A stretch of 64,000 nt of DNA, from NCBI GenBank assembly GCA_023105745.1, contig JALGQZ010000001.1, positions 47,243,662 through 47,307,661 on the forward strand, in the 5' to 3' direction. The notes under the pieces were generated by a model. It ran no database searches and had not been told where the DNA came from. It saw nothing but the letters and a program-made list of their open reading frames with translations. This stretch comes from Austropuccinia psidii. Lineage: Eukaryota > Basidiomycota > Pucciniomycetes > Pucciniales > Sphaerophragmiaceae. Made by a program: the position numbers and the translations under genes. Of the stretch, positions 1 through 64,000 are shown in pieces; within the stretch, counting starts at the first letter, position 1; each line of letters starts with the position of its first letter.

Positions 1-2
1 AG

Positions 3-2123
3 GCCCTCCAATCTTTTCTTGGCTTTGCCAACTTTTATCGTTGTTTCATTAAAAATTATTCCAAAAAAATCTCTTCTCTCACTTCCCTCCTCAAAAAAGA
101 TTCTCCCTTTATCTTCAATGAGGAAGCTCTTAGTCAGTTTCAGATACTCAAAGAAGCTTTCACCACTGCTCCTATTCTCTCTCATTTTAATCCTTCCCTA
201 CCAACTATTGTAGAGACTGATGCTTCTGATTATGCCTTGGGTGCTGTACTGAGTCAGGTGAATGACTCAGGAAAGCATCCCATTGCATTTGATAGTCGCA
301 AGCTCTTACCAGCTGAACTCAACTATGAAATTCATGACAAGGAACTCCTTGGCATAGTTTGGGCTCTCAAGCGCTGGAGAGCTTTTCTCCTTTCTCTTTC
401 TGATTCCTTTGAGGTCTTGACAGACCATTGTTCCCTTCAGTATTTTATGTCCTCTAAAGTCCTTACTCGTCGTCAAGCCCGTTGGGCAGAATTTCTATCT
501 GAATTTCACTTTATCATCACTTACCGCCCAGGCAGGCTGGCCACTTTACCAGATGCCTTGTCACGTCGGGACGACGTGTACCCAGAGAGGGGGGTGGATT
601 TCATCAGCAAGAATCCTCAAAATTTTCATCAAGTTCTCAAGCAAAATGAAATTCAAGAGTCAACATTCTTCTCAATTAAAGTTGATGTTTTTTCAGATGT
701 AGTTGATCAAATTCAAAGACAAGTATGGCAAGACAAAGATTATAAGGAAATCCTCAACAAATTAGCAAGAGGAGAATCAGTCCCAGACTATTCTCTTGAA
801 CCTCAAGCAAAATTATTATTGATCAAAGATAGAGTAGTCATTCCAAGCAATCATGAAATTAAATTGGAAATTCTTCAAAAGCGTCATGACTCACCGTTGG
901 CTGGCCGTCCTGGCCAGGAGAAGACCCTCAAGCTCATCAAGAGGGATTCTTATTGGGCTGGCATGAATCAAATCATCAAGGACTATGTGTCCTCATGTCA
1001 GCAATGTTCAAGAAACAAGAACATCCACCATAAGAAGTTTGGATTACTCAAGCCTCTTCAAATTCCATCTGGTCCTTGGAATTCTTTATCAATGGACTTT
1101 ATCACTCAATTGCCCTTGTCAAGCAACTTTGATTCAATTTTAGTAGTTGTAGACAGATTTTCAAAAATGGCAATATTTATTCCAACTTATTCAACAATCA
1201 CTTCTTTGGACTTAGCTCAAATATTCATTAATCATGTCTTTTCCAAACATGGTCTTCCAATCAATATTGTTAGTGATAGAGGTTCATTATTTGTTTCATC
1301 ATTTTGGACTCAATTGTGTCAGCAGCTCAAGATATCAAGAGATCTTTCAACTGCCTTTCACCCTGAAACAGATGGACAGACAGAGAGGGTAAATCAGATT
1401 CTAGAACAGTATCTTCGGATGTATGTCAGTTACCATCAAGATGACTGGCACACCTGGCTCCCTCTGGCTGAATTTGCCTATAATAATGCAGAACATTCAT
1501 CAAAAAAACAGTCTCCATTTTTCACTATTTATGGAAGAAATTCCAGCTTTGATTCAATTCACATTTCTCAAGATACACCTGCTGGAAAGTTATCATCAAA
1601 ACTCCAATCAGTACAGCAAGTTGTCAAAGAAGAATTAGAGTCAGCAATAAAGCGTTTTAAGAAGTATGCAGATAGAAATAGAGCAATTCCACCTGATTTC
1701 CAACCTGGGGACAAAGTATGGCTAGCTTCCAAGAACATCAAGACAACAAGACCCACCAAAAAGCTTCCAGAAAGATGGTTGGGACCCTTTGAAGTTCTCA
1801 AGAAGATTGGCAGCCATGCATATCACCTCAAGTTGCCTCAACAATGGAAGTCAGTTCACCCTGTTTTCCATGTGTCCTTGTTAGAACCAGTAAAGCAATC
1901 AACTATCCCAAATCAACACCAATTTCCACCACCTCCAGTAATAGTGGAAGAGCAAGAAGAATGGGAAGTGGCTCAGGTTCTGGACTTAAAACTCAAGAGA
2001 GGTTCATTATGGTATTTAGTGGAATGGAAAGGATTCAATGAAGACCCAGAAAGAACAACTTGGGAACCAGCTTCCAACCTTACCAACTCCCCAGACCTTG
2101 TCAAGGATTTTCACACTTTGTGA
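3..2123 (+). CDS. Ty3/gypsy polyprotein C-terminal part: RT end, RNase H, integrase, chromodomain
   Basis: The frame is open from base 3 to the TGA at 2121-2123, so the start is off-window. In order I see the end of reverse transcriptase (LQSFLGFANFYR), RNase H (ETDASDYALGAVL, VLTDHCSLQYF), and the tether ending in the DALSR motif typical of gypsy elements. The integrase follows, with a zinc finger (final CQQC), the DDE core (MDFITQL, VSDRGSLF, TDGQTERVNQ) and the GPF/Y-like module (RWLGPFEVL). The end is a chromodomain (YLVEWKGF and WEP). The second zinc-finger His position reads AGRPG, where many relatives, as I remember them, have AGHPG, so the finger may be damaged. Otherwise there is no stop or frameshift. 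Chromodomains of this class can direct integration to marked chromatin. Family relatives are common in rust genomes (recalled, not searched). Confidence 0.9.
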   Translation, partial: ALQSFLGFANFYRCFIKNYSKKISSLTSLLKKDSPFIFNEEALSQFQILKEAFTTAPILSHFNPSLPTIVETDASDYALGAVLSQVNDSGKHPIAFDSRKLLPAELNYEIHDKELLGIVWALKRWRAFLLSLSDSFEVLTDHCSLQYFMSSKVLTRRQARWAEFLSEFHFIITYRPGRLATLPDALSRRDDVYPERGVDFISKNPQNFHQVLKQNEIQESTFFSIKVDVFSDVVDQIQRQVWQDKDYKEILNKLARGESVPDYSLEPQAKLLLIKDRVVIPSNHEIKLEILQKRHDSPLAGRPGQEKTLKLIKRDSYWAGMNQIIKDYVSSCQQCSRNKNIHHKKFGLLKPLQIPSGPWNSLSMDFITQLPLSSNFDSILVVVDRFSKMAIFIPTYSTITSLDLAQIFINHVFSKHGLPINIVSDRGSLFVSSFWTQLCQQLKISRDLSTAFHPETDGQTERVNQILEQYLRMYVSYHQDDWHTWLPLAEFAYNNAEHSSKKQSPFFTIYGRNSSFDSIHISQDTPAGKLSSKLQSVQQVVKEELESAIKRFKKYADRNRAIPPDFQPGDKVWLASKNIKTTRPTKKLPERWLGPFEVLKKIGSHAYHLKLPQQWKSVHPVFHVSLLEPVKQSTIPNQHQFPPPPVIVEEQEEWEVAQVLDLKLKRGSLWYLVEWKGFNEDPERTTWEPASNLTNSPDLVKDFHTL

Positions 2124-3800
2124 GCACTTGTCAATTCTTTGGACAGGTTCAGAAGGCCTTGCAACATCATACCCTCAAGATTTGGACCTTTCATCAAGAT
2201 ATGGCCCAATCTTTCTCTTATTTTCTTTTATTTCTTTAATCATGCCATAAATTATTTTTCAAGACATTCACTACCACAATTCATGTTATGGCATAATTTC
2301 TTTTTCATTTATGGTGCTTGGTTGGGAGTGGAAGTTATGAAAGTACGTTCCATCTCCTGGTATGCATCCCTGAGGGTCTACTTCTTGTAAAACATTACCT
2401 TGGCCACGCTGTGAGCATCAAATGCTTGATTTTATCTTTCAGAACATTTTGGCCAAAATCAAGAAACTCACCACAAGAAGTACAACCCTCAGGAATTTCT
2501 TATTTCTTTCTTTACTCTCTTTTTCTCTCAATTCTTTTTCATTTTTATTTTTTATTTTCATTTCTTTTACTTGTATCTTTTATTTTTATTTTTATTTCTT
2601 ATTTCAAAAAACAGTAGTCATCACTCCCATATCACGTTTGGGGAGTCAATTCATACAATAATCAAAGAGCAAAACACGAGTAATGGTAAAGACCACCTAC
2701 AGATAACCCTCATCAAAACTTCTTCAAGTCAGCCTTAAACTCATTCCTTAAGATCAAAATTGAAAGCCAAAAACCCAATCAGTAAGGCATTTATGGCAAT
2801 TGACCAGTCAAGGAGGAGATAAGAAAGACATTCAGAAAGAAATCAAGATCAAAAAGGAAAACCCTGCTTCAAATGGCCCAATTGGTCAATTTCATGAATT
2901 TATGCACTTTGGCACAAATGGCCATATCAAACCTCAAAACTTCAAAATAGCTCAGTTCTATCATTTTTCATCAAAATATGCTTAATTAGGCATATTGGCA
3001 AATTTGCGCATTTTGCGCACTTTTGCGCAAAAGGCCTGTTTATCTTGTCAAAAGGCTTCAAAAGGCCTTTTTGGCCAATTTCATCATAATTGCGCATTTG
3101 CGCATTTTGCGCCAAAATGCGCAAAATGGCCAGAACACCTTATAGGCCACTTTTCCATAATTTATCAACTTTTTCATCTTTTCCACCAATATATATGCCA
3201 TTAGGGCATATATGCGCATTTGCGCACTTTGCGCAAAAATGCGCAAAATGGCCAGAACACCCTATAAGGCCATTTTTCATCATCAATCAAGTTTTTTCAC
3301 TTTTTTCACCATTGTATGCCATTATGGCATATATGCGCATTTGCGCACTTTGCGCAAATTGGCCAAAATCCCCCTTAATCACAAAATCAAGTATTTTGGC
3401 CAGGACTTCTGAAATGTTCCAAAACCTCAAGTATTGGCCACTTCATGCCAACACTGTCAAGATTCAAAATCATGATGAAATCAGGTGTTCTTGGGACATA
3501 AACCCAGGTCACCCCCTTTTCAAAAGCCAGAGGACTCAAGGAAAGTTTAGTGAAGACACTCAAGACAAGAATGAAGATTATTTTAGAAGAATGAAGGCAT
3601 TTTGAAGGAAAAGAGGGAATTCAGAATCAAGATCAAGGGGAAGATACCTACAAGTGATTAAATGAAGATTTTGTTTGAGTATTGATTGAAGAAGAAAGTT
3701 TAATGGGATACATTTAAGGAATTGGGGAAAGAACTGTATGGATTGATTGCAAGCTCATCAAGACTCACTATACTCATGGTGCTCAGAGCTCACCACTTTC
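2124..3800 (+). other. Long 3' noncoding region of element A
   Basis: About 1.7 kb separates the polyprotein stop from the polypurine tract, which is long for a gypsy element. It includes a T-rich stretch (2490-2610), a TGCGCA-rich tandem repeat (3005-3356) and a purine-rich stretch (3500-3720). Several ORFs run through it, but none resembles a known protein and their translations follow the nucleotide repeats. The region near the polypurine tract is shared with element B (38360-38708, reverse strand), which shows that it is a regular part of the element and not a later insertion. Confidence 0.7.
3005..3356. repeat. Tandem repeat rich in TGCGCA palindromes
   Basis: Thirteen TGCGCA hexamers, each its own reverse complement, fall in three clusters (3005-3029, 3091-3123 and 3213-3356). 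The later clusters belong to an imperfect tandem unit of roughly 120 bp that also carries AAAATGGCCAGAACACC and a GGCATAT palindromic segment. In an AT-rich window this CpG-bearing array stands out. The spacing of the hexamers within a cluster is 8-10 bp, close to one DNA turn, which would suit a cooperative DNA-binding protein. That function is an inference. Confidence 0.85.
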
Positions 3801-3813
3801 AAGAGGGGGATAA
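3801..3813 (+). promoter_or_regulatory. Polypurine tract of element A
   Basis: AAGAGGGGGATAA sits directly before the 3' LTR start TGTCATAGCC. Purine tracts in this position prime plus-strand DNA synthesis in LTR retrotransposons. The reverse-strand equivalent in element B is at 38360-38372. Confidence 0.8.
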
Positions 3814-4590
3814 TGTCATAGCCAAGGAGGAAGGGGCATTACCAATCATCTTCAACAATCATTACCTCATTGGTACCCTTCAAAACCCAATCAGCAACAA
3901 TCATTATTTCTTGGATACCCTTCAAAACCCAATCAGCAAGGGGGTTTCATTCTACATTCTCCAAATACAGTTCCAGACCTCAATACAGTTTCATACAGGC
4001 AAGACCCAAATACAGGATTCACCAAATACAGGCCTTTCATCAATACAGGCGCAAATAGCTGTATTGACTGTATAGCCTGTATTGGATTCACCAATACAGG
4101 ATTCAATCCCACATACAACTTCTTCCAGCATACAGGCCAGTATCTCAACACTCAAACTCCAAGGCTGGTATTTCTCACATATACCAGCCCCTCTTCATCC
4201 GCCTGGGGGTTTTTCCCCCAGTTAATTAAAATATTGGATTTATTATTTAATATTATTTTATTTCTCATTTAAGAAATATTATTTTATTATTTATTAAGTT
4301 AGTCTTTGCCTTCCCTCACCTGTTCAGTAGAGTCCTGGTGGCCATATCCTTTATTAATCCTTTTCTCTCTTCTGAACAGGTTGAAACAGTGGTACAGGAT
4401 TATTTGTGGTTGGCTCTTTATTATTGCTTTTGTTTTGTCTCTCTTATCTTTTATGCTTATTATTTCATGACTAGGAATTTATCCTCTTACTCTATTAATC
4501 TTATCATTTGAGTACTCTTCTGAGCCCTCCATAAGTAAGTCTGTTCACTGAGTGCCAGGCCCTCTTCATTTTAGAAGAGCCCCTGTGACA
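3814..4590 (+). repeat. 3' LTR of element A (family III)
   Basis: The 777-bp LTR starts TGTCATAGCC and ends GCCCCTGTGACA. It is recognised because B carries the same sequence in reverse (9997-10688 plus 38324-38359). It contains a 21-bp-class direct repeat (CCTTCAAAACCCAATCAGCA near 3878 and 3918) and a dense cluster of AATACAG/CTGTATT motifs at 3965-4110. The same short motif recurs in the unrelated family II LTRs. Confidence 0.87.
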
Positions 4591-6530
4591 TCCTTTTAAA
4601 TATGACCTCATATCCAAAAAGGTCAAAGGAAAAACTTTACAATAATCATTCCTCCAAATAATTCTCTTAAAATAAGTAAAAATACCACAAAAAAGCATAA
4701 ATGTTAAAGCAAATTAGACTCTGATGAATAAACATGTGAAATAAATCCCACCATTAGATTACCCATGATCAGACACACATATATCACCTTTTTTGCATAT
4801 CTGTAAAGTCAATAACTAATGAGTAATAAGCTAAAAATGCCATAAAAAGACATAAATTCTTATTCATCTCAGAAGCCAATGGAACAACATGTGAAATCAA
4901 TGGGACCATTAGATTCCCCATGAAAGACTACACATAAAACAATTTTATTTCATTTCTCTAAAGTTGATACTTAAAGAATTCAGCTGAATATATGCACTTT
5001 TTTGGTCAGTGCCTACATTCATGGTTTTTAGCTAATATCTCCTGAAATATACATGATAGGGAGTTAAACCAAAGAGAAAGTTAGCAGGTAATCACTGTTA
5101 AAACACAGATATGAACTTTATTTGACAAGCTATAAACAAGGTTATAACTTGTAAGGGTTTATTGCACAAAATTGTTAGATCTGTTGACCACTTTGTTGTG
5201 AAAGTGGTCCAAGCTTAAAATAAAGTGGATATTCAGGCTCTTCCAGCTCATACATGAAGAACTTGTATTTTATATTATAATATTCAAGGTAAACTCCCTG
5301 AAATCATGGTTTGGAGTTTAAAATATTGAATTTCAACAGAAAAGATGAGATACAGGAAAAATCATCAGAAATAGAGTTTTGATGATGTAATGAAATTCTC
5401 TTGGCAGTTTAATGAGCACATGCCAAGCTGTCAGAATTAATTCCCTGAATGGCTGTAGCGTGTATAACTCAAAAGATATTAATGATCAAATTTTAAGCTT
5501 AAAATTTATCATTTATGATCACTCACTGTAATCTTATTTTAAGTTTAACAGTGATATAAGGGATACAAATGGTGAATACTCTTATATTATGATTAATACT
5601 AATAAAATACATGAAGTTTAGGCTTCTGAAAAGCCATTATGTCTTCAAACTTAGAGCTATAGTGATAAATCTAAATAATTGTGTCATAATGGAATAAAAT
5701 GGTTTAATTATGATGTAATCATCACTAAATCTTGAAATACTGATCAATTCCAGTGGATACCATCAGTACGGGTCTACTAGAAGGGAGGAATTTACTATAA
5801 ATAGAGGCCTTTTTGCTCTATTTCCCCCTCATACGCATCAAGTACAATAAAACACTAAATAAAAAGATAAAATCTTCATTAATTAGATATAAATCATTTA
5901 AATTATCAAAGACCAAAAGTAATCTATATTATAATCACCAATCTTTCTGTGATTATTCTATTTGTTTAATTATTTCTGCTATATTTCTCTATAAATCTTA
6001 TTTTACATGTAAAATTTACAATATTTTTAATTTCTTTTATTTTAGTTTGCAGATACAATTTAAATAAGTTGTATTTACATGTTTTAGGAATCAAATAATT
6101 CAAAATTATTATATTAATTGCTAAAAGTAGGTTAGTTCCCCTTTTAGAATATTTTCCCTTCATTATTACTTTCCATATTTCTTTCATTAATGTGAATATT
6201 ATTTATATTAATATATAACATTAATATTAGTAATATTATTTTTATTAATCTCTTTTTATTATTAAAAAAAAATTTATATGCCCTTATTATTTGCTGGTAA
6301 CAGTAAGAAACAGCTTTCAATCTATTTAGTTTTATTATATTTTATTTTTATAATATAAATTATATTATGATATTTATTAGATAATATAATAATTTGACAC
6401 CATAATTATAGTAATTCTTGATTATTATGATTATTCTCCATTTCTATTATTGAAATTAATAAGGACCTTCATAATGCAATAAGTGAAATATTTGTAATAC
6501 TTACTCATTTTTTCATACTCAAACCTTACA
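4591..6530 (+). repeat. S1: family I LTR, probably solo, interrupted by element A
   Basis: The sequence aligns along its length with the LTR at 50120-52104 (reverse strand) and ends with CAAACCTTACA at 6530. Its first few bases (TGTGA..) are missing because element A abuts it. The bases after 6530 continue the polyprotein remnant of E7, not a primer-binding site, so this is a solo LTR lying in the polyprotein region of E7. The expected target duplication on the right would be 6531-6535 (CTTCT); its partner lies beyond A, outside the window. Confidence 0.8.
5796..5804 (+). promoter_or_regulatory. TATA box of the family I (E3-type) LTR
   Basis: TATAAATAG lies in a stretch that is very similar in all copies of this LTR. 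The equivalents on the reverse strand are at 40867-40875 (E6), 50867-50875 (3' LTR of E3) and 59476-59484 (5' LTR of E3). The surrounding GGGAGG and GAGCTCT or GAGGCCT stretches are also conserved. Position and conservation suggest the core promoter; transcription has not been shown. Confidence 0.6.
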
Positions 6531-7558
6531 CTTCTGTTGGCTTAATTTGTTTTTAAATGAAGCAAATTGCCCCTGAACAGGTTTTTCATTGAGGATTTTT
6601 GTCTGGTGTAGTTAATCACCGAGTCCTTCTCCATAAGAATCAATGTACAGTTTGAAATGTAGTTTCCAATCTGCCATTAGAAGAAATGGGGCATTTATGA
6701 CGGCATTTTTCAATTCCTCATGTCCTTCGACCCTTTCTTTAGTCATTTCATAGACTTTCTATTGGTCACAGAGCTCATAAAAGGATTTGGAAATTCTTGC
6801 AAAATCTTTTATATGCTATCTCCAATAAACAGCAAATCCTAAAAATTATTGAATTTCTTTTTTTGTTTTGGGAATTGGTTTTAGTAGTACTGCTGCTACT
6901 TCCTTTTTTTATGCCCAAGCTTAGTCAAGATACAACATTTTCCAGTGCTTTTAGCTCACTATATGCAAAATGACAGTTTTTCAAAGAAACTTTCATACCT
7001 ACTTGAACTATTTTTTAAGATTTTTCCCAGTATTTTTAAGTGATTTTCCTAGGTTTCTGTGCAAACTATAATCTCATCGATAATGATAATTAACCATTCT
7101 TCTGATAATTCTTCAGGAAATATGGTGTTCATCATGCTTTGATAATGGGAAGGTGCTTTCTTATACATAATATCATCCTTCAACATTCATATATTCCATA
7201 GTGGACTATAATCCTCATTGTTTTCTTGGCATTGTCTGTTAAAACATTTTTGTGAAATCCCATTAGACTATCCATGGCTGTAATGAGCTTAGCCTGTGAA
7301 AATTGTGTTACTGTCTCATGGATTCTGGGTATTGGATATATGTTAGTGATAGTATAGCTATTTAAAGCTCTAAAGTTCCCTACCATCCTTGATTTTCCAT
7401 TGTTCCAAGTTATAATGACAGGTGTATTTACTTCTATATGTTCATTATGCCCTAATTTTCTTAACAATTAAAGGTTCATTAAGTCCTTAATGTGGAATTC
7501 TAATGCTTATCTATCTCTTGGTCTATCTGGTTAAGTTGTTATTTTTACCTGTGGTGGA
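6531..7558 (-). pseudogene. gag-pol remnant of E7 (RT and RNase H)
   Basis: Reading the minus strand, the longest open piece (7467-7180) holds recognisable reverse transcriptase text, such as HNEHIEVNTPVIITW, GKSRMVGNFRALN and YPIPRIHET. Further left, frames are broken but match the YIDD, thumb and RNase H regions of E3 at nucleotide level. Substitutions and indels are far denser than in the other copies, which fits this being the oldest layer. Confidence 0.8.
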
Positions 7559-9448
7559 TGTGAGCCTTGAGGTATATTTTACATACCCAAATAAGCCACA
7601 ATTATCTTAAAAACAAATTTTGAATTATGCATAACTCATCAGTCATGCATATATCCAAAATTCATCATTTTGGATTTCAGAAAAGATGAAGAACTCTTTA
7701 TTGAGTAAGTAAATCCATGTATTTAAGGCCAGATTTGGATTCTACACAAAATTTCATGTAGGGTAGCTCCATAGAGTGAATAAGCTCAAATTAACTCTTT
7801 GAGGTGGTGATATGGAAAATACTTCAATACCACATAAAAGATCTGTGAAAATTTTTGTTTTCTTAAATTCACGCCAAAATAATGGGAAGGTGAGGAATCC
7901 TATGTTACATATACACTAAGAATAGTGTTATGCATGTTTTGAGAACTTAATATCATGGTATTCTCACATGGACCTTTGGTACACCCATAGTGGATATCTC
8001 ACTTGAAGCTTAAATTTCTATTTTGATGTAAAAAATAGGAAAGGGGGACAAAAGACATCAAAGAGAGCCAGGGTACCCAACTTCTGAGGCCTCAGAGGCG
8101 TGGACAGCTCCAAATCTTGGATAAATGGCTGACCTTGGACCAATTAGTAAACTAAATCAGTTTGGGAAATTTGTTACCATGTTACAACTACAGTAAATCT
8201 TAAGAAAATAGCAAATAAACTGCTATTTTGACGTGCCAAGGAGGCAAAGAGCTACTTAGACTCCTGTAACCATGTCAATTCTTAATGGCTTTCCTTGGAT
8301 AAACCCCAAAAGAGTAATTAAAACCCTTTTTGGACTTGTATCCATTGATTTACCTTGTAGCAACCAGTAAAACACTGATATTTGCAATTCTACGTAGAAA
8401 TGAGGTAAAACCTTCAAAAATTCATTAAAAATACCATGCTTAATGAATCTTTGGAAAACGTTCAGGACCAATCGAGAACTGTATTATCTATGGTAAAACC
8501 GAAAATAATTATGGTTTTACTAGTGAAATTAAAAGCTTTACTTACAGTCCATTTTTGATTATTCTATGTGAAACACTGAATCTTCAAAAATTCACAGTAA
8601 TTACAAAATGTGATGAAATTGCAAATAACATTGATACCTTTGAGAAATCAATGATTATTTTGGAATAAAAGAAGATTTACAGATGTTACTCTTTTTATTC
8701 TTAACCATATTGGGGTTAGTAGTCACGTAAAAGCATCAATTAAGTAATTATGATGATCTTATATGACAATAGATGATGCAATCAATAATCCAAAAGGGTT
8801 TATTGTTTTCTCACTAACAGGTTTTCAGTTTGCTCCATGGAATGCCTCTGTGAGCTGTTGTTGACTTAAAAGAGGCCTCCTCTTGCTGTTTTTTCCACAT
8901 CATCATCTTATTATTCATTTAAATCACTGTTACCAACAAGTAAGTATTGGTTAAAGCTATTCTTAAGTGTTTTAATTCTTTCAGAATCAATCAGAAAGAC
9001 GTTAAATCATAGAATAAAACTATATATTGTTTTAATACTGTTATAAATACATTTTGATCCATTAAATCCACAATTCTACGTCAAATCTCTCTATCCTATC
9101 TTTCAATAAGCTCTTTGGAATATTAGTGATTTATTTATCTTTGATTCTTAAAGTTTTCTTCAAGAATTATATTTATAATTATTCTTGCAAAAGATAATTA
9201 TATATTAAAATAATTTTATTATTTTAATAAAAAGAAGTTTTATTATTAAAATCTTCTTGCAATTTATTCTTGTAGAAAATTACTGCTCACTGTTAAAATC
9301 CCTAGTAGTGTTTTACATGTGAAAGAAATAATTCTTTAACTATTTAGTTGTGGTTATAATAATATTTTATCATTATCTTTCATAAGAATAGACATAGTAC
9401 TGTTAATTAATAGTAATATTATCATCAGTTTCATAGTCAAATCCTACA
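7559..9448 (+). repeat. S2: divergent family I solo LTR with TSD GTGGA
   Basis: The element begins TGTGAGCCTTGAGG and ends CAAATCCTACA, with no internal region. It is flanked by GTGGA on both sides (7554-7558 and 9449-9453). The duplicated bases belong to the GGTGGRTAAGG-type sequence of the host polyprotein, so removing the LTR restores the alignment with E3. At 1890 bp it is similar in size to other family I LTRs but divergent in the middle, so it may be a third subfamily. Confidence 0.85.
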
Positions 9449-9453
9449 GTGGA

Positions 9454-9996
9454 GAAGGTTTTTCCACATTAAGAATAATTCCTACCTCATTTCCAATAAT
9501 AGCATGTAGTGGTTCTTTGTCAGCTTCACAAGCACTTTTATATCGAAATAGGAGATCAATCAATTTTTCTTGAATTTTTCTGTTAATTATGGATTGAATT
9601 CTGCTTCTATAATATGTTCAATTATGAATGGATGTCTTTCTGGGATTTTATCTTCAGTTTTTAGGAAATTAATTTCTTTTTTATTTCTCATAAAACTAAA
9701 TTTCTGTCTTTTATTTTTCTCTATAGTAAAATATCTGTCTTTCTGATTAGAGATATCTATAAAATCAATTGAAAAGAAATCATTGCCTAGTATGAAATCG
9801 TTAGTAGTAGAGTTGTCCATTACTACAAACTCTACTTTCACTCTTATACATTGGGAAGGGTGAGGGAATATTAGTGTCAAGTCAATTATTCAAGGGGCTT
9901 CATGCTTTCACTTGGACTACTAGATTGAAAACCCTGTATTGGTATGATTTTTTCTTCCCAATCTATTATAATTCTTTCCAAATAACTCTTACCAAC
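9454..9996 (-). pseudogene. gag-pol remnant of E7 (protease to RT linker)
   Basis: An open piece at 9880-9587 (minus) reads IFPHPSQCIRVKVEFVVM and FILGNDFFSIDFIDISNQKD, the retropepsin C-terminal half of family I. The catalytic Asp segment lies just right of this piece or is cut off by B at 9997. Frames are broken on either side. Its counterpart in E3 is 55640-55140. Confidence 0.8.
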
Positions 9997-10688
9997 TGTC
10001 ACAGGGGCTCTTCTAAATAAAGAGGGCCTGGCACTCAGTGAACAGACTTACTTATGGAGGGCTCAGAATAAATACTCAATTTATAAGAGTAATGAGATAA
10101 GAGAAATAAGTTCCTAGTCATAAAAGAATAAGCATTGAAAGATAAGAGAGAAAAAAAAGCAACAATAAAAAGACAACCACAAATAATCCTGTACCACTGT
10201 TTCAACCTGTTCAGAAAAGAGAAAGGGATTAATAAAGTATATGGCCACCAGGACTCTACTGAACAGGTGAAGGAAGGCAAAGACTAACTTAATAATTAAT
10301 AAAATAATATTTCTTAATGAGAAATAAAATAATATTAAATAGTCAATCCAATATTTTAATTAACTTGGGGAAAAAACCCCACGTGGGTGAAAGGGGGCTG
10401 GTATATGTGAAAAAGTGCCAGCCTGGAGTTTGAGTGTTGAGAAACCATGATTGTATGATTGAAGAACCTGTATTTTAGAGGTGAAACTGTATTGGTGTAT
10501 CCAATACAGCTACTTGGATCAATAAAGGTGTTTGCACCTGTATTGAGGGCAGGCCTGTATTTGGTGAATCCTGTATTTGGGTTCTGCCTCTATTGAGCTG
10601 TATTAAGGTTTGAAACTATATTTGGTGAATATTCCATGAAACCCCTTGCTGATTAGGTGTTGGAAGATTTTCCATTAGTCATGAATGG
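9997..10688 (-). repeat. 3' LTR of element B, first part
   Basis: It starts TGTCACAGGGGC, the reverse complement of the end of element A's LTR, and shares the same landmarks in reverse order (AGAGGGCCTGGCACTCAGTG and the CTGTATT cluster at 10470-10570). It breaks at 10688, where solo LTR S3 begins. The remaining 36 bp are at 38324-38359, including one copy of the AATGG target duplication. Confidence 0.88.
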
Positions 10689-11868
10689 TGTGAGCCTTAG
10701 AGGTATTTTCATATACCCAAAACACCACAAATAACAAAATAAGCTATAAATATAAATGAAATAAATTTATTTATATTATCAAAATACAAATTGAAATATA
10801 AATACAAATTTATATATAAAAAAATAAGAAATTTATTTTAAATTAAAATCAAAATTACATTAAATTTTAAAATTGTGAAAATGCATTTTTGCTTGAAAAA
10901 ATTAACCAAAAATGGATTTTTAATAAAATTAATGAAATTAAAATATTTTTGATAAAAAGTTAAATAAAATGTATTGGAGCTTTTTAATCAATGAATAAAC
11001 TTAAGAAAATTACTTCACCATTGGATTCCTCATGAAAAATAAGGTGGGGTCACCTCTGGGTAAAATTTCTGTAACTTAACTCTAAATAAGCTTACATTGA
11101 GTTTTTAGTATTTTCTGTACAAAAGTTGAAAATCCTCAAAACCTTAATTTAATTCACACCACATGTGGTCTTAACCATCAATTTTTGTGTTAAAATTGAG
11201 GTGTTGTGTGTATTTTAGAAGTTATGAGGAATTGAAGTGTTTTCAATTGAAATGTCAAAATGTGTGCATGTATTACATAAGTGGACTTTAATTGAAAGAT
11301 GAGTTATCAATTATTACAGATGTGTAATTAAAAGTTCAATTGAATTGTATGTGTAAATGACAAGTGTACTACATGATGAGGAATTAAAAGAAAAAAAATA
11401 AATTGGAAAGATTAATTCTGGGGAGGAAAGGTACTCTAGCTCCAAGGGGGAGCCAGACCCCCAAATTCCTTGCTAACAGGCGTGGTATGTCAAAAGCCAT
11501 TAAAAGTTTTATAACTTTTGGAATTGAGTCACAGGGTCTGTGACTCAATTGATGATGAGGTTTTGATACCAACCAGGGTAGTTTTAACTGTTGCCAAGAG
11601 GGTAAAACTACCCTTAAGTTAAAAAAGATCTTAGCAAAAAAGGTTTTAACTGGTTTCTACAGCTCTTATATACATTCTGACGGGTCTTGAAGGCTCTAGA
11701 CCAGGTATTACTATAGTAATGGCTGATTTAAGGGTCTAAAATGGCTAAAACCAGCCCTTTTGGTCTAAACCAGGGCTTAATGATGCCATAATTGGCTTTT
11801 CTGTTGTCAGAGTGTTTGCCACGACTGACAAGAATAAATGTTACTTTTAGAGTAAGAAAATTGATGGC

Positions 11869-11876
11869 TATAAAAG
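11869..11876 (+). promoter_or_regulatory. TATA box of the family I (E1-type) LTR in S3
   Basis: TATAAAAG within GATGGCTATAAAAGAATG is conserved at the same place in the other E1-type LTRs (16351-16358 and 34268-34275). Function is inferred from position and conservation. Confidence 0.55.
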
Positions 11877-12358
11877 AATGTCTTCTTTGCCCCACTTTTC
11901 TCTTCATGTTGGAATCTTTTCCTTTTATAATTAGTTTAAACATTGTTAAACCAATCAATCAAAGATTCCAACCACCTTTCTTAAATCATTTTAAACCTTT
12001 TAACCACGTGAAAAAATCATTATAATCATTTTTTGTAACTCTTATAATCATTTTTACCCCTGAGCCACCCCAAAAGTGAATTAAAGCATCTTTCTTCACT
12101 GTAAACTTTGTCACTTTGTTTCCAAATTCACCCTGGCCACATTTGGGCATGTTTTCTCTTTAATATTCTTTTTAAAGACTTTGTTCTTTAATATTCTTTT
12201 TAAAGACTTTGTTCTTTAATTAATTGCTTGCAGAGCTTTGCTCAATTAATTCCAATTGAAATTGCTCTTGAAGAAATTTCTTTTGTAGCCTTAAATATCT
12301 CTTGTAGAGTATTTTTGGATAAATCTTTATTGTTGGTAAAACAATAAATCTTTATAAT

Positions 12359-12384
12359 AGGGGGTGTCAAAGTTACCAAATCCC
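12359..12384 (+). repeat. Left terminal inverted repeat of H
   Basis: It begins AGGGGGTGTCAAAGT and pairs with 38134-38159. Behind it, up to about 12540, subterminal copies of AAATCCC/GGGATTT and GGTATTT/AAATACC occur in both orientations. These are likely binding sites for the transposase or its SANT-like partner. Confidence 0.9.
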
Positions 12385-12699
12385 ACACTCAAAATCCCAA
12401 GTTTTTTTTTGCCAAAATCCCGCATTAATTTTTTGGGATTTGGGAAATACCACACCTCAAGAGGTGAGGTATTTTGAGGTACAAAAACACAGGTTTTTTG
12501 GTACCAAATACCGTGTTTAAATACCAAAATCCCACCTTTAGCTTCCCATAAAGGCACATTTTTCAAACACACAACTCAGTAAGGGCATTTTAAATTGCAT
12601 AAGAATTTCCTTCTCTTGCATAAAATCTAAATACACTGATCATTTATTAAGGTATTTGATTTCAAATTTCATTTACTACCAGCCTTTTCTTTATTTACC

Positions 12700-13946
12700 A
12701 TGCCCAAGGCATTGCAAAGGCTACTTTTACTTCAGACCTTGAGCTCACTTCAGTTCATCAATGCTCTCAACTCTGATAGTGATTCTGATATCCAGGAAGA
12801 TATAATCTTATTAGATATGATAACATCACAAAGATACATCAATCCTCATAGAAGATATCCATCTCATTACATATATACAATGAATGATTTACAGACATTA
12901 TCATCTGAAAAGTTTCGACAGCTATGTAGGACCACACATGAATCATTTGAAAAATTGGTTGCACAAATTCAAGCTGATAAAACCTTTCAAAACTCATCAC
13001 AAAACAAACAACGCAATCCTGCCATCCAATTGGCTGTGGCATTATCAAGGCTAGGATCAAATGGAAATGGGGCCGCTTTGGGAAAGATTGGAATCTTGTT
13101 TGGAATTAGCCATGGGGCTATTGTGTTGTACACTCAAAGAGTCATTCAGATATTAATGAAGTTGAAGCGCAAAGTGATTGTGTGGCCAACAATAGAACAA
13201 CGCAGAGAGATGTCTCAAGTAATGCAAGCAGAAGGCTTCCCTGGGTGCATTGGGTTTATTGATGGGAGTCTCATACCATTATCACAACGTCCTCCCAAGG
13301 ATGGTGAAGTGTATTTTTATTGCAAAAAAAGGTAAGCTGTTGAATCTTTATTCTTTATTTCAATCTTACTGATGGTTTACATATAAGGTATTATATGTCA
13401 ATACAACTGGTTTGCAATATCGACAAACAGTTCACTGCTCTGCATGTTGGTTGTACTGGGTCACTTCATGATTCGAATGTCTATCAACATATGAAAATAG
13501 CACAAACACCTCAAGAGTTTTATGAAAAGGATCAGTACTTACTTGCAGATTTGGCATATGCAAGCTCTCCTTGGGTTGTTCCAGCATATAAGGGAGTTGT
13601 AGCACATAATGAAGACAACCGTTCTTTCAATTACTGTCTAGCAAAATCAAGGGTCAGAATCGAGCATGCAATTGGAATTTTGAAGGGGAGGTGGTTTTCT
13701 CTAAGGGAAATGAGAAATCAAATGAGGGATAATCATGAAATTGAATATTTTGTTAGTTGGGTTGTGTCTTGCACGATTTTACATAATATGTTAGCTCAAA
13801 TTGGTGATGAGTGGTTTGATTTATATGAAGATGATGATCCACCACAAGCCGAAAGTCTGGCCAACAATGACATTGGGGAAGATGTGCTAAATATGCGTGA
13901 AAAAATTAAACCAATCACTTTGGCATGGAAAAATAGTCAATTGTAA
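12700..13946 (+). CDS. Harbinger DDE transposase (two exons, 396 aa)
   Basis: The gene has two exons, 12700-13331 and 13388-13946, joined across a 56-nt intron (13332-13387, GTAAGC donor, TAAG acceptor, CTGAT branch-like site). Splicing creates the family motif KKRYY. The protein of about 396 aa has an N-terminal helix-turn-helix-like part (AVALSRLGSNGNGAALGK), then the DDE_Tnp_4-type catalytic core. Catalytic residues I assign are Asp188 (GFIDGS), Asp265 (LADLAYAS; the nearby HDSNVY with Asp239 is also conserved) and Glu303 (RIEHAIG). No stop or frameshift is present, so this gene may still be functional even though the transposon has been split. It cuts and pastes elements bearing the matching terminal repeats, in the nucleus, normally with a SANT/Myb-like partner. 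Confidence 0.9.
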
Positions 13947-15148
13947 ATTTCATCAGGACCAATTTTTTATAAACTTACTTTATTGGCATACAACGGAGTG
14001 GAGATGTTATTCATAAAATAAAATTATTTACAATTAAGTTTTTTTAGTTCTTTTTTGATCCTGCATATTTCTTTCAAAGTACCCATTGACTCTTGAATTA
14101 ATTTTGGTGGGTGTCATTTTCAAGAATTTGTCACCTATATTAAATAATTTATTGTTTATTTGAAAAGAACATCCAAAATGAGTAATTTCGTCATGATTGA
14201 TAATTTCTGGAGGTGGGTTTGTTGTATGATAAACCATTGTTGATGTCTTCCAAAGAATTTCCATGATGCCAGGTTTTTTTGAAAAATCGATCTCCATTTT
14301 CAATTCAGGGAAGTGTAAGCCATGTCCAGAGGGGGTGAATACAGTAGGAAGCAGATGGAAATCTTTTTTTGATACAAAAGAAAATATACCATAAGTCCAG
14401 GCATTGAGATCATTTAAATCTTTGTGTGGCTTATTGAAAAATCCATCTTGGGTGACAATGACATTGGTAAACGATTTGAATTCATCCTTGGGATTGGCAG
14501 AAGTCCATTCGAGTTGACTGAAATTGGGTAATTGGGCTGCTTCCATTAATGATTGATTTTCATTTGCTGCTAATTTTGAAAAATGGGAGATTCTTGAGTA
14601 AACAAATTTGTCATATTGATGAAGCTAGATCCATTGATTGTTATGTGTTTCAATTTGATGAGGAGTTAAACTGGGTTTTCTGGAGTAAACACCTAATAAT
14701 TTTGAAATTAGTCAGTAATTATTAAGGTAATATGACAAAAATATCACACACCTGCAGATTTTCCAGAATCAGAACCAGATCGAAACCCAATACCTTTCAT
14801 AATGCCACCTTGGAGTTGCTTATTGGTTTTAATTTCTTGTCAATTTTGACATAAGGACATTAATGTCATGATGATGTTTTTCAGCATTCTAGAGTGGCCA
14901 GAAGAATTATCAAATGGGGTTATTTCATATATGATGACAGGCAAAAAGGGCTTGGATGTTTTATTAATGAGGATATAAGGATGGGGGAGAGTGTTAACTG
15001 ATGGAAGTTTTAACCATGAGGCATTGGCAGATTTCTTGTCAATCAAAATTGTTGAAAAGTTTTTAAATTCTTTTTTGGAATGGCCAAGGTGAGACATTAT
15101 TTCTTTTGAATCATGGATGTGTTGTCTTTGGCTTTGGGTGAGCTTTCT

Positions 15149-16976
15149 TGTGAGCCTTAGAGGTAATTTCATATACCCAAAAGACCACAAATATAAGAAA
15201 TAACATATTAATATAAATAAAATAAATTTATTTATATTATTAAAATAAAAATCAAAATATGAATATAAAATTATATTAAAAATAAAAAATTAATCACAAT
15301 TTAAAAATAAAAATATATTAAATTTTATAAGTATAAAATTACATTTATACTTAAAAAAATTAGGTAAAAATGAAATTTTAACAAAACTGTGAAAAAATAA
15401 ATAAATTTGGAAAAAAGTTAAATAAAAATTATTATAGCTTTTTATCCAATAAATAAATACATAAAAATTATTTCACCATTGGATTCCTCATAAAAAATCA
15501 GGTGGGGTCACCTCTGAGTGAAATTCTTGTAACTCAACTCTAAATAAGCTTAAATTAAGTTTTTAGTATTTTCAATACAAAAGTTGAAAATCCTCAAAAC
15601 CTTAATTTAATTCACACCACATGTGGTGTTAACCATCAATTTTTGTGTTAAAATTGAGGTGTTGTGTTTAGTTTAGAAGTTATGAGGAATTGAAGTATTT
15701 TCAATTGAATTCAATTGAAATGTCGAAATGTGCGCGTGTATTACATAAGTGAACTTTGATTTACATATGAGGTGTCAATTATTACTGTATTGTACTGTAC
15801 AATTGAATTGAATTACATATGTAAATTATAAGTATAATACCTGATGAGGAATTAAAGGAAAAATAAATTGGAAAGATTAAATTTGGGGGGGAAAAGGAAC
15901 TCCAGCTCTAAGGGGGAGCTAGACCCCCAAAATCCTTGCTGACAGGCGTGGGATGTCAAAATTCACGCAAAAGTTCATCACTTTTGGCCTGGAATTCAGT
16001 TACAGGGTCTGTGGACTCAATTGATGATGAGGTTTTGATACCAACTGGGGTAGTTTTAGCTGTTGCCAAGAGGGTAAAACTACCCTTAAGATAAAACAAC
16101 CATAGTAAAAACAGTTTTAACTGGTTTCTACGCCTCTTACACACATTCTGACGTGTTTTGAAGGCTCTAGGCTTGGTATTGCTATAGTAATGGCTGATTT
16201 AAGGGTCTAAAATGGCTAAAAATGGCTTAAACCAGCCCTTTTTGGTCTAAACCATGGTTCAATGATGCCATAATTGGATTTTTTGTTGTCAGACTGTTTT
16301 TCACGACTGACAAGAGTAAATTTTACTTTTGGAGTAAGAGAATTGATGGCTATAAAAGAATGTCTTCTTTGCCCCACTTTTCTCTTCATGTTAGAATCTT
16401 TTCCTTTTATTAATTAGTTTAAACACTGTTAAACCAATCAATCAAAGATTCCAACCACCATTTTTAAATAATTTTAATCCTTTTAACCACGTGAAAAAAT
16501 CATTATAATCATTGTTTGTAACTCTTATAATCATTTTTACCCCTGAACCACCCCAAAAGTGAATTAAAGCATCTTTCATCACTGTAAACTTTGTCACTTT
16601 GTTTCCAAATTCACTCTGGTCACTTTTGGGCATGTTTTCTCTTTAATATTCTTTTTAAAGACTTTGTTCTTTAATTAATTGCTTGCAGTTCTTTGCTCAA
16701 TTAATTCCAATTGAAATTTCTCTTGAAGAAATTTCTTTTGTAGCCTTAAAATATCTCTTGTAGAGTATTTTTTGGATAAATTTTTATTGTTGGTAAAACA
16801 ATAAATTTTTATAATATTATTGTTTTAGACTAATAAAGTTATAAACAATAAAATTGGCGTGTTTTCTCTTAAAAATAATATTTCATACTATTTTTAACTG
16901 AATTTTACCTTATACAAATTTTGAGTACAGGAAAAGTACTTGATTCTTAATCAAAGTTTCATATCCACACCTTACA
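15149..16976 (+). repeat. 5' LTR of E1
   Basis: This LTR of 1828 bp runs from TGTGAGCCTTAGAGG to CATATCCACACCTTACA. It carries the conserved TATAAAAG at 16351-16358. An ATTTTTATAATATTATTG string near 16800 is the intact version of the site used by H in S3. Confidence 0.93.
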
Positions 16977-16978
16977 TT

Positions 16979-16994
16979 TGGGGGCTGAGCCCTG
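16979..16994 (+). promoter_or_regulatory. Primer-binding site of E1 (diverged)
   Basis: TGGGGGCTGAGCCCTG lies two bases after the LTR. E2 and E3 both have TGGGGGCCTGGCCGTG at the corresponding place, so this copy has changed at several positions inside the site. The TGG start is expected for pairing with the CCA end of a tRNA. I cannot name the tRNA. Confidence 0.65.
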
Positions 16995-17200
16995 ATATTT
17001 TACCTGTGACATATTTTTTTTACTCTTTTGAAATCTTTTTTCTTATATTGAACAATTTAAAAACATATAAAAAATACTTATAATTCAAAAAATCCATAAA
17101 AAAATAACTTTTTTCATATTATAAGTGAGGCTTATATTTTTATTTCTTTTTTGAAATAACCTTGTTTTACTTAATTAATTGGCTTTTTCATTAATTTTAG

Positions 17201-18112
17201 TGTCTGACAACGTGGTAAGACAAGAAAACATTGAAACAGCCTCAACAGTAACCAGCATTATCCCTGCCGGTACTGTTAATTCTGATCATAATAGTACTGT
17301 TATTGTGACTCAAAATAACCAGCCTGAACCAATATCTTCTGAATTGATTAACTTGGACATAAGTAATACCCTTCAGAAAGCTAAAACGTTGTCCAATAGT
17401 TAGTTTGTGACGTAAAAATACTATTTTAAGCCTTTTTTAACCATAATTATGCCTTCAACCAGGTCAGGAGCCAGCTACAACCCCCCAAGCAGCTCCCAAA
17501 AAGGTAATAGACGTGATTATGGCAGAAGCCAACCAGGTACAGAAGGAAAAGGGTCAGTTGATGACTTCCAAACAACTCAATTGGGTCATTCTGAAGCTGA
17601 TAATACTATTTTACCTTCAAAAAGAGCTGACACCGCCACAACAAACCTCTGTGGACATATACAAAGCCAGCCACAGTGCATACAACAATGCACTTCAATT
17701 CAAGGAGTACCAGATCCTTGCAGACCTGTGGAAGAATTGCATGAATTCTTACCTGACAGTAAGAAAATTCTTGGGCCATCCCAACACTTGCAAATTGCTC
17801 AATGGATGGCATCCATTGATGGAGAAGAAAAACATGATGCTTTTGACACTAGAATGGAGGAAAAACAACCCTCCACCACCCAAACCAGTGCCAAAAACAG
17901 CCCCAGTGGCCAGCAGCAGCAATTCCAACGTGAAAAAGCAGCCACAAACTCCAAACAATGGCAAAGGGAAGGCACCAGCCCCAAAACCTTACAGCCAGGG
18001 CTACAGAATCCCAAAGATTCAGCAGGATGCCATGGAAAATGTATTTCAGATGGCCAGAACCATGATGGAATTACAGAAGAAGGAGGAAGCCAGATTAAGG
18101 TTCCAGAAATGA
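17201..18112 (+). CDS. E1 leader ORF spliced to ORF-A (protein overlapping Gag-Pol)
   Basis: Exons 17201-17398 and 17463-18112 join across a 64-nt intron (17399-17462, GTTAGT...CCAG), giving one frame from SDNVVRQENIE to RLRFQK. The first exon contains no ATG at all; it follows a splice acceptor (TTTTAG, 17195-17200) whose next bases are TG, so the start codon is probably made by joining an upstream A to this TG. The second exon (ORF-A) has VDIYKASHSAYNN, MNSYLTVRKF, a proline-rich part and GYRIPKIQQDAMENVF. E3 preserves much of this text (57708-57290), and E2 and E4 have a counterpart. It overlaps Gag-Pol in the -1 frame over its whole second exon. The role is unknown; a capsid-like or accessory protein is possible. 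Confidence 0.6.
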
Positions 18113-20432
18113 TTTCTGACATATTTGATTCCATCCCAGAGTTGTATAATGCTATAAATGACGTGAAAAAACATCTTTCTGATAAAAATGAAACCATTTG
18201 TAACAACATTAAAACAAACAACCTGAGTCTGTGCCAAATTAATGAAACACTTATGTGTTTTGAAAATGTTTTAATAACAATTAAAAATTCCAATAATGAT
18301 AATTCTTCTAACAATAAAATAAATGAACAATCTGCCATTATTAAAGAATTAACAGATAAATATTCTAAATTCAATATTGATGACATAATTGAAACAAGAA
18401 TTAAACAAGCCATAAATATTATCAAGACAGATAACAAGAAAGTCCTTGATGACATTTCAAATTCATTTACTGAAGTAAAGACATATACCATTGCCTTGAA
18501 AAAGTGTTTTGATGCTTCACAAGAAGAAGTATCAAAATTATCAATGAAATTGAATCAAGTCACTGCTGATAATACAAGACAGACAGAGTTATGGCAAGAA
18601 CTGACACATAAAGAAGACATGTATAAAACTGAAGTAATAAATTTAATACAAAGCTTCCAACATGAATACAGAAATTCCCAAAGGTGTAGCAACATTAAAA
18701 TGAATGACATTGAACAAATACTGAACACCTTACCAAGAATGTCTACACCTCTAAATCAAAATGAGGGCACAAGAATTCCAAATCCACAAGTATTGGATCC
18801 TGATAATTCACAATTAAAAAATGAATTATCCACTTCTTTTCATAACTTGGAACCATCAATGGGCCAAGCACTCTTGAAAGAAGTTCCAAAACTTAAAGAA
18901 TGGCCTCACTTCAGTGGCGAAGGAGAGTATGACCATATGGAATTCATTAGAGGTCTTGACATGATCAAAGAGGATTTTGAATTACCAGACAGATTGGTAA
19001 CAGCCAGATTTAACACCTTGTTTACCACATCAGCTCACAGATGGTACATCAAAATAAGACAAGCACATGGACACCAGAGTTGGACTTGGTGGAAAACCCA
19101 AATCATCAACAAATGGGCAAATGATGCTTGGAGGTTTAAAGTTGAAACAGCCTTTGAATCTGCCAAATTTAATGCTGATAAAGACAAAGCTTTACCATGG
19201 TTTTTCCAACAAAAGGAGAGATTAACAGCATTATATCCTGAGATGTCAGAATTTATGATCCATAGAAAAATTCTGAGACAATGTGGAGGTGACTTAGAGC
19301 ATGCTGTCAAAAGCAGGACTACTGAACAATCTTCAGCAGAGGATATTATCAATATACTAGAAGAAGTAACCACCAGAACCAAAATTGGTTCTAGTAGGGT
19401 GAATCTCAAAACAAGGTTTAATACACCTTGGAAAGATTCTGTGGACAAAAACCGCAAAGAAAATTCTAGTAATATTAAATATAAATCTGCAGATACAGTC
19501 AGAAAATTCCATATTTGCCAAAGCACCACCCATTTAGCCAATACATGTCCAAAAAGGGGGAAAATCAATGAAATTGACATTGAAAAGGGAACAGGTGTTG
19601 AAAAAGAAGACATAATTGAAGACAATTCATATGATAAGTCATCCATATTTTCTGAATATTCAAAAGATATAGAAAATATCAATGCCACTTTTGACATCAT
19701 GGAATCTTATTCCCACTTACCACAATTGAGCAATGGTCAAGTTGATTTATCAAAAGTTCAAGATGCACAACTTATGAAGACAAAACCAAACAGAGGAAAA
19801 GGTTATACAGCTGGTAACTCCTGTATAACAGAAGTGGTGATTGACAACAAGCCCACCAAACTTTTGCTTGACCCAGGAGCCTTCTGCTCTTGTGTTGGAA
19901 AATCCTTCCTTAAGACTTGTGTACCAAATTTTGAAGACCAATTGTTACCAATTGATGGTATAAAATTCAACAGTGCAAGTAACCCAATGAAAGCATTAGG
20001 AATCTTTGAGACCAATGTCATATTCCCACACAGAAATGGGAATTTAAGGATCACAGTTGAATTTGTTGTTATGGAAAATTGCTCTAGTACCCATTTTATA
20101 TTGGGAAATGACTATTTAATCATGTATGGGATAGATTTACATAATAACAAAGACAGATACTTTACAATTGGGGACAATAAGCGCCAGAAATTTGCCTTTT
20201 TACCATTTAAAAGACAAATTACAGTAAACAAAGTATCACCAGTCAACTTAGAGTTAGAAAAATTCAAGTCTGAACAGTTAAATGAGGCTGAGATAAGCCT
20301 TCATCTGACTGATAAACAAGAAAATGAACTTTCTTCCCTTTTGTATGACCACAGAGGAGCATTTGCTACAGACAAAGAACCTCTGGGAGCAATTATTGGT
20401 CATGAAGTTGACATCATTCTTAACATTGAGAG
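17449..20432 (+). pseudogene. E1 gag-pol, N-terminal block (Gag, degenerate zinc knuckle, protease)
   Basis: The frame opens at ATG 17449 (MPSTRSGASY, the fungal gypsy Gag start) and is free of stops until E2 cuts it at 20432. From about residue 220 it has a coiled-coil-like stretch, then the Gag core (LKEWPHFSGEGEYDHMEF, WTWWKTQIINKW). The zinc knuckle reads FHICQSTTHLANTC, so the first Cys is missing. The protease motif reads LLLDPGAFC where D(S/T)G is expected. FILGNDYLIMYGIDL and the linker LGAIIGHEVDII follow. Removing E2 and one GAGAG copy joins this block in frame with 30103 onward. The first 220 or so codons overlap ORF-A. Confidence 0.85.
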
Positions 20433-21864
20433 TGTCAGCCTGTGACTCACAACCAGAGCACAAGCATGACAGCCAAAATACCATAAACCAATGGTATAGC
20501 CAAAATACCACCAAAACATGGAACTGAGCCAAATTAGCTCAAAATGTATCAAAAGAAAGAGAAAACTCACCTCTTCCTGAAAATACAAGTCCCATCACCA
20601 TAGGACAAGAAATAACAAAGTTATTCCTGCTCAAAGTTATTGCTGAGCATAAACCTTAATTTTCACCTCTCATCTAAATTCTAGAAGGAGAGGCTTAACC
20701 CCATCAAATGGGTATTCAGAATGAAGCTCTAAGCCAGGGCTATCCAATGGTACCAGCCAAACTGAGCTAGCACCAGTATTACTTGAGTTATAGTCAAATT
20801 CAGACCAAATAAGGGTGAACAAAACATTCACCTGTCATCTAACTTTTACAGTTTTAGTGTGAGATACCTAAAGTGGAGTCTTTTTGGAAAGAGCACAATC
20901 AGGGCTATCTGATGGTGCCATCCATTTCCCCATAACTCAACTACAACAGAAGTTATTGGCCAAACAAGCTTAATACAGCTTTTGACCAGACCACGCCAAT
21001 GTACAAAAATACTTGTACATGGGATAACTTCGTCATATTTAATGATAACCATGTCAAGTTGGGTACCATTGTGTAGAGCTCATACAGAGCTACTCAATGA
21101 ACCAAATTTGAGCTTGATATCTCAAAAACTGACAGAGCTATGACCATTTTAAGGTCAAAATCCCACCTGCTGTCAGATACAGCCTTACCATGGGATAATA
21201 TCCCATAACCATGAATATGAGGTGTCAAATGGACGAAGAAGCATGTTTTTACTTCAATACCTCATATTTCAGTCAATACTGGGGTCCCATACAGTTTCTG
21301 TACAGCATTCTATGCGTCATACACGTCAGAATCAGGCTGTGAGGTCCCCAGATGAAAATTTTCACCCTGTATTGGTGAAAACTGCCCAGATGTGGTTTCA
21401 AAACCACATCTGAGCCCAATACAGGGTATACAGGCTGTTTGCAAACCACAACCCTGTCATAGAGAGTGAAAATTCTTCACTTCCTCTACGTGGAAAGGTC
21501 TAGCAGCCTTTCCACCTCAATTTCAGGATAAAAGGAGGGCTTTTCACAGCCAAAAACCTTTCCTCATCCTGCTCTTGAATAACCTACGTAGTAAACTGTC
21601 AAAAACAGTTTTACTCTTGGTTAAATAATCAGGTATAATTATAATCTTTAATTATTGTAGACTTTATTATTGTAATCCAACAGATAAAGCCTGCACCCAG
21701 GGTTCTCAATAGCGCTCACCACCACTATTTCTCAATAGTAGAACCCTTTTATCTTATTATAAACCCTTATAAATCTTTTTTTTAAATCATTTTCTGTCGT
21801 GTCACATACACAGTTAAAGTTGTAATTAGCCTAGTTATACCTTTATCATAGTATCATCCTGACA
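20433..21864 (+). repeat. 5' LTR of E2
   Basis: It runs from TGTCAGCCTGTGACTCA to TATCATCCTGACA. It has a two-tier perfect inverted repeat at 21364-21427, a second hairpin at 21491-21514 (TGGAAAGG, 8-nt loop, CCTTTCCA) and a TATA-like GATAAAAGG at 21528-21536. Confidence 0.95.
21364..21427. promoter_or_regulatory. Nested perfect palindrome upstream of the E2 promoter
   Basis: An outer 12-bp stem (ACCCTGTATTGG, 21364-21375, with CCAATACAGGGT, 21416-21427) encloses an inner 12-bp stem (CAGATGTGGTTT, 21387-21398, with AAACCACATCTG, 21401-21412) around a 2-nt centre. It lies about 100 bp upstream of the TATA-like box. The same structure is at 29597-29660, and a close equivalent is in E4 (about 43237-43299) and E5 (about 60080-60145). 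Confidence 0.8.
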
Positions 21865-21867
21865 TTT

Positions 21868-21883
21868 TGGGGGCCTGGCCGTG
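21868..21883 (+). promoter_or_regulatory. Primer-binding site of E2
   Basis: TGGGGGCCTGGCCGTG lies three bases behind the 5' LTR. E3 has the identical 16 bases (58709-58724, minus), although the LTRs of the two families are unrelated. A tRNA ending CACGGCCAGGCCCCCA would fit. Confidence 0.75.
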
Positions 21884-21910
21884 TTTTTGACTTTTTTTTG
21901 GACCTTACAA

Positions 21911-22459
21911 GTAAGTCTTTTCTATTTTTTATGACTTATTAACACATTGTTTTATCCTTTTTAGGCGTAATTTCTATTTAAATATATATTTTTTATATAT
22001 TTTTACCTTTTTTTTAAATATACTCATATTATAAGAGTATTTTTTACGTGGTTAACACCCACAGTAATTTATTATTTTTGGCGTGTTTTGCATATAAAAA
22101 CACATAAGCCACTAATAAAGTCCTGTATTCTTGACTGACTAAGGACACCTCTTACTGAAAAACCATCAGTTGAGGCGTGGTCAAGTGTATTGTTAATTCA
22201 ATAACACTTGTATACAAACCACTTTTACAGAATACACTTGCAAACCACAAGTGTATCTGAGGGATACTGACACACAAACAGTGTGACAGGACACCATAAG
22301 CTGTATTTTTGACGTGAAATTGTTAATTCAATTACACTGTCATTATACAAGGGCATACTGTAATAATATACAAGCCCAGAGGCCATTCTTAGACGTGCAA
22401 AACCAGCCTTTTAAGAAGTCTTAACTGACATAAGCCCTCTTTTTCCTGTTTTGATTCAG
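21911..22459 (+). other. Candidate leader intron of E2 that builds the start codon
   Basis: A consensus donor (CAA/GTAAGT, 21911) and an acceptor (TTTTGATTCAG, ending 22459) bound 549 nt. Joining 21910 (A) to 22460 (TG) makes ATG GAA GAA AAC, the first codons of an ORF that otherwise contains no ATG. Corresponding acceptors AG/TG are at 17199-17202 in E1 and 58210-58207 in E3. I infer the splice from sequence alone. Confidence 0.5.
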
Positions 22460-23204
22460 TGGAAGAAAACTACATCCCACTTGAAACCCAGTCACAGGCC
22501 AACACACCAGTGACACCCTCAGAACTAGAGGGCAGCAAGGGTAAAGGAAAAAGGCTTAGTGAAGGCCTCATTACAGCCAAGAAGTGGACACCAATAGCCA
22601 CTCAGAGGAGTAGAAAACCACGAAACTCTGCTTCAATACAAGGTAAACCAACCTTAACCACTTGTACAGGGAAGATTACAATTATTAACCCAGTTGTAAC
22701 CTCCAAAGGCAAACTGCCCAAATCAGCAGATAACAAATTTGTACAAGGCACAGTCAAAGGTAAATACCCTAAGAACATAAAGTTTTTGACTGCTTGCAAA
22801 CACTGATATGTCCCCTGCATACCTCAGAGACCTTGGCTTCCAAAGGAACCAGCCAGAGAATAGAGCAGGAATGTCTAGAACCAGAAGACCTGAAAGAAGA
22901 CACATTGGACACAGTGGTGGATGGCAAAACAATGAGGGAGATAATATCAACCTTGCCATTCACACTCCAATTCAACAGAAGCCTCAAACCAGAGGACTGG
23001 AAGGATATGGATCAAGTTCTTCAAATCCACCAACTCCTCAAAGATTTGTTTCAATGGAGCATGGACAACAAGAGGTTCAACCTAGCAACTCACTGGCCAG
23101 AACTGGGATCAAGTTGCCAGAAGATCTGTCTCAAAGAGATAGACTTCAAGGACCTTATGGTAATCACCAAGGATTGGAACCCTACCAGGCAGCACAGAGG
23201 ATAA
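22460..23204 (+). pseudogene. E2 leader ORF spliced to ORF-A, frameshifted by a deletion
   Basis: Leader exon 22460-22759 (EENYIPLETQSQANTP) joins at 22828 across a 68-nt intron (22760-22827, GTAAAT...CTCAG, CTGAT branch-like) into ORF-A (TLASKGTSQRIEQE, LPFTLQFNRSLKPEDW, WSMDNKRFNL). ORF-A stops early at 23204. E4 has a longer ORF-A (to 49360), and comparison shows that 22 nt are missing in E2 near 23193. After the deletion the remaining ORF-A text (QRIKENQATIQAIEEQL to EVHKNQK) continues in the other frame up to 23506. Its function is unknown; the counterpart in E1 is at 17463-18112. Confidence 0.6.
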
Positions 23205-25527
23205 AGGAGAACCAAGCCACTATCCAAGCTATAGAAGAACAGTTAACCCAGACAGGGCCTACTCAGATTCCTTCAGGTTCACAAGGAGCAAGCCAAATCA
23301 GCTCTCCAGTGGCTTCACACCATTCAGAAACCAGCAGATCAGTGGCCAAGAGTCACCATTCTTCACAATTCCAGGAAGTTTCCAGGAGAAGACAAGGCAA
23401 CAAGGGCAAGAACAAAGCCTCCTTCAACCAGAGGAGGAAAGAGTCAGATCCCATTATCCAGAAGCTGTTAGATTTGGTAAAAGAAGTACACAAGAACCAG
23501 AAGTAGTTGTAAACCACTCTAGAATCAGTAGTCCTAGTAATAGAAACATTACCCCCACTCAGACTGAAAATAACATTATCACATCTGAGAGCAACATCAA
23601 CAGTGACACACTGTGGTTACAAATGTCCCAATATGCTGAGCAATCTGCAAAGCAGGCTCCAGAATTTGCAGCTGCCCAAGAGAGGATGAGAAAAACTCAA
23701 GCCTCATTGGAGCAGATAGTTAAAAACCTTCAGGAAGGATATGCTCAACTGAGCAAAGCCTCTGAAGAAACCAACAAGAGACTGAATCAAGTCTCTGAAG
23801 AACAACACCATAGCAGCAGGGACAGGGAGTGTCTGAACCAAGACATCAACAAATTGTTTGATGCCTACCATAGCTTAAAGCCCCAACCACAAGGCCAAGC
23901 TATGGAGAATCCATATCAACCAGATGACATCAAACCAGATGCCATGTTGTTGAATAAGGCAAGATCTCCATCACAATACCAGGATGGAGATGGCATGTCT
24001 TATTCAGAGAAGGAAGCCTTGAAACAGCTTCCTGAGGCCTCAAACTGGCCCAAATTCTCTGGATCAGGGGAATATGATCATATGGAACTCATAGATTATA
24101 TTGATGGACTCTTCATTGATGTACCAAGCATACCAGATTACTGGATTGCTGCTAGACTGAATACTGCATTTAAAGGTCATGCAAGTATATGGTACACTGA
24201 AATGAAAGAAATCCATGGCAGAAGAAATTGGCCATGGTGGAAGAGTCAAATAATCCAAAAGTACAGTAATGGAACTTGGATATGGCAAAAGACCATGTCA
24301 TTTGAAAATGACAAATACTCTGTGGACAAAGATCCATATGAGTGGTGTCTTAGACAGTCTAAAAGACTTAAAGCCATTGATCCTCAAATGAACATTCAAA
24401 TGAGGAATCATAAGCTTCTGACACAACTGCCAGGAGAACTAGAACATGCAGTAAAGTGCAGATGCAACCAAAATTGCACTCTAGATGATATAGCCAATAC
24501 CTTACAAGACATAAGGAAAAGGACTAATATAGGGAAATTCACCCCATATAGAAGCAATAGTTTCAAAGAGAAACAACCTTTCAGGGTAGAGTTTAAAGAC
24601 AAACCCAGAGAAAGAGTGGCAGAAGTGGCAAAGAAGAAGAATTCTTGTCACAATTGTGGTTCAACAGACCACTATGCCAACAACTGTCCAAAAGCAAAGA
24701 AGAAAGTCTATGCTATAGAAAAAGTCCCTGAAGAAGAACCTCCAACAGAGGATTCTGAATCAGACTCTATGGGAGATGCCATCAGAGAACTATCTGATGA
24801 TGATCAAGACCCAAGAGAGGAACTTCTAGTGGAATACCAAGAGGAAACCCCATTGGAAATCCAGGATATACAGTTGGAAGCAGGAATGCCACAGGATACT
24901 GCCAACAAGAACTTGTGCAAACACACACAAGATGCACAAACATTCCTGGTTACACCAACCAAAGGAATGGCATATATACATGGAACAGCCACAAAAATGA
25001 CTGTATGTATTGACAATGCTCAGCACCGACTGATCATTGACAGTGGAGCACATTGCTCCATAGTGGCCAGAAATTATCTGGATAGCCACTTCCCAAACTG
25101 GGAAAAACAGCTCTTGCCCACTAAGGCAAAGAACTTTAAGAGTGCATCTGGAAAGATGACCTCTATTGGGACAATTATCAAAGAGATAATTATACCCCAC
25201 AGAAACGGTAATATCAGACTCAACCCAGAGTTTGTAGTGCTTGAAGATGCCCACATCCAAGGGATTTTACTGGGAACAGATTACCAGAGGATGTATGGCA
25301 TAGATATTTACAATAGTAAAAATAGGCATATTACCATTGGTACTAACAAGGAAAAGAAATTTTCTCTTGATATATACCAGATATCTTCTCAGGACCCACT
25401 GGAAGAACTTCTGAAAGAATTCAGAGAGGGACAGTTTAGCACTACCCTCACCAGTAAACAAAAGCTAAGTTTACTGAAGATGCTGAGGAAGAATAGACCA
25501 GCATTTGCCATTGGTGAAGAACCATGA
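22808..25527 (+). pseudogene. E2 gag and protease part of Gag-Pol
   Basis: The Gag-Pol frame opens at ATG 22808 (MSPAYLRDLGF), which lies inside the second intron just before its acceptor. It is thrown out of frame by the 22-nt deletion near 23193, and is open again through 23209-25527; the first ATG in that stretch is 23623 (MSQYAEQSAKQ). It contains a coiled coil, the Gag core (WPKFSGSGEYDHMEL, WPWWKSQIIQKY), an intact CCHC knuckle (CHNCGSTDHYANNC), an acidic linker and an intact retropepsin motif (LIIDSGAHCS, GILLGTDYQRMYGID). A TGA at 25525-25527 ends it; E4 has a Leu codon there, and the same frame continues in the next block, so it is a nonsense mutation. Confidence 0.85.
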
Positions 25528-28500
25528 GGCAAGATCAAAGGCCATGATATAGAACTATATCTGGATGTAGAAAGGCCTTATCCACGCATGTTAAGGAGAC
25601 CTCCTTACCCAGCAAGTCTGGAGACCAGGAAAGAGATTGAGAAACATATCAATGAACTCCTGGACATGGATGTCATTAGGAAGATTGGACATAATGAAAT
25701 GATGGAAATCACCACTCCTGTCCTAATCACCTGGCATTATGGCAAGTCTAGATTGTGTGGAGACTTCAGAGCCCTGAATAACTACGCAAAAGCAGACAGG
25801 TATCCTATACCAAGGATACCTCATGCCTTGGATAAATTGGCCAAAGCCAAATACATAACCAAGATGGATTGTATGAAGGGCTTCCACCAAAATGGAGTTA
25901 AACCAAACTCCATGAAATTACTCAGAATAATATGCCATATGGGCATATATGAGTACACCAGGATGCCATTTGGCATCAAGAATGCACCAGCCCACTTCCA
26001 AAGGATGATGGACACCATATTTCAAGAAGAAATAATGGAAGGCTGGATGGTAGTGTATATTGATGATATCATTATATACTCAGAGACATGGGAAGACCAT
26101 GTACAATACATAGACAGAGTGCTAAGTAAATGTACACCCATCAATCTGAAAATTTCACTTAAAAAGTGTAATTTTGGCCAACAAGAGCTACTAGCTCTAG
26201 GACACAAAGTCTCAGGCCTTAGTCTGGCAATTGACCAGAACAAAGTAGCAGCAGTACTGCAAAAGCCAGTACCAAAGAACATCAAAGAGATGCCATCTTT
26301 CCTTGGATTTGCTAGCTACTATAGAAACCACATCAAAACCTTTGCCCACATAACTAGTAGTTTATACAAGTTATGCTCAAAGGATGTAGTTTTTGAAATA
26401 ACCAAAGAAAGGAGGGATGCAGATGAGAGGATCAAATATGAGCTCACAAATGCACCTGTGCTCATCTTGCCTGACTTTGAACTACCATTCAAGTTATATA
26501 TAGATGCAGCATGCAGCCAAGGCTTGGTAGCAGCCCTTCACCAAAGACAAATTGTGGATGGTGAACCAAGAGAAGGTGTAATATGTTGCATCTCCAGGCA
26601 GCTAAAAGATTCAGAATCCAGGTATGGGGCCACCCAGACAGAATGTCTATGTCTAGTCTGGGCTCTAGAAAAACTCCATTATTATTTGGAGGGTGCAGTC
26701 TTTGAAGTCTACACAGACTGTACAGCCTTGAAGTCTTTACTAAACATGAAGACTACTAATAGACACATGCTGAGATGGCAAATAGCCATCCAGGAGTATA
26801 GAGGGAACATGACCATCATATACAAAGAAGGTAAAAGCCATACCAATGCAGATGGCCTTAGCAGATGGCCACTGGAAAATGTCAAAAGCAATCCAGCTTA
26901 TGACCCTGAAGTTGCTGCAAAAATTCCTATCCATTTTATGGAAATAAATAGGAAGAAGAACTTCAGATTCTCTGAATGGGCACCAGGGAGTGGTACCCTT
27001 GACAGTGGAAACACTGATTCAGAAGGGACAGAAACCCCCATACTGGGAATAAGTTCCTCAGCACTGCACAATGAATTTTTCAATGCAGTGCTGAAATCAT
27101 ATGCTAAACACAAACAGTGTAGCATACTACTCCAACTCCTTCAACAAAAATACAGGAGCCCAGAACTGGAAACCCAGCTGGAGGAACCCTGGTTGAGGGC
27201 CTATAAGGACAATAAATTCTTCCTTATAGATGGCCTGATTTATCACAGAGACAAGCACACCAGTGCACTCACAGTGATAGACAGAGACCACATCTCTTTA
27301 ATCCTGCAGGAATGCCATGACTGCCCCTACATTGGACACATGAGTGAAGACAGGACTAAAGAGAGGGTAGCAAGCACAGCTTGGTGGCCCAAGTGGGAGC
27401 AAGAGTTGAGTGAATACATCAACACTTGTGAAAGATGCCAAAAGGCAAATAGAAAGCATGGGAAGAAATATGGGTTGCTTCAGCACATAGAAGAACCCAA
27501 ACACCCATGGGAAACCATCAACATGGACTGGGTCACAGGACTTGTCCCAGGAGGCAAAGAAAACTACAATGCCTGCTTAATCATAGTTGATAGGTTCAGC
27601 AAGAGCATGAGATGTCTACCATGCCATAAAGAGGACACAGCCATGGACACTGCTCTGTTATTTTGGAATAACATCATATCCACCTGTGGAGTCCCTAAGA
27701 TCATAATCAGTGACAGGGACCCAAAATTTACATCTGAATTTTGGACCAATTTATATGACATGCTTGGCACCAAGATTGCTTTTTCCACAGCTTACCGTCC
27801 ACAAACAGATGGCCTAGCTGAGAGGATGATCCAAACAATGGAGGACATCCTCAGGAGGTTCTGTGCCTATGGCATGGAATACAAGGACCATGAGGGATAC
27901 ACCCATGATTGGGTCACCCTCTTACCAGCAGTCCAACTGGCTTATAATACAAGCCAGCACTCTACCACAGGAAAAACACCTGCACTGGTAGAGAAAGGGT
28001 GGAATCCCCTGTTACCTGTGGATCACTTGAAGAAAAATCTTCTGACCATCCACCCCACAGCCAAAGACTTCCATGATATGTGGAAGAAAGCCTGTGATAC
28101 TGCTGCCAAATGCATAGCGGAGGCCAAAGAGTATAACAAGCAGAGGTGGGACAAATCACATATGGAACCTGACTTCAAGGAAGGGGACCAGGTGTTAGTA
28201 TCTACACTGAACTTTAACAATCTCAAAGGACCTAAGAAAATGAGAGACTCATTTGTAGGGCCCTTCACTATCATTAAGTTGATAGGGAAGAATGCAGTAG
28301 AAGTCAAGCTCACTGAGGAGTTTTCTAGGAAACACCCAGTCTTTCCAGTAAGCCTGGTCAAACCATACTTCCAAACAGAGGAGGATAAATTCCCCTCCAG
28401 GAAGAAAAACATCACTCCACCAGAAATAGTGGAAGTAGAAGACTCTCCTGGACCTGTGAGTAAAATCATCAGGGCCAGAAAAATCAGACTTAATGGGAAG

Positions 28501-28641
28501 GATCAGGGACAATATCTAGTCAGATTCAAGAACCAGACAGCTGACAAAGACAAATTGTTGGCAGAGGATGCCATACCAGATGGGAACCTTCATCTAAGGA
28601 GATTCAGAGCCTCTAGCAGGACTGAACAGTCTCATCAATGA
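25528..28641 (+). CDS. E2 pol: reverse transcriptase, RNase H, integrase, chromo-like tail
   Basis: This block is in frame with the gag part, separated only by the TGA. Counting from the Met at 25588, RT has [30 protein letters not shown] and YIDD (157-160). RNase H follows with [11 protein letters not shown] and [10 protein letters not shown], then DGLSRWP. Integrase has an HHCC finger (HDCPYIGH and CERCQ) and the DDE core ([24 protein letters not shown]). [10 protein letters not shown] and a chromo-like end ([14 protein letters not shown]) complete it. The 1017-aa stretch is free of stops and all catalytic residues I can check are present, so the enzymes look intact. Confidence 0.92.
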
Positions 28642-28653
28642 TGAGCCTTTTTT

Positions 28654-28665
28654 AGAGGGAGGGTA
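28654..28665 (+). promoter_or_regulatory. Polypurine tract of E2
   Basis: AGAGGGAGGGTA lies directly before the 3' LTR. The same tract occurs on the minus strand in E4 (44228-44239) and E5 (61079-61090). Confidence 0.85.
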
Positions 28666-30097
28666 TGTCAGCCTGTGACTCAAAACCAGAGCACAAGCAT
28701 GACAGCCAAAATACCATAAACCAATGGTATAGCCAAAATACCACCAAAACATGGAACTGAGACAAATTAGCTCAAAAGGTATCAAAAGAAAGAGGAAACT
28801 CACCTCTTCCTGAAAATACAAGTCCCATCACCATAGGACAAGAAATAACAAAGTTATTCCTGCTCAAAGTTATTGCTGAGCATAAACCTTAATTTTCACC
28901 TCTCATCTAAAATCTAGAAGGAGAGGCTTAAACCCATCAAATGGGTATTCAAAATGAAGCTCTAAGCCAGGGCTATCCAATGGTACCAGCCAAACTGAGC
29001 TAGCACCAGTATTACTTGAGTTATAGTCAAATTCAGACCAAATAAGGGTGAACAAAACATTCACCTGTCATCTAACTTTTACAGTTTTAGTGTGAGATAC
29101 CCAAAGTGGGGTCTTTTTGGAAAGAGCACAATCAGAGCTATCTGATGGTGCCATCCATTTCCCCATAACTCAACTACAACAGAAGTTATTGTCCAAACAA
29201 GCTTAATACAGCTTTTGACCAGACCACGCCAATGTACAAAAATACTTGTACATGGGATAACTTTGTCATATTTAATGATAACCATGTCAAGTTGGGTACC
29301 ATTGTGTAGAGCTCATACAGAGCTACTCAATGAACCGAATTTGAGCTTGATATCTCAAAAACTGACAGAGCTATGACCATTTTAAGGTCAAAATCCCACC
29401 TGCTGTCAGATACAGCCTTACCATGGGATAATATCCCATAACCATGAATATGAGGTGTCGAATGGACGAAGAAGCATGTTTTTACTTCAATACCTCATAT
29501 GTCAGTCAATACTGGGGTCCCATACAGTTTCTGTACAGCATTCTACGCGTCATACACGTCAGAATCAGGCTGTGAGGTCCCCAGATGAAAATTTTCACCC
29601 TGTATTGGTGAAAACTGCCCAGATGTGGTTTCAAAACCACATCTGAGCCCAATACAGGGTATACAGGCTGTTTGCAAACCACAACCCTGTCATAGAGAGT
29701 GAAAATTCTTCACTTCCTCTACGTGGAAAGGTCTAGCAGCCTTTCCACCTCAATTTCAGGATAAAAGGAGGGCTTTTCACAGCCAAAAACCTTTCCTCAT
29801 CCTGCTCTTGAATAACCTACGTAGTAAACTGTCAAAAACAGTTTTACTCTTGGTTAAATAATCAGGTATAATTATAATCTTTAATTATTGTAGACTTTAT
29901 TATTGTAATCCAACAGATAAAGCCTGCACCCAGGGTTCTCAATAGCGCTCACCACCACTATTTCTCAATAGTAGAACCCTTTTATCTTATTATAAACCCT
30001 TATAAATCTTTTTTTTAAATCATTTTCTGTCGTGTCACATACACAGTTAAAGTTGTAATTAGCCTAGTTATACCTTTATCATAGTATCATCCTGACA
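28666..30097 (+). repeat. 3' LTR of E2
   Basis: It has the same 1432-bp length as the 5' LTR with about 17 substitutions and no net indel. The nested palindrome is at 29597-29660. It is followed by GAGAG and then by the resumed gag-pol of E1. Confidence 0.95.
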
Positions 30098-30102
30098 GAG
30101 AG

Positions 30103-33042
30103 ACCTTATCCACCACTCTTAAGAAGACCTGCTTATCCAGCAAGTCCAAAATCAAGAGAAGCTCTAGAAATCCATATCAAAGAACTTCTGGACCTTGGTG
30201 TAATAAGAAACGTAGGCCACAATGAGGAAGTAGAAATAACTACACCAGTTATAGTGGCGTGGCATAATGGAAAATCCAGAATGGTTGGGGACTTTAGAGC
30301 TCTGAACACTTACACTGTCCCAGACAGATACCCAATACCAAAAATCCAAATTGCCCTTACTCAAATATCTCAAGCAGTTTATATAACCACTATGGATGCC
30401 CTTAAAGGATTCCATCAAAATGTGGTGACACCAAGAGCAAGAAAATACTTGAGAATTATTGTTCATTGTGGAGTGTATGAATACTTAAGGATGCCGTTTG
30501 GTATCAAAAATGCACCTTCACACTTCTAAAGAATGATGAATGAAATCTTCCCTGAAGAACTCTCAGAGGGATGGTTAATCATTTACATTGATGACATTAT
30601 TATCTGTTCAAAGACTTGGGAGGAGCACATGTACAGATTATCAAGAGTTTTGACAAAAATCCAATCAGTAAACATGAAAATCTCCTTGAAGAAATGTCAT
30701 TTTGCATTTAAAGAACTTAAAGCACTAGGACATGTTGTATCTGGTTTGTCCCTTGGAATTGAAAAAAACAAAGTTGCAGCAGTATTGTTAAAACCCATGC
30801 CTCAGAATAAGAAGGAAATTCAGTCATTCTTAGGTTTTGCAGGATATTACAGGCAACACATTAAAGATTTTGCATCCATAGCAAAACCACTTTATAAGTT
30901 GTGTGACAAAGACACAGTGTTTGAGATGACTGTTGACAGAGTCAAAGCTTTTGAGTCTCTAAGAGAAGCATTGACCACTGCTCCACTCTTACTGATGCCA
31001 GACTTTAAATTGCCTTTCAAACTGTATATTGATGCATCAGGGGATGGACTGGGTGCTGCACTTCACCAAGTTCAGATCATAAATGATAAGCCTGTAGAAG
31101 GACCCATATGTTTCATATCCAGGCAAATCAACCAACTGAAGCCAGATATGGAGCAAGTCAAATGGAATGTCTATGCCTTGTCTGGGCCTTGGAGAAATTG
31201 AACTACTTCTTAGAGGGATGTGTTTTTGGAGTGATAACAGATTGTACAGCTGTCAAATCACTTTTGAACATGAAAACACCCAACAGACACATGCTCGGAT
31301 GGCAAATAGCCATACAAGAATACAGAGGAAATATGACTATTGTTCATAAGGATGGGAATATTCATAAGAATGCAGATGGACTAAGCAGATGGCCATTACC
31401 AAATAATATTGATAATCCTGCTTATGTGCCAGAAGAAGCTTCACCACAAATTCCAATAGAAGGAATAAGTGTTACAGAATTGAACACCACCTTCTTTGAA
31501 GAAGTCAGAAGCAGCTACACTCAATATAAGAATTGTAGCATCTTATGCCAATTACTTAACAAAGACTGTAAAGACAACTCTCTAATACATGCCTTGGATG
31601 AAGTATGGAGAAAATCTTATGATGAAGGAAGATTTAACCTACTGGATGGTATAATTTACCACAGAACCAAGCACACATGTGTCATGACAGTTGTAGACAG
31701 GTCATTAATCAATCTTGTACTGAAAGAATGCCATCATAGTCCCTTTTCAGGACATCTGTCTGAAGACAGAACAAGAGAGAAAGTAAATACCTGCATATGG
31801 TGGCCAATGTGGCAGAAAGATGTTGCAGAATATTGCAAAACCTGTGACAGATGCCAAAAGGCAAATAAATCCACTGGCAAAAGACTTGGAAATATGATAA
31901 AAATCCAAGAACCAAACAGACCTTGGGAAATTGTCCATATGGATTGGGTAACTGGCCTACCACCAGGAGGTGACAGGAGCTATAATGCTTGCCTAGTAAT
32001 TGTGGACAGATTCAGTAAAACTCCCATCTTTTTACCATGTCACAAAGATGATACAGCCATGGATACAGCTCTTCTGATATGGAATAGAGTAGTGTCATGG
32101 ACCGGGATATTTACAAATATCATCAGTGATAGAGATCCCAAATTCATTTCAGCACTATGGACAAATCTTCACCAATTATTTGGCACTAAACTGTCTTTCT
32201 CTACAGCCTACCACCCACAAACTGATGGCCTGGCTGAAAGGATGATCCAAACCTTAGAGGACATGGTGAGAAGATTTTGTGCATATGGCCTTGAATTCAA
32301 AGATTGTGATGGATTTACCCATGATTGGTGTACTCTGTTGCCAGAACTGGAATTAGCATATAAAACATCAATCCATGCCAGTACCAATCAGACTCCTGCT
32401 ATTCTAGAAAAAGGATGGAACCCCAAGTTACCCCAAGATTCTTTGAGGAAAGACTTAATTGAAATACATCCCACAGCTGCTAGCTTCAAAGGAATGCTAG
32501 ACAAAGCTAGAAATCATGCAGTAAGATGCATGGATGACTCTTTTGCATATGCTAAAGATAAATGGGATAAATCACATGCAACTCCAGATTTCAAAGTGGG
32601 GGACCTAGTACTTGTATCCACCACTAACTTCAATAACATCAAAGGCTGTAAAAAGTTAAAAGACTCCTTTGCAGGACCTTTTGTGATTAAGGCCCTCCAT
32701 GGAGAAAATGCTGTTGAAGTAGAGTTATCTGAAGAACTTAGCAATAAGCACCCTACATTTCCAGTGAGCTTGATAAAGCCATATAAATCTAGTGATGCTG
32801 AGAAATTTCCCTTGAGGAATAAGATTCCCCAAGTTATACCTCCTATTGAGACATCTGGTGCTAAGAAAATTACCAAAGTTCTTAAAGAAAGGAAATTAAG
32901 AACCAAGAAAGTAAGGGAATACCTTGTTAGGTACAGTGACCCAACTTGTGAAGATGAATGGTTAGAAGAAAAAGATATACCAGAAGCTACCAAACTCCTC
33001 AGAAGATTCAGACACACTAGAAACACCAATATTACAAAGTAA
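30103..33042 (+). pseudogene. E1 gag-pol, C-terminal block (RT, RNase H, integrase, chromo-like tail)
   Basis: It continues codon for codon from 20432 (NIE joined to PYPPLLRRPAYP). RT carries [23 protein letters not shown] and YIDD (YIDDIIICS). An in-frame TAA at 30527-30529 replaces the Gln codon seen in E3, and an extra base near 31130 shifts the frame between the RNase H core and the [13 protein letters not shown] segment. Integrase has an H2C2 finger ([13 protein letters not shown]) and DDE residues in MDWVTGL, SDRDPKF and [10 protein letters not shown]. The tail holds [15 protein letters not shown], a chromo-like module. Two lesions plus E2 make it non-coding as a whole. Confidence 0.88.
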
Positions 33043-33053
33043 TATTCTTTTTT

Positions 33054-33065
33054 AGGGGGAGGGAA
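33054..33065 (+). promoter_or_regulatory. Polypurine tract of E1
   Basis: AGGGGGAGGGAA directly precedes the 3' LTR. The family I equivalents on the minus strand are 52105-52116 (E3) and 42103-42114 (E6), both more diverged. Confidence 0.8.
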
Positions 33066-34889
33066 TGTGAGCCTTAGAGGTAATTTCATATACCCAAAAG
33101 ACCACAAATATAAAAAATAACATATTAATATAAATAAAATAAATTTATTTATATTATTAAAATAAAAATCAAAATATGAATATAAAATTATATTAAAAAT
33201 AAAAAATTAATCACAATTTAAAAATAAAAATACATTAAATTTTATAAGTATAAAATTACATTTATACTTGAAAAAATTAGGTAAAAATGAAATTTTAACA
33301 AAACTGTGAAAAAATAAATAAATTTGGAAAAAAGTTAAATAAAAATTATTATAACTTTTTATCCAATAAATAAATACATAAAAATTATTTCACCATTGGA
33401 TTCCTCATAAAAAATCAGGTGGGGTCACCTCTGAGTGAAATTCTTGTAACTCAACTCTAAATAAGCTTAAATTAAGTTTTTAGTATTTTCAATACAAAAG
33501 TTGAAAATCCTCAAAACCTTAATTTAATTCACACCACATGTGGTGTTAACCATCAATTTTTGTGTTAAAATTGAGGTGTTGTGTTTACTTTAGAAGCTAT
33601 GAGGAATTGAAGTATTTTCAATTGAATTCAATTGAAATGTCAAAATGTGCGCGTGTATTACATAAGTGAACTTTGATTTACATATGAGGTGTCAATTATT
33701 ACTGTATTGTACTGTACAATTGAATTTAATTACATATGTAAATTATAAGTATAATACATGATGAGGAATTAAAGGAAAAATAAATTGGAAAGATTAAATT
33801 TGGGGGGGAAAAGGAACTCCAGCTCTAAGGGGGAGCTAGACCCCCAAAATCCTTGCTGACAGGCGTGGGATGTCAAAATTCATGCAAAAGTTCATCACTT
33901 TTGGCCTGGAATTGAGTTACAGGGTCTGTGGACTCAATTGATGATGAGGTTTTGATACCAACTGGGGTAGTTTTAGCTGTTGCCAAGAGGGTAAAACTAC
34001 CCTTAAGATAAAACAACCATAGTAAAAACAGTTTTAACTGGTTTCTACGCCTCTTAAACACATTCTGACGTGTTTTGAAGGCTCTAGGCCTGGTATTGCT
34101 ATAGTAATGGCTGATTTAAGGGTCTAAAATGGCTAAAAATGGCTTAAACCAGCCCTTTTTGGTCTAAACCAGGGTTCAATGATGCCATAATTGGATTTTT
34201 TGTTTTCAGACTGTTTTTCACGACTGACAAGAGTAAATTTTACTTTTGGAGTAAGAGAATTGATGGCTATAAAAGAATGTCTTCTTTGCCCCACTTTTCT
34301 CTTCATGTTAGAATCTTTTCCTTTTATTAATTAGTTTAAACACTGTTAAACCAATCAATCAAAGATTCCAACCACCATTTTTAAATCATATTAATCCTTT
34401 TAACCACGTGAAAAAATCATTATAATCGTTGTTTGTAACTCTTATAATCATTTTTACCCCTGAACCACCCCAAAAGTGAATTAAAGCATCTTTCATCACT
34501 GTAAACTTTGTCACTTTGTTTCCAAATTCACTCTGGTCACTTTTGGGCGTGTTTTCTCTTTAATATTCTTTTTAAAGACTTTGTTCTTTAATTAATTGCT
34601 TGCAGTTCTTTGCTCAATTAATTCCAATTTAAATTGCTCTTGAAATTTCTTTTGTAGCCTTAAAATATCTCTTGTAGAGTATTTTTTGGATAAATTTTTA
34701 TTGTTGGTAAAACAATAAATTTTTATAATATTATTGTTTTATACTAATAAAGTTATAAAACATAAAATTGGCGTGTTTTCTCTTAAAAATAATATTTCAT
34801 ACTATTTTTACTGAATTTTACCTTATACAAATTTTGAGGACAGGAAAAGTACTTGATTTTTAATCAAAGTTTCATATCCACACCTTACA
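33066..34889 (+). repeat. 3' LTR of E1
   Basis: This 1824-bp LTR pairs with 15149-16976 and starts and ends the same way. TATAAAAG is at 34268-34275. It is followed by TTTCT and then the N-terminal exon of the Tet-like gene of H on the minus strand. Confidence 0.93.
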
Positions 34890-35092
34890 TTTCTTTTATT
34901 ATTTAATTTGGTATTATTATCCTCATGATGTTCTATATTTGGTTTAGTCCTAACCATGACATCAAGAGGAGTAATATGAGCTTCATCATCTTTCAAATCA
35001 TTCTGATGATGTGCTGAGTCTGGTTTAGTCCTAACCATGACATCATCAAAATGATTGGAAGAATGAGAGAGAGGAGGAGATATTTTTTGCAT

Positions 35093-36647
35093 TTTAAGGA
35101 TGATGGAAGGGATGGGAAATGAAATGACATTGCAAAATAAATTCTTATAATTAATCCTCCCCTATATGAACAAATAAATAAAAAAGTGAAACAAAATTTA
35201 AAATAAAAAAAAATCATGGGTCAGTAATGATGATTATCCCAAAAATTCAAAAAAAGGAAAAAAAATAATCAGTAAAAAAAATATCAGTATCAGTAAATGA
35301 TTGTTCAAATATAATAAATGAATTAAAAAAAATCCAAAAAAAAAGATAATCAGTAAATGATTAAAAAAAATCAAAAAAAAAAATCATTATTAGTAAATGA
35401 TTTTTCAATTAAAATAAATGATTAAAAAAAAATCAAAAAAAAAACATCAGTAAAAAAAATCATGATTAGTCAAAGGTTTTTGCAATAAAAAAAATGATTA
35501 AAAAAAACAAAAAAAAAAGATCAGTATCTTTTTTTAAAAAATGATACAATTGAGAAAAAAATAAAAAAAATAAAAAAATTATCATTCTAATGGCCTCTAG
35601 GGGCCATTACAATGATAATGAAGTGAAACGACACCGAATCGATTCTGAATCGATTTGGCGCCATTTGAAGGCCTCAGGCCCTGGAACCTCCCAGGAGCCT
35701 ATTTGGGAGGTGGATGATGAATGATGATGGTGATGGGTGGGTTAGGTGTGGATGATGATGGTGATGGGTGGGTGAGTTGTGGATGATGATGGTGTTGGGA
35801 GGGTGAGTTTGGGAGTTGCAAAAAAAAGAATAAAAAAATTTTAAAAGACAAAAATAAAATTACCTACAGAAAAATTAAAAAAAAATTAGCAAAGAAGGGT
35901 TGTGATTAAACAAAAAGAAGAGAAATTCACTTACCTGAATTTTAAAAAAAGTGGGTTTTTTTTTTAGAGGGAAGGGTGAAAAGTAAAATTAGAAAAAAAT
36001 TAATTGAGAATTAAAAAATAAAAAAAAATTGTTGAATTTTTTTTAAGAGGGAGGGGTGAAAAGTAAAAATAAAAAAAAATAAAGTGAAATTTAAGATTTG
36101 AAATTAAAAAAAAGGTGTTTTTTTCAAATTGGAGGGGTGAAAAGTAAAAATAAAAAATAATATATTAAAAGAAATCAAAGAATAAAATCAACTTAAAAAA
36201 AAAAAACTAAAAATCAAGAATTAAAAATCAAAAATAAACAAAACAAGGGACATTGCCCGATTAAAAGTTGAAACCCTTCAAACTAAAAAATAACCATTAA
36301 ATTAAAAAAAATATAGAAAAAGATCAAACAATTAAAAAAAACCCATAAAATGACATTTTCATAAAAAAGGAAAAAACCATCATTGAATTTGATTTTTGAA
36401 CAGACTTCATATAAATTCTCAATGCAAAACTTGCCTAAATTTTCATATCTGCCGGAAATTGCAAATAAATGTCATATGAAATTGAAATTGCAAGTTGGTG
36501 CCCCAATTCTGCATACACATTGAAATTTCCTTTTGGTGATAAAGTGGAGTTAGATTTCATAACATAATATCAATAATTAAACATAAACATACAATTTATT
36601 GAACAAGCACCATATATAAATTGATTACATTACATATATTTAATAAG
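35093..36647. other. Low-complexity intergenic region of H
   Basis: No gene is visible here. From 35190 to 35580 it is A-rich with irregular repeats of TCAGTAAATGATT followed by poly-A runs. At 35588-35700 lies a cluster of palindromes. From 35705 to 35820 there are about three copies of a GATGATGATGGTGATGGGTGGG unit. From 35935 to 36165 there are three imperfect copies of a block containing GGTGAAAAGTAAAA preceded by a T run and AGAGG. The region separates the two minus-strand genes of the transposon. Confidence 0.75.
35705..35820 (+). repeat. Short tandem repeat, GATGATGGTGATGGGTGGG type
   Basis: About three consecutive units of roughly 35-40 bp share TGGATGATGATGGTG followed by a GGGTGGG-like run. 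They are imperfect and lie in the noncoding part of H. The G-runs on this strand contrast with the AT-rich surroundings. Confidence 0.75.
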
Positions 36648-37842
36648 TTATTCTTTATTTATTAATGCCAGAATGCGTTCCAGCTCCCCAATTGGCCTGC
36701 TTGATGACAATGCCGCTATAGTGAGATCCATCTGGCATTGCTTTTCCTTCAATTCCAATTCACGATTCCACTTTTCTTTTTCAAATTCATATTGCTTTGC
36801 ATGTTGCTTCTCCTCCAACTCCATTTGCTTTTGCAACTTGACTTCTTCAAACCTTTGCTTTTCCATGTTGCTTGCTTTCTCTTCATTCCACCTCTCCCTG
36901 TCCCACTCCAAACGAGCATGGTCACTGGTTTCACGGGCTACAAATCATGAATTTAGTCAGTGGGATTGATAAGAGTAGCCATAAGTCCAAAACATACCCT
37001 TTTGCCGTGATTCAAGCAAATTGGCATATGTAGGTGCAAACATATCCATTGGCCTTTTCCTAGAGCCACTCTTGTCATTCAAGTTGGGTGTCAATGCTCG
37101 ATTACGCTTTTGTGTTGAATGCGTTATGGATTTAATTTTCTGTTCAAAGGAGAAATAATCAACAATGGATTTCATAAGTATCAGGCTTAAACATCCTTAC
37201 TGATTCATCTTGAAGGTTTTCCGCTTGAACCCAGTCATCTTCATTATGAACCAAAGGAACAAGATTGAGAGGTGATTCCAATCCATTATTCTCCTTTAAA
37301 AAGCACATGAACTTTAATTATCACAGGTAAAAAAGGAAGATACAATAACTTACCTTATTGGGCAAAACATCATCATCATCACCATTTAAGCTGTCTTTTG
37401 CTTGTGAATCATAGCTTGCAACCGGAGTGACATTGGGCTTGTGGCCAAAGAGCGCATCCATTTCAGAATAGCAAGGACACATACTTTCAAGCTTTTCACT
37501 CATTGACTTTATTCCTTTACTCTCATCTTCTTCCGTTATTCCAGCCCCAGTTAAATTCTCGAATTTTTTTGCTGCCATATATTTCTTTTTATATGTTTGC
37601 CATTGATCTCAGATGCTGCTTGAACTAAGGTTTAGTCGATTACGTGATTTTTTGTTGACCTCAATTGCCATAAGCTGAAATCCATGCTGCTTTGATGAGG
37701 GAGGTCTTCCAATAGATGTTGAACCACTAGTACCAAAACATGACTCGAAATTGGCTTTGACTGAAAGCCAATTAATTATGGTTAAATAATCTGTACGTAT
37801 TAAGTGACCTGATGGATGAGGCAGGCTAGAGGTGATCTTCAT
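36648..37842 (-). pseudogene. Harbinger-associated SANT-like/coiled-coil protein gene (four exons, one nonsense codon)
   Basis: Exons on the minus strand are 37842-37354, 37293-37201, 37139-36998 and 36937-36648. All introns are GT-AG and of 60-61 nt, and phases match to give 337 codons plus stop. Exon 1 holds the trihelix/SANT-like part (FESCFGTSGSTSIGRPP, GFQLMAIEVNKKSRNRLNL) and GITEEDESKGI with MDALFGHKPNV. Exon 4 is a highly charged coiled coil (EWDRERWNEEKAS, KEKWNRELELKEKQ) ending ERILALINKE. This matches the partner protein that works with Harbinger transposases in fungi and plants, where it binds DNA and helps nuclear import. One TGA at 37609-37611 (codon 78) interrupts exon 1; CGA to TGA is the simplest origin. 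Confidence 0.82.
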
Positions 37843-38133
37843 ATCTGTCTTGATTTGTCTTGCTTTGGATCAAGGCATTATTATATGGATGAAGAAGTAT
37901 AAATGGACTGTAAGCTGTTCGGTCAGATTTTCCAAAATGGAGTGTAGAAGAATATGTTGTGCAGGTATGAATTGTGAGTACTACTTTGGGTTAGGTTTCA
38001 AGCTGAAATCCTAGACGCATGGGATTTGGTCAAAATACCAGGGGACTCAGTTAAAATGCCATGGGATTTACACATAAAAAACCTGGTATTTAGTGTTGGG
38101 ATTTGGGATCCAAATCCCGTGTTATTTTAAGGC

Positions 38134-38159
38134 GGGATTTGGTGACTTTGACACCCCCT
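38134..38159 (-). repeat. Right terminal inverted repeat of H
   Basis: The reverse complement of this segment reads AGGGGGTGTCAAAGTC and matches the left end with one mismatch in 26. Subterminal GGGATTT and GGTATTT motifs extend inward to about 38020. Confidence 0.9.
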
Positions 38160-38359
38160 AATATTATTTTTTTATACTAATAAAGTTATAAACAATAAAT
38201 TTGGCGTGTTTTCTCTTAAAAATAATATTTCTCACTATTTTTAATTGAATTTTACCTTATACAAATTTTGAGGACAGGAAAAGTACTTGATTTTTACTCA
38301 AAGTTTCATATCCATACCTTACAAATGGTAATGCCCTGTCTGTCTCCATGGCTGTGACA

Positions 38360-38708
38360 TTATTCCCCGCTTGAAAGGGGTGAGCTCTGAGCACCATTAG
38401 ATAAAGTTAATCATGATGAGGTCAAATGAAACTTTCTTCCCCCCCCAATTACCCAGTTTTCATCCCCTCATAACTCTTCATAAATCATAATTTCAAGCTC
38501 CTTCACCTTCACAACTTTTAGGTCCTTCTTCCTTGACTTTATTCTGATTCCTCCTCCTTTCTTTGAAAATTTTCTTTTCATTTCTGTTGTTCTTCTATTT
38601 TTTTGATCTTCTTCTTATTGCAGTGTTCTTCGCCCAATTTGTCTTGAGTCCTCATGGCTCATGATAAATGGTGATTCAGTTTTATGTCCTAAGAGCTTAC
38701 TGTCATGG
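38360..38708 (-). other. Polypurine tract and 3' noncoding region of element B
   Basis: The reverse complement of 38360-38372 (AAGCGGGGAATAA) corresponds to A's polypurine tract. The following GGTGCTCAGAGCTCACC and downstream purine-rich text correspond to A around 3500-3800. No gene is present. It ends where the LTR of E6 begins. Confidence 0.8.
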
Positions 38709-41700
38709 CGTAAGGTTTTACTATGAAACAATAAGTAAAAATTCCTAATATATTACTTATTGTACTATTAATGTCCTTATAAATAAAATAATTTTAATAA
38801 TAAAGAAGTATTATAATTATTCCGTAAAAATAATTATATTATTAAATAACTATAATAATATAATTTATATTATAAAAAATTAATATAATAAATAAATATA
38901 TTAATATAAGATAATTCATATATTTAAAAACACTTTATTATTGTTACCAACAAATAAGAAATGCGTGAAAAAAAAATTATAAATAAAAAACAATTAATAA
39001 CAATAATATTACTAATATTAAAGTTATCTATTAATGTAAATACTATTTATATTGATATAAGGATTATTGAAAATAATAAGAAAGAGAAAATTATGATAAA
39101 AGTGAAGGTAACCTACTTTTAATACTTAATATAATAATTTTGGGAGATTTTATGCCAAGATAATGTAAATACAACTTATTTAAATTTTATTTACAGTAAA
39201 AACTAAGAGAAATTACAAATTATCTTGATTTTACATGGATTTGAGATTTTTAAGAGAAATTTAACAAAACAATTTAAATAATTGAAGTAATAACGTCAAT
39301 ATTAATGCTTATAATAAAGATGATCTTTGGCGTTTAATAATATAAGAGTTTTATATATAAAGAGTAAATAATTTACCTTTTTGATTTGGGTATTTAGTGT
39401 TTTGTAAGCGTCTGAGGGAAAAATTGTCAGCCTGTGACTCAAAACCAGAGCACAAGCATGACAGCCAAAATACCATAAACCAATGGTATAGCCAAGATAC
39501 CACCAAAACATGGAGCTGAGCCAAATCAGCTCAAAAGGTATCAAAAGAAAGAGAAAACTCACCTCTTTCTGAAAATATAAGTCCCATCACCATAGGACAA
39601 GAAATAACAAAGTTATTCCTGCTCAAAGTTATTTCTGAGCATAAACCTTAATTTTCACCTCTCATCTAACATCTAGAAGGAGAGGCTTAACCCCATCAAA
39701 TGGGTACTCAAAATGAAGCTCTAAGCCAGGGCTATCCAATGGTTCCATCCAAACTGAGCTAGCACCAGTATTACTTTAGTTATGGTCAAATTCAGGCCAA
39801 ATAAGGGTGAACAAAACCTTCACCTCTTATCTAACTTCTACAGTTTTAGTGTGGGATACTTGAAGTTGGGTCTTTTTTGAAAGAGCACAATCAGGGATAT
39901 CTGATGGTGCCATCCACTTCTTCATATCTCAACCATAACAGAAGTTATGAGGCAAACAAGCTCAATACAGCTTTTTGCCCAAACCAGGCCTATGTACAAA
40001 AGCCTTGTACATGGGATACCTTTGTCATATTTAATGATAGCCATACCAAATTGGGTATCATTGTGTAGAGCTCATACAGGGCTATTCAATGAACCAACGT
40101 TGAGCATGATATCTCAAAAGCTGACAGAGGTATGGCTGTTTGAAAGTTATAATCCCACAATGTGGCCAATACAGCTGTATTATGACAGGATACAGTTGTA
40201 CTCTGATTATGAGGTGTCAAACAGACGCTGAAGCTTATTTATCCTTCAATATCTCATAATTAAGTCAAATACAGAGGTCCATACAGGTTCTGTACAGTTT
40301 CTGACGCGTCAGGAGCACCAGAATACACCTGTAAACTCCATTGGTGAAAATTATCACCCTGTATAGGGTAAAAGTGACTACTTGTGGTTCTAAAACCACA
40401 TTTCAACCCAATAATAGCCTTTATTGAGTGTATAGAACCACAAACCAGCCCACAGTAGTGAAAAATTTCACTCTGTGGTCGTGTGCAGAGGTAAACCACC
40501 TCCCACTACCCCAGAACAAGATAAAAGGAGGCTTTGCCTCACCAGGAAGCAAAAAAAGCATCCTGTTCTTGATATTCTTACATGGTATAACTTCTTAAAA
40601 AGGAGGTGATACTCTTAGAATTTAACAGGTATACTTTAAGTTTAAGTATTGTAGGGTTTGCTATTGTAAACCAACAGGCAAACACTGCACCCAGGGCTAT
40701 CAGCAGTACTCACCATCACTAAATTATTTTAGTATAGCCCTTTTCACTCATATTCTCACTCTAAATATCATCATTATTTTTGTGTCACACTCAGAGTTAT
40801 AGCTTTTATTATCATTCTGAAGCTATATCATAGAGTCACCCTGACAAAAATAGAGTAAAAAGAGCTCTATTTATAGTAAATACATCCCTTCTAGAGTCCA
40901 GAAGGCTTCTATTAGACGTTTACTGGTGCTTTCTACTAGAATTGATCAATACTGTAAGGTTTAGTGATGATTGAATCATGATCAAACCATCTTAACTCAT
41001 TATTATGCCATTATTTTGAGTTATCACTGTAACTCTAAGTTTGATGATGTCAAAAGCTTGGCAGAAGGCTAAACTTTGTGTATTTTATTAGTATTAATCA
41101 TAATCTAATTATATTCATCAGTTCTATCACTTATATGACTGTTAAATTTAAAATAAGATTACACTGAGTGATCATAAATGATCAAATTTAAGCTTAAGCT
41201 TTGATCATTAAGAGATTTTCAGTTATACATGCTAAAGCTATTCTGAGAGTGGATTCTGATAGCTTGGAATGTGCAGATTAAACTTTCAAGAGCATTTCAT
41301 TACATCATCAAAACTCTATTTTTGATGATTTTCCTTGTAACTCATCTTTTCTGTCAAAATTCAATTTTGGAACTTCAAGCCATGATTTCAAGGGGTTATA
41401 CCTTGAATATTATAGTAGAAATTACATCATTCTTCACGAATGAACTAGTAGAATCTGACTGTCTACTTTTTTTAAGTTTGGACCACTTTCACAACAAAGT
41501 GGTCAACACCTCTATTGATTTTATTCAATAATCCATTACAAGTTTTAACCTTTTTTATAAAATTTGAAATAAAGCTCATATCTTTGTTCCTAAAGTAATG
41601 ACGTGGTGACTTTATTTTTTGTTTATCTCTCTATCTTGTATATTTCAAGAGATATTATCTAAAAACCATGAATATATGCATTGACCAAAAAAGTGCATAT

Positions 41701-42102
41701 ATTCAGCTTAATTCCTTAAGTATTGACTTTAGAGATCAGCTTTATAATAGTTTTTTGTGTAGATGATTATGGAAATTCCAATGGTACAATTTATTTTACA
41801 TGTTGTTTCATTGGTTTCTGAGATAAATGTGGTTTTGTACCTTTTTTAAGGTATTATTACTTATACTTCAGGAATTATTGACTTTTCAGATATGACATAA
41901 AAGTGACATATGTGTATTTACCATGGGGAATCTCATGGTGTAATTCATTTCACATGTTTATTCATTAGATTCTGAGTTACTTCAGATTTTATACTTATTT
42001 ATGCTATTTTACTAATTTTTGAGATAATTATCATAAGCATAATTATTACAGAAATTTTGTTGTGACCTTTTTGGATATATGGTTATATCTCAAAGGCTCA
42101 CA
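38709..42102 (-). repeat. 3' LTR of E6, split by S4
   Basis: The two parts, 38709-39424 and 40852-42102, align with 50120-52104. It includes the CTATTTATA promoter box (40867-40875) and the TGATCATAAATGATCA palindrome near 41168. It ends GGCTCACA before TTCCTTACCACC. Confidence 0.87.
39425..40846 (+). repeat. S4: family II solo LTR with TSD AAAAT
   Basis: This 1422-bp LTR runs from TGTCAGCCTGTGACTCA to GTCACCCTGACA and is flanked by AAAAT (39420-39424 and 40847-40851). It lies in the opposite orientation to its host LTR. It is more diverged from the E2 LTR than the E2 pair is from itself, and the nested palindrome is eroded (around 40360-40440), so it represents an older family II insertion that recombined to a solo LTR. 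Confidence 0.93.
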
Positions 42103-42788
42103 TTCCTTACCACCAAAAAAGATTGTACCACAATCTGATATAGTTAATTAGGGTATCATCCACTGTCCTACCTCTTCAATAGACTTTATCAGTCTTGAAG
42201 CTCAATAATGCTTTATTTCTCTATTCTTTAAGCTTTCTTTTATGTCTAAACCTTCTTAATAGTTTATCAGAATTTTTTATATCCTTTTCAAGTAGCCATT
42301 AATCTTCGTGAGTTGTATTTCTATACCTTACAAGGTATTCTCTCTCTTTTTCATTTCTTGTCCTTCTTTCTTTCAGGACCTTCACCATTCTCTTTTCCTC
42401 TCCTTCTTTCAAAGGGGGTATTTCAAGTGGGGGTTTATTTCTTAGTGGAAATAATTCCTTATCAGACTTACAGGGAAAGTTGGGTGTTTATTCATTAGCT
42501 CACCTGTGAGCTCCAATTGCACAGCATTAGGTCTATGTAGTGCTTTCCTTGTGAATGGTCCTGCAAAGGAATCTTTCAATTTCTTTGGTCCTGTTATATT
42601 ATTGAAATAAAGAGTTGACACTAGGACCAAGTCTCCCATTTTGAATTCAGGTGGTTTATGACTTTTATCCCATCTTTCTTTTGCATATTTGAAAGAATCT
42701 TGCATACATCTGTTTGCATGGTGTCTTGCTTTGTCAAGCATTATTTTAAAACTTCTTGCTGTTTGATGTATATCCACTAACTCCTTTT
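42103..42788 (-). pseudogene. E6 polyprotein C-terminal remnant
   Basis: On the minus strand, the open piece at 42777-42442 reads [32 protein letters not shown] and [10 protein letters not shown], the integrase C-terminal part, closely matching E3 at 52801-52500. The chromo-like tail (42440-42240) is recognisable only at nucleotide level. E4 interrupts it at 42789 in the string that reads CCTTTTTGAGGG in E3. Confidence 0.85.
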
Positions 42789-44227
42789 TGTCAGGCTGAG
42801 TCTATGATGAGAGTATTAAAAAGTATTTACAACTCTTAACTATGACTGTGACACGGTAAATAAAGATTAAAAAGGGTTTTATAAGAGTTAAAGATGGTTT
42901 AATCTAATAATAAGATGGCTTTACTATAAGGAATATAGTGGTGGTGAGCGCTGTTGAAAGCCCTGGGTGCAGCTTTACCTGTTGGGTTACAATAATAAAG
43001 ACTACAACACTTTAAATTAAGAGTATACCTGGTTATTACCCAAGAGTAAAACTGTTTTTGACAGTTTACTACGTAGGGTATTCAAGAGCAGGATGGGGAG
43101 ACAATTCTGGCTGTGAAAAAGCCTCCTTTTATCCTGAAATAGGGTGAAAAGGGTGCTAGACCTTTCCACGTAGAGGAAGTGAAGATTTTTCACTCTCTAG
43201 GACTGACTTGTGGTTTGCAAACAGCCTGTATAGCCTGTATTGGGCCCAGATGTGGTTTTGAAACCACATCTGGGCAGTTTTCACCAATACAGGGTGAAAA
43301 CCTTCATCTGGGGACCTCACAGCCTGATTCTGATGTGTATGACGCGTAGAATTCTGTACAGAAACTGTATGGGACCCCACTATTGACTGATGTATGAGGT
43401 ATTGAAGTTTTAACATGCTTCTTCCTCTGTTTGACACCTCAAAATCAGAGTACAACTGTATCCTGTCATAATACAGCTGTATTGGTCATATTGTGGGATT
43501 ATAACTTTCAAATGGCCATACCTCTGTCAGTTTTTGAGATATCATGCTCAAAGTTGGTTCATTGGATATCCCTGTATGGGCTCTACACAATGATACCCAA
43601 CTTGGTATGGTTGTCATTAAATATGACAAAGTTATCCCATGTACAAGGTTTTTTGCACATAGGCGTGGTTTGGGTAAAAAGCTGTATTGAGCTTGTTTGC
43701 CTCATAACTTCTGTTATAGTTAAGATATGAAGAAGTGGATGGCACCATCAAATAGCCCTGATTGTGCTCTTTGTAAAAAGACCCCACTTCAAGTATCCCA
43801 CACTCAAACTGTAGGAGTTAGATGAGAGGTGAATGTTTTGTTCACCTTTATTTGGCCTGAAATTGACCATAACTCCAGTAATATTGGTACCAGCTCAGTT
43901 TGGCTGGTACCATTGGATAGCCCTGGCTTAGAGCTTCATTTTGAGTACCCATTTGATGGGGTTAAGCCTCTCCTTCTAGATTTTAGATGAGAGGTGAAAA
44001 TTAAGGTTTATGCTCAGCAATAACCTTTAGCAGGAATAACTTTGTTATTTCTTGTCCTATGGTGATGGGACTTATGTTTTCAGAAAGAGGTGAGTTTCCT
44101 CTTTTTTTTGATACCTATTGAGCTGATTTGGCTCAGCTCCATGTTTTGGTGGTATCTTGGCTATACCATTGGTTTATGGTATTTTGGCTGTCATGCTTGT
44201 GCTCTGGTTTTGAGTTACAGGCTGACA
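42789..44227 (-). repeat. 3' LTR of E4
   Basis: The plus strand reads TGTCAGGCTGAGTC to GTTACAGGCTGACA, 1439 bp. It carries the two-tier palindrome (about 43237-43299) and the CCTTTCCACGTAGAGG promoter-proximal hairpin region near 43160. Confidence 0.9.
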
Positions 44228-44251
44228 TACCCTCCCTCTAAAAAAGGCTCA

Positions 44252-47200
44252 TCATTGATGAGACTGTTTAGTACTCCTAGAGGCCCCGAATCTCTTTAGC
44301 TGAAGGTTCCCATCTGGTATGGCATCTTCTTCCAACCATTTGTCTTTATCAGCTGTCTTGTGCTTGAATCTGACTAAGTATTGTCTTTGCTCCTTTCCAT
44401 TAAGTCTGATCTTCCTGGCCCTGATGATCTTACTCACAGGTCCTGGGGAGTCCTCCACTTCCACTATGTCAGGTGGTGTGGGGTTCTTCTTTCTGGAGGG
44501 GAATTTATCCTCCTCTGTTTGGAAGTATGGTTTGACCAAACTTACTGGGAAGACTGGGTGCTTCCTGGAAAATTCCTCTGTAAGTTTGACTTCCACTGCA
44601 TTCTTTCCTATCAACCTAATGATAGTGAAAGGCCCTACAAATGAGTCCCTCATCTTCTTGGGTCCTTTAAGGTTATTAAAGTTCAGTGTAGACACTAGCA
44701 CCTGGGCCCCTTCCTTAAAGTCAGGTTCCATGTGTGTCTTGTCCCACCTCTGCTTATTATATTCTTTTGCCTCAGCTTTCCATTTGGCAGCTGTGTCACA
44801 AGCCCTCTTCCACATATCATGGAAGTCTTTGGCTGTGGGGTGGATGGTTAGAAGATTCTTGTTTAAGTGATCCACAGGCAACAGGGGATTTCACCCTTTC
44901 TTCACCACTGCAGGTGTTTTTCCTGTTGTAGAGTGCTGACTTGTATTATAAGCCAGCTGGACAGCTGGTAGAAGGGTAACCCTGTCATGGGTGTATCCTT
45001 CATGGTCCTTTGATTCCATTCCATAGGCACAGAGCCTTCTACGGATGTCTTCCATAGTCTGTATCATCCTCTCAGCTAGGCCATCTGTGTGGGGATGGTA
45101 AGCTGCGGAAAAAGCAAGCTTTGTGCCAAGCATGTCATACAAGTTGGTCCAAAATTCAGATGTGAATTTTGGGTCCCTATCACTAATGATGAGTTTAGGG
45201 ACTCCACTGGTAGATATGATGTTATTCCAAAATAACAGGGCAGTATCCATGGCTGTGTCCTCCTTGTGGCATGGTAGACACCTCATGCTCTTGCTGAACC
45301 TATCAACTATGATTAGGCAGGCATTTTAGTTTTCTTTTCCTCCTGGGACAAGTCCTGTGACCCAGTCCATGTTGATGGTTTCCCATGGGTGCTTGGGTTC
45401 CTCTATGTGCTGAAGTAACCCATACTTCTTCCCATGTTCCCTGTTTGCCTTTTGGCATCTTTCACAGGTGTTGATGTATTCACTCAACTCCTGCTCCCAC
45501 TTGGGCCACCAAGCTGTGCTTGCTACCCTCTCTTTGGTCCTGTCTTCACTCATGTGTCCCATATAGGGGCAGTCATGGCATTCCTGCAGGATCAATGAGA
45601 TGTGGTCTCTGTCTACCACTGTGAGTGTACTTGTGTGCTTTTCTCTGTGGTAGAGCAGGCCATCTATAAGGAAAAACTTGTTATTCTTATAGGCCCTCAA
45701 CCAGGGTTTTTCCAGTTGGGCTTCCAGTTCTGGACTCCTGTATTTTCGTGGAAGGAGTTGTAGTAGTATGCCACACTGTTTGTGTTTGGCATAAGACTTC
45801 AGTACTGCACTAAAATATTCATTGTGCAGTTCAGAGGAACTCATTCCCAATATGGGAGTTTCTGTCTCCTCTGAATCAGTGCTTCCACTGTCAGGGGTAC
45901 CACTCTCTGGTGCCCATTCAGAAAATCTGAAGTTCTTCCTCCTATCTATTTCCATGAAATGGATAGGGATTTTGGCTTCAACTTCAGGGTAATAAGCTGG
46001 ATTGCTCTTGACATTATCCAGTGGCCATCTGCATTGGTATGACTCTTACGTTCTTTGTATATGAGTGTCATGATCCCTCTATACTCCTGGATGGCTATTT
46101 GCCATCTCAGCATGTGTCTCTTTGTAGTATTCATGTTTAGTAAAGCCTTCAAGGCTATGCAGTCTGCGTAGACTTCAAAGACTGCACCCTCCAGATAATA
46201 ATGGAGTTTTTCTAGAGCCCAGACTAAAAATAGACACTCAGTCTGGGTGGCCCTATACCTGGCTTCTGAATCTTTCAGCTGCCTTGAGATGTAGCAAATC
46301 ACTCCTTCCCTTGGTTCACCATCCACGATTTGGCTTTGGTGAAGGGCTGCTCCTAGGCCTTGACTGCATGCTGCATCTATATATAGCTTGAATGGTAGCT
46401 CAAAGTCAGGCAAGATGAGCACAGGTGCATTAGTGAGTTCATATTTGATTCTCTCATATGCATCCCTCCTTTCCTTGGTTATTTCAAAAACTACATCTTT
46501 TGAACATAAATTGTATAAGCTACTAGTGATGTGTGCAAAGTTTTTGATGTGGTTTCTATAGTAGCTAGCAAACCCAAGAAAGGATTGCATCTCTTTGATG
46601 CTTTTGCAGTACTGCTGCTACTTTGTTCTGGTCAATTGCCAGACTAAGACCTAAGACTTTATGTCCTAGTGCCAGTAACTGTTGTTGGCCAAAATTGCAT
46701 TTCTTAAGTGAAATTTTGAGATTTATGTGTGTGCATTTACTTAGTACTCTGTCTATGTATTGCAAATGGTCCTCCCATGTCTCTGAGTATATAATGATAT
46801 CATCAATATATACTACCATCCAGACTTCCAATATTTCATCTTGAAATATTGTGTCCATCATCCTTTGGAAGTGGTCTGGTGCATTCTTGATGCCAAATGG
46901 CATTCTGGTGTACTCATATATGCCCATATGGCATATTATTCTGAGTAATTTCATAGAGTTTGGTTTAACTCCATTTTGGTGGAAACCTTTCATACAATCC
47001 ATTTTGGTTATGTATTTGGCTTTAGCCAGTTTATCCATGGCATGAGGTATCCTGGGTATAGGGTACCTGTCTTCTTTTGTGTAGTTATTCAGAGCTCTGA
47101 AATCTCCACACAGTCTAGACTTGCCATCATGCCAGGTGATTAGGACAGGGGTGGTGACTTCCACTATTTAATTATATCCCATCTTCCTGATGAAATCCAT

Positions 47201-49774
47201 ATCCAGGAGCTCATTGATATGTTTCTCAATTTCGTTCCTGGTTTCCAGGCTTGCTGGATAAGGAGGTCCCCTCAGCATGGGTGGATAAGGCCTTTCCACA
47301 TCCAGATATAGTTCTATATCATGGCGTTTGATCTTTCCTAATGGTTCTTCACCAATGGCAAATGCTGGTCTGTTCTTTCTCAGCATCTTCAGTAAACGTA
47401 GTTTTTGTTTACTGGTGAGGGTAGTGCTAAACTGTCCCTCTCTGAATTCCTTCAGAAGTTCTTCTAGTGGGTCTTGAGAAGATATCTGGTATATATCAAT
47501 CAAAAATTTCTTTTCCTTGTTAGTACCAATGGTGATGTGCCTATTTTTGCTGTTGTAAATGTCTATGCCACACATCCTCTGGTAATCTGTTCCCAGTAAA
47601 AGCCCTTGGATGTGGGCATCATCAAGCACTACAAACTCTGGGTTGAGTCTGATATTACCCTTCCTGTGGGGTATAATTATCTCTTTGATAGTTGTTCCAA
47701 TGGAAGTCATCTTCCCTGATGCACTTTTCGAGTTCTTTGCCTTAGTGGGCAAGAGCTGTTTCTCCCAGTTTGGGAAGTGGGTATCCACATAGTTTCTGGC
47801 CACTATGGAGAAGTGTGCTCTACTATCAATGATCAGTGGGTGCTGAGCATTGTCAATACAAACAGTCATTTTTGTGGCTGTCCCATGTATATATGCCATT
47901 CCTTGGGTTGGTGTAACCAGGAATGTTTGTGCATCTTGTGTGTGTTTTCACAAGTTCTTGTTAGCAGTGTCCTGTGGCATGCCTGCTTCCAACTGTATGT
48001 CCTGGATTTCTAGTAGGGTTTCCTCTTGGTATTCCACTAGGAATTCCTCTCTTGGGTCTTGATCATCATCAGATGGTTCTCTGATGGCATCACCCATGGA
48101 GTCTGATTCAGAATCCTCTGTTGGAAGTTCTACCTCAGGGACTTTCTCTATGGCATAGACTTTTTTCTTTGCCTTTGGACAGTTGTTGGAATAGTGGTCT
48201 GTTAAACCACAATTGTTACAAGAATTCCTCTTCTTTGCCACTTCTGCCACTCTCTCTTTGGGTTTGTCTTTAAACTCTACCCTGAAAGGTTGTTTCTCTC
48301 TGAAACTACTGCTCTTATATGGGGTGAGTTTCCCTATATTAGTCCTTTTCCTTATGTCTTGTAAGGTGTTGACAATGTCATCTAGAGTGCAATTTCGGTG
48401 GCATCTCCATTTTACTGCATGCTCTAGTTCTCCTGGAAATTGTGTCAGAAGTTTGTGATTTCTCATTTGGATGTTCATCTGAGGATCAATGGCTTTAAGT
48501 CTTTTAGACTGTCTAAGACACCACTCATATGCATCTTTGTCCACAGATTATTTGTCATTTTAAAATGACATGGTCGTTTGCCATATCCAAGTTCCATTAC
48601 TGTACTTTTGGATGATTTGATTCTTCCACCATGGCCAGTTTCTTCTGCCATGGATTTCTTTCATTTCTGTGTACCATATACTGGCATGACCTTTAAATCC
48701 AGTATTCAATCTAGCAGTGCTCCAGTAGTCTGGTATGCGTGGTACATCAATGAAGAGTCCATCAATATAATCTATGAGTTCCATATGATCATATTCTCCT
48801 GATCCAGAGAATTTGGGCCAGCTTGAGGCCTCAGGAAGCTGTTTCAAGGCTTCCTTCTCTGAATAAGACATGCCATCTCCATCCTGGTATTGTGATGGAG
48901 CTCTTGCCTTATTCATCAACATGGCATCTGGTTTGATGTCATCTGGTTGATATGGACTCTCCATAACTTGGCCTTGTGGTTGGGGCTTTAAGCTATGGTA
49001 GGCATCAAACAATTTGTTGATGTCTTGGTTCAGACACTCCCTGTCCCTGCTGCTATGGTGTTGTTCTTCAAAGACTATATTCAGTCTTTTGTTGGTTTCT
49101 TCAGAGGCTTTGCTCAGTTTAGCATATCCTTCCTTAAGGTTCTTAACTATCTGTTCCAAGGAGGCTTGAGTTTCTCTCATCCTCTCTTGGCCAGCTTTAA
49201 TTTCTGCAAACTGCTTTGCAGATTGTTCAGCATATTGGGACATTTGTAACCACAGTGCATCACTGTTGATGTTACTCTCAGATGTGACAATGTTATTTTC
49301 AGTCTGAGTGGGGGTAATGTTTCTATTACTAGGACTACTGATTCTAGAGTGGTTTACAACTACTTCTGGTTCTTGTGTACTTCTTTTACCAAATCTAACA
49401 GCTTCTGGATCATGGGGTCTGACTCTTTCCTCCTCTGGTTGAAGGGGGCTTTTTTCTTGCCCTTGTTTCCTTGTCTTCTCCTGAAATCTTCCTGGAATTG
49501 TGAAGAATGGTGACTCTTGGCCACTGATCTGCTGGTTTCTGAAAGATTTGAAGCCACTGGAGAGCTTATTTGGCCTGCTCCTTGTGAGCCTGAAGGAATC
49601 TGAGTAGGCCCTGTCTGGGTTAACTGTTCTTCTATAGCTTGGATAGTGGCTTGATTCTCCCTTATCCTCTGTGCCCTTGCCTCCAGGAGTCTGAACTTCC
49701 TGGTAGGATTCCAACCTTTGGTGATTACCATCAGGTCTTTGAAGTCTATCTCTTTGAGACAGATCTTCTGGCAA
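44252..49774 (-). pseudogene. E4 gag-pol, fragmented
   Basis: Open pieces on the minus strand, from the 5' side, are 49774-48560 (Gag with coiled coil and WPWWKNQIIQKY), 48544-47948 (CNNCGLTDHYSNNC knuckle), 47899-47168 (retropepsin, LIIDSRAHFS, so DSG is DSR), 47164-46565 (RT, YIDD), 46590-45946 (RNase H), 45955-45326 (integrase finger and core), 45286-44891 ([17 protein letters not shown]) and 44881-44252 (integrase end, chromo-like tail). It is closely related to E2 and E5 but has many stops and indels. The Gag frame is also stopped at a TAA where E2 has Gln (GGWQN). Confidence 0.9.
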
Positions 49775-50060
49775 CTTTCTCCAAGTTCTGCCCAGTGACT
49801 TGCCAGGTTGAACCTCTTGTTATCCATGCTCCATTGAAATGAATCTTTGAGGAGTTGGTGGAGCTGAAGAACTTGATCCATATAATTCCAGTCCTCTGGT
49901 TTGAGGTTCCTGTTGAGTTGGAGTGTGAATGGCAAGGTTAATATTATCTCCCTCATTGTTTTACCATCCACCACTGTGTCCAAGGTGTCCTCTTGCAGGT
50001 CTTCTGGTTCTGGACAAGCCTTCTCTGTCCTCTGGCTGGTTCCTTTGGAAACCAAGGTCT
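49360..50060 (-). CDS. E4 ORF-A (longest intact copy in family II)
   Basis: From the splice acceptor (50062-50061) the frame runs to the stop at 49360 without interruption. It has TLVSKGTSQRTEKA, LPFTLQLNRNLKPEDWNYMD, WSMDNKRFNLASHW, KEIDFKDLMVITKGWNP, a Gln-rich helix (AQRIRENQATIQAIEEQL) and a basic end (RRRQGNKGKKKAPFNQRRK). The Gag-Pol frame (49774-48560) overlaps it by 415 bp in the -1 relation. The first exon is off-window beyond E3. A basic, Gln-rich tail after a helical domain would suit a nucleic-acid binding capsid-type protein, but I do not recognise a family. Confidence 0.55.
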
Positions 50061-50119
50061 CTGAGGTATGCAGGGGACATATCAGTGTTTGCAAGCAGTC
50101 AAAAACTTTATGTTCTTAG

Positions 50120-52104
50120 TGTAAGGTTTGAATATGAAACAATAAGTAAAAATTACCAATATTTTACTTATTGTACTATGAATGTCCTTATGAATGAAAT
50201 AAATAAGACAAAATAATTATAATAATAAAGAATTATTATAATTATGGTGTAAAAATAATTATATTCTTAATAAAAATATAATAATATAATTTATATTATA
50301 AAATATAATATAATAAAATAAATATATTAATATGAAATAATTAATATATTTAAAAGAACTTTATTATTGTTACAAACAAGTAATAAAGGCGTAAAAAATT
50401 GTTTTTTATTAATAAAAAACAATTAATAACAATAATATTACCAATACCAAAGTTATAAATTAATATAATACTATTTATATTAATTAAAGAATTATTAAAA
50501 GAATAATATAGAGAAAATTATGAATATAAGAGAAAATTACCTACTTTTAACACTTAATATAATACTTTTGAGATATTTTACGCCAAATAATATAAATAAA
50601 ATTTATAAAAATTTTATTTACAATAAAAAATAGAGAAATGGCAAATATTCTTGATTTTTACGTGGAAATGAGTTTTAGAGAGATTTTTAACAAAAACAGT
50701 TAAACAAATGATTTAATCATGTCAAAATTGATGATTATAATAAAGATGAACTTTTTTCTTTAATAATATAAAGGTTTTATATATAAAGAATAAAGATATT
50801 ACCTTTTTGTTTGTATTTATTCAATGTTTTTGATGCGTCTGAGGGGAAAACAGAGCAGAAAGAGCTCTATTTATAGTAAATACCTCCCTCCTAGAGTCCA
50901 ACAGGCTTCTAGTAGACGTGTACTGATCATATCCACTGGAATTGATCAATTCTTTAAGGTTTGGTGATGATTACATCATGACCAAACCTCATTACATCAC
51001 TATTACGCCATTATTTAGAGTTATCACTATAACTCTAAGTCTGATGACGTCAAAGGCTTGGCAGAACCCCAAATTTCGTGGATTTTATTAGTTTCAATCA
51101 TAAACTAATAGCAATCACCAATTTTAACACTTATATGACTGTTAAACTTAATTTAAGGTTACAGTGAGTGATCATAAATGATCAAATTAAGCTCAAACTT
51201 TGATCCTAATAACGTTTAAGATTTACACGCTACAGCAATTCAGAGAGTGAGTTCTGATAGCTTGGCATAACCTCATTAATCTGCCAAGAGCATTTCATTT
51301 CATCATCAAAACTCTTTTTTTGATGATTTTTCTTGTAACTCATCTTTTCTGTTGAAATTTAATATTTTAAACTTCAAACTATGATTTCAAGGGGTTATAC
51401 CTTGAATATTATAATAAACAATACATCATTCTTCACGAATAAACTATTAGAATCCAACTGTCTACTTATTTTTAACCTTGGACCACTTTCACAACAAAGT
51501 GGTCAACAGCTCTGTTGATTTTAATCAATAATTCCTTACAGATTTTAATCTTGTTTATAGCTTGTTAAATAAACTTCATATCTGTGTTCCTACAGTATTT
51601 ACGTGATGACTTTTTTTTTGGTTCATCACTCTATCATGTATAATTCAAGAGATATTAGCTAAATTCCTTGAATATATGTGTTGACCAAAAAAGTGCATAT
51701 ATTCAGGTTAATTCCTTAAGTATTGGTTTTGAAGCTTAGCTTATTAATTGTTTTATGTGTGGACATTTATGGAGAATCCAATGGTACCATTTATGTTACA
51801 TGTTGTTTCATTATTATTTGAAATAAATAAGGATTTGTGGTTTTTATAAGGTATTATTACTTATAACTTATTAAATATTGACTTTACAGATATGCCATAA
51901 AAATGGTATATGTGTATTTTACCATGGGGAATCCAATGATGTAATTTATTTCACATGTTTATTCATTGGTTTTTAAGTTAAACCAAATTTTGTACCAATT
52001 TACGGTATTTTTATAGTTTTTAAGGGACTTATTTTTAATGTATAATTATATAAAATATTTCTTGTGACCTTTTTGGGTATGTGGTCATATCTCAAAGGTT
52101 CACA
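50120..52104 (-). repeat. 3' LTR of E3
   Basis: The plus strand runs from TGTAAGGTTTGAATATG to AAAGGTTCACA, 1985 bp. The CTATTTATA box is at 50867-50875 (TATA box on the minus strand). The first 740 bp are very AT-rich with repeated AATATA strings. Its partner is 58727-59640. Confidence 0.92.
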
Positions 52105-52222
52105 TTCCCTACCACTAAAAAAGATTGTACCACAATCTGATATGTGTAATTAGGGTATCATCCACTGTCCTACCTCTTCAATAGACTTTGTTAGTCTTGA
52201 AGCTCAATAATGCTTAACTTTT

Positions 52223-55200
52223 CTATTTTTCAGCCTTTCTTTCATGTCTGAACCTTGTTAGTAATTTCTCAGCATTTTTTATATCTTTCTCAAGCAGCCA
52301 TTCATCTTCTTGAGTTGAACTTCTATACCTTACAAGGTATTCCCTTTCTTTTTTGTTTCTTGTCCTTCTTTCTTTAAGGACTTTTACTATTTTCTTTTCC
52401 TCTCCTTCTTCCAAGAGCCGAATTTCAAGTGGGGGTTTATTTCTTAGTGGAAATAACTCCTTGTCACTTGAACTGTAAGGTTTTATCAGAATTACAGGGA
52501 AGGTTGGGTGTTTGTTTATTAGTTCACCTGTGAGTTCCAATTGCACAGCATTGGGTTCATGAAGTGCTTTTATCATAAATGGTCCTGCAAAGTAATCTTT
52601 TAATTTCTTTGGGCCTTTTATGTTATTGAAATTAAGGGTTAATACTAGGACCAAGTCTCCTATTTTGAAATCAGGTGGCTTATGACTTTTATCCCATCTT
52701 TCTTTTGCATATTTGAAAGAATCTTGCATACATCTGTTTGCATGGTGTCTTGCCTTGTCAAGAATTATCTTAAAGCTGCTTTCTGTTGGATGTATATCCA
52801 CTAAGTCCTTTTTGAGGGTGTCATAAGTAAGTCATGGATTCCAACCTTTTTCTAACATTGCTGGTGTTTTGCCAGTAGAACAATGGATTGATGTCTTATA
52901 TTCTAGTTCAAGATCTGGTATTAGTGTACACCAATCATGGGTAAAACCATCAGAATCTTTGAATTCTAGCCCATAAGCACAGAATCTTCTGATCATGTCC
53001 TCTAGGGTCTGTATCATTCTTTCTGCTAAACCATCAGTTTGAGGATGGTAAGCTGTTTAGAATCATAACTTTGTCCCAAACAAGTTATGGAGATTTGTCC
53101 ATAATGCTGAAGTGAACTTTGGGTCTCTGTCAGTTATAATATTCTGGAATAAGCCTGTATGGCTAATAACTTTATTCCATATCATTATGGCTGTGTCCAT
53201 AGCTGTGTCATCTTTATGACATGGTAAGAACATGGGAGTTTTGCTATACCTCTCAACCAATACTAGGCATGCATTATAGCTTCTGTCTCCTCCTGGAGGT
53301 AATGCTGTTACCCAATCCATATGAACTATTTCCCAAGGGGACTTTGGTTCTTGAATTTGGGACATCATTCCAAATTTCTTTCCTGTGTCTCTGTTGGTTT
53401 TTTGACAACTGTCAAAGGTTTGGCAGTATTCTATAACATCTTTCTTCCAATTTGGCCACCAAGAGCAGGTTTTGACCCTCTCTAGTGTCCTGTCTTCTGA
53501 AAGGTGTCCAGCTGCAACACTATCATGACACTCATGTAAAATATTGTTTATCAGGGTTCTATCTGTTAAGGCCATAACACATGTGTGTTTTGTTCTGTGG
53601 TAAAGGATTCCATCAAGGAGGTGGAATCTTCCTTCCTCATATGCCTTTTTCCATATTTCATCTAGTTTTGATGAAAATGATGGGTCTTTGCAGTCTTTCA
53701 TTAGAATTTGGCTTAGGATATGGCAATTTTTGTCTATCTTATAGCTTTCTTTAACTTGGTTAAAGAATTCTGTGCCAATGTCTGTAACACATATTCCTTC
53801 TATATGGTGTTCTTCTTGTGGTACCCATGCTGGATTGTCGGGGGTATTTGCTGGAGCCCATCTGCTAAGACCATCATTTTTATGAATATCACCAGATTTA
53901 TGAACAATAGTCATATTTCCTCTATATGTTTGGATAGCAATTTGCCATCTCAACATATGTCTATTTGGAGTTTTCATATTTAATAGAAATTTTACAGAAT
54001 TACAGTCTGTAATCACATCAAATACTGTTCCATCCAAGTAGTAATGTAATTTTTCTAAAGCCCACACTAAGCAAAGGCATTCCATTTGGCTTTCTCCATA
54101 TCTTCCTTCTGTTGGCTTTATCTGTCTTGAAATAAAACAAATTGGTCCTTCCACTGGTTTATCATTGATAATTTGTGTTTGGTGTAGTGCAGCACCCAGT
54201 CCTTCTCCACAAGCATCAATGTACAGCTTGAAGGGTAGTTTCCAATCTGGCATTAGAAGAAATGGGGCATTTGTTAAGGAATTTTTCAATTCCTCATATG
54301 CCTTGACTCTTTCTTCTGTCATTTCATAGACTGTTTGTTGGTCACATAGCTTATACAAGGATTTAGAAATTTTTTCAAAGTCATTTATATGCTGTCTATA
54401 GTAACCAGCAAATCCTAGAAATGACTGCATTTCTTTTTTGGTTTGAGGCATTGGATTAAGTAGTACTGCTGCTACTACATTCTTTTCTATGCCTAGACTA
54501 AGTCCAGATACAACATGTCCTAGTGCTTTGAATTCACTGTATGCAAAATGACACTTTTTCAACGAAATTTTCATATTCACTTGGACTATCTTTTGTAGTA
54601 CCCTTTCTAGTCTTGTAAGGTGATTTTCCCAAGTTTCTGAGCAAACTATGATATCATCAATATAAATAATTAACCATCCTTCTGATAATTCTTCAGGAAA
54701 TATGGTATTCATCATTCTTTGATAATGGGAAGGTGCATTTTTTATGCCAAATGGCATTCTTAAGTATTCAAAAATTCCACAGTGGACTATTATCCTCAGT
54801 AGTTTTTTGGCATTGTCTTTTAAGACATTTTGATGAAAACCCTTTAAGGCATCCATGGCTGTGATGAACTTAGCTTGTGACAATTGTGTCAATGTCTCAT
54901 GGATCCTGGGTATTGGATACCTGTCTGGAATGGTATAGGTGTTCAGAGCTCTGAAGTCTCCTACCATCCTTGATTTTCCATTATGCCAAGTTATAATGAC
55001 AGGTGTAGTGACTTATACTTGTTCATTATGTCCTACCTTTCTTAATACTCCAAGGTCTATTAGTTCTTTAATGTGTACCTCCAAGGCTTCTCTAGCCCTT
55101 GGGCTAGCTGGGTAAGCAGGTCTTCTCAGTAGAGGTGGGTAAGGTTTTTCCACATTAAGAATTATATCCACTTCATGTCCAATTATGGCACCTAGTGGCT

Positions 55201-57157
55201 CTTTGTCAGTTGCAAAGGCATTTTTATACTTAAATAAGAGGTCAATCAATTTTTCTTTCATTTTTTCTGTTAATTCTTGATTGAATTCTGCCTCTTTAAG
55301 CTGTTCAGATATAAAAAGTTCATTTTCTGGACTTTTCTCTTCATTCTCAATAACTGTGATTTGTTTTTTGTTATTTAAGAAGCCAAACTTTTGTCTTTTG
55401 TTGTCTCCTATGGTAAAATATCTATCTTTTTGGTTGGAGATATCTATACCATAGATTGATAAGTAATCATTTCCAAGTATGAAGTGATTACTAGTACAGT
55501 TGCCCATTACTACAAACTCTACTTTGATTCTGACACATTGTGAGGGATGAGGAAAAATTAGTGCTAAATCAATTATTCCAAGGGGCTTCATGCTCTCACT
55601 TGCACTACTAAATTTGACACCTTGTATTGGCATAAGTTTTTCTTGCCAGTTTGGGACAATGGTTTTTAAATAGCTTTTACCAACACAGGTGCAGTATGCT
55701 CCTGTGTTTAAGTTAACTTTTCCTTCTTGGTTATCAACCATAACAATACTTATACTTGATTTTCCAGTTGTATATCCCATTCTTCTTGCAGGTTTGGTCC
55801 TATACATTTTAGCATCTTGTATATTTGTTAGGTTTATTTCAGAAGTCCCAACTTGTGGTAAGTTTGAGTTAACATCCAGTACTCCATAAATTATGTCAAT
55901 ATTATTAATTTGTGCATTAATTATATTGATTTCATCACTTTCAGAGCTTTCTGACTCTTCTGTCTCTTTTTCAGAGTCAGATTCCTCTTCTTTGTCATTG
56001 TGGTTTTCTGTTTCCACAATTTCATTAATCTTTGCCTTTTTAAGGCAATTATTGGCTAAGTGTCCAATACTTCCACATTTATGGCATTTTCTTTGCTCAT
56101 TATTGTTGGATGTATTGGGCTTGAAGGATTCTTTTGATTTATCTTTTTTGATAAATGGTTTATTTGGTCTTTTAATGTCCAATTTCTTCCAAGTCCTGCC
56201 AATTTTTGTTCTTGTCACTATGTCTTCTAGTGCATTAATATACTCTTATGTGGAGCATGGTTCTATACACATGCTACTTAGGGCATGTTCTAGCTCTTCT
56301 CCACATTTCTTGAGTATTTTCATATGCACCATTTTTTGTGACATTTCAGGGTACAATGCATTAAGTCTTTCAGCTTGTTTCAAGAACCAAGTGAAAGTTT
56401 TGTCTTTGTCTTGGTCAAAGAAAGAATTTTCAAATGCATTTTCTATTTTGTACCTCAAGGCATCATTAGCCCACTTGGTGATTATTTCTTGTTTCCACCA
56501 AGACCAGGTATTTTTGCCATTTGTTTGCCTTATGCCATAATACCATCTTTTTGCAGATTTTTCAAATAATGAATTTAATCTTGCAGTGATTAATTCATCT
56601 GGTATGGCATAATCTTCTTGTAGCATGTCAATTGTTTTGATAAAAGACATGTGGTCATATTCACCTTCTCCTGTGAATGTTGGCCATTCTTTTAATTGAG
56701 GTGCTTCCTTCATTAAGACTTGGTTATTGTCTTGGTGACTCAAGTCTGTTATGAATGGATTTGTTAATTCCTCTCTTGGTTTAACAGGGCTTCTTATGTG
56801 AGAAAATGGTGTTGATAACTTTGGCATATTTACATTAGCCTCATTGATTTTATCCATTTTTTCAGTAATAAGCCTTATTTCACTTTGAATGTCATCTTTC
56901 AGATGTATTCTTGCTTCATCACTTTTTTCCACATGGTCCAAAAGTAATTTTTGGTGTGATGAAGTCTTTTCTTCAAATCTTTCTACAGAAATACTTAATT
57001 TGTTTAATTTTTCTGTAAGATTGTCAATACTCACATCATAATTGATTGTCAAAGTTCTTTCTTTGATATCACTTATGTATTTATACAGCTCTTGTTGTCC
57101 TTGTATTAATTTCTGAGTATTGTCAATTAATACTTTTGATTTTTTATTTTCAATCAT
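52223..57157 (-). pseudogene. E3 gag-pol with in-frame stop codons only
   Basis: One reading frame spans 57157-52223 on the minus strand. It is broken by TAA (56246-56248), TAA (55013-55015), TGA (53063-53065) with TAA just after, and TGA (52832-52834), but by no frameshift. Gag has LKEWPTFTGEGEYDHMSF and WSWWKQEIITKW. The CCHC knuckle is intact (CHKCGSIGHLANNC). The protease motif is VNLNTGAYC, with Asn for the catalytic Asp. RT has YIDD, RNase H has [11 protein letters not shown], and integrase has HDSVAAGH with a changed CxxC (FDSCQ), MDWVTAL and TDRDPKF. The tail has EYLVRYRSSTQEDEW. Confidence 0.9.
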
Positions 57158-57236
57158 AAATTTTATTTGTTAATGATGATAAGCTGTTATTTATTTCTTG
57201 GAAAGATAATAAACTATTTTAAATGTCTTTAAGAGG

Positions 57237-57982
57237 TCAGATACTATTTTTAAGCTTTGTTAAAGTATTTAAAACATCAGGAGACAAGGTTATTTCTTTG
57301 GGAAATGGGGTTGTCTCATTCTTTGTTCCTCTTTGTCTTTGAATTCCATAAAAGTTCTGGCCATGTTGAAGACATTGTCCATGGCATCTTTTTGGATCTT
57401 GGGGATCCTGTAGCTTGGGGAATATGGTTTTCTCCAATTCTTTTTTTGTTCTTCTTCCCTTCTTGGGGAAGTGGGTTGACTTGGGGCTTGCTGGTCGAAG
57501 CTACTGAGGCTTCTTCCTTGGTTGCCTCCTTCTTTTTGGCATGATAATCCTTGATCTTTTCGATTTGCGGTTTGGATGATAGTGGATTCCATCCATTGGA
57601 GTATCTCACTATTTCCTGCTCTTTGAGGAACTTTTTCAGGATGTGCCAGGAGTTCATCACTCCTTGGTGTATTTGAGGCAACATTTCCCAATCTTTGTCC
57701 TTGTACACTGTGTAGTACTGTTTTTATTGGCTCATGTAAATGTCTATTTGAGCCCTCTGAATGTGATTTGTACCTGTTTTAGTCAGTCATACTTAGTTCC
57801 AATTCAGGTTCAGATATCATGGGCATTTCTTGGACTTGCCTTTGGGATAAGACACTTCCTTGTGTGGATTCTGTTCCACTGGGGATATTGCCCTTCCTTT
57901 TCCCTTTTGAGGAATCAATTCTACCTCTGAGTCCAGCTCCATCTGATTGGATGAAGTATTGGGAGCCTCTTCTGGTAGTCAT
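57237..57982 (-). pseudogene. E3 ORF-A and the overlapping start of Gag-Pol
   Basis: The Gag-Pol ATG is 57980-57982 (MTTRRGSQY), and its ACCAG codons double as the splice acceptor (57973-57972) of the second intron. The spliced frame (ORF-A, EEAPNTSSN...) has a TGA and TAA early on but then runs 57708-57316 with MNSWHILKKFLKEQ and NGWNPL, matching E1 ORF-A. A later indel moves the matching text (YRIPKIQKDAMDNVF) to the other frame (57691-57290). Both frames are thus recognisable but damaged. A segment at 57437-57237 (CHGQCLQHGQNFYGI) matches the Gag-Pol frame of E1. Confidence 0.65.
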
Positions 57983-58208
57983 ATTATAATAAAAATAAGA
58001 AATAAGAGGATTTCAGAACAGGAAATTTCTTATGGCAATTTATAAATGAGGTACTCACCTTCAGAGGCCTGAATGGTGGGTCCTGGAAAGTCCAATTTCT
58101 TGGCTTTCTTTCTTTTGGTAATTATTGGTGTTGGAGAACTTTGACAAGTTTCTTCCACCAATCTTTCAACAGTAGTTTGGTTATCCTCTTTTGGGTTGTC
58201 TTCAAACA
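57972..58208 (-). CDS. E3 leader ORF (first exon) and second intron
   Basis: On the minus strand an acceptor (TTTTTTAG, ending 58209) is followed by TG TTT GAA GAC AAC. The exon 58208-58059 has no ATG and reads FEDNPKEDNQTTVERL to GPTIQASE. It ends at a consensus donor (GAAG/GTGAGT, 58058) of an 87-nt intron that closes at 57972. The same layout is found in E1 and E2. The protein is acidic at the start and basic near its end; no family is recognised. Confidence 0.5.
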
Positions 58209-58221
58209 CTAAAAAAGACAA

Positions 58222-58726
58222 ACAAATATAAGTCTTTTATATAAAAGTGTTTTTTTGGTAAGATATGGCAATTTTTCACGTAAAAATTGCTTTTATATCT
58301 TTTTTTTATGGAAAAGGAAAAAAATGGGAATAATTAAAGATATGAAATTAAAAAGAATAAAATAACTTTTTTATTGGTTTTTAATATTTTTATTATTTTT
58401 TATGTTTTTATTTTTAAAGAATAAAATAAAAATGAGTATGATTCTTTTTATAAAATTAATTTATAATATAAAATTATTTTTAATTTATAAAATATCTTTT
58501 TTAATCACTAGACTCACTCAAAGAAAGTTTTTTCAAGTCTATGGATGTGAAAAACCATGTGTAAGACAGTACAATTGCTTTCCAAATGCCCCAATAGCTT
58601 TTAAAGACAATAAATATAAAATTATTATATAATTTTATGATTATAAGTATAATTTATTATTGGATAAACCCAATTAGAATCTTTTTAAAGTTCTTTTAGA
58701 GTAAATATCACGGCCAGGCCCCCAAA
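58222..58726 (-). other. E3 leader with primer-binding site
   Basis: The primer-binding site (58709-58724) has the 16 bases TGGGGGCCTGGCCGTG on the minus strand and lies two bases from the LTR. The rest is AT-rich leader with T-runs that probably form the leader intron. I find no convincing donor here, unlike in E2. No gene is visible. Confidence 0.65.
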
Positions 58727-59640
58727 TGTAAGGTTTGACTATGAAACAATAAGTAAAAATTACTAATATTTTACTTATTGTACTATGAATGTCCTGATGA
58801 ATGAAATAAATAAGATAAAATAATTATAATAATAAGGAATTATTATAATTATGGCGTAAAAATAATTATATTATTAATAAAAATATAATAATATAGTTTA
58901 TATTATAAAATATAATATAATAAAATAAATATATTAATATGAAATAATTAATATATTTAAAAGCACTTTATTATTGTTACAAACAAATAATAAAGGCGTA
59001 GAAAATTGTTCTTTATTAATAAAAAACAATTGATAACAATAATATTACTAATATTAAGGTTATAATTAATATAAATACAATTTATATTAATTAAAGAACT
59101 ATTAAAAGAATAATATAGAGAAAATTATTGATATAAGACAAAATAACCTACTTTTAACACTTAATATAAGAATTTTGAGATACCTTACGCCAAATAATAT
59201 AAATACAACTTATACAAACTGTATTTACAATAAAAAATAGAGAAATTACAAATATTCTAGATTTTTTACGTGGAAATGAGTTTTAGAGAGATTTTTAACA
59301 AAAACAGTTAAACAAATGATTTAATCACGTCAAAATTGATGATTATAATAATGATGAACTTTTTTTCTTCAATAATATAAAAGTTCTATATATAAAGAAT
59401 AAAGATATTACCTTTTTGTTTGTATTTATTTAATGTTTTTGATGCGCCTGACGGGAAAACAGAGCAGAAAGAGCTCTATTTATAGTATATACCTCCCTCC
59501 TAGAGTCCAACAGGCTTCTAGTAGACGTGTACTGATCATATCCACTGGAAATGATCAATATTTTAAGGTTTGGTGATGATTACATCATGACCAAACCTCA
59601 TGACATCCCTATTACGCCATTATTTAGAGTTAGCACTATA
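58727..59640 (-). repeat. 5' LTR of E3, 3' portion, cut by E5
   Basis: The plus strand starts TGTAAGGTTTGACTATG and follows 50120-51028 closely until 59640, where E5 begins. The TATA box equivalent is at 59476-59484. The bases before E5 (59636-59640, CTATA) are its probable target duplication. Confidence 0.9.
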
Positions 59641-61078
59641 TGTCAGGCTGAGTCTATATTGAAGTGGTAATAAGAGTATTTACAACTAGAATTATGACTA
59701 TGATACGTAGAAAATTAATTTAAAATAAGAGTATTGGGTTGTAAAAGATGATATATAATATAATTAAGGGGTTCTACTATTGATTAATAGTGGTGGTGAG
59801 CGCTATTGAGAACCCAGGGTGCAATCTTACCAGTTGGGTTACTATAATAAGAGTTACAATAATTGAATATATAATTATACCTGCTTATTACCCAATAGTG
59901 AGACTGTTTTTGACAGTTTACTACGTAGGGTATTCAAGAGCAGGATGAGGAGACAATTCTGGCTGTGAAAAGCCTCCTTTTTATACTGAAATGGGGTGGA
60001 AAGGGTGCTAGACCTTTCCATGTAGAGGAAGTGAAGATTTTTCACTCTCTAGGACTGATTTGTGGTTTGCAAACAGCCTGTATGCCCTGTATTGGGCTTA
60101 GATGTGGTTTTGAAACCACATCTGGGCGGTTTTCACCAATACAGGGTGAAAATTCTCATTTGGGGACCTCACAGCCTGATTCTGACGTGTATGACGCGTA
60201 GAATGCTGTACAGAAACTGTATGGGACCCCACTATTGACTGACATATGAGGTATTGAAGTAAAAACATGCTTCTTTGTCTATTTGACACCTCATATTCAT
60301 GGTTATGGGATATTATCCCATGGTAAAGCTGTATATGACAGCAGGTGGGATTTTGACCTTAAAACAGCCATAACTTTGTCAATTCTTGAGATATTAACCT
60401 CAAAATTGGTTCGGTGTGTAGCCCTGTATGTGCTCTACACAATGGTACCTCATTTGATATGGGTATCATTTAATATGGCAAAGTTATCCCATGTACAAGA
60501 TTTTTGTACATTTGTGTCTTTTAGGCAACAAGCTGTATTGAGCTTGTTTGCCCCATAACCTTTGTTCTAGTTGAGCTATGGGGAAATGGATGGCACCATC
60601 AGATAGCCCTGATTGTGCTCTTTCCAAAATCAGCCCACTTCAGGTATCCCACACTAAAACTGTAGAAGCTAGATGAGAGGTGAATGTTTTGTTCACCCTT
60701 ATTTGGCCTGAAATTGACCATAACTCCAGTAATATTGGTGTTAGCTCAGTTTGGCTGGTACTATTGGATAGCCCTGGCTTAGAGCTTCATTTTGAGTACC
60801 CATTTGATGGGGTTAAGCCGCTCCTTCTAGATTTTAGATGAGAGGTGAAAATTAAGGTTTATGCTCAGCACTAACTTTGAGCAGGAATAACTTTGTTATT
60901 TCTTGTCCTATGGTGATGGGACTTGTATTTTCAGAAAGAGGTGAGTTTCCTCTTTCTTTTGATACCTTTTGAGCTTATTTGGCTCAGCTCCATGTTCTGG
61001 TGGTATCTTGGCTATACCATTGGTTTATGGTATTTTGGCTGTCATGCTTGTGCTCTGGTTTTGAGTCACAGGCTGACA
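59641..61078 (-). repeat. 3' LTR of E5
   Basis: The plus strand runs from TGTCAGGCTGAGTC to GTCACAGGCTGACA, 1438 bp. The two-tier palindrome lies near 60080-60145 with a few changes. A region near 60283-60560 keeps long matches to the E2 LTR in reverse. Confidence 0.9.
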
Positions 61079-61102
61079 TACCCTCCCTCTAAAAAAGGCT
61101 GA

Positions 61103-64000
61103 TCATTGATGAGACTGCTCAGTCCTCCTAGAGGCTGCAAATCTCCTCAGATAAAGGTTCCCATTTGGTATGGCATCCTCTGCCAACCATTTGTCTTTAT
61201 CTGCTGTCTGGTTCTTGAATCTGACTAGGTATTGTCTTTGATCTTTCCCATTCAGTCTGATCTTCCTGGCCCTGATGATCTTACTCACAGGTCCAGGGGA
61301 GTCCTCCACTTCCACTATCTCTTGTGGTGTGGGGTTCTTTCTCCTTGACGGGAATTTGTCCTCCTCTGTCTGGAAGTATGGTTTGACCAAACTCACTGGA
61401 AAGACTGGATGTTTCCTTGAAAACTCCTCAGTGAGTTTGACTTCCACTGCATTTCTTCCTATCAACTTAATGATAGTAAAAGGTCCTACAAATGAGTCTC
61501 TCATCTTTTCAGGTCCTTTGAGATTGTTGAAGTTCAGTGTAGACACTAGCACCTGGTCCCCTTCCTTGAAGTCAGGTTCCATATGTGATTTGTCCCACCT
61601 CTGCTTATTGTATTCTTTTGCCTCAGCTATGCATTTGGCAGCAGTATCACAGGCTTTCTTCCACATATCATGGAAGTCTTTGGCTGTGGGGTGGATGGTC
61701 AGAAGATTTTTCTTCAAGTGATCCACAGGTAACAGGGGATTCCACCCTTTCTCTACCAGTGCAGGTGTTTTTCCTGTGGTAGAGTGCTGGCTTGTATTAT
61801 AAGCCAGTTGGACTGCTGGTAAGAGGGTGACCCAATCATGGGTGTATCCCTCATGGTCCTTGTATTCCATGCCATAGGCACAGAACCTCCTGAGGATGTC
61901 CTCCATTGTTTGGATCATCCTCTCAGCTAGGCCATCTGTTTGTGGACGGTAAGCTGTGGAAAAAGCAATCTTGGTGCCAAGCATGTCATATAAATTGGTC
62001 CAAAATTCAGATGTAAATTTTGGGTCCCTGTCACTGATTATGATCTTAGGGACTCCACAGGTGGATATGATGTTATTCCAAAATAACAGAGCAGTGTCCA
62101 TGGCTGTGTCCTCTTTATGGCATGGTAGACATCTCGGGCTCTTGCTGAACCTATCAACTATGATTAAGCAGGCATTGTAGTTTTCTTTGCCTCCTGGGAC
62201 AAGTCCTGTGACCCAGTCCATGTTGATGGTTTCCCATGGGTGTTTGGGTTCTTCTATGTGCTGAAGCAACCCATATTTCTTCCCATGCTTTCTATTTGCC
62301 TTTTGGCATCTTTCACAAGTGTTGATGTATTCACTCAACTCTTGCTCCCACTTGGGCCACCAAGCTGTGCTTGCTACCCTCTCTTTAGTCCTGTCTTCAC
62401 TCATGTGTCCCATGTAGGGGCAGTCATGGCATTCCTGCAGGATTAAAGAGATGTGGTCTCTGTCTATCACTGTGAGTGCACTTGTGTGCTTTTCTCTGTG
62501 GTAGAGCACGCCATCTATAAGAAAAAACTTATTGTCCTTATAGGCCCTCAACCAGGGTTCTTCCAGCTGGGTTTCCAGTTCTGGACTCCTGTAATTTTGT
62601 TGAAGCAGTTGGAGTAGTATGCTACACTGTTTGTGTTTGGCATAAGACTTCTGTACTGCACTGAAGAATTCATTTTGCAGTTCTGAGGAACTTATTCCCA
62701 GCATGGGAGTTTCTGTCCCTTCCATGTCAGTGCCTCCACTGTCAAGGGTACCACTTTCTGGTGCCCATTCAGATATTCTGAAGTTCTTCCTCCTATCTAT
62801 TTCCATGAAATGGATAAGGATTTTTGCTGCAACTTCTGGGTCATAAGCTGGATTGCTTTTGACATTGTCCAGTGGCCATCTGCTGAGGCCATCTGCATTG
62901 GTATGGGTTTTACCTTCTTTGTATATGATGGTCATGTTCTCTCTATACTCCTGGATGGCTATTTTCTATCTCAGCATATGTCTATTTGTAGTCTTCATGT
63001 TTAGTAAAGACTTCAAGGCTGTGCAGTCTGTGTAGACTTCAAAGACTGCACCCTCCAAATAATAATGGAGTTTTTCTAGAGCCCAGACTAGACATAGACA
63101 TTCAGTCTGGGTGGCCCCATACCTGGCTTCTGAATCTTTCAGCTTCCTTGAGATGTAGCAAATTACTCCTTCTCTTGGTTCACCATCCACAATTTGTCTT
63201 TGGTGAAGGGCTGCTCCTAGCACTTGACTGCATGCTGCATCTATATATAACTTGAATGGTATTTCAAAGTCAGGTAAGATGAGCACAGGTGCATTAGTGA
63301 GTTCATATTTGATTCTCTCATATGCATCCCTCCTTTCCTTGGTTATTTCAAAAACTACATCTTTTGAACATAACTTGTATAAACTACTAGTTATGTGTTC
63401 AAAATGTTTGATATGGTTTCTAGAGTAGCTAGCAAACCCAAGGAAAGATTGCATCTCTTTGATGCTCTTTGGTACTGGTTTTTGCAGTACTGCTGCTAAT
63501 GTATTCTGGTCAATTGCCAGACTAAGACCTGAGACTTTATGTCGTAGAGCCAGTAACTCTTGTTGGCCAAAATTGCACTTTTTAAGTGAAATTTTCAGAT
63601 TTATGGGTGTGCATTTACTTAGCACTCTGTCTATGTATTGCACATGGTCTTCCCATGTCTCTGAGTATATAATTATATCATCAATATATACTACCATCCA
63701 GCCTTCCAATATTTCATCTTGAAATATTGTGTCCATCATCCTTTGGAAGTGGGCTGGTGCATTCTTGATGCCAAATGGCATTCTGGTGTACTCATATATG
63801 CCCATATGGCATATTATTCTGAGTAATTTCATGGAGTTTGGTTTGACTCCATTGTGGTGGAAGCCTTTCATACAATCCATCTTCGTTATGTATTTGGCTT
63901 TGGCCAGCTTATCCAAGGCATGAGGTATCCTTGGTATAGGGTACCTGTCTGCTTTTGTGTAGTTATTCAGGGCTCTGAAGTCCCCACACAATCTAGACTT
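61103..64000 (-). pseudogene. E5 pol: RT, RNase H, integrase, chromo-like tail, one nonsense codon
   Basis: The minus-strand frame enters from the right edge ([18 protein letters not shown]) and shows [15 protein letters not shown], the RNase H region ([15 protein letters not shown]), then a TAG near 62964 where E2 has Trp (MLRWQIAIQ). In the same frame it continues from 62963 to 61103 with DGLSRWP, the zinc finger ([13 protein letters not shown]), [24 protein letters not shown] and [14 protein letters not shown]. The single nonsense codon is the only lesion I find in this part; the gag side is off-window. Confidence 0.9.

What the first reader, a model, noticed from the sequence alone, without database searches (positions are those of the whole stretch)
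17201..18112. Two overlapping proteins chosen by splicing in the 5' part of the retroelements
In E1, E2/E4 and E3 the same layout recurs. A short intron (64-87 nt) has its acceptor 10-20 nt after the ATG of Gag-Pol. If the intron is spliced, the leader ORF runs into ORF-A; if it is retained, the ATG (MPSTRSG, MSPAYLRD, MTTRRGS) starts Gag-Pol in the -1 frame relative to ORF-A. In E1 both frames stay open together for over 600 bp; in E4 for 415 bp. Two unrelated LTR families (I and II) keep the same frame relation. ORF-A text is conserved between E1 and E3 (YRIPKIQ), and so is the Gag-Pol frame (CHGKC/CHGQC). This would be an overprinted accessory protein whose expression is set by intron retention, an arrangement I do not know from gypsy elements.
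Basis: partly seen in the sequence, partly recalled or inferred. Interest (0 to 1): 0.88.

Follow-up and report, generated by a model that had tools for sequence, protein, structure and literature searches.

The report
Spliced accessory gene inside rust retrotransposons
Abundant mobile elements in what is very probably a rust-fungus genome appear to carry a hidden extra gene whose start signal is created only by splicing and which shares its DNA with the start of the main structural protein, much as complex retroviruses use splicing to make regulatory proteins.

Summary
The window lies in a 1.015-Gb genome, very probably Austropuccinia psidii (myrtle rust): 120 of 120 listed E1 ORF-A homologues carry that name. 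Three related Ty3/gypsy families share one 5' plan: LTR, intron 1, leader exon, intron 2, ORF-A, with Gag-Pol open in the -1 frame from an ATG inside intron 2. New here: the leader ORF has no start codon, but the intron-1 acceptor is followed by TG in 24 of 25 copies, so splicing behind an A would make the ATG. The unspliced leader is depleted of ATGs. The leader and ORF-A frames are under purifying selection. The Gag-Pol frame is kept open across the overlap, yet its amino acids are not detectably conserved. So ORF-A is the conserved gene, and Gag-Pol's N-terminal extension is overprinted on it. No RNA evidence was available; splicing and function are inferred. The closest precedent is CERV of the C. 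elegans Ty3 element Cer1, a spliced, partly out-of-frame protein needed for export of unspliced RNA. A new variant of a known kind.

The parts
15149..16979 (+). E1 5' LTR (3' LTR at 33066-34892)
   Evidence: 98.4% identical pair; exact ends approximate
17125..17200 (+). E1 intron 1 (proposed): TATTATAA|GTGAGG ... TTTTAG|TG; splicing would make the ORF-A start codon A|TG
   Evidence: donor GT in 6 of 6 and acceptor AG in 6 of 6 E1-type copies, AG|TG in 5 of 6; no RNA evidence
17201..17398 (+). E1 leader exon, first coding exon of ORF-A, no in-frame ATG
   Evidence: pN/pS 0.21 in this frame against old copy L015, 1.58 and 2.83 in the other frames
17399..17462 (+). E1 intron 2 (GT-AG, 64 nt) holding the Gag-Pol ATG
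   Evidence: junction present in NCBI gene models such as P0004, P0014, P0042
17463..18112 (+). E1 ORF-A main exon
   Evidence: 150 of 150 best genome hits open over all 221 residues (top-scoring hits only); purifying selection
17449..20445 (+). E1 Gag-Pol frame from its ATG; cut by nested element E2 at about 20433
   Evidence: 37 of 150 scored genome hits have an open frame of 1975-2003 residues that includes this part (hand count)
21911..22459 (+). E2 intron 1 (proposed): TTACAA|GTAAGT ... TTCAG|TG
   Evidence: donor in 3 of 3 copies seen; AG|TG in 13 of 13 E2-type copies
22460..22759 (+). E2 leader exon
   Evidence: pN/pS 0.40 for L011 against L020; in 12 E2-type copies shared variants 19 S:8 N against singletons 14 S:43 N, p 0.0001
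22760..22827 (+). E2 intron 2 (68 nt) holding the Gag-Pol ATG at 22808
   Evidence: donor GT in 12 of 13 E2-type copies; junction in NCBI models P0133, P0139
22828..23204 (+). E2 ORF-A, cut short by a deletion in this copy
49360..50115 (-). E4 ORF-A, full length (251 codons open including some before the acceptor); the leader is missing in E4
   Evidence: similarity of E4 to E2 ends at 50123 / 22765
48560..49819 (-). E4 Gag frame, open only from 49819 on
58209..58517 (-). E3 intron 1 (proposed, donor uncertain): TTTGA|GTGAGT ... TTTTTTAG|TG
   Evidence: AG|TG in 6 of 6 E3-type copies; donor reads GTGAGT, GTGACT (3 copies), GTGGCT or GTAACT, each behind A
58059..58208 (-). E3 leader exon
   Evidence: L031 against L032: 11 S, 3 N in this frame; 2 S, 12 N and 0 S, 14 N in the others; four other pairs show no such contrast
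57972..58058 (-). E3 intron 2 (87 nt) holding the Gag-Pol ATG at 57982
   Evidence: donor GT and acceptor AG in 6 of 6 E3-type copies
57774..57839 (-). E3 intron 3 (proposed, 66 nt, GC-AG: AAAG|GCAAGT ... AACAG)
   Evidence: donor in 4 of 4 E3-type copies looked at, acceptor in 3 of 4; junction in NCBI model P0254
57290..57773 (-). E3 ORF-A last exon, frame-broken in this copy
   Evidence: 147 of 150 best genome hits open (top-scoring hits only)

Best explanation
These Ty3/gypsy elements use splicing to choose between two proteins. Unspliced RNA, which must also serve as the genome, has an ATG-poor leader; the first ATG lies inside intron 2 and starts the Gag-Pol polyprotein, which reads the ORF-A exon in the -1 frame as a mostly polar extension with little or no amino-acid constraint. 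RNA from which both introns are removed loses the Gag-Pol ATG, gains a start codon made at the intron-1 junction (A|TG), and encodes leader plus ORF-A, a conserved accessory protein. Shown: the anatomy, the depletion of ATGs, constraint on the leader and ORF-A frames, openness without detectable amino-acid constraint of the Gag-Pol frame in the overlap, many copies with open frames. Inferred: that the introns are spliced, that A|TG is the start, where transcription begins, and the function. Most likely function, by analogy with CERV and Rev: helping unspliced, intron-retaining genomic RNA leave the nucleus or stay unspliced (probability about 0.35 given that the protein is made).
For: Same plan in three families with pol pieces 54-80% identical. 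AG|TG at acceptor 1 in 24 of 25 copies; donor 2 GT in 24 of 25. Leader frame constrained in at least one comparison in each of the three families. ORF-A constrained: summed over 6 comparisons (5 pairs, one in two pieces), NS 163/699 against NN 180/1631, nominal p 1e-13; E1 against E3 ORF-A 59 of 157 identical with third-position excess (72, 58, 104 for L032), p 0.0008; profile match E1-E3 98.7%, E 1.7e-16. Gag frame in the overlap: SN 88/720 against NN 180/1631, p 0.40; E1-E3 Gag-frame identity 34-37 of 153 against 32.9-33.8 expected from ORF-A alone. Openness: 0 of 20000 and 0 of 5000 permutations open. ATG counts: E1 0 in 470 nt (7.4 in base shuffles, 7.2 in dinucleotide ones), E2 1 in 941 (15.6; 11.0), E3 1 besides the Gag ATG in 750 (11.7; 10.4); 15 of 25 copies have no ATG in the 403-519 nt examined before the Gag ATG. 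Predicted junctions appear in gene models of another assembly.
Against: No transcript or peptide data. Gene models are predictions; their evidence is unknown, and some splice differently. The intron-1 donor is convincing in E1 and E2 only. The comparisons share reference copies, so nominal p values are too small. In 12 E2-type copies the overlap gave no significant shared-versus-singleton contrast for ORF-A (10 S:12 N against 29:54, p 0.46) or Gag (4:18 against 20:63, p 0.78), while the third frame, a control, gave p 0.03 (8:14 against 12:71). The youngest pair L011/L021 shows no ORF-A constraint (ratio 1.09, 21 differences). Gag ratios of 0.64-0.77 in 4 of 6 comparisons leave room for weak Gag constraint. 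Four of five E3 leader pairs show no contrast. 10 of 25 copies have 1-3 upstream ATGs. E2-type ORF-A cannot be linked by sequence to that of E1/E3. Export-signal-like motifs are no commoner than in shuffled proteins, so the Rev-like role has no direct support.
Confidence: 0.74

Rival explanations
1. ORF-A is a separate early gene read from spliced RNA, but Gag-Pol starts further downstream (reinitiation or internal entry); the open -1 frame is then a relic or by-product.
For: Gag-Pol amino acids in the overlap show no clear constraint.
Against: The frame stays open where codon permutation gives 5.5-8.7 stops on average; 37 of 150 hits keep one open frame of 1975-2003 residues including the overlap; the unspliced leader is ATG-depleted up to this ATG.
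Confidence: 0.12
2. ORF-A and Gag-Pol are joined by -1 ribosomal frameshifting, giving an ORF-A/Gag-Pol fusion from spliced RNA.
For: Gag-Pol is in the -1 frame relative to ORF-A in all three families.
Against: Frameshifting near the end of ORF-A would not require the -1 frame to be open over the whole exon or an ATG-poor leader. I looked by eye at the three ORF-A ends and saw no shared slippery site; no call tested this.
Confidence: 0.06
3. ORF-A is a structural protein (a second Gag-like or matrix-like protein) rather than a regulator.
For: It lies directly before Gag and has no credible relative in Pfam or the PDB, so its role is open.
Against: Zinc knuckle and protease matches lie in the Gag-Pol frame (E2 ORF 23164-25527); making a bulk structural protein only from RNA that has lost the Gag start would be unusual (inference).
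Confidence: 0.25
4. The open frames are chance or compositional and the introns are imaginary.
For: The regions with these ORFs are A-rich and T-poor on the coding strand (AT skew), which lowers stop frequency; no RNA data.
Against: Codon-permutation tests keep ORF-A's codons and still give no open Gag frame; selection on leader and ORF-A in separate comparisons.
Confidence: 0.03

Closest known systems
CERV of Cer1 (Caenorhabditis elegans Ty3/gypsy element; PMC10309623, abstract and passages seen; PMC3315495, passages seen)
   Same: A spliced mRNA of a Ty3/gypsy element makes an accessory protein, one exon of which is in a frame other than gag (a stop placed there left the GAG sequence unchanged); the full-length RNA must skip consensus splice sites to make Gag-Pol; the accessory protein is fast-evolving with no relatives reported outside nematodes.
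   Different: [quoted passage not shown] here the protein lies wholly at the 5' end, shares no residues with Gag, its start codon is apparently made by splicing, and the Gag-Pol ATG sits inside an intron. CERV has a demonstrated function; ORF-A has none yet.
HIV Rev and similar regulators of complex retroviruses (recalled; Rev is mentioned in passages of PMC3315495)
   Same: Spliced RNA gives the regulator, unspliced RNA gives Gag-Pol.
   Different: Retroviral regulators lie mainly downstream of pol (recalled); no homology or RNA-binding motif shown here.
sORF1/sORF2 of Drosophila MDG1-group elements (PMC11952523, passages seen)
   Same: Small accessory ORFs before gag, reported with low nonsynonymous/synonymous rates.
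   Different: There the long transcripts showed no evidence of splicing and the ORFs lie upstream of gag; here splicing is apparently required and the ORF overlaps Gag-Pol.
Ogre and other plant elements with extra ORFs; BARE1 and copia spliced RNAs (PMC6431247, PMC3735527, PMC7264820, passages seen)
   Same: Splicing of LTR-retrotransposon RNA; extra ORFs of unknown function.
   Different: BARE1 and copia splicing yields a Gag-only message; Ogre splices between ORFs; none is described in the passages seen as an overlapping, spliced 5' accessory gene.

Membership tests
Ty3/gypsy (Metaviridae) LTR retrotransposon | LTR pair | tested here: met
   E1 15149-16979/33066-34892 at 98.4%; E2 20433-21864/28666-30097 at 98.9%; E3 and E4 not checked in detail
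Ty3/gypsy (Metaviridae) LTR retrotransposon | domain order reverse transcriptase, RNase H, integrase | tested here: met
   E2 pol 25528-28641: RVT_1 74-228, RNase H 316-424, integrase parts 585-642 and 659-758; E1 and E3 only by pol similarity to E2
CERV-type spliced accessory protein of a Ty3 element | encoded at least partly in a frame other than Gag, overlapping it | tested here: met
   ORF-A is +1 to Gag-Pol with both open and ORF-A constrained
CERV-type spliced accessory protein of a Ty3 element | made from spliced mRNA while full-length RNA makes Gag-Pol | tested here: inconclusive
   splice sites conserved, leader constrained without an ATG; no RNA data
CERV-type spliced accessory protein of a Ty3 element | required for nuclear export of genomic RNA | not testable with these tools
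   needs an experiment
CERV-type spliced accessory protein of a Ty3 element | sequence homology to CERV | not tested
   CERV sequence was not compared; the paper reports no obvious homology outside nematodes
Rev-type export regulator | arginine-rich RNA-binding stretch and leucine-rich export signal | tested here: inconclusive
   one basic cluster, KKNKKK, in E3 only of three proteins; export-like patterns occur in 554-904 of 1000 shuffled proteins
NAM-associated domain protein (UniRef label of some homologues) | match to the NAM-associated Pfam family | tested here: inconclusive
   no such match among the 25 families shown of 41 for 62 E1/E3-type members, nor among all 17 for 54 E2-type members, at E up to 1

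The most novel reading that the evidence does not exclude
A fungal counterpart of complex-retrovirus regulation: Ty3 elements that helped build a gigabase genome encode a Rev/CERV-like switch protein whose start codon exists only in spliced RNA and which promotes export or retention of the unspliced Gag-Pol/genomic RNA, with Gag-Pol's N-terminus evolving as a passive overprint of the regulator.
Probability: 0.3. Interest if true: 0.87.

Novelty: new variant of a known kind. Interest (0 to 1): 0.7.

Why it matters
If right, splicing-based control of a retroelement through its own accessory protein exists in fungi as well as in retroviruses and nematode Cer1, in elements of the Gypsy superfamily that dominates the A. 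psidii genome (PMC8063080, passages seen, reports over 90% TE coverage, mostly Gypsy). It gives a case where a conserved accessory gene constrains the DNA and the structural polyprotein's N-terminus is the overprinted frame. It also explains hundreds of 'hypothetical proteins' in the public A. psidii annotation (567, 538 and 505 homologues at E up to 0.001 for the E1, E2 and E3 queries, of which 120 each were listed; the sets may overlap). It is directly testable with existing RNA reads.

Tried and rejected
Unrelated families sharing a layout by convergence: rejected for pol; for ORF-A, E1 and E3 are homologous, E2 unresolved. Gag-Pol frame conserved in its own right: not supported, though weak constraint is not excluded. 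Known domain or solved relative for ORF-A: none with credible score. Export-signal search: uninformative. Structure prediction: busy, then switched off, so no fold comparison. The script stopped with an error before the second copy (L032) and the last rate comparison; only its first results are used. In one search the L031 stretch ran a few codons past the ORF-A stop. In one search only 6 of 12 E2-type copies were scored for open frames, because the search string for the Gag ATG missed the other six. Literature: 7 searches gave no title or abstract describing this arrangement in rust or other fungal elements; I looked into 8 papers, by passages or abstract, and papers outside the open library were not searched. 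Copies are the top-scoring 150 of 15766-40171 first-look candidates, so openness there is biased upwards. E4 was left out because its leader is missing; two features of the L020 row there are misaligned (its ATG and acceptor are visible). The L020 overlap is compared in two pieces because that copy holds an insertion.

Full report
What was examined. The window is G000:C1:47243662-47307661 of a 1,015,390,075-base assembly in 84 contigs. All 120 listed relatives of the E1 ORF-A, and 119 of 120 listed for each of the E2 and E3 queries, are named Austropuccinia psidii MF-1 proteins (one unnamed record each in the latter two; these are the best 120 of 567, 538 and 505), and a 1-Gb, Gypsy-rich genome fits that species (PMC8063080, passages seen). 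The species is inferred, not given.

The elements. E1 (LTRs 15149-16979 and 33066-34892, 98.4% identical) carries a nested E2 (LTRs 20433-21864 and 28666-30097, 98.9%); E4 and E3 lie on the minus strand. Pol pieces are 54-80% identical among E1, E2 and E3, so these are relatives, not unrelated families; E2's pol has the Ty3/gypsy domain order.

Checking the observation. In the window only E1 keeps both frames open; E2, E3 and E4 are damaged in one or both. Elsewhere copies with both open exist: L011, L033, L034 and L035 of six E2-type copies scored (E2 and E4 were the other two, six more were not scored) and L041-L044 for E1-type (Gag frame 0 stops in 4 of 4; ORF-A open over 221 codons at those places). 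Genome-wide, 150 of 150 top ORF-A hits (E1 query), 143 of 150 (E2-type query) and 147 of 150 (E3-type query) have no stop, and 146 of 150 top hits to the E1 Gag N-terminal frame have none, 37 of the 150 lying in an open frame of 1975-2003 residues (hand counts; the 150 scored are the best of many thousand candidates).

A split start codon. The leader ORF has no in-frame ATG in E1, E2 or E3 as read in the window. At the acceptor of intron 1 all three families have AG|TG in the leader's frame, in 24 of 25 copies (the exception is the old copy L015). Donors preceded by A are present: TATAA|GTGAGG in E1 (5 of 6 copies; GTGGGA in L015), TTACAA|GTAAGT in E2 (3 of 3 copies seen), and in E3 a variable site, GTGAGT, GTGACT, GTGGCT or GTAACT, behind A in all 6 copies. 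Splicing would yield A|TG. That the leader is coding is shown by selection: E1 against L015 pN/pS 0.21 (27 synonymous, 19 nonsynonymous) with 1.58 and 2.83 in the other frames; L011 against L020 0.40 (36, 46) with 0.96 and 1.25; in 12 E2-type copies shared variants 19 S:8 N against singletons 14 S:43 N, p 0.0001; E3-type L031 against L032 11 S:3 N, other frames 2:12 and 0:14. The other four E3-type pairs, probably dominated by recent change, gave 1:5, 0:3, 4:5 and 11:14.

Unspliced RNA. Between LTR end and Gag-Pol ATG there are 0 ATGs in 470 nt (E1; base-shuffle mean 7.4, dinucleotide mean 7.2), 1 in 941 (E2; 15.6 and 11.0) and 1 besides the Gag ATG in 750 (E3; 11.7 and 10.4); at most 0.25% of 2000 shuffles of either kind are as low. 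Over 403-519 nt before the Gag ATG, 15 of 25 copies have none and 10 have 1-3. The Gag-Pol ATG is therefore, or was, the first or nearly first ATG on unspliced RNA; where transcription starts is not known.

Which frame is conserved in the overlap. Counting every change by its effect in both frames, over six comparisons (five pairs, L011/L020 in two pieces; reference copies are reused, so p values are nominal): nonsynonymous in Gag but synonymous in ORF-A 163/699; nonsynonymous in both 180/1631; synonymous in Gag but nonsynonymous in ORF-A 88/720; synonymous in both 4/25. ORF-A is constrained (p 1e-13), Gag is not detectably so (p 0.40); leaving out the two youngest pairs gives 149/411, 155/961 and 72/420 with the same outcome. 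Single ORF-A ratios ranged from 0.18 to 1.09, the last for the youngest pair; single Gag ratios from 0.64 to 1.63. The shared-versus-singleton test in 12 E2-type copies was not significant for either frame, while the third frame, meant as a control, gave p 0.03. Between families E1 and E3, ORF-A is 59 of 157 identical with change concentrated at third positions (72, 58, 104 for L032); Gag-frame identity is 34-37 of 153 in three comparisons, as expected from ORF-A alone (means 32.9-33.8), and no higher than the third frame (37-41). The Gag-Pol frame beyond the overlap is 41-49% identical between E1 and E3. Yet the Gag frame is kept open in the overlap: 0 of 20000 and 0 of 5000 permutations for E1, 0 of 5000 for L011, 0-2 of 2000 for E3-type copies. 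I conclude that ORF-A is the conserved protein and that Gag-Pol's extension (73-76% P, Q, S, T, G, N, R, D, E or K) needs mainly to be open.

ORF-A itself. E1 and E3 versions are homologous (profile probability 98.7%, E 1.7e-16; BLASTP E 1.4e-30). The E2 version occupies the same place but shows no sequence link. E3-type ORF-A has a further GC-AG intron. Several NCBI models carry the predicted junctions (P0004, P0014, P0042 of E1 type; P0133, P0139 of E2 type; P0254 of E3 type), which is supportive only, since the evidence behind those models is unknown, and other models (such as P0003, P0125) are built differently.

How it probably works, and what is known. The anatomy fits a switch: unspliced RNA for Gag-Pol and genome, doubly spliced RNA for ORF-A. 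The nearest precedent is CERV of Cer1: a spliced product of a Ty3/gypsy element, with one exon in a frame other than gag, required for export of unspliced RNA (PMC10309623, abstract and passages; PMC3315495, passages). It shows the principle is known in animals. What differs is the wholly 5' position, the spliced start codon, the Gag-Pol ATG inside the intron, and the reversal of which frame is conserved. Whether ORF-A exports RNA is inference; motif searches gave no support. My searches turned up no such arrangement in rust or other fungal elements (listings, with passages of eight papers).

Noticed in passing
window 57839-57774 (minus strand); L029-L032: A third, frame-preserving intron of the rarer GC-AG class (66 nt) in E3-type ORF-A; the Gag-Pol frame reads straight through it.
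   Followed up: partly
window 17553-17624; P0040, P0042, P0046: Some gene models of E1-type ORF-A skip 24 codons (GTCAGT...AAAAAG, in frame) near the place where E3 has its third intron; possibly an optional intron.
   Followed up: no
window 17399-17404: The window's E1 copy has donor GTTAGT where 4 of 4 other young copies have GTAAGT, so it is not a typical copy for splicing tests.
   Followed up: yes
P0003, P0017, P0029 and others; window 17210-17214: Several public gene models start at MVRQ, where the window has ACGTGGTA; CpG decay to ACATG (seen in L015) may have created false start codons that misplace the annotated N-terminus.
   Followed up: no
genome-wide; L001-L008: The best 150 reverse-transcriptase hits include a long run with identical score (129.1 bits) and often a 1244-residue open frame, probably a very homogeneous family; the 8 loci held showed no blastn match to six pieces of the window's elements.
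   Followed up: no
P0010, P0030, P0052, P0062, P0094, P0099: 6 of 120 listed homologues bear a UniRef name beginning 'No apical meristem-associa', for which the Pfam families shown gave no support.
   Followed up: partly
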